A stretch of DNA of 64,000 nucleotides from Tomocerus qinae (lineage: Eukaryota; Arthropoda; Collembola; Entomobryomorpha; Tomoceridae): positions 31,434,513 to 31,498,512 of the forward strand of contig CM034547.1 of the NCBI GenBank assembly GCA_020055645.1, read 5' to 3'. A program made the position numbers and the translations under genes. Below the pieces are notes generated by a model that did no database searches, had not been told where the DNA came from, and saw only the letters and a program-made list of their open reading frames with translations. This document shows, one piece after another, positions 1 to 64,000 of this stretch (its first letter is position 1; every line of letters begins with the position of its first letter).

Positions 1-390
1 CAGGTTAGACAAACTTCTGTACAACTCTTTAATTCAATGGACATTACATTTGCATAATTTTGTATTAACATAATTCACTTAAAGATAAAACACATTTTTA
101 CGATAGAGGTACGTACTTTGTAGGTTGGACATTTATACTTGGATTTTGCTACTATGTTCAAATTCAATTAATGCAATGCTGTGCGGAATAGTAAGTAACT
201 GTGGTTTTACAACTCCTGTGTGTATTGTGCTCTATGGTATCCAAGATTATGGCTATACCTATATGCATTATACTTTCAAATGTTTCAATTTAATATATAT
301 AACAGCTTAATTTTCGTACCTCACCTAATGTAATTGGAAAACGTGAATGTATTAATTAATTTCCAAAGATGCTCATCCTTTATATTATAA
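1..390. other. Gene-free stretch at window edge
   Basis: AT-rich sequence downstream (3') of the S1 gene. I see no convincing coding region. On the minus strand a TATAAA-type polyadenylation hexamer lies within about 15 bases of the S1 stop codon, so the S1 3' UTR is probably short. Confidence 0.5.
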
Positions 391-2737
391 TCATCCTTTT
401 GGTATTCCCAAGGATCTTCCTTGGGCCGTAGATGTACTCTGCGGTGATGTAACTGAGAGATAGTATTCTGCAAACGTTTTCTTCACTCCTGACTTAAGGA
501 AATTAACAAATGTATACCTAATAAAGTCTAATAGAGCTCTTAACTGAATTTCATTTTGATTCACAATTAACTGCTCCTTATCGCAGTCGAAACAATCTAA
601 GACCAACTGCTCTTTTTCCTTAAAAACTTTTAGTAACCTCTCATTTATGGCGGATGTTAAAGAATTGATGAATTTTACAGCGTGAAATTTCATGGTCGTG
701 TTCAAAAGCTTCATCGCGTTGTCCATCATAAGAGTCAATGTGTATATGCTGTGTGATATCTCCTTTCCATCTGGAGATGTTGTATTACCAATGCCTCCTT
801 TCAGTTTCCATTTGTCAACCTGATCTCGATATGCTTCGGAGTAAATAGACAGAAATATCCCAGAAATTACATCGTTCCATTCAGAAATTGAAAAAACTCT
901 TTTCTTTCTGCACAAAAATTAGTTCATTATTTTAAAGATCATGATTTGGATATGGCAATTCGTAATTAGTGTACTTACAAAATCTCATGAGCTAAGTTGA
1001 GCTTGACTCTAAAATTACTTTCAATCGTAACAATCCGTTTTTCAAAAAGCCGCAATGTGTTAGCTTCGATGTCACTACGACATTGACCTCTCAAACTTGA
1101 AAGATAAAGCTCTACTACGGTTTCGGTATTATCTGAAGTGTTTGCTTTCAGTGCTAAGGCTTTTTCATTAGGGCGTTCATATGCACAGGTCAAGATTCCA
1201 GTGTATGGGGTACTATTGTCTTCAAATTTAATATTTGTAGGTTTAGCTTTACTTCCCGGATCAGATAAATTTTTTAATGATTGGTCTTCAGCAAGAAGTG
1301 GGATTTTTACTCTTCCAATATTGAAAAATGATCTTGCTAATCCAATCGTCATATCTTTTGCAATACTTTTAGGAGTAGTTACAGGAGGAGTTAGTGATCG
1401 TCCCTTAGGGGCTACTGTAGTCGGAGGTGGGACAAAAGATCTTCCCATACCTCCAATTGCTTTGACAATTTCTTTAGGTTTAGGGTGTAACATGATACCT
1501 CGGAGGACACGATTATTTTGCTGAATATCAATATCACTAGTCTCATTCCCTGACAATTTGTTCATTTCAATGCATTTGTCGTCTTTCAGAACGCTTCCAT
1601 CTGGACACACGCATTTTCTTCCTTGGAGAACTGATCCCGATTCTGGAGGACAATGGAAATTAACATTTACCAAAGTCTGCATATCTTCACCTTTAGGTTT
1701 ACTGCTCTCCTCTTCGGATTTTGAGTTTTCTCTTTCTATCTTTACGCATTTCCTCCGTACTTTCTTTGTTCCTGTTGGACAGAAGCACTTTCGTCCAACT
1801 AGAACAGCTCCAGAATCTGGGGGACATTTTAATTTAATTCTAAAGCTACTGAAACTTTTTCGATCTACTTTTGTTGCAATATTTGCTTTTGTCGTAGAAT
1901 CGTCGCTGATATTTTGTGCAGCGGGTGGCAACTCCAATTTTAAACTTTCTACAGTGGAAGAAGAAGGTAGATTTGTAGATGGTGTCGATGGTAAAGGTTC
2001 TAGCAACAAGGAATCTTCTAGTTGTGGAAAAAAGGGTAGATCCTTTGTAACAGGATTTTCCGTGATATTCTCAGGTATGCCTCTGCTTGTAAAGAGTGCA
2101 AATGGGAATAAATCCGAATTGCTATCTAATGGTCCTAGATGTTGTCCTGATGTTGGTTCATTGAATTTTCTTACTACAGAATCCAATTTAGAATCATAAG
2201 GACAGAAAGCAGCGACGAAGTTGACATCATCTCTTTTTATGCTAGGATTGTAATTATCCCATTCAACATCGTCTTTTCCATCAATTTGCCTATGAAACAA
2301 AGTTATCACTGAAAACTCTGACCAAAATAATTACTAACTTAGATTTATTACCTAATATATGCCAGATGTGCTGTATAACGTTTTGGATGAGTAACAACTT
2401 GTCGAAGAACAACATAGGTCAAATTTTGATTTGGATGGAGTCCATCCTCTCCCTTGCTGAGAACAATGAATGGATCTCCATTATCGTAATGTTTATTTCG
2501 CAGAATTATTTCCGGATTCTCCTCATTAACGTAAATAGTTACTACATCTGAGTCACCTTTACTTGAATTGTCTTTTTGTAGAAAAATTGTGAAGTCATCT
2601 GGATTCACTGCATTTGCGTCTTTAAAAAACCAACTTTCAGAATTCACAATTAATTGGTAAATTCTATCTGTAACATTTAAGTCTCCTAATGCAACGAGAA
2701 TATAGCTGTTAAATAGTAAGTAGAAAAACGTTAACAT
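391..2737 (-). CDS. S1: secreted orphan-family protein with two 4-Cys modules
   Basis: Three exons, read right to left: 2352-2737, 979-2289 and 391-907, with GT-AG introns of about 62 and 71 bases. They join in frame to give 737 residues. Residues 1-18 form a hydrophobic signal peptide. An N-terminal domain (about 20-129) ends in YTAHLAYIR and is followed by a VEWD segment. The middle is disordered and Ser/Pro/Lys-rich. It holds two copies of a module with spacing C-x12-C-x-C-x10-C (about residues 284-310 and 342-368) and several GRS[FL] motifs. A conserved block containing a LRGQC-like motif leads into a C-terminal helical domain in exon 3 (EWNDVISG, SPDGKEIS, NERLL). It is the first of four minus-strand paralogues. 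I do not recognise the family. The layout suggests an extracellular protein; function unknown. Confidence 0.8.
1572..1826 (-). repeat. Duplicated 4-Cys module inside S1
   Basis: Two copies of a coding repeat with identical cysteine spacing (C-x12-C-x-C-x10-C) and shared sequence CPP[DE]SG, VL, GRKC, CP and KC, separated by about 31 residues. Each copy looks like a small disulfide module, EGF-like or follistatin-like in size, but I cannot assign it to a known fold. It is absent from S2 and S4. S3 has only a few unrelated cysteines in the same linker. Confidence 0.8.
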
Positions 2738-3224
2738 AATTCTATCAAAATATTCACACTAAAAATGAAAATAAATACAATCGGCAGTAATAGGTACTTT
2801 ACATGTTATTGTATGTGTAGACAACTTAATACTTGGCTATGGAAGAGATATTTATTAGCACTACATTTAGCTATATTGGCATTCACTTCCGTGTAATTTG
2901 TTTATGTTTCACAGTCACCCATTCAATCGTAATACTTCAAACGCAATGCTTAATATTGGTTAATGCTTACTACTCGGGGGTGCCCATTCAAGCTCTTCTA
3001 TTTCGAGATTGCTACTTTCAAATTGGCAAATTACATCTTTAGCGTGTATGATAATCATATTTAATGAATATGAATCAAATAATTTCCATTACATTAATCA
3101 TCACAATTTTATCGTACAATACATTATGCTTGTAATTTTGGTATACACTTAATTAGCAGATTTGGTTAGAAAACTTAATTTACATTTGGAATATTTTTTC
3201 CCGCTTTTATTGTTCACTTATTAA
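2738..3224. other. Spacer between S2 and S1
   Basis: About 490 bases between the S2 stop and the S1 start, both genes on the minus strand. It should hold the S1 promoter and the short S2 3' UTR: a minus-strand AATAAA (3206-3211) lies 14 bases past the S2 stop. No other feature seen. Confidence 0.5.
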
Positions 3225-5704
3225 TTAGACATTTTTCCCCGTTAAAATGGGTAGTCGTTTTTGGTAAAATTCCACGAAAGCCGCTTCCATTTCTGGCCCT
3301 TTCTTCTCAAAGTTATCTGCAATGCCAAATATTACAAATTCTTTTAAAGCCCTGATTTGAATACGATCTTGATAGTTTGCATCTTCTTCTTCAGAGCAAT
3401 CTGTGCACATGGATTTTAGTAAACTGGCTTCCTTTAGGCTATGCAAGTATCTCTCATTTAATGCTGTTATTAGAGACTTTGATATTTTCACTGCATGTGC
3501 TTCCAAATCGTGAATGATCTCCATTCCTCTCATGACCATGGTTGTCAAAGTTCGAACACTTAATGATATTTTTAAGGCATCAGGAGAACGGCTGTAAGTT
3601 GCACCGCTGCTTATCAACTCAGCATGGTGCCTATAAGCGTCTGTGTATATGACAAAATATATTGCAGAAATCACTTTATCCCACTGAGTTTTGCTCAACG
3701 TTTTTTTATTACTGCAACCCAAAATAAGATTTAATACTAGAAGATGAAATGAATGTAATAATGCATTGAGATATAATTTTTACTTACTAAATAGAGTTGA
3801 CCATGTTCAGGTCGACTTTCATGTCAGTTCCTAATGTAACCAAATCTTCTAAGAATAAGCCCAGAGTATTTTCCCTGATTTCGTTAAGACATTGAGCTCG
3901 TAGAGTTTTCAATAAGAAGCCCACGAGCTGGGCTTTCTTATCGGATGTGAATTTGAAAAATTCTCCAGAAGATAAAGTAACATTTTCATAGTTGCAATCT
4001 AAAATTCCTGTAAATGGAGAACTTCTGTCTTCGAATGCAGGGTGCCTGGACTTTGGATCATATTGGATAACCATTTTTACATTTTCTTCGCCATGAATTT
4101 TTACATGCTCGTTTCCGCCAATGTTCACCTCATTAATAGGAAGCCGTTCCTCGGGTAGAACAGTGTCATTTAGGCCAATTCTTCCAAAAAACGATGCTAA
4201 ATTACGACCGTGTTTTTGGTATCTCTTTTTCAAATAATCTGAGTTTGAACTTTTTCTGCCATCTCGTCCAATTACATGTTTTGATGTGTCTTCAATAGAC
4301 AGCTCGATAGATGCTGAAGTTTCTTTCGAATCATCAAATATTGCATTTGGGATTATTAAAGGTCTTTTTATTTTGGTAGCCAGTTTATCAATTCCAAGCG
4401 AATGATTCCCTTCATCCTTACTTTCTGATTGATGTTCACTTGGGGGATCCATTTCATCTAAAGTAGGGGATATTTTATTTTGAAACATTTTACTATCTGA
4501 ATTTACACTCGAAGAATTGACATTTTCGCTGACTTGATTATCTAAAGTTGTATTTCCTTGGCTTTGCGATTGATTTTCTCCATTTCCATTGGGTTCGTTA
4601 GTATCGTTAGGGTTTGTTCCTGAATCTCGTTTGTTTTGATTACTTTCAGTGTATTCTGCTTGATTTTTTTCACTCTCATTTTCCTCGTTATCGGTACTCC
4701 TTTTTACCCTTAATGTATACTCTCCCTCATCAAAATAGTATTCCTCCGATGACGTCCATCTCTTAAAACGAAATGGAATTTCCATGTTTGGTCGTCGGGT
4801 AGATAGATCTTCACTTCCGGGAATGTATGGATCTTCCTCCACAGACGCAGAAATTTCCTCGTCATTCGTGGACATCTGTAAAATGGGCACTACCACAATA
4901 ATAGGTTGATTTACTTCAGGTTCTATTTCCTTTTCTAGCTGTGGTTTGGTAACTTCTTTCATAGGCTTAGATTTTAGTTTGGCTACTGCTTTCACGGGTA
5001 TAGGCTTTGGCGGGGGTTTGACAGGGTTTGGCTTTGATCTCTTCCGCCTTCTCATTGCTTTGATTTCTTTCAACTCTTTTTGAGTAACTTTAGGAGATCG
5101 GACTACAGAATTAATTCCGTAAGTGTATGGAATAAATGTTGCAGCAAATACTCCCTGAGGTTCTTCAAAATCTGATCTTAAAGTATCCCATTCAAGGGAC
5201 ACTTGCCCCCGGAACTTTCTGCAAATTAATAAAAACCATTGAAGAGATAAATATACCTTAAATGCTTCAGAAACTAATAATATTAGCTTTTTACCGAATA
5301 TAAGCCAAATGGCCAGTATAATGCTTCGGATGAGACAGTGTTTGTCGAAACACTATGTAAGTCATATTGTCTTTTAGCCCACTTTCACTAGAGTGTAAAA
5401 TAATGACTTTCTCCATAGAATCCATTTGATCCCTTTGATAAAATAAGCTTGGGAACCTTTTGTTAACATATTTGGTAGTTTCGTTAACTCTGTCTATATC
5501 TTGATGATAAATATCATAATTTTCTAAATCACTACTATTGTCAAACCATAGTTCTGATTTGGTTATCAGTTCTATATAGTCATTCGCAGTAATCTTTTCA
5601 GTATTATTAGTAGTAGGGACACTTGGTTCGGGCTCATCCCCAATTGTAGGATTAAAGTTTGAAGAGAAGCTTATAAATGCGAATATTAAGATTTTCCTAT
5701 TCAT
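3225..5704 (-). CDS. S2: secreted orphan-family protein
   Basis: Exons 5295-5704, 3788-5218 and 3225-3711 (minus strand) join in frame to 775 residues, with the same intron positions and phases as S1 and S3. A signal peptide is followed by an N-terminal domain ending HYTGHLAYIR. Then comes VSLEWD, a long Lys/Pro-rich stretch and an acidic, Asn/Gln/Ser-rich disordered region with many potential N-glycosylation sites. Next is a GRN motif and a conserved FEDRSSPFTGILDC block matching S1 (FEDNSTPYTGILTC) with LRAQC. The helical C-terminal domain (QWDKVISAIYF, SPDALKIS, ALNERYL, IQIRAL) is clearly homologous to S1. No known domain is recognised. A secreted or extracellular role is inferred from the signal peptide; its biochemical function is unknown. 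Confidence 0.8.
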
Positions 5705-6484
5705 AATTGAAACACGTAAACAATTAACACTAGAGTTTCAAAAGTTCTGCAGATCATTTGTTTCCATTATCAGTTTAAGTTGAAAGCAAACAGGAACTGT
5801 GCACATGCGTCCTTGGAAGTATTTTTCAAATTATGTGGATGTCAGTGGAAGATTTAAACAATCACAATTTTTTTACGATCCTGTACAAGTTGGTAAATCA
5901 TTATTAGTCAACTATAATATTGAAAGAGAACAGAAGACACTCTTTTGTTTTTAAATTCGATACCTAAGTATATGTAGGTTAATAGGTAATAATAATAATA
6001 TTGTTATGCTGGGGTAGTGTTAGCTAGTGTTAACTAGCCAATAAAGCACAAGCTCAATTTCATATATCCGTATAATAATTTATTCTATTGGGGAAGGTTA
6101 TTGACTCAGGTTTGGTACAGAGAAGTTTCCAAGCTTTTATTAGTAGTAAAAAATAGAATTAATACATAATAAGAAATATCCCAGCCCGATTGTCGTTGAG
6201 CACATTGCATTGTGATATTTTCCTCAGGTCCGTCTTGATGTCGATGGGATACGCATTTTCATAACAGTATACCGGCGATTAAAAATCTTCCATAAAATCT
6301 TACAGAAGGTTATCAATCATGTTCTCAAGTAAGAATGCAATAAGACTGTATTGAAATACATGGCTAAATGAACGATATGGGCATTTTGTGATGACCTGAT
6401 GCATAAGTACTGTGAAATTAAAAATTGTCCCAAAGTCTAAGGAATTAAATTGAATGAACAAGAATTAATTGCAGAAATTTTATT
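5705..6484. other. Spacer between S3 and S2
   Basis: About 780 AT-rich bases with an ATT/AAT microsatellite near 5985-6002. It should contain the S2 promoter. No coding region or recognisable mobile element seen. Confidence 0.5.
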
Positions 6485-8548
6485 CTAATGTTCCAATGGG
6501 GACTTTTTTTCTGCGGCTGCAGTGAGTGCAGCCAATGACTCATTGTACAAATCATCAAATGCAGTATTTACACTTAAATTTTTGGTTAAAATTTCGTCAA
6601 TTTTTTCAAGATTGAGTAATTTATAAAGACAGAGAAGTTGAATACGATCGTTTAAAGTGTTTGGTTCATCATCCTTGTGTTTCAAATTATCAGCGTATTT
6701 CGTTTCTAACATGACTTCGAGTGTTTTGATTAACTTAACTATATGAGGTTCAAATAGCCCCTTGAAATAACGAATTAATTTATGAGTGATTGTTGTTAGT
6801 ATTTCGACAGATGAAGAAATTGGTTTCTTATTTGGAGACAGTGGTGTCCGCTCATTTTCTGCCATTTTTCCAGCTGACTCAAAATATGTATTGGAATATA
6901 CTTTGAAATACAACGCTCCCGAAATATCAGACCATTCTCCCATTCCTGGCGCTTTTATATTGCTGAAATCAAATAAAAAATTGTATTAAAAATTTTTCAA
7001 TTGCAAAATGTTAGTTGCTTTATTAAGATCGTAGTCAGAAAACATTTTCGAAGTATGTCAAGCGCAATGTATCTAAAATATAACTGAATTAATGAGTTTC
7101 TGATTCTGACTTTCTGACTGAAAATAAAAACAGTATCACCAGTGCAGAAATATTAGCATTTACTTCCCTTCCTTATCTCTGGCGAGGACATATGTCTATT
7201 ATATTGAATGCGGTCTCTAAGCTAAGTAGGGTAAGTATTACTTACAATAAAGGATGGTCTGCATTTAGTTCTAAATGAAAGGTTTCATCTGACGTCATTA
7301 TCTTTTTGAAGAACAAATCTTTGATTTGAGCGGTTGCTTGAGGAATGCATTGGACTCTTAAGGTTTGCAAAATGAGAGATATCAATTCATTTTCTCCTGT
7401 CCACTTATGCGGTTTGTCTAAGGTTGTTGGAGGTGGTTCCAATTTCGGACAAATTCCAAATCCGTCAAAAAGAGTTCCCTTTTTTAGATTTGGTAGACCA
7501 AACATGGACCTTCCTTTAGCTTTTTCGTCAGGTTTTTTCCCCTTTCCAAGACAAGGATCTGGTTTGCATTCTCCTCCAGAAGCACAAATGATATGGTTTA
7601 TATTTATTTTGTAGACAACTTTTGGTTGCTTCCTCTTCCTACGCTTAGGCTTTTTGTCTTCTTTGCATTCTGGTGGCAATTCAGCCTCTTCTTCCTCGCT
7701 CTCTTCTTTCTTCTTCTTCTTTTTCTTCTTCTTGGATCCTTTATCTTCTTCTTCCTCTTCAGACTCTTCCTTCTTTTTCTTTTTCTTTTTTGGTACCTCT
7801 TCAGAAGAAGAGTCTTGCTTAACTTTCTTCGTAGGTAAACCTGGTGCGGCCATAATGTCCCTTAAGACTCGGATATTACTAGTATCACCAAACACTGAAT
7901 TTAAAAATGTTTCTGGTGAAAACGCTTTCGCAAAACTCCACTTGTCTTGAGACTCGTCGGACAAAAAGTAATCCCATTCTAGACTAGTTTGACCCTTTAG
8001 CTTTCTGAAAAGAAAATAACGCATTTTAAAATTCAAGGAAATCATACTCAGCTAGACAGCTATTTTTATTATCAGATCATTTATGCATTTTACTTTTTTG
8101 ACAATATCTGCGGAAAACCCATCTACTATTAGTACCTGATGTATACCAAATGAGACGTAAACGTTTTGGTATCATTCAGTCGTCTGCGAAGAACTACATA
8201 CATTGTTTTATTTTTACGAGGAAGATTGTCTTCGCTGGGGTCAAGGATAAAAACATTATCTCCAGAACTTACGTCGTTCCCTGAATGGGAAAAGGTAAAC
8301 GATGGTCGATCGACACTTTTGTAGATCGTTTTTTGGCCATCTAATTCTTGCTTAAATATCTCAAACCCAATTAGATCTTTAGCATCTGAGAAAACCGACG
8401 TGCCAGCCAAAATCAATTGCTTGTGTTCATCAACTGATCTTTTATGATTTCCCGAACAAAGATTAGCTAAAAGTAAAATGAACAAAAGCAGGTTTAAAAC
8501 TTTCTTTGGAAAACTAGCAACCATTATGGATTGCAAGCAATCCAACAA
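6485..8548 (-). CDS. S3: secreted orphan-family protein with Lys/Glu tracts
   Basis: Exons 8136-8548, 7246-8004 and 6485-6962 (minus strand) give 549 residues from the first ATG. A second in-frame ATG at 8524 gives a cleaner signal peptide (MVASFPKK then a Leu-rich core) and may be the true start. The N-terminal domain ends FTSHLVYIR, followed by TSLEWD as in S2. The middle carries two Lys-run/Glu-run blocks, a basic KRRKRK segment, a short Cys-containing patch and KGRSMFGLP. Then come the conserved LRVQC block and the helical C-terminal domain (EWSDISGALYF, ISSSVEILTT, RIQLL). A minus-strand AATAAA directly follows the stop codon, implying a very short 3' UTR. Unknown family and function. 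Confidence 0.8.
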
Positions 8549-9372
8549 GTCTTGTCACAACAGGGATACAGTCTTTACGTCAGTAGTTTATGCATAGATG
8601 TATCTACAAGTTGACAATTAATGGTGACATCTATTACTTTATACGTATTATTGTAGTCTTTTGAATAAGTAGTCCAATGGGTTACTTTTTTCTTAATTTG
8701 TTTTCCGGGTTAGGTTATTAGTCTATTAACACGACCTATCTAAGTAATACATTAACCTTTTTAAATTAAATATTATTATCCCATGCTATTGTGTTTGTGT
8801 TTAGAAAAATGTCACGCATTCATAAATTAGTAGAATACTGCAAGATATGTCACCGTCATAACTTTAAACCATACAGTACTTCATAGACTAAACGTATGGA
8901 AAAATGTTTTTTCTTGCTTGTGATAGTTTAATCTATGACAGTACTTAAAATTATTTAGCTTTAGACATTTGGAAATTATTTTACATGAGTGTATTATTTG
9001 AGTGATTATGCTGATTCATTATCAATAGATACTGTCTTTGGCCTACTATCATGATCTTGCTTTCCATTTGTATATTCTTATTCTTAAGCGTAGAAGCTAA
9101 TGTTACTAAACTTTCTCCAAAAACCGAATTTTTGATTTTGAACATTTAGTTTTTTGATCATTTAGTTTTATTACCGTACTTATTCAGTAGGAGGGATTTA
9201 GGAGACCAATGGGAGATAGTAACAAACATATTCATGAAAAAGCAAATATATGTATACATTGAATATATATTCTATGTGTTTTTATTTCAATGTGAATAAA
9301 CAATTTACATTATAATATTAGAATTCAGTATGGTGTATTAAAATTGTTTTGTACAATCCTCTTATTCATAAT
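8549..9372. other. Spacer between fucosidase and S3
   Basis: About 820 AT-rich bases containing the presumed S3 promoter and the fucosidase 3' end. I see no gene, RNA or mobile element. Confidence 0.5.
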
Positions 9373-12300
9373 TTATTTACCAGCTCCTGTGATTGTCAAA
9401 ACCCATGCCCATTTGGAAGTATTGCCGTCCAGTCTTGGAGTGGTGACAATGATCCCAGGAGAACCATTAAACCACTATAGTGAAGCAAAAATTGTTAATA
9501 ATAATAGTTTGGATAGGCTATCAGCAGATGTCACATTTTAGTTCGCTTTAATTACCTGTAAAGCTCCCGTTGTTCCAATCATAGAAATTCTAAGATTTGC
9601 TGAAGGATTTATGGAGCCGAGTCGAAGGGTTGGGCCTGGCCATGTAGTAAGCATTGCATAAACAGTCGTTTTGCTTTCATTCTGAGTGTACCTTTTATAT
9701 TCCCAAATAGATACAATACAATTAAAATGAAGTGAAAAAATCAATAGCAGATGTAATACACATTATAACAATTTTCAAGCATAGAAAATAATTTGAAGAT
9801 TTTTCAACAGTTTTCTTAACACTCAATAAGTTACAGCGACAATAGCTTACCAGACTCCCGGAGTTACAGTATCATTCTGAACATCATAAGGTATTGCGTT
9901 ATAAATTGCTTCTCCATTAAGGGCGAGCCATTCACCCATTTGCTCAAGACGTTCTTGTTGAATTGGAGGAATCATCCCTTCTCTTGTAGGACCCACATTA
10001 ACCAGAACATTTCCTGTTACACATAACATTCATTAAAATATGCATATCAAACTGTTTCTGAAGGCAAAGATGTTTTATGGTTTATCGACATATACCAACA
10101 CTTCAAATCAAAGTGAGAATATGTTTGGAAGAAATGTACAGAAACTACTATAAGTTATCATTAAAATCTGGAACTAATGTTATCACCATGCATTGCATAG
10201 AAAATAAACAAATTGTTCCAAATCATCTTGTCTAAATACTTTTCATGGGTTATAAATGTACAACATCGTTTTGGCAAACTTCCAATCTAATACACATAGA
10301 CATAAAAATACATTTTCTGCAATTGAATGAAATATGTCACCTCCACATGAAACGGTCTCGATGATAGTTGTCATAAGTTCTTCGGGTGTAAGATAATCTT
10401 CTATAACCGCGTCTCTTCGGAAGCCCCATGACTCTTTATCAAGAGTCATACAGTTTTCCCATTTATGTGGCTGCAATACTCCTGCAAACACATTCTGTTA
10501 GCATTCAGTAAATTCGTATTTACTAACAAATATAGGTAATTGCTACTGACCTGGATTGTAACGATCAGCACAAGTGTAGTAGCCCTGTAATAATGTAATT
10601 AATTATTTATCTACAGCACAAATATGTATTAAAGCCAATCTAGTATATTATGTTCATTGCAAATGGCATCCATTAAGACTGGAGGCAGTTATGGTACTTA
10701 CCCCATGAGTACATAAGGTCTCATGACCCCATCGATCATTTGTGACAACGGTGTCTTTTACAGGGCTGTCGTTGTAGAGCCAAGTCAGAAACTCTTTGGA
10801 CTGCCAGTAAGTATCAGGTGCCTCCCACTCCCCATCTGACCATACAATTTCTGGTTTGTAAGTGTTTACCTGAAAAGTGCAGTAAACATTATTTTTATTT
10901 CTCTACTCATAGTAAGAACACGTAAGAGTAATTATATGCTATACCTTTAAGTATATGCTTACTGCATAATATTACGGAATTTTATGATTGATTTGTTTTC
11001 TAAATGTGTCTAAATGTGTACACGAGTATAATCTCTCCGATAATATCAGCCAATTAGCTACTTACAATTTCATACATCTCTGGGAGTGTTTTGAACTGAA
11101 CGAATTCATCGGTAGTTAAATTATTTTGATTATCATGTATCCACAGGGGATTATACCATTCGTAAAGGGAATGATAAAGTCCGAACTTGAGATCTGTTTC
11201 ATTTCGAATGGCGTCCGCAAGTTGACCTATAAATTGAAGTGTCAGTTAGCGACTGCATTCAAGTATTTGAGTACCAAATGATATAACTGACAGCAAATTA
11301 CTTAATCCTCCCAAAAAACAACAAATGAATCACACACTCCATCGATCATTGTATCTGCTGAACATTTATGCGTAGCTTTACAAATATCAACTTGTTGGAG
11401 TTAATGCACCAGCAAAATTGAGTCTGTATTTATGTTTGTTTTATTTATTTTGTTTGTCAGCTTGACTTAATCAATGGTCCACTTTAAGTGTCAACAGTCC
11501 CACTTTACTTAATTGACCACCACCCACTTACCCTATACACTGAATAGGACACTATATTAATATTATTATAATATCGTGTTGTATATTTAAGGGTCATGCA
11601 TGTCTAAACATCCCAATGCTACAATAGATCAAATTATTCTTGCTTTGCGGAATGTATTTTTACAGTACCTAAAATATCCCGATGAGGACCAACAGCCTTA
11701 GCGTTCCAGCTGAAAGCGAATCTCGACGGCCATAGGGTATATCCTTCATGATGTTTACTTGTTAAAACGACATACCTGAAGGAACATTATTTTGGTTTTC
11801 TGATTAATTTTACATATAATAAAACAGATTAGATTTGCAAATGTAAATTTATCTTAGTACGATGCATGTACATAATATGTAGGTAATAGTAATTGATTTA
11901 GCATATATGGATGTCCGTTTTAAAGAATTTTCTAATCTTACTTTGCACCCGATCTTTGAAATAAATTGGCCCAATTAGATACATTATAAAACTCTGCCGT
12001 GAATTGTGGTCCAAATTCTTGATATGTAAAATTAGGCTTGAAATTCTTTTCCATGAATTCAACATAACGTGGTCTTTGGTCTGTGAAATTATAAATTACA
12101 TCTTAAAGGTTGTAATTGATAAATATGTAATTCTGTTAGATTAGTTAGTCATTTTAATTACCTGTCCATGTCTTCCAAAACCATTCGCTGCCAAATCCTG
12201 GGACGCTGTAAACACCCCAGTGAATAAAGATACCAATTTTACTCTGATCATACCACGCAGGTAACGGTCTGGCATCCAGACTCTCCCAAGTTGGTTCAAA

Positions 12301-12504
12301 TTTGGTCGTGTTTTTCGATTGTTTTACATCTTTTATTTCGGGATGGTGAAGATGGTCTGGGGAATCCACTTCATTCAAAAATCTTTTCTTTGATTCTACG
12401 AACTTTTGTCTTTCTTCATTGTTGTAAGTTATAAAACTACCCTTCGCGAGAATCTCAGCAACTAAGAGGAGACAAATCCAACTGATTTGGAGAATATACT
12501 TCAT
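9373..12504 (-). CDS. Fuca: Alpha-L-fucosidase (GH29), complete, 10 exons
   Basis: Removes alpha-L-fucose from glycoproteins and glycolipids, normally in the lysosome or after secretion. Exons (minus): 12162-12504, 11942-12080, 11669-11775, 11066-11226, 10702-10869, 10551-10584, 10341-10481, 9851-10013, 9556-9691 and 9474-9373, summing to 497 residues, the usual family length. Residues 1-20 are a signal peptide. GH29 hallmarks are present: [33 protein letters not shown], and VWSDGEW, whose Asp (about residue 262) aligns with the catalytic nucleophile. The C-terminal beta domain ([14 protein letters not shown]) is intact. The stop codon overlaps a possible AATAAA. It looks fully functional. 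It separates S4 from S1-S3 but is unrelated to them in sequence. Confidence 0.95.
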
Positions 12505-13683
12505 TCTAAGAAACTATTACGGAAAAATTGGTGTAATTTCAGTCTACTAGTACTTATATATTATTTATATTTGTATGCAGCTACAACAGTTGTCGTTTCT
12601 CACGCTAACGGTGAACTGTCATGCAGTGATTATGTATTAGGTATGTATGTAGAATGGGATAACTAGCTGTAGTCTATGGTAGTGGTACAGCAGTTCAAGC
12701 TAACTTACAGTTAGGGACACGAAAAATGCTTTTATATATAGGGTTGAATGTTCTGAGTGAAACAACTTGTCACGCTTATGAAGCCTAAGCTGATAACCAA
12801 ATAAAAATATTAGATCGCAATATCGCAGTTAATTCAGTAGGAGTATCGAGCTTTACACGTACATAACTAATTTATCCAATTTAATAAAAAGTACCTACTC
12901 ATCATGTCCAGTCTCGTGGTTATGGGTTATGATAATAGATATATGACTAAGAATGACCTGTCCATACGATGATAGATTATATTTTTATGGTGCTGGGAAC
13001 TTTAGAGAAGAGAATGAAGTATAAAAAACCTGAGATTACTTGAAATACGAAAACTTGTTTATCTCAGGAGCTGTCAATCTACCACATATCTATTTATTAT
13101 CTTTATAAGGTTCAATATCTTTCACATATTCATTCTTTTCGGACAGTGCATCTTGGATTAATTGGTGGAATAGTATTTCAATTGTACATTGGTATAAATT
13201 GATGTTACCGTTGCCCATTTTTGTTACACTTTATAAATAGATTATTTGTACAATACAATGAAGAATATGTATGAGTTACAGTCTTACAGTTTTCATGAAT
13301 AATATGAATTTAAGAATTTATTCCTATAAATTAATATTGTAGATTTATTTAACTCTAACTACGGAGTATATTAAAAGTTAATAATATTTATCAATAAATG
13401 TACATACTGTGATGGACTTTTTACCACAACTGGACTATGAAACAAACACACCTACATAGTACTAGTAGTAAATAATAACAAAAACTGGACGTTTATTTCA
13501 TTTTATAATTGGATTACATACACAATTGTACTACGCGTGTCTTTGCATGGTTATACTTTTACTGGATTGGATGGCCAATATTAAACAATCAAATATTTTA
13601 TGTAATTTGTGATTGGTAGTATGAAATACTTTTGCAATTTGCAATGATAATTGCGATTCACTAAGTAATGGAAATAGTACAAC
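12505..13683. other. Gene-free stretch between S4 and fucosidase
   Basis: About 1.2 kb of AT-rich sequence: fucosidase promoter at the left, S4 3' UTR at the right (minus-strand AATAAA near 13492). No ORF with coding character and no repeat recognised. Confidence 0.5.
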
Positions 13684-15238
13684 TTAGTGTGTTGGACGCG
13701 AATATTGACGAGTTTGTCGTTTGCTTACTCTACCCTGGGGCATCGTTCGTCCTCCTTTACGAGTTACCATACTTCCTAGTTTACGACCTTTGGCAGCACT
13801 TTTATCTCCAAGTTTTATAGTGATAAATGTTTCCTCCGAGCCTTCTGCTCCTTCTGCGCCAGGACCTCCTCCTCCACTAGGGCCATTTCCACCATTTGGA
13901 CCATCCCCTTTATTAGGGCCTTTTCCACTTCCGCTAGAACCTGTACCTCCACTAGGACCTACTCCACCTCCACCAGAACCTACTCCACCTCCACCTGGTT
14001 TCGATGACTCCGAGCCTCCTGAGCCAGGTGTTCCTGGCTTTTTATATTCCGATCCATCAGGAATAGTCAAATCCTCTCCAATTGGTCTCTTTGGCCTTGG
14101 GGTTTTTGTGGGGTACCTATGAGTACATCAGCATTCGGTAAAAGTTAACTTTCTTAATAGAAGATATTAATAATATCTTTCCGTTCTTGAGTTAACTATT
14201 TATCTTACAAACGGATATACCCTGAGATACAATTATTATTCCCCTGAAGTAATTTGCTGATATTATAATCTATAGACCATATTATGCTTAACAAACAAAT
14301 CCAAGTCACATTTGCGAATTATTTACCGTGTTCCTCCTTCGGTTTCAGATGGATTTTCGGAACCATCATCTCCTCCCATACCGGGCGGGGGCTCCATAGC
14401 TCTTACTGCTCTTTCTTGCATAGTCGTTATGCAGCACAATAGTTCTACTGCGCCAAACCAGCCGCAATGAGACGCGCTACAAATAGCATCGTTAACAAAA
14501 TTACCACGTATTACTTGAAAGTTAATAAAGTGTGTACAATTTTTAAAAGCAGAAATAATAGATAATGACTAATGGTGGGTAGGTGTACTAAGAATGCGTA
14601 GGAATTGCCATACCTATCCTGTTCATGTTCATGATTTCCAAAAAGTGCCAGAACCATCTCGGCCCCATCTACGATACTGGCTTTGGCGTCAATAAAGTCA
14701 ACATCATCGCTACCACCCAAATTACTAAAAAATGCGGTTTAAAATATTAGAATTGTTGTACAAAGAGTCTAAAGCAATATTTGTTACGGATCTCCTGGGA
14801 ATTTTTAAATAAAATGCCATATACATAAGTGAGAGTAAGTATATTTGAGACTTACTCTATGTATGCAAGGTGCAGGTTATACGTAGAACCTGATTTTTGT
14901 ACAAGACAAGCGAAAAAATATCGATTTTCTTTCGAAAAGTAATCTTCTCCTCTGCTCAAAACAACTAATTTCTCGCCTGTTTTCCCTTGATGTCTTGTGA
15001 ATATCGGATGGGTTTGATCTTCTGTAAGGAAGTAGGAAACTTTGCCATCTTTCTCCACTTCAGTCAGCTCAGCTGGTTCCCCACCTTGAGTTATTTCACC
15101 TATTTTCGCTTCTATCATGGTTACAGCTTGTGTAAATTCCCCATCAGTAAGCATAGCAATCATATTGTCACAAGTAATAATATATATTCGACTATAAATT
15201 AAAACTAAAAATATTTGAAATCGGTTTGTAATTTCCAT
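13684..15238 (-). CDS. S4: divergent, Gly-rich member of the orphan family
   Basis: Exons 14856-15238, 14614-14724, 14327-14476 and 13684-14116 (minus strand) join in frame to 358 residues. Splice choices for exon 3 rest on frame and AG consensus only. The signal peptide and N-terminal domain resemble S1-S3: VVLSRGED aligns with S1 VLSKGED, and the domain ends LHLAYIE. The S1-S3 central exon is replaced by short exons with an acidic DDVDFIDAK segment and a VELLCC-containing segment. The last exon is strongly Gly/Ser/Pro-rich (GGGGVG-like runs), then acidic, then basic with KGRKLGS and SKRQTRQ. The helical C-terminal domain of S1-S3 is missing. It is either a diverged paralogue or a domain-loss derivative. 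Function unknown. Confidence 0.65.
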
Positions 15239-16938
15239 TATAATGGGAATTATTCAGTTTATGCAACTCGATAAACTGAAATTCTCTACGTAGCAATACA
15301 CCAACGGGGAATAGTTGTAGTTCACAATATTCCATAAGAAAACTATTGGCCCATTAGAAGATTATGACGAGAACACAAAGACTTGTTTATGTTCACTTTG
15401 ATGGCTATACGGAAATGAAATGAAAGGTCAAATCAGAGTTAAATAAAATGGTTGTAATATGCACCTCCATTTCATGTCACTAACATATTGGACCTACGAT
15501 TTTATTGGTTTACTATGTACTATAAACTTTGTCTTAGTCAGAAAAATAATAAATAAATTCTACGGAAAATTTGCACCCTAAAAGATCAACGATTCTACAA
15601 TTGCAATTTACAAAGCAAATATTTTTAAATTCAAAGCATACTTATTAGGAAAGGGAAAAATGCACTTTGCATTCGCCCATCTTTAGTCTCGTTGTCACGA
15701 TATTTGGCTGGATGAGACGATAAGAAAGTTACTTGGAAAAGAATAGTCATACTATGTCAATAGCTAACATTATGCTCATGCATCTGCTGAAATGCAAATC
15801 CTGTATTTTTCCAACGCATATGTATGACATATCTACTTCAAATCTTTAAGCATGCAAAAACAGCAGGTCACAGGTCACTGTTAGCGGCATTGGCAGTAAT
15901 AAATGTCTACATGCCTGCAAACATAATGTCTGTTTACTGTGTTCAAATCATATGACATATTTATGACAATGCTGTTACAGATCGTAATTATACAGTACTC
16001 TTTGTATTTTCAATTTGGGATTCTCCATCACTAATTCCTAGAAATATAAGGCAGATTAAGTGAATAACTTGTCAATACTAGTCAATAGTATCTTATCCCT
16101 TAACACGATGGTTCGCACATTGAAAATAATTTTTGCAAATTCTACTTAATATATCTTATTTGCAAATAAGGAAAGTTTGTTATCTCTACTATTTATATAA
16201 TACATTGTACAGAAATATTTTCTAGCTAATTTCTACTTACGTAAACCTGTTGACTGGAAGAAGTTGTTATTATGGTATTATCATGTTAGATATGAGGATA
16301 AGAAGCAACTTTAACCTATGTTATCTTATTATGATTAGTTAGTATCTTGTACTGCTATAACTTCTCACAGATGTCTTATTTACCTGATTAATATGTTGGC
16401 CTTAATGCAATGCTATAAATATAAGTTTATGATCAAGTCTTAGAGGATTGATGACATAATGTGTGTAAATAATATCGTGAATTTATAATATAGTGTACAA
16501 TTGAGACAAAAAGGACCATTACATAGTATACTTTACCATTTATCTTTTAGAAGCTATACGTGGTATTTATTTTATGGTGTACTATGTAGTAATAATACTT
16601 AACCTCTGACATGATCCTGACCCATTTGATTGAGAACAGAATTAAACTATATTGAAACATAGTCAAGATATTCTTGTAATTATGAAATCATTTCTACTTT
16701 GACTTTGACTTTGATCAGTCTGATGAGTCAAGTGTTTGAATTGTTTTCTTGTAACTAATATATATTTAGGAGAAAAATTAATTCTCAATATATAGTTGGT
16801 GTTGATAAGTGAGTGAGTGAGTAGTTTATAGTGCGGTGGGGAGTCAGAAAGACCTCAACTCAAATTGCATATCTAATCCTAAGTAGACTTTACTTAGGAA
16901 AATATTATTGGTCTACAAGTTACTATTAGACTAGAAAC
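15239..16938. other. Intergenic region upstream of S4 and esterase A
   Basis: 1.7 kb between two divergently transcribed genes, so it should hold both promoters. The right-hand part (from about 16170) is duplicated upstream of esterase B. No coding region seen. Confidence 0.6.
16170..16938 (+). repeat. Promoter-proximal duplicated block, copy A
   Basis: This flank matches 23735-24530 in order and spacing, with small indels. Shared landmarks include a 'ttgactggaa' stretch, 'cttgtactgct', 'gtcaagatattcttgtaatt', 'tagtgcggtggggagtcag' and the last bases before the ATG. The duplication that produced the two esterase genes therefore included several hundred bases of 5' flank. Confidence 0.8.
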
Positions 16939-21564
<4,626 letters not shown>

Positions 21565-21584
21565 GCCTAGAGTGGCTGTTTGTT

Positions 21585-21590
21585 AATAAA
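21585..21590 (+). terminator. Polyadenylation signal, esterase A
   Basis: AATAAA about 20 bases after the stop codon. The corresponding position downstream of esterase B has the same hexamer in the same context. Confidence 0.7.
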
Positions 21591-22082
21591 CTTGTAAACT
21601 TTAAAATCCTTTCTTGTTAATCCTTCTAATTTTCGATGCACCTTATAAAGCAAATGTAGTGTAGACATAGTAAATACTAAATAGATGCTATTTTTGAAGT
21701 TATTTGTTATGCTATGCTAAAGAACAGAATTTGCTGAAACGAAATAGTCTTTTATTAAGTCAAATATGTATATATCTAAGCTAAATATGTTTAATAAACA
21801 ATTTTCTTGTAGTCAAAATGGTATAATTTGCTACCATGTTGTATGAGAAAGTGACTCTTACACCATAATTTGAATATTATCCTGTATTATTGACTAAAAA
21901 CTTAAAGGAAACATAATAAATGTAGTCAAAATTTAAAAAAACATTTTCGACTTGGTTTTTTAAAATTCAGGGTTAGTCATTTAAGATTTTGAGATTTTTA
22001 CATGCATTTTAATTTCATAAATACAAATGCCTGTGACCAGTTACTACTACTCCATTCTGTTTTCCCAGTAAGTCGAACATTA

Positions 22083-22245
22083 AAGAGTTTCATTGGGGGA
22101 ATGCCTGCAACCTCGTGGGCTCCAATTCTTTCCTTCAGTTCAGCAATATCTTGAGCTCTGGTTTCGTAAATCTTAGAATAAGGTCTTAGCGGTTGGTCTT
22201 AGCTGAAGGTGGCCCAAAGGAAAAAATGCCAATTGTCACAATCTG
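22083..22245 (-). mobile_element. Relic of a DDE transposase C-terminus
   Basis: Minus-strand translation reads CDNWHFFLWATFS, a stop codon, then an ETRAQDIAELKERI segment. This resembles the conserved CDFFLWG...LKxRI tail of mariner/IS630-type transposases. It has an in-frame stop and no upstream catalytic region, so it is a dead fragment. Family assignment is by motif memory only. Confidence 0.5.
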
Positions 22246-22304
22246 GCATCTTATTCCATCCTCAGGCCTGCCCAATGACAGAAGGTAAGAGAACTTCGAT
22301 AAAC

Positions 22305-22530
22305 GTCTTCATTTGGTCCAATTCAGTCATTCGTCCTCATTCGTCCCCATTAGTCCTCATTGGTCCCCTTTTGTCCTCTTTCTCCTCATTCGATCCAATT
22401 CAGTCATTCGCTTTCTTTCATCCTCTTTCGTCCCCATTCGTCCTCATTCGTCCCCATTCGTATATATTCGTTCTCTTTCGTTACCATTTGGTCCAATTAA
22501 GTCATTCGTCCTCTTTAGTCTTTATTCGTA
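22305..22530 (+). repeat. Degenerate pyrimidine-rich minisatellite
   Basis: Roughly 10-12 base units of the type CATTCGTCCC / CATTCGTCCTC repeated with variation for about 220 bases. The apparent long ORFs here arise from the repeat and are not genes. Confidence 0.8.
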
Positions 22531-22694
22531 TCCAGTAACGCAGGTACTTGAGGAGGATGGAAGTAATTCGGAACGGCGAATTTTAGTAAAAATAAATTCA
22601 CACAAGTGGACAACAAGGCACGCTTTGCAATCAGGAGAAAGCCAAAGAAGAAGGTGTTTTTAAACTCAACAAACGGCCTTATCGGTAGCACATC

Positions 22695-23059
22695 TACTCC
22701 AATCATCTAGAGGACTTTCTTGCACCTGCAGGTGCTAGAAAGTCCCCGGGGACTTTCTAGCATCCTTTTTTATGTTTCCGAAGGCAGATTATTATCATCA
22801 ATATTAATTCTAAATCATCATCATCATAAAATAACAAACAGTACCTCGTTGCCGGTCACTATTTTTCGGTCTTTTTTGACCTAACCTAATTAAAAATAGT
22901 TATATTTAATTACGTTAAGTCAGAAAAGAGGCGAAAATAGTGACCGACAACACATACAACAAGGTATCGCTGCTTAAATTCAACAATTATGTAGTCTGCC
23001 TTCGGGAACATTTTGAAAATGGAAAAAGGGTGCTAGAAAATCCCCTAGATACTCCAATC
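22695..23059. mobile_element. Foldback element with 10-bp target duplication (MULE-like MITE)
   Basis: The sequence TACTCCAATC occurs at 22695-22704 and again at 23050-23059. Between them is about 345 bases whose ends are inverted repeats (left TCTAGAGGACTTTCTTGCACC, one base past 20 if extended; right end matches in reverse complement with few changes). Longer subterminal arms also pair, including GAAGGCAGA and the GTCACTATTTT / AAAATAGTGAC block. The left end additionally contains its own hairpin around CACCTGCAGGTG. A 9-11 bp target duplication with long inverted ends fits Mutator-like non-autonomous elements. No coding capacity. Confidence 0.7.
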
Positions 23060-23134
23060 CCTTAAATCCGTGGATTCAGAAAGAGGAACTACTTCTGTTA
23101 TTGGACTAGCCTGCGGATGGAAAACGATGACAAT

Positions 23135-23225
23135 TGTTGACATTTGATTTCCTTTGGGTCAATCTTAAGTCAAGCTTCAACAAAAGCAGAGATCAAGATA
23201 TTGCTGAGCTGAAAGCAAGAATTTT
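23135..23225 (+). mobile_element. Second transposase-tail relic, opposite strand
   Basis: Plus-strand translation reads FDFLWVNLKSSF then RDQDIAELKARI. It shares the string CAAGATATTGCTGA with the minus-strand relic at 22083-22245, so both derive from one transposon family. Short, followed by stop codons, non-functional. Confidence 0.5.
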
Positions 23226-23734
23226 CGCCGAGGTGCAAGGATTACCTTGCTGATGCAGCTCTTAGCGTTCGGCTTAACATGGGAAACCCAATAGAGCAGT
23301 AGGAACAGGAACGGGTGACATAGAGCATTTGTAAAATTTATGATGTACATTAAGATACCATACTGTCTTAAATGACTAACCCTGTAGATAATTCTAGGAA
23401 ATGTAGGTTGGTCATGTAGATTCTTCGACTCGTTTAGATTAGGTTAAATTCAATTATAGGTTTCGGGTGTAGGGCTCACCATACGATGGGGCCCTATCAC
23501 CAGGCAGGATGCTTTGTTGCAGTAATACATTCATAAAAAGTTCGCATCTCATGTTTCATATTGTATTAATATTTCATGTCAGGATTACAGTTTTTGGACA
23601 AATTAAATGTATAACAAAATCGTTTGTCAATAGCTCTTTATCCTTAAAGATTCTGGACCATGGACAATATGATGAGCAGGGAAAATACTTTTTAGCAAAT
23701 CCTAATGTACATTTGTACTAAATATATAACGTAT

Positions 23735-24530
23735 GTTATCTTATCTCTAGTATTTATATGCACAGAAATAATACCTATACTCTATACGTAAACCGGTTGA
23801 CTGGAAACTGGAAGTTGTTATAATGATAGGTTTGAGATCCTATGTATGTGTATGAGTGTATGATAGAGTAAGAAAGCAACTTTAACCTATGTTATCTTAA
23901 CTTATGATTAGTTTGCGTATTCCAATGCCAAGTATCTTGTACTGCTACAACGCACAAATGCCTTGTTTACCTGATTGATATGTTGCCCTTAATATAATGC
24001 TTTAATTATCAGCTTATTATAAAGTCTTAAAGATGTTTGATGATGCAATGCGTGTAAATAATATCATGAATATAAAGTACAATTGGGATAAAAGGACCAG
24101 CAACAGCATACATGCATAACCACTTTTCATTATTTACTAGACACACTATATAGCAAGTTGTATTTACTTTTTAGTGCGCTAAAACTACATAACCTCTGAC
24201 ATTATCCTGATCTGTTTGATTGAAAACAGAAACTACATTGAGCCATAGTCAAGATATTCTTGTAATTATGAAATCATTTCAACTTTGACTTTGATCGATC
24301 TGAGTCAAGTGTCTGGCTCAAAGTGATTGAAATGTTTTCTTATGTAATTAATGTATTATTTATGACTAAAAATAATTATTTTCAATATATAGTTGATGTT
24401 GGCAAGTGAAAGAGTGAGTAGTCTATAGTGCGGTGGGGAGTCAGTAAGACCTCAAACTGCATTTCTAACCCTAAGCATACTTCACTCAGGAAAATATTCT
24501 TGGTCTACAAGTTACTATTAGACTAGAAAC
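23735..24530 (+). repeat. Promoter-proximal duplicated block, copy B
   Basis: Counterpart of 16170-16938, directly upstream of the esterase B ATG. The last about 120 bases, including 'tagtgcggtggggagtcag' and 'ctagaaac' before the ATG, are the best conserved. Confidence 0.8.
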
Positions 24531-27500
24531 ATGGAAATTAAAATTCAAGCTTTGAATTTTACTTTTCTAGGCGTTTTGTTACTTTTCTCATCTCTATCTT
24601 TAGAAATTGAAGCGAGAAGAAGGAATAGCGCTTATAACAGATGGAGATCCCCATCAACACACCAACAAGGAGATGTTTCTCAAACCGGAGGATTTGATTA
24701 CGAACAATCACCCGATTTTTCTAATATCCAGGACTATGACAATTGGGACAAAACCGCTCGGAATCGCCAATATCAAAATATTGACGACGATGATGGTAGA
24801 CAACATTCCGTCGACGATCCTGAAAGTTGGGAAGAATTTTCTCATATCTACCAAAACAGGCAGAGAGAATCAACCACAAGATACCCTACAAGAAATAGGT
24901 TCGGAGGCAATCAAAGAACAAACTTGCCGAAACCTCAGATTCAACCACCACAATACATCGCTTCAAGTACGACTACAACTCCCGAGACTCCAATTATAAC
25001 TATAGGATTAGAGGAAGTGTCATCGACTACTGAGATTCCGCAGCCACATGATGGTCCAGAGACTACTACTGATGCAGGAACCTTCAGAGGAAAAATCGTT
25101 AAGTAAGGACTAATCATTCTTTATTCCTTCCTTTTCACAAATGGAAGTATGGGTTTTCTCCAGCATAGTTTTAAAATATATTGCATATTACAAGTTGTGA
25201 CAAAAATGTGTATTATCAAATCTGTACAGAAAGTTTATTATAAAAATAATTTTCATTTCTTTCTACTGATTTTATTTATGTAATTTGGAACGTAATCAAA
25301 ATTCATGAGAGTTAAATTCTGATATTGCAGAACTCCAACTGGGAAAGATGTAGTGGCGTTCTTAGGTAATGTTCTTACAATTTGTACATTACATAGTACT
25401 AAACGCATTAAAAATATGATTGTATGAAAATATTAATATTTTCTTAGGTATTCCATTTGCTAAACCTCCAGTCGGGGATCTCAAGTTTAAAAGACCAGTT
25501 CCAATGGACAAATTGAAAACTCCTTACAACGCTATGAATCTGCCAAATGCTTGCTTCCAGGTACATTTGTGTGCAATTACATAGCAAATATTAATAATTA
25601 ATTAGCACAAAAGCACACAATGAACATTGATGATCTGAAGTTCTTAAAGTTTCGATCGATGAAAGTAAATAACTTTTGCCTACATAGAGTCATTTCGAGT
25701 CATTTCCAGACAACCGAGGAGAGGCCCAGTTTAACCCGAATACAAATATATCTGTGGATTGTTTGTACCTAAACATTTGGATCCCTGCTTCTGTTTTTGA
25801 AGAAAAGGAGAACAAACTCGCAACAGTTATGTTTTGGATTTATGGCGGAGCATATTTCAGTGGAAGCAGTGCCCTTGATATTTATAATGGAGCCATATTG
25901 GCCTCAGAAAATGAAGTTATTGTCGTGTCCACTCAGGTACATTTACCTAATAAATGATTAGAATTATTAAGTTTTAGCATTCTAATCTAGTCGTATTGTA
26001 TTAGAAAATATATGCATACATAAAATATAGAAAATAGATTAGAAATGAATGTTTTTGTATCTATTTTTACAAAGTATCGATTGGGCCCGCTTGGATTTCT
26101 CTTTTTCGGGACAGATGATGCTCCTGGAAATGTCGGTTTACTCGACCAGGCCCTTGCATTGAAATGGACTAATGAGCATATAAAACACTTTGGGGGCGAC
26201 AGTGTAAGATCCTTATCTAGAATATTTATGGGTATAACGTTTAATTTTTAACTAGTAGGATCGATTGTTTAGAATTCCATCACGTTGTTTGGTGAGAGTG
26301 CGGGAGGTGCATCAACTTCTTTCCACTCTTTGTCTCCACTGTCAAGGACGTTTTTCAAAAGGTCCATTTTGATGTCAGGAGTTTCGCCCGCTTCGTGGGC
26401 TGTTAATACTCCAAATAAAGCACGTGAAATTTCTTATAAACTAGCCAAACTTGCTGGGTGTGATACTAAATCGGTACGTTTAGTCAATTCTACACAAAGA
26501 AATATTTATGTTTACTAGAGTTTTATTTTATAATCTCATTTTGATGTAATATCTGTGATATTGATATTTGAAACAATGCTCACATATTTTCAGTGCTGGA
26601 ACATTGTAGAAAATATTTATTGTATATTCTAAACAGTCTCCACAGTCAATTATAGCCTGCCTTAGAGAAGTAGATCCTAAAAAGCTAGACACCCTTCAAT
26701 GGGAGCTTACCGGTGGTCAAATTTTGTCTTTTGCATTTACACCGACTGTAGATGGGTACTTCCTCCATGATATGCCCATAAACATAGTTGGCACACGTGA
26801 TGCTAAAAGACATGAAATACTCATTGGTATTGATAAAGACGAAGGTAATGAAACATGGTTACTCACCTTCATATATTTATAATAATAGTATTCCCAACGA
26901 ATATACAAACTGTATGAAAATTCTGTTTCAGGGACTTATTTTCTTTTGTATCAGTACCTCAATTACCTCAGCGATAAAAAAGCCACCAATATTCCTTTCG
27001 ACAAATACATTGATATGATGAAGGAAGTTTTTCAGTTTTACAGTGACTTCGAAAAAGATCTCATCATCAACTATGTAAGCTAAACTATTATACTACAATC
27101 AATTTACCAAAAATAAAGTTTGAATTGAATTGAATAATTAATGCAATTGCAGTACACTAATTGGGAGAATCCAAATGACGGCTACAAAAACCAAAAAATC
27201 ATTTCACAGGCCATTGGAGATTTCTTTTTCAATTGTCCCTTAAGACGATATGCTGACATTTGGTCAAATAGAGGACTTAAAGTATTTTTCTATCAATTTA
27301 CCCAGGTAAGTTGATTTTGTTAGGTTAGAATAATAACATTTGCAATTTTGCTTTTAAACTCTAAATACGTAAATGCGGAAATGAAAATTATTAATTTAAT
27401 TTCTAGCGTACGTCTACTAACCCTTGGGCAGAATGGATGGGGTAATGATCAATCAAAATATTCAGCTTATCGATTGATGTAAATGAATGTCATAGTAAGA

Positions 27501-28547
27501 GTAAGACAATGTCATTTTAATTGTTAGTGTAATACATGGAGATGAAATTGAATACGTATTCGGAGAGCCTTTAAAGAAACCGGATTTATTTACACCCGAA
27601 GAAGCAAATCTAAGTAAACATATGATGAAGCTATTTTCTCAATTTGCAAAAACAGGGTATAGGCAATTGAAAATGTATTATATATGTATTGAAGCTACTT
27701 TATCATAGTAATAAACTTTCACCTTTTCTTTGTAGAAATCCTTCGCCCAATTGGGATAGGTATTCGAGCGAGGCTCCCATTTTTGTTGAATTAAATGCAA
27801 AAAATTTGTCCGCTACAACTTCGGAAGACAGATATGGTCCAGATGCTAACAACTGTGCCTTTTGGAATGAAATCCTACCTTCCATCCAGAACAAACTCTC
27901 CAGTGAACAAGAACAAAATGATAATCAAAATTCAAATAGATTTAACCGTCCAAGTTTTAGATCCTCTAAGCCTGTATACAGAAGCAATCGTCAGAATAAG
28001 AGACGCATCCAGAAAAATGAAGATTCTCAGTGCAGTCGCTATCATAATTTAGATTCCCATGGCCAAGAAGGTAAAATTTTGATAGTGTACACTCTATAAT
28101 ACAAAATTATATCACATTTCTAACCACACCTGTTTAATTATAGCATAATATGATATGTATATGAGAAAAACATGTATACCTAGGTATATATGTAATTGAA
28201 AACGGTCACATTCCGTAGAACCCGAGTTAATTTGTCCAAAAACTCGATCTAATCATTTGCAGCTTACACTCTCATTAGCTTACCCTCGGGGTCAACTATT
28301 AATATTTCGCCAACAATTCTAGCGTTAGCGTTTTAGGGAATAGAGAGACATGTTACCTTTGAATATTTTCTTTTGAATAGGATTGGGATATAGATACTAT
28401 CAACATCAACCTCGACGACAAAGGACCCAAAACTGTGAAAGCTTTTGTGAAAACTATTCGTCATCATCTGTGGCTTCTACAACCACCACGATACCTTTCC
28501 TCGATCCAACGAAACTGAGTACTCCAGCTCCACCAACTTCTGACTGA
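24531..28547 (+). CDS. Acetylcholinesterase-like secreted esterase, copy B
   Basis: Thirteen exons at the same positions and phases as copy A (24531-25102, 25331-25365, 25448-25560, 25700-25936, 26075-26203, 26273-26473, 26637-26844, 26932-27074, 27153-27305, 27407-27441, 27528-27656, 27736-28070, 28381-28547) give 818 residues. The signal peptide and linker are almost identical to copy A. The triad is intact (Ser371 GESAG, Glu498 KDEGTYF, His612 [11 protein letters not shown]). Two AChE-diagnostic positions differ: the choline-site Trp is Phe (F251, AQFNPN) and the third oxyanion Gly is Ala (A291, YGGAYF). SEDC is also changed to SVDC. It is probably an active esterase with altered substrate or inhibitor specificity; loss of true AChE activity is inferred. 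Confidence 0.9.
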
Positions 28548-28564
28548 GTCTATGGCTGTTTGTT

Positions 28565-28570
28565 AATAAA
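28565..28570 (+). terminator. Polyadenylation signal, esterase B
   Basis: AATAAA shortly after the stop, in the same context as for copy A. Confidence 0.7.
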
Positions 28571-28886
28571 GTCACAAACTAAATCCTAACACCATGTTCA
28601 TGTTACTCTACTATTGTCAAAAGTGTGTTATGCAAAAGCTATGGAAAAAATTTGATTAATTTAATCTGGAAAGGCTACATTTTTATGAAATCATGTAGGT
28701 ACATGCCTTTAAGCTGCAGTAATTGTCTTAAATGTAGCATCTCCCAAAAAACATTATTTTTTCTGTAGTGATATATGTATTGTGCTGTGCTACATGCCAC
28801 TCTGATACATGTGATATTTAGCAAAGAGTGAAAATAAATCAAGTGCCGTAAAGTCAAGAAAATAAACATGCATTTCAATTTTGATT
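28571..28886. other. Convergent spacer between esterase B and EcKinase 1
   Basis: About 320 bases between two converging genes. Only 3' UTR sequence is expected and no other feature is seen. Confidence 0.5.
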
Positions 28887-30155
28887 TTATTCGATAATTT
28901 TCTTTAAAAAGGTGGCGAGACCAACTTCATAGTGGTAGAAACGAAGGACTTCATAAATTTTAGGATAATTCTCAGGAGCACCTGCGATTGCAGCACAATG
29001 CATGACACTGATAATGAAAACAAAGGCAGTACCATACGTTTTCACAGTTTGCCAAAATACTTCCCACGAACGCCGTCGGCAACCTGAAAAGTCAACACCT
29101 TCCTTTTCTTTTTGAGAGTATATTTTTTCCAAGCGGTCAAAATATATCTTTGCACGGTTTTCCAAAGTTTTAAGATTTAAATTGGGATGTAGACTTGTCA
29201 CGAGAAACATGGCCACATCGTAAATACTATCGCTGTATCCTACCATTTGCCAATCAATAATTTTGACAGATTGTGGGGTTTTCTGCGATATTAGTAAATT
29301 ATTCTGCCATAAATCACCATGTACAAGGGACGGGAATAATTGGCCAGCTCCCAAGACTGCATTCAGAATTTTTTGCGCAAATGGAGCAAATGGTTCTATT
29401 AGAGTGGAAATAATTTCTTCTCCAGCGAGTCTTTCGGACGGCATAGTATCAGTTGTATACTCGCTGATTACAACCTTTGCAGATGTCAACATCCCCTCTA
29501 TAAAATATGTATGGTATGGGATTTGGCGGTCTTTGCTTTCATTCGGATAGTACCATTCGGGAAAATCGTAAATTTTTGAAAGCGATACTTGTTTTTTTAA
29601 TTCCATCAAAGTTGAAGCTGCATGGAAATTCGCTAAGAAATCTGTCGTTAGCTCTATTTCTTTGGGTGTTAAAACCTCGGTGTTAAAAGGTTTTAAAATG
29701 TATCCATCTGCCTTCAAATCTCTTAAAACGAGAACTGACGCATAAGGAATTTTCTTTTCCAAGTCCTCGTTCTGAATATCTCCGAACGTGAAAGGACAGA
29801 AATAAGGAGCCAAAGAAGGATTTTCTTTCAGTATTTCTGGCATTAAATTTTTGTAGAAGTCTATTTCTGTTTTGTCCATCTTTTCGGCAATAACAAGTTG
29901 TCGCATCGACTCATCGAAAGGCAGTAGTTTGACCACTAATCGGTGCTCCTTGCTTTGGCCATCGGGAGAAATTTCTTTAAATTGAACGCGGACTAAATTA
30001 CTTAAGAATCCAACACCCACGCTTACATTTCCTGTTGTTGAGAAACTTTCTGGGTCAACTTTTATGTTCAAGATTTTCTCAAACCAATCAATTGTGATCT
30101 CCTCAGTGGAAATTGGGATTAAATTCTTTTTTGTAGTGTTTTTAGCTGCAGCCAT
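28887..30155 (-). CDS. EcKinase/CHK-like small-molecule kinase 1
   Basis: Single coding exon, 422 residues, the usual length for the EcKinase (CHK kinase-like, DUF227-type) family. These enzymes phosphorylate ecdysteroids or other hydroxylated small molecules in insects. Kinase signatures are visible: VGFLSNLVRV near the N-terminal nucleotide-binding region, the catalytic loop LVHGDLWQNNLL and the metal-binding IIDWQMVGYSDSIYD. Upstream on the minus strand a CACAG acceptor-like site lies 16 bases before the ATG and a GTATG donor-like site near 30250, suggesting a 5' UTR intron. The stop codon overlaps AATAAA. First of four tandem paralogues on the same strand. The substrate cannot be inferred. 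Confidence 0.9.
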   Translation of the reverse strand: MAAAKNTTKKNLIPISTEEITIDWFEKILNIKVDPESFSTTGNVSVGVGFLSNLVRVQFKEISPDGQSKEHRLVVKLLPFDESMRQLVIAEKMDKTEIDFYKNLMPEILKENPSLAPYFCPFTFGDIQNEDLEKKIPYASVLVLRDLKADGYILKPFNTEVLTPKEIELTTDFLANFHAASTLMELKKQVSLSKIYDFPEWYYPNESKDRQIPYHTYFIEGMLTSAKVVISEYTTDTMPSERLAGEEIISTLIEPFAPFAQKILNAVLGAGQLFPSLVHGDLWQNNLLISQKTPQSVKIIDWQMVGYSDSIYDVAMFLVTSLHPNLNLKTLENRAKIYFDRLEKIYSQKEKEGVDFSGCRRRSWEVFWQTVKTYGTAFVFIISVMHCAAIAGAPENYPKIYEVLRFYHYEVGLATFLKKIIE

Positions 30156-31258
30156 ATTGATATTTTCGTTCTGTGAATTAGAGTTCAGTTATGATATTTT
30201 TAGAAATGTAATTAAGATGTTAGATTGAATAAAATGAAAAATAAACATACTTTTACAATTTCTCAAGGTGTGAATTTTGCAGAAATAAATCTTGATAGCT
30301 ATGTGTAAATACTGATGTTCAGGGCTGGGGGCGGTTTATTTGTTGAGTTGAGTTAAAGCAATGGTAATTTTCCATTCGATGGTCCTGTTAATGTAGTAAC
30401 ATACTATTTATATAACACAAAAAATTCTATAAGCAGTTTCACTAAGTTTTGTGGGTACAATGTGTAATTCAGTCCAGTCTATCAGCTTCAGCTGCAAATC
30501 AGTCAATGATAAGTGCATGGTGATACATGTAAATGTAAAATGGTTATATAATATGCTGACCTTGAATTTTCAATATGAATCGAAATGTTATGCATGTGTT
30601 CTTACGGTAAGCAATCTTGTGATACAAATGGTTCCCAATGTGTTTGCCTCCTGCACACTTATATTATCTATAATCAGTATGATTATTTTATGTATTGTAT
30701 GATTATCATGATTTTCTGCATTTAAATGTTTGGATATAAATTACATAAAGTCTGATATATGTCCAAATATATAATGGGTAGAGAAGTATTGAAATAAAAT
30801 GATGTTTTTGTTTCAGGTAAGTGTATGTAACACCTTTTACCGTTTCAACATTTTTGAATTGCATCAAACGACAAATAATTTTGTTTTCTCGGTTTGTTTA
30901 AATTACTTATGCAATAAATAGATAGTCATTAGGATATAATGTATTATGCTAATCAGAAGATACTGTTTGGGTGTCAGCATTTCATCACATTATAACTTTT
31001 ATTTAGGTGATGATAACTTTTCCACCATATACCTGGCAGTGGCAAGAGGAACACTTGAGATTTCCTATTGTATCGAACTTTTTATTTCGTATTGCAAACG
31101 AGGAATTCACCCAATTGTCAATGATATATTATTATGACACTCCATTACAAACTTGATGAATTTTATGAATAATTAATTCGCAATAGATAGGATTGAGAAG
31201 TTAGCCAGTATAATAAGCTAGTCTATTTATTTTTGGCTACATAAATAATTTTTTGAAA
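30156..31258. other. Spacer between EcKinase 2 and 1
   Basis: About 1.1 kb AT-rich. The right part of EcKinase 1's 5' UTR and a putative UTR intron fall near 30156-30290. Small plus-strand ORFs here have no recognisable content. Confidence 0.5.
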
Positions 31259-32457
31259 CTATTGATGAACTAAGGACTGAAGAAATAAGTTTAAATTCAT
31301 TATATCATAATATTTGAGAATACAGACAAGGGATTCTGTAGAATATGTTTCCTGCAAAGACAGAAAACTCAAAATTAACCAGATGAATGAAAATGCAGTG
31401 CCGTAGGTCTCAAAAAACTCAATGAACTCTTTTTCTCCTCTTTGAAGAAAATGTTTCTTGTTGTAGGCAACGCAAAGTGCAGAAAACAACTGGAAATAAA
31501 TTTTGACATGATCACGAACTCCATCTAAAGTTAAATTTTCAATATTCAGGCACGTCAATAGGAAAATGCTTAAATCGAAAGTAACATCCCCATATCCAAC
31601 AGTTTGCCAGTCGATAGCAACAATAGAATTTTTTTGCTGTCAAATAATATATTATGTGGCCAGAGATCTCCATGTAGAAGAGTTGGACTTACAGAATCTC
31701 CCATTTTGATCATTTTTTCAAATATTTCTTTACAATTTTCTATGATAAAAATAGAACTTTCAGAAAGCGTATTTTCGGGATCATGATTTTCCAAGAATGT
31801 TTTGAAAAGCTGCATTCCTTCTTGAAACCACGAATGGATAAGTTCGTCTTCCATGAAAGAAGCACTGTGTCCTTTTTCTAAAAACACGTAAATGCTATTT
31901 AAAGGAAGTTTCTTCTTCTCCTGGATTAGGAATCCTGAGAAATGCAATTTTGCCAAGAAATCCAACCCTTTCTGCGGAACAAAAGGAATTTTCATGGACA
32001 CATTTAGCAAATTATAATTTTTGGGTTTTAAATCTTCAAGTATCAAAACAGGGGAATAAGTTCCATCAGAATTTTCAGAATAGCTACCAAAAATAAATGG
32101 GCACATATATTCCTTAAGGCTACCAAACTCTTGAATCAAGTCAGGTAAAATGTAATTGTAGAAATCGATTTCCAATTGATCCAACTTTTGCGTTAACACA
32201 ATTTTCTGGGCCTCTAAGCTTTCTGGCAAAAACTTAGCTATGAAGTGATGTTCCTTATTTTCATTTGCAACGGTAAAACAAATTCGTACCATTAAACTCA
32301 AATATCCTTTCCCTTTGTCAACATTAGGAATGATTTGTAAGTTGTCTTTCTCTATAGGCAGTCCGATAATATCAGATAGCCACGATGCTGTCAAAATTTT
32401 GTAAGATGGTCTCGGATTCTGCGCTGAGTCTGCTGTTTTAGCCAAATTGAAAGCCAT
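31259..32457 (-). pseudogene. EcKinase-like gene 2, single-base frameshift
   Basis: Minus-strand reading starts at 32457 and runs well into the catalytic domain (LLHGDLWPHNILFDSKK). It then goes out of frame at a run of seven A (31629-31635) and stops. The other frame continues immediately with VAIDWQTVGYGDVTFDL and stays open to a normal C-terminus at 31259. The region is 1199 bases; one extra A would give 400 codons, matching its neighbours. Because the rest is intact and the fault is in a homopolymer, a sequencing or assembly error is as likely as a recent pseudogene. The sequence is clearly more divergent than the other three copies. Confidence 0.85.
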
Positions 32458-32935
32458 TTTCCAAATGAGTAGTGTGAGAAAATTAATTACCTTGTAAAGG
32501 AAACGTTTTACAGTTTAATTCTATTACTTTATAAAGGAAAGTTCGTCGGAATTTTGTAGCAGGTACTCTTACTTTACCGGTACTGCATGTGTTTATTTCC
32601 GTTCTTACTTTAGTACTTAGCAGCAGGATGAATGGCCATGAATCATTATTTCATCATTCACATCAATGACATCAAAACCGTCATTATTTTTCTGTCTTAG
32701 TTGTCACTAATCAACCCGGAAATGATATAAAATCTTGAATTTATTTACAAGCCTTTTAAGAAACAAATGTGAAGATGATGAATATTGATCATACTTAATT
32801 TCAGAGAAAACATACCCACATATTATAAACAGCAACAATTTATTATTAGACCAAAACGTACTACATAACATAATTTAATTAAGGGCTACGCAGTTGCTAT
32901 AATAAACTAGTTCTAAAAACGGAAGATGTTAGTAA
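32458..32935. other. Spacer between EcKinase 3 and 2
   Basis: About 480 bases, presumed EcKinase 2 promoter and EcKinase 3 3' UTR. Nothing else seen. Confidence 0.5.
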
Positions 32936-34228
32936 TTATTTTCCTTTTATAATTATTTTACTAAGGAATTTTTCAAGTTGAATGTCAAAATGGAAAAAGC
33001 GAAAAGCTTGAAACATTTTTGGAAAATTTTCAGGGAAAGTTTTAGCAGTATAACAGCCTATTATATACACAAGAAAAACGAATGTAACACCATAGGTTGT
33101 TAATGCTAACCAGAAGTCGCTCCAAGAACGCCTTTTTCTTGCCCCTGAAAGATCACTGTCATCGGTTTCTTTATCTTCAAGTATTTTTTCTAATTTTTCG
33201 AAATATAATTTGGAGTATTTTTCTAACAAACGAACATCCAATTTAGAAGATAAGCTAGTGATCAGAAATGTAGCTAGATCGTAAATACTATCGCTATATC
33301 CAATCATTTGCCAGTCAATAGCTTTGATTGCTGAAGGAGAAGCCGATGACACAAGAATGTTATTCTGCCACAAATCTTGATGGATGAGGGAAGGATATTG
33401 ATATCCAGCTTTCACTACAGCATTAAATAGTTCTTGAGAGTGTAGCCTAAAAGGTTCAATAAGATTGCAAATAATTTCGTTTCCAAATTCTTTTTCGGCT
33501 GGATTGATATTAGTAGTGTAATGCGTTATCACATCCTTAGCCTGGTCGAAGCCTGCTTTGATAAATTCGTGGATACAAAACTGAGGATTTTCATTCTCCG
33601 TTGGGTAGCACCACTCAGGGAAAATATCATACACATCAGTAAGACGCGTCTTCTTCTTTGATTCCAACAGAACCGATGATGCATGAAACCCAGCTAAAAA
33701 TTCAATTGTTGACTCAATTTCTTCACTAGACAATTCCTCTTTGGTGAAAGGTTTCATAACAAACCCATCTTGTTTCAAATCCTTCAAAACAAGGACAGAT
33801 GAATATGGAATATTCTTCTTGCAGTTCTCTTCCTGGATATTCCCATAAATAAACGGACAGAAATACTTCTCTAGAGAAGGAACTTCATTTACGATTTCTG
33901 GAATTAAACGTTGGTAGAAAAATAATTCAGTTTTGTCCATCTTTTCCGCCACAACCCGTCGACGTTCCGAATCTGAAATGGGAAGTAATTTAACTGCTAA
34001 GTAGTGTTCCTTCTTGTGGCCATCTGGAGAAATTTCTTCAAATCGAACGCGAACTAAATTACTTAAGAAACCGATGCCTGCGTAAACATTTCCTGTTGCT
34101 GAAAAACTCTTCGCATTAATTTTAGTGTTGAGAATTTCTTCAAACCAATCAACCGTAATTTCTTCGGTGATAGTGGGAACGTGGCTTAATGAATGGTCAC
34201 TAGTTTTACTTGTATCTGATGTGTCCAT
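32936..34228 (-). CDS. EcKinase/CHK-like kinase 3
   Basis: Single coding exon, 430 residues, closest to EcKinase 1 in sequence (shared VDWFEEILN, VGIGFLSNLVRVRFEEISPDG-type region, QDLWQNNIL, AIDWQMIGYSDSIYDLA). The catalytic loop reads HQDLWQNN instead of the usual HGDLWQNN; the catalytic Asp and Asn remain, so activity is still plausible. An ATGCAG acceptor-like site lies five bases before the ATG, again pointing to a 5' UTR intron. Likely role is phosphorylation of a steroid or xenobiotic; substrate unknown. Confidence 0.9.
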   Translation of the reverse strand: MDTSDTSKTSDHSLSHVPTITEEITVDWFEEILNTKINAKSFSATGNVYAGIGFLSNLVRVRFEEISPDGHKKEHYLAVKLLPISDSERRRVVAEKMDKTELFFYQRLIPEIVNEVPSLEKYFCPFIYGNIQEENCKKNIPYSSVLVLKDLKQDGFVMKPFTKEELSSEEIESTIEFLAGFHASSVLLESKKKTRLTDVYDIFPEWCYPTENENPQFCIHEFIKAGFDQAKDVITHYTTNINPAEKEFGNEIICNLIEPFRLHSQELFNAVVKAGYQYPSLIHQDLWQNNILVSSASPSAIKAIDWQMIGYSDSIYDLATFLITSLSSKLDVRLLEKYSKLYFEKLEKILEDKETDDSDLSGARKRRSWSDFWLALTTYGVTFVFLVYIIGCYTAKTFPENFPKMFQAFRFFHFDIQLEKFLSKIIIKGK

Positions 34229-34697
34229 GATTTCTGCATTAAATTAAAAGATAAAAATAGTTAGAATAGTGTAAAACAGTATAGAGGCAGTAAATCAAAT
34301 CCTAATCCACACAATGACATATTTGTAAATACAGCACTGTATTTGCATACTAAAAGAGTAAAGGTGGGTACTTAGGTAAAACTGTTTAAATGCGTAAGAC
34401 AATTGTCCATTTCTGCCTATAGCTGTATATTGTTATGATTTCTAAAAATAAAATTAAAACTAAGTAATTTTAAATTAAATTACTTCATAATAAAACAAAA
34501 TGAAATATAAAAATATCAGGCTTGAGATGTAAGTATGAATTACTATTAACTTTTTAAGTGATTTGCGTCAAAACAGGTTAGAAACCTAGGTATAATATGC
34601 CGATGAAGTGCAGATGAAGTGCAGATGAAGATGAAGTGTGGCGTTTCTGAATAAAATGACCAATATTCAAAAGATTGTCCATAATAGTACCAATGTA
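34229..34697. other. Spacer between EcKinase 4 and 3
   Basis: About 470 bases. Holds the EcKinase 3 promoter/5' UTR and a short GATGAAGTGCA tandem repeat (listed separately). Confidence 0.5.
34600..34638 (+). repeat. Short GATGAAGTGCA tandem repeat
   Basis: Three to four copies of an 11-base unit GATGAAGTGCA, the last ones degenerate (GATGAAGATGAAGTG). Simple tandem repeat downstream of EcKinase 4. Confidence 0.7.
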
Positions 34698-35966
34698 TTA
34701 ATTGGAAATTAGATTTATTAAAAATTCAGAAAGTTTCATTTCATGATGGAGAAACAACAGTGCTTCGTAAAATTTGGACAAAAAGCCTTCGGTTTTGACA
34801 AAGGTCTCCAGACTCAACATAATGAAAATGAAAGCGAATGAAATACCATAAGTTCTGAATGCATTCCAAAATTCTTCCCAGGATCGTCTATTTACTTGGC
34901 CTTGTATTAAACCTTTATTTTCCCTCTCTGTTAAAATGGCTTCTATTTTGTCAAAATAAAATCTGACGAACGTTTCATACTTCGAGTACGTCAAATTACC
35001 AGAGCCCATTGAAATTAAAAATACACCAAGATCAAAAACTGGGTCACTGTAACCCAATAATTGCCAATCTATAGCTTTGATTGCTGGAGAAGTATGAGAC
35101 GCTGAGGTCAAGATATTATTTTGCCACAAATCTCCATGTATAGCACATGGAAATTTCTGTCCAGCTTTCAATACCAAATCGAAGAGTTTTTGACCGTGGG
35201 GAGCCAATGGTCGTAAAAAGTTGGAAATTAATTCGATTCCTCTGTCTTTTTCTTGTGGGTTTTTCTGGGTAGTGTAATCACTAATAAATTTTATTATAGG
35301 CTCGAAACTATTGTCCAGCCATGCATGCATGACAAACTGCTCGCTCCCCGGTTCCCTTGGGTAATACCATTTGGGAAAAAAGTCATATACATCAGGTAGT
35401 TTCTTCCCTAGTCGATTTTCATGAAGCATTGATGCTGCATGAAATTGTGAGAAGAAATCCAGAGTCAATTCAATTTCTTTTTGGGTTAGTGAACCGCTAA
35501 CAAATGGCTTTGGGACAAATCCATCATCCTTCAAATCTTTTAATATTATTAGGGATGAATACTCGATATTTCTTTCTAGATTTTCATGTTGAATTTCTCC
35601 ATAGAAGAATGGGCACATGTATGACTCCAGGGTTGGAATTTCTAACAGAAGCTTGGGCAGCAACGTTTTGTAAAAACTAATTTCAGAATAATCCATTTTT
35701 TCAGCGATCACAAGATTCCTTTCTTCGACGTTTTGCTTATGGGGCAGCAATTTCACCAAGAAGCTACATTTATTCGGATGATCTTTTCTGCCGATTTTGA
35801 CCCGAACTAAATTGCTTAGAAATCCTAAGCCAGAGCCTGTATTGCTCGTTATCTCTAGACATTCTTCGTCAATGTCTATTTTCAATGCGGCTGATAACCA
35901 TTCTGCTGTTACTTCTTCAGTTATAGAAGGAACTTTAAGGTTTGGATTCTTATCTTTACTTTCCAT
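34698..35966 (-). CDS. EcKinase/CHK-like kinase 4
   Basis: Single coding exon, 422 residues. Family motifs are intact: GLGFLSNLVRVKIG, AIHGDLWQNNILTS, IKAIDWQLLGYSDPVFDLG and the RRSWEEFWNAFRTYG C-terminal block shared with its neighbours. A TTATTTAG acceptor-like site lies 16 bases before the ATG, consistent with a 5' UTR intron as in copies 1 and 3. It is the most upstream gene of the tandem array. Confidence 0.9.
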   Translation of the reverse strand: MESKDKNPNLKVPSITEEVTAEWLSAALKIDIDEECLEITSNTGSGLGFLSNLVRVKIGRKDHPNKCSFLVKLLPHKQNVEERNLVIAEKMDYSEISFYKTLLPKLLLEIPTLESYMCPFFYGEIQHENLERNIEYSSLIILKDLKDDGFVPKPFVSGSLTQKEIELTLDFFSQFHAASMLHENRLGKKLPDVYDFFPKWYYPREPGSEQFVMHAWLDNSFEPIIKFISDYTTQKNPQEKDRGIELISNFLRPLAPHGQKLFDLVLKAGQKFPCAIHGDLWQNNILTSASHTSPAIKAIDWQLLGYSDPVFDLGVFLISMGSGNLTYSKYETFVRFYFDKIEAILTERENKGLIQGQVNRRSWEEFWNAFRTYGISFAFIFIMLSLETFVKTEGFLSKFYEALLFLHHEMKLSEFLINLISN

Positions 35967-38621
35967 GTTGGCCTGCTGTATCTAAATAATGAAATATATT
36001 TTCATACTTTATAGATTAGTAAAAATGAAAAGGTAAGCTATATAGCTATGAAATATTTACCACAAATGGATGAAGAAAAAATCGTAATTGCGATTGGAAT
36101 AGAGTGATCAAACGGACTATATTTTTTCAATTGGAGGCAAAATGTCCACAGTTTTTACAGTCGTTGTAATAAGTATCAAGTATCAGCTATTTGATTCGGC
36201 AAGATGCTCAATAGCTGTTGTCTTCTGATACATGTATCTACTTATATATCAGTTATTGAGCAAAAAATTTAATCAATATGGTTATGTGTAATTGGTTTAA
36301 ATGTTTATTGCCTAATGCAAATAATTACTTATCATTAAGTGAATTGGCAATCGGACCACAATCACAAAGGTTATAATTGGTACATGAAATAATTGTGATT
36401 CAATAATATTAATTTGCAATGTAAAATACTTATTTATATATTATGTAGTGTAAAAGTGTAGGCAATTATGCAACCTATTCATATTAACAGCATATTTTAA
36501 TATGATATAAATATTTTTGTAAATATTTTCTCACAATTAACCATTCATGATGCATAATATTTTAACACAAATATGCGTATGCATATGCCATAATGGATAC
36601 AAACGTTTCATAATTATTAATGGATGAAGATAGCATTGTAAAGTAATTGATTAGACATATCTATTAAGTATATAGCAGAAAGTATATAGTACTACATATA
36701 CTCACAGTTCCAGTCCATTGCTTACCTATCTGTGAACTTAATTTGTCAATTAAAGCCAAAGTTTCAATCAAAACTCTATTATAGATATCTCAATTGAGAT
36801 TTATTTCGGACAGACCGTTCTCTTACATATTAAAATAAAACTAACACGAAATGACGTAGACAATTGTGTTACACATATTTACAAATGACAGAGCAGAGAG
36901 AATAAATAGAATAAATTTTAAAAGTCCATTTAAATAAGTTGTACTTCAATATAGAAATGGACAGCGACGGCAATAGCGTGCATATCGGGCCGGGGTACCA
37001 AAGTAAAAGTAATATTATAAAGTATTCAACATGGTCCAGAGAATTTTATGGAAATCGTATGTACAATAACTGCAAATAAATTATTAATATATGTTATACC
37101 ATGTAGATGTATAATATACTTACATAGTATCCTTGGACTAAGTGGTACCACAACTAACACAAATTGGCCTGCGTGTACCGCACCGGTATTAGTAATGTGT
37201 AAGGCTGTACACGTAGCTCTTTAGTTTGAGTAACAATATAATAAAAGTAGAGATCTATATTTAACGTTTGAAGAAATTCGGAATTAATCTCCTTTTCTCG
37301 AAAATGAAATTACTTTGACCAGAGCTGAACTGACAGTAGATGGGACTGGACAGCTGTCAATGCTAAAAATGTAGCTGAAAGTATGCACATGTATACATAG
37401 GTACCTACGTCGCATATAATTGTGATATGTAACATCCTCTTAGTTTTACCACAACTCTACTTCAACCTGCTGTAGCTGTGTAATAACATTTATAAATTGT
37501 AATCTTCATTGTATCTATAGATGTGTTATTGTGCTTAAGTAAATGTATTAGTAGTTTAGTGTACAGTACAACAAATATGTTATGAAGTATGAATTGTAAG
37601 TGAAGCAAATGTATGTATTTAGTTTGCATTTTCATTCGTATGAATTGTAGTATGAAATATGTATGCATATAGGTAGCAACAACAACGGTCCGGCCATGGT
37701 CAGGCAGCAAGTCGAATCAGTTGAATTGATGTTATGTGCTCTGTAGGTAGCACAAAAAATGGTTATCCACTCACTAGCTTAACCCACTACATTCTAAACA
37801 TTTTGTAAGCTTAAGCTTAAGGCTTAAGCAGAACATGCATGCATGGTGGTTGCTTTTTGCCTTCAGCTTACAATCTGAAATATGCTGAAACAAACCTAAA
37901 GATTTTCTTTGTATTCTGTACAAGCTTGTATCGTATGTAGTCTGTTGCAGCTGTGCATACCTACTTATATAGATTGAGCCCTACTGCTCAGTATAAGATA
38001 ATATAGCTAAAAGATATCTACTATTGTACATGTTAGCATAGCACATAGAATTTGTTATGAACAATATGAACATCTAGTTGCCGGTTTGAGGAATAAGCCG
38101 ATGCAATAAAGCCAAGCTTAGCTTATACCAGCCAGCCTGGCCTGTTCTTCTGTTGGCTATTATTTTCTGATTACGAAGCGGAGCACCACCTTTCAAATAT
38201 TATAAATATTTTTTATTCGTAAATAAGATTAGCATTTTTGAGAATTTGATACCGGCAGGAGTAGCATTAATGCTGTATGTGAATTCAAATATTAAAATTA
38301 GTTACAAAGAGGTAAGTCCAACTTTGAATTTGTGACAATTTAATTTTTATACAATATTATCAAATGAACACAAACAAGAGTTGGGTAGTATTTATTCATG
38401 ATTCATTGTCATTAAAATTTGTGATCGCTATCATTTAGCACTGATAATAATACTGTCTGATGTCCGATGTTGATTAAAATCAGAATATCAGATTTTTGGT
38501 TTGGCCATGGCTTTAAAACGTTATTTGTAACTTTATTATTTTACAACTGTATAATGGTTTTCATTTTTTGTCTCCAATATTTTTAGAATTTTACAGCATC
38601 TGTCATCTGTTTGTGTGGAAA
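35967..38621. other. Gene-free divergent intergenic region
   Basis: 2.65 kb between EcKinase 4 (minus) and OGFOD1 (plus), so promoters lie at both ends. Just before the OGFOD1 ATG there are TTTTTAG and TTTACAG acceptor-like sites (38586, 38596), which may end a 5' UTR intron. A TTAAGCTTAAGGCTTAAG-type short palindromic stretch sits near 37808-37830. No coding region recognised. Confidence 0.5.
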
Positions 38622-41406
38622 ATGTCTCAGCCCGAAAAGAAAAGAAAATTATCTGCCGATACCAGTTCCAACGGCGAAAATGTAAAAACACCAGTTATCC
38701 CAAAATTGCATGAAAGTTTGGAAAACGCCGAATTTTTAGAAAAATTGAAAGCGTTATGGAAGAATGGCGAATATTTACAAGGTAAGAATATAATTTACGT
38801 TCAACATTAGGGGGTTGGGGATTAGATCCTGTAAGCCCAAGCTCGATTGTCCATAAATAATATAAAACTTTTACATGTGAAAACTAAAAGACTTTCACCC
38901 AATCATGCTTTCGCAGGTGAAAGTTGTATACAGAGATTACGCTTTAAAAGAGAAATCTTTTACACGATGAACTGGAAGTCATTTGAATGCATCCATTCAT
39001 TTATATAATATTGTATGTATTGTTTAAAATATGATGTTAGTTGACAACCTAACTATTTGTATTTTGGGGTGCAATAACCTTGTGTTCTTATTTTGTACTT
39101 CAAAATGTTGATTAATTAATGAATTTTTGCAGATGATACTACAACAATAGACGCAAAACCATTCCGACACTGTGAAATAAAATCTTTGATTAAAAACGAA
39201 GAATTCCTAAAGTCATTTGTGGACAGCTTTTCATCCATTAATTTTCGAGACAAAAGCAGCGATTTGTTCCAGTTTAAACAGTCTGATGATTTGAAGTCGT
39301 TAGATCATCCGTACGTAGAAACTATAAAGTAAGCTACCACTTGTGTTTATAAGTAGTAATACTATAATTTATAGTGTAATTTAGAATGAATCAATGATAT
39401 AAAACATGTATAAAAATTGTTTCTTTCACAGTGAATTTATGTCATCAGTTATTCAACCCATAGTGAAAACAATTACTGGATTGCCACTCAATTCAGAGTT
39501 GGATATGTTTTTGTCAGATTATCAGAAAACAGGTTAAAAAATATCACTTACTTTAGATATTACTTTGTAATTTTATATGTTAAACTTGAGACGTTTAGCA
39601 AGAAATAAATGTGTATTTTCGTAATTTTAGATTTTTTATTATGTCATGATGACGAATTGGATTCTCGACGCATTGCTTTTATCTGGTATCTTACCGAAAA
39701 ATGGAGCCCGGAATTCGGGGGTTCCCTTGATTTGCTTTCCTCAAATGGTAATTGACCTATTTACTATGATCGCCAAATAACTTTGGAGAATAAGATTGAA
39801 GAACAATAAAACCGATAAGAATACATAATAGGCGAGTTCGCGTTTCAGTGAGCACGAACAAAGGTGCTCATTGAAGCACGAACTCCTGTATTGTTCATGC
39901 TCACTGATGCGCGAACTCGCCTATTATATTTTTCTTCAATCTTATTGTCCAAACTTATTTGGTGATCATAGTAGCTTTTAGCTATACCGTATCTAAATTG
40001 TGTTGTAAACCTCTTGTTTATGAGTGGATATCGAAAAATCGAAATTAATTATTTATGACTTCGCCCTCAAAAGTCTTACTTTCTCATTTTAGACAAATAT
40101 TTTCCTGAGGAGACTGTTAAATCAGTCGTACCTGAGTACAACAAGTTTGTGTTTTTTGAAGTAACTGCAAAGTCGTTCCATCAGGTAACATGAAATAACG
40201 TTTATTTTAAATAAATAGTAAAAATATAGTAGAAGTACCCATGTTAGTGAAAGATTACTTCTTCATTAACGTTATAATGCCATTAGCCACTGTCACTTGG
40301 AATGAAAATCACTTTATCCATGACATGACAGATATAGGAGAGTTACTAAATTTTAACTATTTACCATTACCTTGACAGGTTAAAGAAGTCGTCAAGGAGG
40401 ACGTTAGTAGACTTGCCTTGAGTGGTTGGTTTTACGGTGAGCCCTTACCCCGACCCACTATAGAGTTGCCTCAAGAAACGGGACATAATCTCCACAACGC
40501 TACGGTTCCATATAAGGTACGGAAATTTCTAATTGTATTACTATCAATTTTCAGTGTTTTAATTTTAATTAATGTTTCACAATCATTAAATACTTTTAGG
40601 GTGCCATGCAGTATTTTTCAGACGACACTTACCTTTCAACTGACATATACACAGAAATCAACGACCAATTGACAGCTCATTCCGAAGTACTTTTACCCAA
40701 CTTTCTCCGCAGCGAGGTTTATGCAGCTATTTGCCGAAACATTGTTGATCTGGATCTTTCTAAATCGTTTAAGCCCATTGGGCCAGTAAACATTCGATCC
40801 TACGAGGCAACATGCTTTGATCCCCCCACTCAAATTGTAAATGAGGATAAAACTGTTGAATTGAACTTCTCAAACACGCTAGAAGACTTGAACAAGTTTT
40901 TTTACTCTACCGAGTTCATGCAGTTTTTACAAGATGTCACAGAATTTCCTTGTGTTACATGTCCCATTACTAAAATTACATCATCCCTTCGAAAATTTAA
41001 GACTGGATCCTACTCTTTGTTAAAATCTGGCGGAGCAAAGCAAACGGGGGAAGTTCTAATGGAACGTCAAGGTGAGAAAAAGAATGGAAATGGCCAGGCC
41101 AATGGAAAGACCAACAACGATGCAGTATCAAATGATGATGAAAAAGAAGATATTGATGAGGAACCGGGATACATGGACATCATGTACTTTTTTGGAAGTA
41201 ACTGGGATGAAGAGTGGGGTGGTCTTACTATCTATTCGGCTGAGGATGGAGAGCAACTGATTACCGTGTCCCCGGAAGGAAATTGTCTTGCGATTGTGGT
41301 TAGAACGGAAAGTGTTAATTCTTATGTCAACTATGTAAACTGCCTTGCTAAAGATGAAGTTTACTTTGCGTACACAATGACTCTAGCTTTTAATGGTAAA
41401 TTTTGA
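38622..41406 (+). CDS. OGFOD1: OGFOD1-type prolyl 3-hydroxylase (2OG-Fe(II) oxygenase)
   Basis: Seven coding exons (38622-38781, 39133-39328, 39432-39532, 39631-39747, 40093-40184, 40379-40516, 40600-41406) give 536 residues, close to the human length. OGFOD1/Ofd1 hydroxylates a proline of ribosomal protein uS12 and affects translation and stress response. The Fe(II) ligands are visible as H-x-D in [12 protein letters not shown] and the distal His in KSFHQVKEV, followed by the conserved Arg and [11 protein letters not shown]. The C-terminal non-catalytic domain carries an acidic, Asn/Gly-rich insertion (about 41060-41165) and then [20 protein letters not shown]. The N-terminus has a basic KKRKL nuclear-type signal. 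The first ATG in a good reading frame is 38622. Confidence 0.95.
39762..39973. mobile_element. 212-bp palindromic MITE with TA ends, in OGFOD1 intron 4
   Basis: Begins TACTATGATCGCCAAATAA and ends with its inverse, TTATTTGGTGATCATAGTA. The arms continue inward through AATAAGATTGAAGA, AATAGGCGAGTTCGCG and GTGAGCACGAACAA, all with inverted partners. The TA at each end suits a TA target duplication of mariner-type elements. It begins 15 bases after the exon 4 donor site. No coding capacity. Confidence 0.85.
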
Positions 41407-41657
41407 CTACAGTTGACAGTTGTGAATTTTTGACTATAGGGTAATTTAGATTTAGATCTTAGATGTATGTTGTATGGAAAATTAATTGTCAACATCCGCC
41501 ACAAATGTCGAATTTTACATTCGATATGAAGTTTTACATCTGCACTGATCTGAATTAATTATAGGGTAAGTAAGCTGGCGATGATGTAGATAAAGGTATC
41601 CTATAAATAATTGTATTAATTTGGGGATGAAATGAATATCTCCGACTGCTGAACGTA

Positions 41658-41663
41658 AATAAA
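41658..41663 (+). terminator. Polyadenylation signal, OGFOD1
   Basis: AATAAA about 250 bases after the stop codon, on the coding strand. Confidence 0.55.
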
Positions 41664-42179
41664 ATATGTAAAGTGTGAAACATTTATTGGTATACTTTAT
41701 TGAAAAATAAAATACTGGTTTATAATTTTTGTGAATCAGTATTTGATACGTACGACTACAATTAATTAGGCTGTCAACAAACTTCGTAATTTTACTAGTT
41801 CATAACAAATATTTATAAAAATTAATTGCAAGAACTATGATTATACAGAACTTTCAGAATCAGAACTGTGAAAACATTCGCATTAGGAAATAAAATGCGA
41901 TTAACAAAATGTCACTACATTTCAAAAAAATGACTGAGTATAAACATTTCCAACATCTGTAACAAAAAATCAAAAACATATCTCATATTCACATTGCATG
42001 ACCTCTCTCACTGACTAATGACTCCAACAATGCTTACGGTAATTGGTACAATGGTATTGGTAGATTGGTACACTTTTGAAAACAGCAACATTCAGATCTA
42101 ACTAAGATACTATTATATAGTATTATTGTTTTAGAACCGGAATTAAGAGAAAATTTACATCAAGAACTTGATTTAAAAG
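41664..42179. other. Convergent spacer OGFOD1 / PHD gene
   Basis: About 500 AT-rich bases between two converging genes. 3' UTR sequence expected; nothing else seen. Confidence 0.5.
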
Positions 42180-45100
42180 TTAAATGTGGTCAGGACAAAA
42201 AGATTGCATAGTCTGCACATCCAATTTCCACGAGTTGGTCTTGGCACAAGGAACATGAACTGCTTTTGTACATCCTCTTTTTAAGCAACCGACCGTAGCT
42301 CCAATTAGTCCACAAATGTTGCATTTTTCACGGTCTCCGAAATAGACAGCTTCGTCAAGATTCCTTAAAGTAGTTCCAATCATCAGCACCTTGTGGGCCC
42401 AAACTGCACATTCTGTAACAAATTATTATAGACATCGTATAAATATTGATGTTCAGGTATTTTGACTTATAACAATATGAGGGTCTTTATAACAGACAGG
42501 GCAATTGGAGTACAAAAATACTTTCATAGCATTGAAAACATTTTTGTCACTAAAACCTAAGCTACTTTTACTTACCTTCACCAAAGTGAAAGCATAGTGA
42601 AAGGTTCAAGTTGTGTTTTAGAATATTTAATTCACCATTGTCATCATTATTAATATAATGGTAAAAATAACCTTCGTGAACCCAGGTTTCCCGTTTTCCA
42701 GGTATTTTTCCTTTTTTCTCATCTTGTTTGACATAATAGGGTCCAAACAGATCTCCAAGTCTTTCAACTTGAGGGCCCAACTGACAAAAAACACAAGTCC
42801 ACGGAACCGTTTCATCGAATTCAACAGGAACTTTCTCCTAGATTAATGAAAGATGGAAAAAAATAAAATATATTCCGACTTAACATATTTCATTGCAAAA
42901 TTAGGAAAATTAACACTAACCCGAGGCAGTTTGGGTTCTGTTTCATTATCCTCTTCGTCGCTCCCTCTGTAAAACTTGACTTTGCCATCAATGACTCTCA
43001 GACTAGGGCCTACATGCTTTTCTTTTTCTGCATTTCCTTTGGCCGTATTTCCCAAAGGAGACTGTTTGACGAATACTGTTGGTACATGGGGTTTCGGTTT
43101 TGCAGTCAGCTGAAAAGGTTCTGGCTTTGGAATTACTGGACTCATTTTTCTCCGTGGTCTTCTAGTTCGGACTTTAGGGGGATCAATTTTCTCCTGCTTA
43201 ATTTGTACTGCAGGTAAATCTTTGATGAGGGAAGACTCTAGAGATATCTTGGTTCCATTAGCCTGGTTCTGACTTCCGCTATTCTTTGCATTGGTTTTAG
43301 GTACAACTGTTTTTGTGACAACCACAACTGGTTCTAAATCTGGTAAATGGGTCCCTGCACTGGAAACACTCGATATGATGGCATCAGCAGAGTTGAATGA
43401 TGCTGAAGTGGTTGCGCTTTTGGAGTTACGCTTTTTAATTATTTTAGAGGCAGTTGCAGTGATTGAAGAAACAACCGGAAGTGGCACAAAAGGTAAATCA
43501 GGTTGGGGTAAGTAGTTTGACTCCGGTTCCATTGAGGGACAAATAATAGGTGCCACTGTAGATGAAGCAGGAGCCGTTGCGCTGATTGGTGTGGCTGATG
43601 CATTTTTTGAAGAAGCAGAAGACCGCCTTTTACTTGTAAGAGGTTGTGCACCGTTAGTAACCTCGTTATCTCTATCCAGAACAGTGGTTGATAATTTTAC
43701 CATAAGGTTATTCTTTGCGATGTTAATCGTCGCTGTTTTAGAGATAGTTGGAGGTGTTGATGGCGCAGTTGGAGGAGTTTTTGACATCTTTTGGGAAACA
43801 GTAGTGGGAGATTTGGTTGGAGCGGGTGACATCGCTTTAGCCAAATTATTCGGAGTTGCTTTGCCTTTAGGACTGTTCTTTGCTTTACGTTTAGGCGGAA
43901 TTATTGGTTCTTCCTTGCCAAGTACCTTGATTCTAGGGAGAGATTTTGTTGTACTTTTCGCTTTTGATGTGCCGACTTTCTTCTTTGTATTGACTCTAGG
44001 AGCTTTTGCATTTGCAGTCTTTTTTGCTGAATTTGACTTTGTTGCTTTTGTTTTAATTGGAGGGGTACTATCAACAAGATTGGGTACATCCGGGTAAACG
44101 GGTGTTTCTACATCCAAAGTGGGAAGGGTTGTAGATTTCGAAGCGATTGGTGTAGCGGCTTTTCCAGTGGTTGAAACTTTATCTTTACCTTGAGTCGGCG
44201 ATGACGTTTTTGTTGCCTTAGCGGGACTTGTTTTGACGGAAATTGGTGTTGTGGCCTTAACTGGACTTGTTTTAACAGGGGTCAAGGCTGTAGCCTTAAC
44301 TTGAGGTGTTACACTTTTTGCTGGTGTTGTCGCTCTCGTTGGAATTTGGTTTGAAACGAAGCTTAAAGCTGATTGTTCAGCTTTTATTGGATTTGGAGCT
44401 GAGATCTTAACTGGAACTGGCGGTACCTTAACATGAGGCGGGGTTATAATTGTGACTTTTGCAACTGTGGATCCACTGTCGCCATTGCTGAACAAAGGAG
44501 CAATAGTGATACCGAAAGCGGGTGTCGTATTAGAAGCAACATTATTAGCACCAGGATTCATATTACCTGACAGTCGGGCAACTTTTTTATTTTTCTTTGC
44601 TTTTCCATTTTTAGGTAACTCCTCGGCAGAAGTAATAGGTTCTTGGTCTTGGAAAGGCATCACTGAAGTAGTTTCCGGCAGTGGAAAAATAGGAATTTTC
44701 TTTGGAGATCGGCTGACCCTGGCTTTTTTGGCCTTTGGTGTAGTTTTCTGTTTCACACCTAGTGATTGTTCCTTAGCTTCCGAAAGTTTCCGCTTTTTTG
44801 CCGCGGCTGGGCTTTCCTTAACTTCAGTCGACTTTTTTCTTTTGCCTGCCGGGCTACTGTCCGGCTTTTCCTTCTTTTCTCCTGATTTCTTTCTCTTTGG
44901 CTCAGTTGGCTCAGGTTGCTGAGGATCGACTGCACTCTTTCTCTTTTTGTTGACCCTAGGCGTCTTTACTTTTGGAGTGATTGGCTTTTTATCGATAACA
45001 TTTAACGATTTCTTAACCCTGATACCATGTACTTCATTTGTATTTTCATAAAGTTCCAACATAGTTGTTGGTGCTTCTACGATTTTCAACGGGCTGGGAG

Positions 45101-48100
45101 GACCAGTTTTGCCTTCTTGCAAGTCCAACAATGCTTGGGCCACCTCTTCCTCCAAAACGGCTTTACGGTCTTGCATAGAATTAGAGGTTATTATTTTTCC
45201 TTTCTTTTCCAGTTTTGGTAGTTTAATGGTCTGGACTATTTTTACCGTATTTGTAGGAATATCATTAATTTCTGGAATTTGTAAAGTATATTCCTTTTCA
45301 GGAGAGTTTGTGACAGGCATTGTTTCCAAAACTAGATTTTCAGATTTCTTTCTTTTGTTTCTACTTCTTGGCGATTTAGATTTTGGTTTTTCTCCTTGAA
45401 AAAAAGTCATATTATTATCTAGATCTTGAAAGGATGGTGCATTGATACTTTCCATGGGATTAATGGGAAAGGGCAACGGCAACACTTCTTTCTTCTTCCT
45501 GGGTTTTCTCGGGGTTTTGACAGGCACGAAATCTCCATTCATTGGGACACTATATTGAACTCCCATTGACTTTTTCGACTGCCTTTTCTTTTTCTCCACA
45601 GGATGATCTTCAGGTGAAGTAGAATTTTTAGGCTTCCGTCCTCGTCTCTTCTTATCTGGACTCTGCCCACCTAATAAACTATCACCCTCAGGTATAGTAG
45701 ATTCAGGAGTCTTAATATCTGCAAACATGCTTTCTCCGTTTTCTAGCGACTTCTTGTTTTTCGGAGTTTTTGCTCTACTAGCTTTTTTATTAGGACCATC
45801 TGAAATGGCTGCAAATTGCTGCACCGAAGAATTACTGGAGTTTTGTTGTTCCAACATAGCCAATTTCCTCATGTTGGCTTTTGTCCTTGCTTGTCCTTTC
45901 CCCATCTGCAAATTAAAATTAAACTCTTAATTCCTCTTTCTCATTCAATCCTTGGACTGTAACTGTAACCTAACTGAACAACTTTATTTATTAAATTCTC
46001 CTTTACATATCAAGTTGTATTGTAGGTTGTACTTGAACAGCAAGTTGCAAGCGCACGTGTAGTGTAAATATTGACTAATAAATTAATGGTTCAAAGTTCA
46101 AATTAATGAAAACAAATTATGACTAAGTATTTACTACGTAACAAAAGGCAGGAAATTAATTTACCCAACTAAAAGGCAAATAGCACAAATTAGTTTAAAC
46201 CTTTTGTTCACTGCAGGGTAAAATCATTATAAAAATTTGACGACACAAATAGTAACATAAATTCCTAGTACACTACATTTAAATAATATTGTGGTTACAC
46301 CAGAAGATTACATATAAAAAACGTAGATAATTCTCTTCTCACTTCTGAACACCGTCACTCAAGGACACCACTAAAATTGTGAGATTCATATACAAAGCGG
46401 GATACATCTACCCACACATTTGAACATTACTTAACATCCTACTAAACCAACTCTTTTTATACTTCTTCGCTTAGAACTAGAACTGAACTGCTGGTGATGT
46501 GATGTGATGACTAAACTATTGTGCTTTGCACGAGAATATTGAGACTGAGAGGAGAGAACTGAGTTTGAGCTGACTTGACTGCGCTAAGGGAGGACTGAGA
46601 CTGCTTGCCGTTCTATATGCTGTATATAATAGACAGAGAGAAGTGTAGAACAAACGAAAACTCTTACATTTTAGCTTTGGCCTTCCTCAAGCCTAAAGAC
46701 ACACACACGCGCTTGTGCTACTAAGTACACTACGTTGCAAAAATCAAAAATGCTATATCATATAAATATCTATTTAACCATTATTACTAAATAATTTAGA
46801 GACTTGATTTTACATATTTCACAATAAAACACTGATGCCTGAAAATAAGCCAAATACAAAAGTATGACATTAGAGTATCCCATAAACCTGTTCATCTAAA
46901 TTCTGAATGCTTGAGATGCAAGCAGCAAGATCAGCTGACAAGTACATGGGCCTTATAATAAAACATAACCCTAGGACATGGACTGCCCTGCCCCTGTCTG
47001 TACTGTAGTGAAAAACCAACAAATAGAACCTTTAAATTTTAAAGTACATACAAAGTATAAATCAAGCATAAGGCCTTCTGATGAGTGATGACTAAAATTA
47101 CTACAGTTGTTCAAAATAAGTATAACAATAACAACTTACATAATTACCCAACAGTATTCTTGTAAATGCACTTGATGAGGGTCTAAAATGGTATCTTTTC
47201 AAAAATTTTATTAGAATCTCCCCCTTCGAATTTTGATTGATGTGCTGTGCGTAAATGAATGCCACTTGTTCTTGGGTCAGCATAACTGAATTGGTCTATT
47301 CCTAGTACTAATTTTCAGTCTGATATTATTTAACTGCTACAATAATGCAGGTGAAACAAGTTAAACTATTATCACCTAGATAGATTTGGTAAAACTTCCC
47401 GCTGATGGCTAAAGAAGATACCAGATACCTTAAAATCACACTCGCTAGCTACTCCGCGTCCAATAAATCAAGTTCCTACCAAACTTTTATCACACAACCC
47501 AATTGCAACTTATAAACAAATCTCAATGGCGGAAATATTACTAAATTGGTAAAACCAATTAATGTTTTCACTTATGTACCCCAAAGCAAACCTTCGGAGT
47601 TCGGGAGTAAAATTTAGTACACAAAGTCACAAAGGTATGCGTTGGGGTATACATAAATAAGTGAATCATTATACAATAATTCTAACTCTATCTTGTATAA
47701 TAAATAGTATCATAAATATTAGAGAGAGATTTGTAAATCTTTTCAATCAACACCCAGACTTCGGTTGAGAATTTGAAGCTTTATCATTATCACAAAGGAC
47801 TTGCAGTACTAAGTTTTCTCATGCACAACTCGGTATCAGCTGTAAATTACTGGATATGTGACATGACAATAATAAATAGTAAATTATAATAACGGTTTAT
47901 ATAACTTATGAACATATAAGCAATTCTCATCTCTCACTCAGTGAATGTTTAGTTATACAGTATGATACAAAGTCCTACTTTATCGACATAACGGACAAGA
48001 CAAATCGAATTGAGGTTGATGAGAAGCAGCTACCAAAAATTAATTTTTTTAAACGTCAAGATGTTTGTAACCTGTAGTTATGTGATATGTGTGTAGTGTA

Positions 48101-49450
48101 CACAGTAATGCCTACATCTTTACTCTACATAAAGATAAAGTGGGGCATGCGTATGAGATTCTTTCATTATTCTTGAATAAATGTTTGTATCTATGTCCGT
48201 AATATTTTGTAATTAATGAGTAAGGGTAGTATTTTGTAATTAATGAGCAAGGACTACACTATCAGTACTGAGTCCAATCAAGGGTCTATGAAATTCGGGC
48301 CAATGCGCAGTCGCTAGAAATTTACTGATTTCAACATTTTCTAGCACACTTTGTGTGCTGGGATTCAACTAGTACACAATAACACGCCAATTTTTCTCTT
48401 GTCACGCAGAAAGGAGAGGATGAGAAAATCATTTCTCCTTATACACTGAAACGCAGAGTGCGTATTTAAATAGGAAGACGAAGCATGCAAAATTGTCACT
48501 TACAGGCAATATAAAGTATAATCAACGTAAATTATAACATATAAACAACTACTTATAGTGTACTTAGTAAACGGAGATTTCTCATTAAGAGTTGGTTATT
48601 TACCTGTATAGAGTTTTTCTACATATCTGGTTCATCACAGTAAGGTACAATCAGCTTTACAATATTATTATGTTGTAAATGAGCAGAAAGAACTGACCTG
48701 TAATCGAACGGGTATCATTTGGCCATTTGTAGAACAAGAGCTGGAAGGGCTAGTAATAGATCTAGTCGGACTCTGAGACTCGGGAGGATTCAAGTTGCTT
48801 CCATTGATTAGCTGTCCGTGATTGCTAGAACTGGGGCTTGGGCTTGGACTCTGGCTGACGAATCTGGACAAATTCATCAATGCGTGTTGACTTGGTTGTT
48901 GTTGCATATGATTATCGTGTACTACTGGCTGTTGAACGAGTTGTGCAGTGGCCAAGGACTGTTGCTGCGGGTTCTGGAGGTATCCATAAGGACTGTGTGA
49001 CTGCTGAGGGTAGACGGACTGAGGATGCTGTTGCTGAAGATGCGGCTGTTGTTGCGGATGATAGTAATGCTGTTGCTGCCAGTCCGGAGGTGCTCCTTGC
49101 TGCGATTGCGGGTGATAAGGATTGTGAGCAACGGGAGGAGGTGCGGACGCCGTCGTAATTGGCACATGATTGTTCTGCTGCTGTTGTTGTAGTGGCGAAT
49201 AATAACCCGACACGGGAGGAGGCACCGTTGGATGTTGGTAGTAAGCCGAGTGTTGTTGTAAAGGATAGTTATGACTGTGGTTTGTATGTCCGTAGTAGCC
49301 AGGGTGCTGATGACCCAAATGACTGTGCTGTTGCTGTCCGTCGTTTTGGTTTGGCTGATGCATAATTGGAATTGTCTGAGGACTTCCACTCTGAGGCGGG
49401 TGTGACGACATGCTTCCGGGAGTCGGGCAGTATCTACTGGGAGAGTCCAT
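42180..49450 (-). CDS. TCF20/RAI1-like nuclear protein with C-terminal extended PHD
   Basis: Four coding exons (48698-49450, 42921-45905, 42672-42837, 42180-42412) join in frame to 1378 residues across a 2.8 kb first intron. Exon 1 is Gln/His/Pro/Ser-rich, like a transactivation region. Exon 2 is Lys/Pro/Thr/Ser-rich with AT-hook-like KKRRGRKPKN and many KRKK nuclear signals. The C-terminal 130 residues form an extended PHD: WTCVFCQLGPQ, LGDLFGPYY, HEECAVWAHKV, CNICGLIGATVGC, HVPCAK, CPDHI. The GDLFGPYY segment before a C2HC-PHD is typical of RAI1/TCF20/PHF14-like nucleosome-binding proteins. Likely a chromatin-associated transcription regulator. Orthology is not certain because only the C-terminus is well conserved. 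Confidence 0.75.
47140..47283 (-). CDS. Possible alternative first exon (HTH-like) of the PHD gene
   Basis: Inside intron 1 of the PHD gene, on the same strand, an ATG-initiated 48-codon frame (MLTQEQVAFIYAQH..., then ILIKFLKRYHFRPSS) ends at TAT|GTAAGTTG. That donor is in phase 0, the phase accepted by the exon 2 acceptor at 45905. The peptide resembles the helix-turn-helix found at the start of some arthropod transposon-derived proteins (DUF4817-like), by motif memory only. It could be an alternative promoter exon, a solo domesticated HTH, or chance. Confidence 0.35.
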
Positions 49451-52400
49451 TATGTTCACTTGTAGATATTAGTCACTATAATATAACCAAGACACAGCAC
49501 ACAACCGTCTCCAACTCTTTCAGACCGAAGCAATATCGTTTCGGCCCGAACACGATTTAAACTGCGTACTGAGGCAGCCAGGTAAGAGATTCGCTAACAG
49601 CAGTTCCACAGATAAGCAAGTTATCCAACTTCTCCGAGTCAATCAAACAGATCGGTCTGGCATCTTCCATTCCACAGACACTAACAAGTCTTTCACATAA
49701 TGTAGAGCAACGCAACCAATTCAGAACATCCAAACCAAACGAAAACTAACGAAACGAACCGTCGTCTACGTAGACCGCCTCATGTAGTAGTAGTAGTAAT
49801 ACATAGGTATGTTATGTACAAAACTGCAGCTGAACTGATCTGATAACTGCGGTTTCGATTCACGCAAAGAACTGTCAACAAGAATGCGCAAAGTATTTCA
49901 TTAAACCTTATACACACATCTTTACATCTTACCCATAGGAAATATGAAGTTCTAATGCACACGTTTCTATGAGTATTTTCGTACAGGTGTACTAAAATAC
50001 TAGAGAATTCGAGTATAAACAAACATTTGGAAAAATGTCAACTTGTATTTTAGAACACGTTCTAAATGTGTTCTAAAATACTAGTATCTATAGGAATAAA
50101 AGAACTAGTTCTAATCAACTAGTTTTCACTCGTATTTTAGTACATTACGGGTTTTATTACTAAACTTTGTATCCCCTGTTTATTAGATTGGTAACGTAGC
50201 TAGGTGGTAGGCAGAGGAGACTTTGGTGGAAGTAGGCGGGAAATCGGTTCCCCCCCTGGATTTTTTTTCCAAAATTGTTGTTCTTTTTTTGCCTTTGTTT
50301 CCTAGTGAATTAAAATTAGTTTTTACTTGTACATTAGTACTAGTACTAAAGTACGACTCAACGTCCCATAAGTACTAGTTCTATTATACTAGTAAATACG
50401 AGTCGTTTAGTACTCGTACTCGGCAGTAGAATTTTTCCCTATGGGTATGCACTTATATCACCTATATTTTTTGGAGATTGCTAAATTGATTCTTATCTGA
50501 AGTAAATAACATAGCCTGATCAAATACAACAAGTGTAATGACAATGACCTTCTGTAAAAGTGGGATATGTATCCTTTAGATTTGTTACAGACTTTGAAGA
50601 AAGTAATGTCTTAGACTCTTATATTAGACTATGATAATGATGTAGAATAATAACTGTATCGTTGAACGTGTCTGCTAATTAATTTATCAGCCTACCCACA
50701 GAAATGTATAGACGCTATTTGTCGTTGTTACAATAATATTATAATATTGCAGTTAGCAGTTTAGCTTTTATTACAGGTGCGATTTCAGTCTAGTGTCTAA
50801 CCTATGACTACACTTCACGTAGTACAATGCTCAATGGGTATTTAGTATATTTTTGTATGTGGTGGTGTACCTTGTGTAAAAGCTAAATGCTTAATATGCA
50901 CCTAAATAGTAATTAATTGCTACTTGCTTATACTTTATTTGTTAATTACAACGCAAAGGGAGAAGATGCAGCTGATGTTAAGAGAGTAGACAAAACATTG
51001 GCTCACACAAGTTGTGCACTGCACAGAGGAACAATCTTACTTATATTCCTAGATTCCAAGTCCTTTGAGCGTTGAACAAGACAGCACTGACCAAAACTAA
51101 GCCACACACATGTCTAATGTAGGGTATTTACCTTCTCAAAAATTCCCTTGTTTGCACTTTGCACCACGTAACTAAATATATAAAGGTGTGTTCTGTTAGT
51201 TAATTATTATATATCGGTGTGTAATTAATTGTTCTGGTATCTGTATTGTTGGAATGAATTTTACTCGTCATTTTTGGTACTTCGTACAAAGTATAGTGTG
51301 TACATAGACGTATGTGCTTTCGTATAAATGAATTAAATGTAATTAATGATGTGGACTGTAGGTTTGCAAGCTGAGTCTCGAACTCACTTCTGGTGGTATT
51401 TACTAATTTCTTATAATGTGATACTCCAAAAGGAGCAAGCTAGAATGTACTTGCTAAATGAATGTATATGGAAGAGAGAGAGAGAAGTAGGTATATACAT
51501 CTAATAATGACGAGTCTGTCTGCTATGTAAAGGAACAGGGAGCAGAGCACCAACGCACGTACTATATACACAATAATATATTGTGTATAGCAGAAGCTAA
51601 AACAAATGTAGTATTTTAGCAGGCTACACAATTAAAATGAACTCGAGCAACTTTATAGAGAATGGAATGTATTAACTCTGCTGTAGTTAAATTGAATACG
51701 GTTAAAAATATGTAAAAGCGTACGTACTTTGTATTGGTAGTTAGTAAATCCAATGTTAAGGACTACTATATGTAAATCCGTAGGAAAACGGTATAAACTG
51801 CAAAGAGAAACACTCAACGGCTGTAGAGAGGAAGAAGACATGCTTTTGGTTTAGATGTGATGTCTGTGTGAGTGAGTTGAGTGTAGGATCTCCGTGTATA
51901 TAGCAATACTCTCTCTGCTGCGTTATGCGTTGGTCGATGGACTGGCTACGAAGACATAGTTATATATACAAATACTACATAGTACTACTGTCTACCCCGA
52001 AGAAGAACAGCTTTAGCTTAAAAACCTTTGCTTTGGTTTTCTTTTTCTCCTCAACATGCCCTGTGTGTAATGTTGTTCTATATACTAGTATGTCTGTGTA
52101 AAGTCAAATGAGTCTTCTCCGACTCTGCTCCAAGTCAATGTGAAACATGCTTTTCTCGACTTACAACTCAGCCACTCAACTTCCAAACGTATATAGAGAC
52201 ACAGAAAAAGTCCAGCCAAACTACTATACTATGCTCACTGTCAAGCACACACTCAAATGCATAGCAGAGTTTAACTTACTTCAGGTTATGTACTCATTGT
52301 CAGGTTAAATCTTACATGGTCAGGTTATGCACTTTGTACTGAGTTGTTACTATACGTTTTCGATGCGCATATGTACAGAGTTCCTATTTTGTGGTGTATC

Positions 52401-54884
52401 CGTATCCATGTGTGTATTCAAAACGTTTTCACTTGCAGTAGTGGCACTTATGTAGAGAGTAGCAGTTGCCGGCACTCGACGTTGCTATATACTTCTAGAA
52501 TGTTTGTTATTTATGTTACGCTATTATGTGCAAATGTACTCTTAATCTACGTGTTCCTATGTGTAATAATAATATTATGATTATTGCATTGTGGCTAAAA
52601 TTCTATCCTAGCATTTATGTCTCGCCAAACTGTTGAAAGATGAATGCTTAGATACACATCGTAAAGCAAGGTGCATAATGCTCAACTGCAAGTTGAGTCG
52701 GGTGTCAGAAATCGCAAACAAGACATTATGCACTTCTTTTATCAAATTGGCAATATTTTCTCCTATGTAAGAATAAACACTACATAATACTTATATATAG
52801 GTACATGAAAGATTACCAAACATATTTTTCAATTTGTATACTTCAGCAGAATTATAAATATACTCCAATCTTGTTACACAAATTAATAATAGAATTTACT
52901 TACCTGTTATTTGCACAGTTACACTAGGGCTCAGCTCTTTTTTTCAGGTTTACTTCCTTTTTGTCTATTTGTGGAGAATTATACCCGATAGCTATAGCCG
53001 ACAGTGTCCACCAGAAAAACAGCGGTGTGAATAACTCTCAAATGCACATGACGATACGATTCCTGTATGTAGAGCACGTACTCTTCCACAAACTTATAGA
53101 GTTTAGACCAACTTTACCGAATAATTGGAATTGTGACTTTTTCTCCCATCGATTACTAAGCGGGAAATGTAGAGCCGCTCACATGAGCTATCCTCTCCCT
53201 TTTCGACATTGCTGATGTCTAAAAGTATACTGAGTGAATGAGTGTTATCTTTAATTATATCTTCAACTATAATATATACCAAAATACTTTCATTCTATCC
53301 ATGCACTACAATCACCATTGCTATCTCAGCTATAGAATGCTCTATCTACCTACCATTTCTTATGTACCACGTTCTTATACTGTGTGTGTACTACTACTAA
53401 GAATTTCTATTACATCATACACATGAACATTAATACCTTGTACATGTGTGTATACGGTACTATTAACACTCATTTTGTATGCCATGATATGCTAGTATTA
53501 AGTGCTAACAGTGCGGAGAGTTATTTTATAAATACTACATTGCAATAAAAAGTATAATAATTTTGCGTCTGCTGCTGTGCGAATTCGATACCTTTACTTG
53601 TACCGCCCACTGCATGTATATACATTCTCATCTTACATAGACTGTTACGTTGCATGTATCTTGATGATGGTATGTCACTATCTAATGTACCTAACCTAAT
53701 ATGTTATGCGTAATTTGTAGACTGGGCTTGTCACTACCTATGCAATATGCGCAGGAATATTGACATTATACACACTTTATGGTCTTTGATTCAAACTTGC
53801 TTAGCACAGCAATGCTTATTAAAATGAATGCTATTTTGAGCTTTTAATTTATGTATTTCCGGAGATAATTTTAATTTACGAATATATCCAACATACAATG
53901 ACAATGCCATTTCATTGATATCATAATCAGATGTTTTATTAGTGCTGCTGGCTGCTGTAAATCTGTTCCTTTAATTTGCATCCAAAATAAAGCTGCAATC
54001 GTGAATTATTATCACTGTCAGCATAAGAGGACAAATATTGTGTACGCTGCTAATATTGCATAGCTACATACAAGTCAGCATATTTTGCATTCACGGTCTT
54101 TAACAACTCAAATTGTGCTGACAACAAACACTACTTATAATATATTACAATGATGTTATATACTTGCTTAACTTTTTGCTATAAAGATGTAAGTTAATTC
54201 ACGAATGAGATATTGAGATTTAATACAATGTTAAAATATGTGCGTGAGAGTAACAAATTATTATGTACAATTAACATGTACAATATTTACTTCCGACCGA
54301 ATATGCTGAGTTTTTATTGACAGATTCTCGATTATTAAGAAAATATACAACACGGGAGTACATACACATATTTAAGTACCTATAGTATGCTATACGTCCA
54401 CATCTTGAGCTACCATGTACATGTGTATTTGTTGAACCTACAGCTACGATAACTTGGATTTTTACTTGAGCATTCTTTCATTTCCATTAGTCGCATTACC
54501 CTTCAATCAAAATAAAGTTCACACAAATTCTTTTCCAGCAACGTGTGAAATTAAAATATTATAGTCTCTAACAGTGATAATAGTTACAAATTACAAATAT
54601 TAATTTCTTTCAGTTATGATTTATGACTTCTAGTACCACTGATTCAGATTGCCCAGACGAGTGTAAGCAAATGTTGACACAGCACGCACTTCTTCTTAGT
54701 ACAGGGCATTAACATCCTAATCAATAAATATTATATCAATGATAGTAGCTCGCTGTTGGGCCTAATTAAGTATTGTACTCTATATTACTCATCAGAAGAA
54801 GACTACTAACTATGAATATTGACATTTGTCCAAATCCTAATTCGAATAATTCTATTAATGATCTTTGGTTCACAATGACGTTAA
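49451..54884. other. Gene-free region upstream of the PHD gene
   Basis: 5.4 kb AT-rich sequence between PHD gene exon 1 and the 3' end of the hydroxyacid oxidase gene. It holds the PHD gene promoter/5' UTR, a GTA microsatellite (49784-49800), a foldback element (49931-50448) and a GA microsatellite (51472-51487). The many short ORFs show no coding signature. Confidence 0.55.
49931..50448. mobile_element. Degenerate foldback element upstream of PHD gene
   Basis: Ends read ACCCATAGGAAA (left) and TTTTTCCCTATGGGT (right), inverted. Inside, GTACTAAAATAC is inverted (49990 versus 50145), and short palindromes such as ACTAGT and TACTAGTACT recur. The middle has a C7 tract and T-runs. It looks like an old TA-flanked foldback MITE; the family is not identified. 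Confidence 0.5.
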
Positions 54885-57029
54885 TCAGAGACGAGATGTT
54901 AGCTGGCGGACTAAGAAATCTTCAGTAATTTTATCAACAGTTGCTGCGCCTGCAAAAGTTGAAAGATTATCTTAATTTTAGGGATTGCTTTGAAACCAAA
55001 AACAAGCTTTCAGTATATCTTTCAGGAATTCGACAAAAACATTTTTGGCAAACTCTTTAGTAATTTAATTACCTGACAATGCCATTGTGAGGTCAAATTC
55101 ATCTTTCACTATTTGAAGAACTTTTTTAGCCCCAGCTTGGCCTCCAACTGTCAAACCCCACAGTAACGGACGACCCATGAAAGCCTTTAATATTTCAGAA
55201 TAGCTTACTTTTTTACATGAAATGAATCAGTAGTAGAATATTGACACCTATTTAACGAGCAAGGAAAATACTGTGTACAGTGTTTCCAAACTAGCCTTGG
55301 GATTTGCAAGCAGTTTAACTAATGAAACATTAAATGCAAACCATTTTAGCTCCGAGGGCTATCGCCTTAAAAGCATCCGATCCTGTACTAACTCCTCCAT
55401 CCAGGTAAATTTCGCAACGGCCAGCCACTGTTTTAACAATTTCTGGCAAAACGTCAATCTAGAATTCATAAGCAAATATCTATGATTGAAGTACTGATGA
55501 ACTAAAGTCACACTTAATTGTTAATTACATTTTACATCTTGGTAAACTGCATATTAGACATTAATGAATTGCTATACAAAGTGCAAGAATGTGAAAAGTA
55601 CATACGGAAGTTTGCACAGTGTCAAGCTGACGAGCTCCGTGGTTCGATACAAATACTCCACTCACTCCATACTGAATTGCTATCTCAGCATCTTCAGCAG
55701 TTACAATTCCTTTAACTATAATAGGTAATCTTGTAATTCTAAAATAACAATTGCAAAAACATGTTCATAATTTAAATGACAAACAAAACGTCTCATTTGA
55801 CATGTTATGATACAGTTTTATTATATTTAGGAACCTTTTTAGCCATTTCACATCCTCCCAAGTCAAACTTTGATCCATTAGTGCATCAATTTGGGTCATA
55901 GCAGAAACAAAATCTTTTCTCATATTTAATGCGCTTGAGTTGGTCGATCCATCTTGGAAGTTAGCTAATCTACACGAAAATAAGCTAGTGCATTATGATT
56001 GGCCGGTCATTTGGTTTGATACCTGAAGCATAATATTTTCATTTTAGTTCGCTGGATAACATACCGCAGGTGTTTGGGAAGATGAAAGTGGTCTCTTATG
56101 TTTGATCTCCTTTTTCCAAATAACGGAGCGTCAACAGTAAGAACGAGAGCTTCGTAGCCAGCGGCTTCAGCTCGACGAACCAAATCAGTAGAGACGTTCC
56201 TAATAATAATTTAGTAGAACATTGAACATAGGCAAGCATGGTTTTAATTTTTAAAACCTACAATCCATAACAGCTCAGTACAGCTTAGTACTAAAATCAT
56301 AGAATTTTAAAGGTAAAGAATGATAGTACATTCCATTTTTGGTCTGCGCACATGCAAGTTTAATTTACCTGTCCTTGAAAACGTAAAGTTGGAACCACCG
56401 TCTCCCATTCGGGGCAGCTGCAGCCACCTCCTCAAGACTACTGGTAGCTATTGTTGACAATATGTAAATAGTCCCCATCTCAGCCGCAGCTATTTTACAG
56501 AATTTGTTTTATTATTTAATGAACTCTTAAGTTTATTTTTGGATCGATTCTATAAAAATGTATTCAATTACCTTTTGCATTAGCACATTCACCTTCAGAA
56601 TGGGCAAGTTTTTGCATAGCTGTTGGCGAAACTCCAATGGGAAAGGCAACAGATTTTCCCAAAACGGTTGTTGTGGTTGTTCTTTGAGACACATCTCTCA
56701 GCATGCGGGGTCGAATGATCCATCTGTTAAGATGGAATATATTTGTTAACTATAAATAGATACTAAATCTACGTAATACATAAACTATACACAAAAGAAT
56801 TACGTCATACTTATAATACAAGTAAAATAAATATTTGAAAGAACGGAGAAAAATCCCCAGGGGATAATATTGAATTATTTCAAGTTGCTGTTAACCTTTT
56901 AAAGGCTTCTTTATTATCTCTTAAGGTGATCTCATCGTCAGCACCGCTTTTGTAATATTGCAGTGCATTATTGTCCAAAAGTTTCAACGCAGCTGCCTCA
57001 AAGTCAGGTACACAAACTAATTTCTCCAT
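54885..57029 (-). CDS. HAO1: (S)-2-hydroxyacid (glycolate) oxidase, peroxisomal
   Basis: Oxidises glycolate or longer 2-hydroxyacids to 2-oxoacids with FMN, producing hydrogen peroxide. Nine exons (minus: 56896-57029, 56572-56723, 56369-56489, 56065-56199, 55835-55969, 55606-55738, 55342-55458, 55073-55184, 54885-54949) give 367 residues, the family's standard length. Active-site motifs are complete: [36 protein letters not shown] (flavin Lys), SNHGARQLD (catalytic His and Arg), DGGVSTGSD and GRPLLWG. The protein ends in SRL, a peroxisomal PTS1-type tripeptide. All introns are short GT-AG. Whether it prefers short or long hydroxyacids cannot be told from the sequence. Confidence 0.95.
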
Positions 57030-58236
57030 TTTTGACAAGAAGCTAATCTTGGTTGCAAATTATCTTACTTGGGTAAAAGAGAGAAATGATAAAACTTTAC
57101 TGAGCCTATTAATGACTACAATATACGCTAGAACATTTCTGCTGAGCTTGATTGTGAAAAGTGGAAGAGATATGCGGATAACTTGGATATTAAATAGAAA
57201 GATATCTATGAGAATCAGACAGACGTCAAAGGTTAAACCAAGTCTTAAAGTTTTCAAGGTACTATTTAAATACTCCATTTTACAGTAGTAAGAACAGAGT
57301 AAATAATATATAATATATAAATATTACAAAACAGCTCATTCAATCTTAGGGAAGTATAGTTACATCGTCACGTACATGGCAGCATGACACAAATGTAAAC
57401 CTAGTTAGGTATAAGTTGAAGAACAAGATAAGTATTGCGTGTTGCATTATTATTGGTGATGGCAAATGGGCAGCTGCGACTGCCTTATTTACCCATAAAT
57501 CTAGAATACACGGAAATTGTATGTCCAGATTCCATGTGTTGCTCTGATTTATTATTATTTCTTCATAACAGTAATTTGTCCTCCTATGATGAATTCTTTC
57601 TTACATTTAATTATAGACTTGGATTTATACGTAGTTATTATTATAGTTAGTGTCATGTATTGGATGCATGTACTATTTCATATACAGGGAATCCCAGAAT
57701 TTCTTATTTACTGAGTCTCACTTACAAAATCACGACATATTAATTAACCATAATTAAATAACTGCAATGGATAATAATTGAACTTCAATTCAAATATGTT
57801 AAATATATCAGTCTCATTTTCTAATTTAATTTGGAACAGTTAGTGATCATTTTTTAATCACGTGTATTAGACTGCGTGTATAGCCTTTTGATCATTATGC
57901 AAATCGATTTTGTCTATCAAATATATCAAATCCCCAGCTATCACCTCGAAACTTCTGAAATGCATGGTGCTTGTGAAAATACATTTCTTCTACATCATGC
58001 AGCTTTCTTATCTATAGTATGTATTGATAATGAGATATATTACTATATGAATGTATTATAGCTTTTGTCAGTTTAAATCTGATAAGTTTACTGTAAGGCA
58101 ATTCAAGACATATAAAATCTAATATTCAGTGAATGCATTGCTGCCCTTACGAACTGGATGACCGAACTGTCATAAAAATAACCATATTAATCGCTTTAGA
58201 TCTTAGTTAAACATGATAATGCAATTGACATGGTTG

Positions 58237-58505
58237 TAGGTACCTACAAGGCTGTATTGAGGGGGGGGCATTGGGGGCAAATGCCCCCCCCCCCGAAATC
58301 CAAGAAAAAGGGAAATTTTTTCTCAAAATACCAAAAAATTTCGCGCTTCGCGCGATTTTATGTGATTTTTAGGTTATTTTTGACTCATTTTAGACAAAAT
58401 AAGCCAAAATTTTTCGCGCTTCGCGCGAATATGCCTAATATATATTGTCATATGATACCATTGCCCCCTCCGAAATCGACTTCTAAATACGGTACTGGGT
58501 ACCTA
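58237..58505. mobile_element. Short repeat element with G/C tracts and CGCGCTTCGCGCG hairpins
   Basis: Ends are inverted (TAGGTACC ... GGTACCTA). Just inside lie G8 and C11 tracts around CATTGGGGGCAAATG. Two copies of TTTCGCGCTTCGCGCGA, each able to form a tight hairpin, stand about 75 bases apart. GC content and CpG density are far above the surroundings. Probably a non-autonomous dispersed repeat; family unknown. Confidence 0.55.
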
Positions 58506-59148
58506 TGTGGGTGTAAAAGTAAAACCTGCTGAAAAGTATGAATCTGAGAACCAATTTGAAATATTAATTTGTAGTTGAAACGATAATAATAGCTAATTCC
58601 ATCCCAAGCCCAATAAAAAAGCAGGATTTCACTTTATCTACAACATATGTGAAGCAAATATATTAGGACCTTTGCAAAAATTGTTTCAGGCATATCAGTT
58701 ACTGTTTTCCTATACCGTACTACGTACTATGTGTATATTAATTTCTATATTGTATTTTGGATTCATTTCTATTTTGTAATACACTGTCTACTTCAATGAT
58801 ATATTCAATGTGCTTAATGTCAATTATACATTGGAACCACAAGTGTCGCATTTTGTTCTGCATGTGTTAAATGATTTATTGGAACACTAGTCCAGAATTC
58901 CGAGAAAGTGAAAAGGTGGCTTCTAACGGGAGCATTTCAGTTAAGCCCACTTGTCACATTTGAAGTAAAAAAAACTGGCAAAAGCATACGCACTTGTGAT
59001 ATATTATATATTATTATTATGTAATTGAGTAAACGTTGGTTTTTGATCATTGGCCAATCCAATCAAGTTTAATGTCCAGTGGTCAATTGGGCAGCATTTT
59101 GTGATTTTGTGTACTAATAATATTTATTATCGATATTGTTATATATTA

Positions 59149-60487
59149 TTACTATTTCAGTATAACGTGGTAAACAATGGATACAATGGAAACAATGAAA
59201 CGCCATCGCTAATTGGATATTTTGTATTGTGTAGCTAATTGGTTTTAATTGCCTTTCCTCGACGCTCGGCGAAGCGAAGGCAGTATAGTGAATGTGTTGT
59301 AGAAAGCTGCTGCATGCCGGGGACAACCAAACTGGCGAAGTTCTATCTTCAATATACCGAACGCAACTTATAATACACAATCTCACACACAAGTACCAAT
59401 ATATTAATAACATATTAACATATTTGATTAATGTTGACTATGAAAGTCAGCAGAAAAACAAAAGTGATTAATGTTGACTATGAAAATCAGCAGAAAAACA
59501 AAATTGCTTAATCTTGACTATGAAAATCAACAGAAAATCAAAATTGATTAATATTGACTATGAAAGGCAACAGAAAATCAAAATTTATTAATGTTGACTA
59601 TGAAAAGCAACAGAAAATCAAAATTTATTAATGTTGACTATGAAAATCAACAGAAAGTCAAAATGTTGGCCATCATAATGAAAAGCAATTCGAAAAATAT
59701 AAATTTAACTATTTATTTGCATATAAATGCGAAATAGATTTATTGCCGTCCGCTAATAGTTATTTTCCGGTTTTATTTGTTTTATTATAAAATCTTAAAT
59801 TTGGTAGAAGCGGTGTGAAATATTTTATACTATCCGCTAACAATTTATAGGAAACACAATTGAACTTTTTATTGCCAATTTTTCACTTTGACTATCAAAA
59901 TGAAGACAAAGTGAGCGCGCGGTATCTCAGTAACCTATGAAGCGATTTGAACCAAAATCAATAGGGTTCGTTACCAGTCCATAGGCATTGTTTATGCCAA
60001 GTTTGGTCAACACCATTTAAAGCAACGATATCAAAAATCTAGCAACCCTTGTGTGTTGATCGATAGTCCAGGATTCCAAATATTTAAGTCCCATAAAAAT
60101 CCGACTTATCTTTCGGGAGGAATAAAGCCAGATGTAACCATTATTTAACATGCATTTAGAAAGGTCCATGTGGTTGTGGTTGCTATGCAGGGGTGAGTGG
60201 TGAGCCTTCTTAATATGTTAATATGTTATTAATGTATTGGTACTTGTGTGTGAGATTGTGTATTATAAGTTGCGTTCGGTATATTGAAGATAGAACTTCG
60301 CTAGTTTGGTTGTCCCCGGCATGCAGCAGCTCTCTACAACACATTCACTATACTGCATTCGCTTCGCCGAGCGTCGAGGAAAGGCAATTAAAACCAATTA
60401 GCTACACAATACAAAATATCCAATTAGCGATGGCGTTTCATTGTTTCCATTGTATCCATTGTTTACCACGTTATACTGAAATAGTAA
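59149..60487. mobile_element. 1.34-kb non-autonomous element with 275-bp inverted repeats
   Basis: Left arm 59149-59423 and right arm 60213-60487 are nearly identical in inverse orientation; both encode the same spurious about 100-codon ORF. Outer ends read TTACTATTTCAGTATAACG with TA on each side. The core holds six 40-base tandem units (59425-59664) and AT-rich sequence with no transposase. The few differences between arms suggest recent activity. Confidence 0.85.
59425..59664 (+). repeat. Six tandem 40-bp units
   Basis: Exactly 6 x 40 bases, each built on TTAATGTTGACTATGAAA then a CA[GA]CAGAAAA block and CAAAA. Units differ at a few positions in a graded way from left to right, as expected from unequal exchange. 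Located just inside the left inverted arm of the 1.34-kb element. Confidence 0.9.
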
Positions 60488-61173
60488 TACTACTGCGTTT
60501 CATTCATATACATGATATGTGGGTTTCAATTCCAAAAATTGTAGTTTACTCGGAATCTACATAGACCTCTTATTGTTATGATTCAACCCAAACCCAGAGA
60601 TTGTTTTAAACAGTATTATAATGATTAATGAGTATTTACATAGTAATTGTGTTACCGTTTTCTGTACTCGGAAAGAAAGGCGGTAATAATTATTCATGAG
60701 AATTTTTGTTACAGTAGCAGCCTTAAAAGTAATTTCTCTGTGTTTTTTCTATATATAATTGTGAGTCAAATACTCACACTCAATTACACAATTTTATCCC
60801 AAAGCATAACCAATGTTTATCCACCATAACTACGAAGGAGGATGGTGAAGAAACATGAATAAATGGGGCTTTTATATAAAAATACTTTCCCTTTGTGTTA
60901 GTATTCTTAGACGTGTTTACATTAATCAATTCATCTGGGTCCTTAGATCATATGCCCATGATATAATTACAGACCAGCCAAGCGTTTTCGTCTTCTAACG
61001 GTCTTTGGGGCGTGGAGGTTTTGGACCAGTTAGTTATACGAAAACTGCCTATACAGCATTTTATCGTAATTTGAGATGATGATTTTACAAGTAGACTAAA
61101 GCTTAAACAGCATAATAGTTAATTAAAGCAACTTACGGCATAATAAAAATAAAAATCAATCTAAAAATGTATG

Positions 61174-61240
61174 CAGGGTGTCCGAAATTTTTCCATGTAT
61201 CTAAACAACTAAAAATTTTACATGTTTCGCGAACACCCTG
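61174..61240. mobile_element. 67-bp miniature inverted-repeat sequence
   Basis: CAGGGTGTCCGAAATTTTT at the left is mirrored by AAAAATTTTACATG...CGAACACCCTG at the right, forming a near-perfect hairpin. CAGGGTGT-type ends are common on arthropod DNA transposon debris. Confidence 0.6.
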
Positions 61241-62736
61241 TACAGGGTAGGTAGTGATGTTTAATTAACCACTAGGTCTAATTGGAAAAAGTAGCGAGTA
61301 ATTACCTTGAGATTTTACATGACAGAAACTAATAAATTATATATATAATAACTATCTAATGTAATGGGGGCATGTTAAAATTGTATTCCAATAACATGTT
61401 TGCATGCACATTTTCTTTAGCTAACATGCACGAAAAATGCACAACGACAAATATCAAAGCAAATATAGGATATGGTGTACATTTTTATGTTTTGGGCTTG
61501 TTAGTACTTTGCACCTTATGGGATAAAGGTCAGCCATCGGTTTCTCGACATCCTTTTACTCACAGCATTATAAAACAATAGTAGATTTACTAAGTCTACT
61601 AATAAAAATAGTCCTGTAGAAAGCGCAATTCATTTGGTGCATATTGCATATTCATACACAATGGGCACACAAAACCAAGATTATTATGGCTTTTAAAACT
61701 TTATTATTTGCAATTTAAGGAAACAATATATCTTGCCATATCTGTTTTAAAGGTTTTAATTTTATCTATGACAAATAATTTTACTAAACCTTTGGCATAC
61801 CCACTTTTGTATTTATTGTTATTCAACCATCCATTCTAATTATGGCTTGCGGATATTCTGGTCTATACATTTTGGATTTTTACTGGTAATCGTATATGTA
61901 AGCTAAACCAATTGGTATTAGTGTATTGTGTATTACATGTTGCATAGTTATTTATCTAAAGATCTTGTCTTCAACAGGTGATAAATTGGTGAAGAAATCT
62001 TCATAGAAGTGTTGTTTTATTTTTCTTGCTTGGAATGGCTACATTCTATTGAAAATACAGCTTACAAAATATAATCTATCAAAATCTACTGTCTCTTATA
62101 GTACCGTTTATACAAAACGCTACAAGGAACAAATTGAGGTATAAAGCTAAAAATAATGATTGGCGTAGACATTTCTGGTTTTTGTTTATTGAAAACGTGT
62201 AGTTTGTGGCCTATTTGCAACCAAATTATTACGTTTAACTGCTATCTGCTTCTGGAAATTTATTGTATTACCACAAGGAATTACAAGAAGAACGGAGTAA
62301 TATATTCGCTTAAAAAGTCAATGACAACATTTAGATTTAGAATGCTATGTTATAGTAGGTACTAGAATAGAATTCCGTAAGTCAGATCGAGGGACGGCTA
62401 TAAACCACTATGACATCCTGCTGCATGTATGTGGTAATATACACGAATAGAGTACTTCTGGATTGGTGCTCTTTTGTCTATTGTAGTCCATGTATATAGT
62501 GTCACGGTCATGCATTTGATAAAACAGTTATAATTTGCTGACCCAAACCTAATCAGCTATAAGGTAATTAAATAGCAACTTTTCACCGGACATTTGTAGA
62601 ACAAACTAACTACTTATACACCAAAAAGAACTGCATCCACTTCTTTGTTCGTGATCCTATGTAGACACAGATAGGTTCACAGTGCAGTTGTATTATATTA
62701 CCAACTTTAGAATGAGCATTAACAATTAAAGAAAAA

Positions 62737-63935
62737 ATGCACAACTTTGTGTTTGTTGTGCCATTTTTGACTTTGTTTTCGACCCCTTTCGTCTTTCCCT
62801 TCTTTTCAGCAGAAGACAGTAAAAATCCGACTGTAGAGTTATTGGAAGTGAAATTTTTTACTAACGACGAAGTTAAGATAATTTCCCAAAATTGCTTCAA
62901 AATACCAACAACCTTCAAAGAGATAGCGTTTTCTTGTAAATCAAGCTATCCTACAGAATGGAAATTTACTGATGCACCGGTCAGTATCACACAATGAAAT
63001 TTAAACATGATTGCAATACTTAAATTATTTAATGATTATAATATGTACTCATGCATGTATCCAGAAATTTTGTCAAGGGGGGGGGGCGCAATCACAAATA
63101 ATGTCGCGACATTTTTTTGCAATTTTTGGCCCATTTTGAGAAAACTTTTCTCTTTTTCTCCGATTTAGGGGGGGGGGCGCTCCCTACTGGATACGTGTTT
63201 GAATTGTACATGTATATATTGAATTTTTACTAATCGCTGTTCGTAATTTTACTTTCTGGTTTTCCTGATCAGCACAAAGACAATAATATCAAAGATATCA
63301 AGATTTCTAAGAGCAGGGCATTTACTGCATTCGACAATAATGGGACTTTTAGTTTTCATTCCAACCTTACATTGAGATTCAAGGACCCATCAGTTCTACA
63401 AAACCTAACATGCAGAGGTGCAAAGAGACAACAACTCCAAATGAAAAACACGTCAGTTATTGTAAAAGAAGGACAAGCTTGCCATATTAAGTTTTGCTTG
63501 GAATCCAAAGTTGACACAGCAGGTGAAGTTTTGCGTTCACTATCAATGTCAAGTACGACAAATTCCCACCTACTTTTAACATTATTCTCCGTTTTTTGCA
63601 GAAAAGTAGTATTGATGTTCCTAACTAAAACCGTTAATGCCAAATAACTCAAATAAGCAATGAATGAATAATTTGTAAATTCCGATTTAGTTGTTCATAA
63701 TAATCGTAACAGAGAAGGCCTCAATCCTGGATGTTTGATGCAATTGGAAGTAGATAGCGAAAATAAAAGGTTTAACTGTAAAAATACCATTGCTGCACAA
63801 AACGAAAATTCAGACTTGGCCGACAATGACACAGAATCTACAGATGAGCAAGCCCAACAACTTCCAGAATCACCAATATTGACAAGGTTGATCACTTGCC
63901 ACACTGAGGATGAGTGCAATGCCATATTTAAATCG
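62737..63935 (+). CDS. 5' part of an unrecognised secreted or membrane protein
   Basis: Three exons (62737-62979, 63273-63522, 63715-63935) join in frame and end at a donor (TCG|GTAAAA) 65 bases before the window edge, so the gene continues beyond it. The protein starts with a signal peptide (FVFVVPFLTLFSTPFVFPFFS). It then has a region with Ig-like spacing: FSCKSS, EWKF, LTLRFKD, NLTCRG. More cysteines follow (CHIKFC, CLMQLEV, FNCKN) and an acidic Asn/Asp/Glu stretch. An Ig-type receptor ectodomain is one possibility, but I cannot name a family. Exon 3's acceptor (CAGAG) is chosen because it keeps the frame with the AG|GTGAAG donor. Confidence 0.55.
63057..63194. mobile_element. Short element with G tracts, in intron 1 of the last gene
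   Basis: Inverted ends GTATCCAG ... CTGGATAC. Inside, two tracts of about 9-10 G followed by CGC flank an AT-rich core containing TGTCGCGACA. The design resembles the element at 58237-58505, although the sequence differs. Confidence 0.5.
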
Positions 63936-64000
63936 GTAAAAAATCTGTAAAATATTGAGAGCCTTTTTCGAGCAAGGAGCCTGTAGAACATTTGATACAA

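What the first reader, a model, noticed from the sequence alone, without database searches (positions are those of the whole stretch)
391..15238. Tandem family of secreted proteins with conserved ends and hypervariable middles, not assignable to a known family
S1, S2 and S3 share intron positions and phases, a signal peptide, an N-terminal domain ending H[LV][AV]YIR, an LR[GAV]QC block and a helical C-terminal domain (EW.DVIS.., ALNERYL, IQ.RAL). The middle exon differs completely between copies: Cys modules in S1, Asn/Ser/Glu-rich in S2, Lys/Glu tracts in S3, Gly-rich in S4. Conserved ends with freely evolving linkers suggest extracellular scaffolding, secretion, cuticle/egg, immune or reproductive roles. 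This is the best candidate for an undescribed system here.
Basis: partly seen in the sequence, partly recalled or inferred. Interest (0 to 1): 0.75.

Follow-up and report, generated by a model that had tools for sequence, protein, structure and literature searches.

The report
Springtail secreted proteins with swapped middles
The four genes are part of a real, large and apparently undescribed family of secreted proteins in a soil arthropod (probably a springtail), with conserved ends and freely changing, sometimes silk-like middles, so they may be building blocks of an extracellular material.

Summary
S1-S3 share two phase-2 introns, an N domain (S1/S2 33%, E 7e-21) and a C domain (38%, E 8e-40). 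S4 has only the N domain. Searches of the window's own 334 Mb genome gave 29 N-domain exons (4 in the window) and 29 full or nearly full C-domain exons (3 in the window), plus one frameshifted copy, on four large contigs. For 28 of 29 N exons a C exon lies downstream on the same strand, 25 within 11 kb. Profiles without window sequences still find S1-S4 (N, 36-48 bits) and S1-S3 (C, 49-96 bits); the best shuffle scores 12.4. Ten close domain pairs show dN/dS 0.06-0.35. No credible match appeared in Pfam, NCBIfam or PDB sequences; the C domain is modelled as five helices without a significant PDB fold match. Middles range from Lys/Glu- or Asn/Ser-rich to silk-like repeats in a few members. Best reading: caps on interchangeable spacers of extracellular matrix or glue proteins, probably of a collembolan. 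The family is shown; function and host are inferred. Expression and other species were not testable.

The parts
391..907 (-). S1 exon 3: C-terminal helical domain and stop
   Evidence: model; 37% identical to S2 exon 3
979..2289 (-). S1 exon 2: end of N domain, variable middle, block with LRGQC (1080-1094)
1572..1652 (-). S1 second four-Cys module; 16 of 27 residues identical to the first
1746..1826 (-). S1 first four-Cys module (C-x12-C-x-C-x10-C)
   Evidence: EB, TIL and EGF-like Pfam matches only below cut-off
2352..2737 (-). S1 exon 1: signal-like segment and N domain
3225..3711 (-). S2 exon 3: C-terminal helical domain; modelled at pLDDT 84
3788..5218 (-). S2 exon 2: N-domain end, Lys/Pro then Asn/Ser/Glu-rich middle with dibasic sites, LRAQC block (3889-3903)
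5295..5704 (-). S2 exon 1: signal-like segment and N domain
6485..6962 (-). S3 exon 3: C-terminal helical domain, divergent
   Evidence: 48.7 bits with a held-out profile
7246..8004 (-). S3 exon 2: N-domain end, Lys/Glu tract (7686-7790), LRVQC block (7347-7361)
8136..8524 (-). S3 exon 1: signal-like segment and N domain
13684..14116 (-). S4 exon 4: Gly-rich tail (13858-13995; up to 42.5% Gly in 80 residues), no C domain
14327..14476 (-). S4 exon 3
   Evidence: model, phase-2 junctions
14614..14724 (-). S4 exon 2
   Evidence: model, phase-2 junctions
14856..15238 (-). S4 exon 1: signal-like segment and N domain
   Evidence: 36.4 bits with a profile of 23 sequences from outside the window

Best explanation
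S1-S4 belong to a family of secreted proteins built like capped polymers. A signal peptide leads into a small N domain of about 150 aa. A spacer of variable length and composition follows. A C-terminal unit ends the protein: a short block ending in LRT.C or LR.QC, then a five-helix domain with a Cys pair in 12 of 14 members aligned. Shown: the family, its gene structure, constraint on the ends, and no known domain found. Inferred: the end domains associate after secretion (disulfides or dimerisation), and the spacer sets the physical property of an extracellular material such as a matrix, glue, silk-like thread, cuticle layer or egg/spermatophore coat. In nearly all copies checked the intron after the N domain and the intron before the C domain are both phase 2, so whole exons between them can be changed without shifting the frame of either cap. 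I think this is how the middles diversify, but that is inference. S4 is an N-only, Gly-rich offshoot.
For: Census: 29 N exons and 29 full or nearly full C exons plus one frameshifted; 28 of 29 N exons have a same-strand C exon downstream. Two N exons first seen without a partner (C2:40975907, C5:4324383) later gained C exons on the expected side. Held-out profiles recover the window copies. The donor is phase 2 after the N domain in 25 of 27 N exons by script and in one more on reading the printed line, shifted one residue; the exception is a fragment. The acceptor is phase 2 in the 28 of 28 C exons listed. The 3 N and 2 C exons found later were not checked for this. dN/dS is 0.06-0.35 in 10 close domain pairs. 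Gene C1:113852-113859 holds tandem arrays of 15-120 bp units (22 overlapping rows in 3.4 kb) and 51% Gly in its richest 80 residues; S4 reaches 42.5%; an unspliced ORF between the N and C exons at C1:105679, not part of my script model, reaches 57.5%. These pass the Gly threshold for silk-like proteins in PMC4944945 (passages).
Against: S1, S2 and S3 do not pass the Gly rule (11.3, 10.0 and 12.5%), and only 2 of 17 proteins tested do, S4 and C1:113852. Mean low-complexity fraction of the 16 modelled middles is only 0.19, against 0.09 for N (signal peptide included) and 0.025 for C; strong repetitiveness is confined to a few members. S1-S3 keep at most one Cys of the N-domain pair that is present in 7 of 7 outside members aligned, so a shared disulfide mechanism is doubtful for them. 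No expression, localisation or assembly data exist here. The N domain could not be modelled (pLDDT 43). S4 has no C cap, so a two-cap mechanism cannot apply to it.
Confidence: 0.42

Rival explanations
1. Fast-evolving reproductive or seminal/spermatophore proteins: the ends keep the fold while the middles diverge under sexual conflict.
For: Large copy number, recent tandem and dispersed duplicates, hypervariable middles. Springtails use external spermatophores (recalled).
Against: The end domains are constrained (dN/dS 0.06-0.35 in 10 pairs). No sex or tissue data. It may overlap with the best explanation, since spermatophores are extracellular materials.
Confidence: 0.2
2. Immune or microbe-facing secreted effectors in a soil animal.
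For: Secreted, multi-copy, diversified middles, Cys modules in S1.
Against: No immune or antimicrobial family appears in the Pfam scans of S1-S4, 14 C domains and 11 N domains. Silk-like repeats in some members do not fit.
Confidence: 0.15
3. Proprotein precursors: the conserved ends help folding and the middle is cleaved at dibasic or GR[SA] sites into active pieces.
For: GR[SATV][LMIVFW] occurs 16 times in 23 middles (in 13 of them) against a mean of 1.5 and a maximum of 5 in 500 shuffles. S2 has several RR/KR sites.
Against: The motif was chosen after looking; one middle was entered twice and one pair is near-identical, so about 14 are independent. The middles are too variable to encode conserved peptides.
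Confidence: 0.12
4. Artefact: chance ORFs and wrongly joined exons.
For: No RNA evidence was available; middle exons outside the window come from a script that allowed only phase-2 introns and was given the outer splice sites, and it added spurious tiny exons to some genes, S3 included.
Against: Held-out profiles, N-C pairing, constraint and conserved splice sites.
Confidence: 0.02

Closest known systems
Spidroins and insect fibroins
   Same: Layout: signal peptide, conserved non-repetitive N and C caps, variable or repetitive middle; helical C cap (the spidroin side of this comparison is recalled).
   Different: No silk domain among the Pfam matches; no significant PDB match for the C cap. 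The N cap is suggested as helix plus strands at low confidence, whereas spidroin N caps are helical (recalled). S1-S3 middles are not Gly/Ala repeats.
Silk-like structural proteins (SLSPs) as defined in PMC4944945 (passages seen)
   Same: S4 and C1:113852 have a signal-like N terminus and at least 25% Gly in an 80-residue window.
   Different: That class is defined by composition, not descent; 15 of the 17 proteins tested do not meet it.
EB / TIL / EGF-like Cys modules
   Same: S1 middle has two four-Cys modules.
   Different: All such Pfam matches are below the curated cut-off.
Arthropod cuticle, chorion and Osiris families
   Same: Secreted, multi-copy families (recalled).
   Different: None of these families appears among the Pfam matches of S1-S4 or of the 25 N- and C-domain rows scanned.

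Membership tests
Spidroin/fibroin | Known silk N or C cap domain in Pfam | tested here: not met
   none among the matches
Spidroin/fibroin | C-cap fold similar to a solved silk C domain | tested here: not met
   324 matches at E<=10, none at E<=0.001, best 0.44 (CINP); a weak match could be missed
Spidroin/fibroin | Repetitive Gly/Ala-rich core | tested here: inconclusive
   met in C1:113852-113859, not in S1-S3
Silk-like structural protein (PMC4944945) | At least 25% Gly within 80 residues | tested here: inconclusive
   S4 and C1:113852 of 17 proteins pass; S1-S3 do not
Silk-like structural protein (PMC4944945) | Signal peptide, no transmembrane helix | tested here: inconclusive
   hydropathy only: best N-terminal 12-residue mean 1.67-3.18 in 17 proteins, no later 19-residue mean above 1.79; SignalP and TMHMM not available
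Silk-like structural protein (PMC4944945) | Component of a biological material | not testable with these tools
   no proteomics
Cuticle, chorion, Osiris proteins | The respective Pfam domain | tested here: not met
   none among the matches
EB/TIL/EGF module proteins | Module above Pfam cut-off | tested here: not met
   EGF_Tme5 13.2 (cut-off 22), TIL 10.9 (24.5), EB 9.2 (24.3)
The family described here | N domain with phase-2 donor after YI, and C domain with phase-2 acceptor | tested here: met
   S1-S3 meet both; S4 meets the N half only

The most novel reading that the evidence does not exclude
A springtail-specific superfamily of about 30 extracellular structural proteins uses two undescribed cap domains and a frame-neutral (phase 2-2) exon cassette in between. 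Selection can therefore swap whole material-defining middles (charged, Asn/Ser-rich, Cys-rich, Gly/Ala silk-like) while keeping one assembly mechanism: a silk-like system that arose independently of spiders and insects.
Probability: 0.3. Interest if true: 0.78.

Novelty: new variant of a known kind. Interest (0 to 1): 0.55.

Why it matters
Two conserved domains that match nothing in the Pfam copy searched, each in about 30 genes of one animal, are a substantial gap in annotation. If the caps do assemble extracellular material, the family gives a natural series of different spacers on one scaffold. That would make the molecular basis of collembolan secretions (spermatophore stalks, collophore adhesive, cuticle, egg coats) directly testable.

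Tried and rejected
Host as a geophilomorph centipede: considered because contig C1 is 42% of the assembly. Rejected because the genome holds DNA photolyase exons (9 matches), whereas Strigamia maritima is reported to have none (passages of PMC4244043; its karyotype in passages of PMC4769173). Neopteran insect: disfavoured, with one weak 7tm_6 match, E 9e-6. Collembola is favoured by 19 DIOX_N exon matches; that IPNS carries this domain is recalled, and penDE-like and isopenicillin genes in Collembola were seen in passages of PMC8138834. Tomocerus qinae is suggested by an assembly size and N50 that I recall; I found those figures in no paper held (listings; passages of PMC10432511 and PMC12693562; Jin 2024 not held). 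The host therefore stays unproven.

Viral or prokaryotic origin: single-protein pattern scans found no relative in IMG/VR or in prokaryote genomes. Spidroin-type C cap: no fold match. S4 as a full member: rejected, N domain only. PADLOC on 14 C domains: one weak match to one member. Papers: four searches on the motif, on springtail silk or secreted families and on orphan families were seen as listings only; nothing in the titles and abstract starts listed describes this family. Most subscription journals are not held. PMC11170834 (passages) concerned centipede glue and is not used.

Results that weaken the reading: low overall repetitiveness of the middles; failed N-domain model; the C model rests on three sequences, and its five models range from pLDDT 66.6 to 84.1; three N-C pairs lie 29, 43 and 86 kb apart (C2:4437/4408, C1:3387/3430, C2:2902/2816), are counted in the 28 and may be separate genes; two C exons have no N found (C1:69510, C1:9529). 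A search with S4 alone finds only S4. S1-S3 by themselves form one group in only 42% of bootstrap trees. The held-out profiles contain no window sequence, but their members were first collected with window-seeded searches; the N set of 23 includes one fragment. The five exons added were not run through the profiles. Some script gene models contain spurious tiny exons, so outside the window I rely on the end domains and long ORFs.
Full report
What was reported. I rebuilt the genes from the sequence. S1 has exons 2737-2352, 2289-979 and 907-391; S2 5704-5295, 5218-3788 and 3711-3225; S3 8524-8136, 8004-7246 and 6962-6485; S4 15238-14856, 14724-14614, 14476-14327 and 14116-13684. All lie on the minus strand with GT-AG introns, and every intron in these models is phase 2.

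Homology inside the window. S1 and S2 match over 185 aa at the N end (33.5%, E 7e-21) and 235 aa at the C end (38%, E 8e-40). S3 matches both at both ends (E 2e-11 to 3e-17). S4 matches S1 only at the N end (E 2e-5). No middle matches another middle (database size set to 1,000,000).

The family in the genome. The window is C2:31434513-31498512 of a 334,443,149-base assembly in 115 contigs. Eight protein searches of that genome were answered, and profiles were run over the fetched pieces. C-domain exons: 27 full or nearly full in the profile run (3 in the window, 24 outside) plus 2 more, that is 29; one further copy appears frameshifted (C1:9529278) and one is a fragment (C1:9516643). N-domain exons: 26 in the profile run (4 in the window, 22 outside) plus 3, that is 29; one more is a fragment (C1:12261027). 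They lie on contigs C1, C2, C4 and C5 (24-140 Mb), some in clusters of two or three. For 28 of 29 N exons a C exon lies downstream on the same strand, 25 of them within 11 kb and three at about 29, 43 and 86 kb; S4 is the exception. Counts are lower bounds, because the tool scores only its best candidates.

Controls. An N profile from 23 sequences outside the window (one a fragment) scores S2 47.5, S3 46.3, S1 45.2 and S4 36.4 bits; the best of 20 shuffles of 1,452 window ORFs scores 12.4. A C profile from outside sequences scores S2 95.7, S1 79.0 and S3 48.7; the best shuffle scores 10.8. These outside sequences had first been collected with window-seeded searches. Two N exons that had no partner (C2:40975907, C5:4324383) were later found to have C exons in the expected place. 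The donor after the N domain is phase 2 at the same residue in 25 of 27 N exons by script, and in one more on reading the printed line (shifted by one residue); the exception is the fragment. The 28 C exons listed all have a phase-2 acceptor. In 10 close domain pairs dN/dS is 0.056 to 0.349; the S1/S2 comparisons are saturated. A tree of 27 C domains puts S1, S2, S3 and C1:104931 together with 99/97 support; S3 and C1:104931 are long branches, and S1-S3 alone are one group in 42% of bootstrap trees.

Anatomy of the wider family. In the N alignment the 7 outside members continue in exon 2 with an EW[DE] motif and a Cys pair of the form C..S..(I/V)PC or near it; S1 keeps one Cys there, S2, S3 and S4 none. 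A block with G.G.C and LRT.C precedes the C exon in many outside members, and S1-S3 carry its LR.QC form. A Cys pair in the C domain is present in 12 of 14 rows, missing in S3 and C1:104931. An acidic DL[DE] motif was found 10 times in the middles (no control), and GR[SATV]-hydrophobic 16 times in 23 middles against 1.5 in shuffles, maximum 5. Both motifs were picked after looking; one middle was entered twice and one pair is near-identical. Middles differ strongly: S1 two four-Cys modules, S2 Asn/Ser/Glu-rich, S3 Lys/Glu tracts, S4 Gly-rich, C1:113852-113859 arrays of GGAPNNGP, NNGGG and GGGNAxSNA units, and an unspliced Gly/Leu/Asp ORF at C1:105679. Mean low-complexity fractions are 0.09 (N), 0.19 (middle) and 0.025 (C) over 16 models, so strong repetitiveness is limited to a few members.

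Known families. Pfam on S1-S4 gave only matches below cut-off. On 14 C domains and 11 N domains each Pfam match was to one member only. NCBIfam on three pieces gave only matches below cut-off. PDB sequence searches gave E 0.57, 0.064 and 0.39 at best. AlphaFold2 on the exon-3 alignment of S2, S1 and S3 gave a five-helix model (best pLDDT 84, pTM 0.80; the five models range 66.6-84.1). Foldseek found no PDB match at E<=0.001 (best 0.44) and none in BFVD (best 0.35). The exon-1 N model failed (pLDDT 43), with helices and several strands suggested. Pattern scans of viral and prokaryote contigs found no relative.

Host. The genome has photolyase exons, one weak 7tm_6 match and 19 DIOX_N exon matches. 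This argues against the geophilomorph centipede I first suspected and fits Collembola. The assembly size and C2 length equal figures I recall for Tomocerus qinae, but I could not find them in print here, so the species is a recalled lead.

How it probably works. Shown: secreted-type N termini by hydropathy, conserved caps under constraint, free middles between phase-2 introns. Inferred: caps assemble, middles set the material, exon cassettes diversify without frame cost. A structural extracellular role is my first choice at about 0.4; reproductive, immune and proprotein readings remain open. S1-S3 themselves are not silk-like in composition, so for them a matrix or scaffold role is more likely than a fibre.

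Noticed in passing
window 9296-12513, minus strand: A probable multi-exon GH29 alpha-L-fucosidase gene sits between S3 and S4 on the same strand; only its N-terminal exon was tested (PF01120, 6e-20).
   Followed up: partly
window 16859-20793 and 24451-28024, plus strand: A tandem duplicate of a carboxylesterase-type gene with an unusual Asp/Gln/Thr-rich leader exon; eight repeat pairs are 86-97% identical.
   Followed up: partly
window 28887-35981, minus strand: A row of four long ORFs that look like ecdysteroid kinase-like (EcKL) genes; one was tested (PF02958, 8e-34).
   Followed up: partly
window 59144-59424 and 60212-60492: Inverted repeat, 281 nt arms 98% complementary, 787 nt apart, overlapped by a 40-bp-period array at 59369-59688; may be a mobile-element remnant.
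   Followed up: partly
own genome C1:120031248 and 18 other places: 19 exon matches to DIOX_N, one in a 374-aa open frame, possibly horizontally acquired dioxygenases.
   Followed up: no
own genome C1:68.32 and C1:68.73 Mb: Two family copies with 99% identical N and C domains 0.41 Mb apart: a recent duplication or an assembly duplicate.
   Followed up: no
own genome C1:9514220-9517657 and C1:9527931-9531167: An apparently frameshifted family copy and C-domain fragments: likely decaying duplicates.
   Followed up: no
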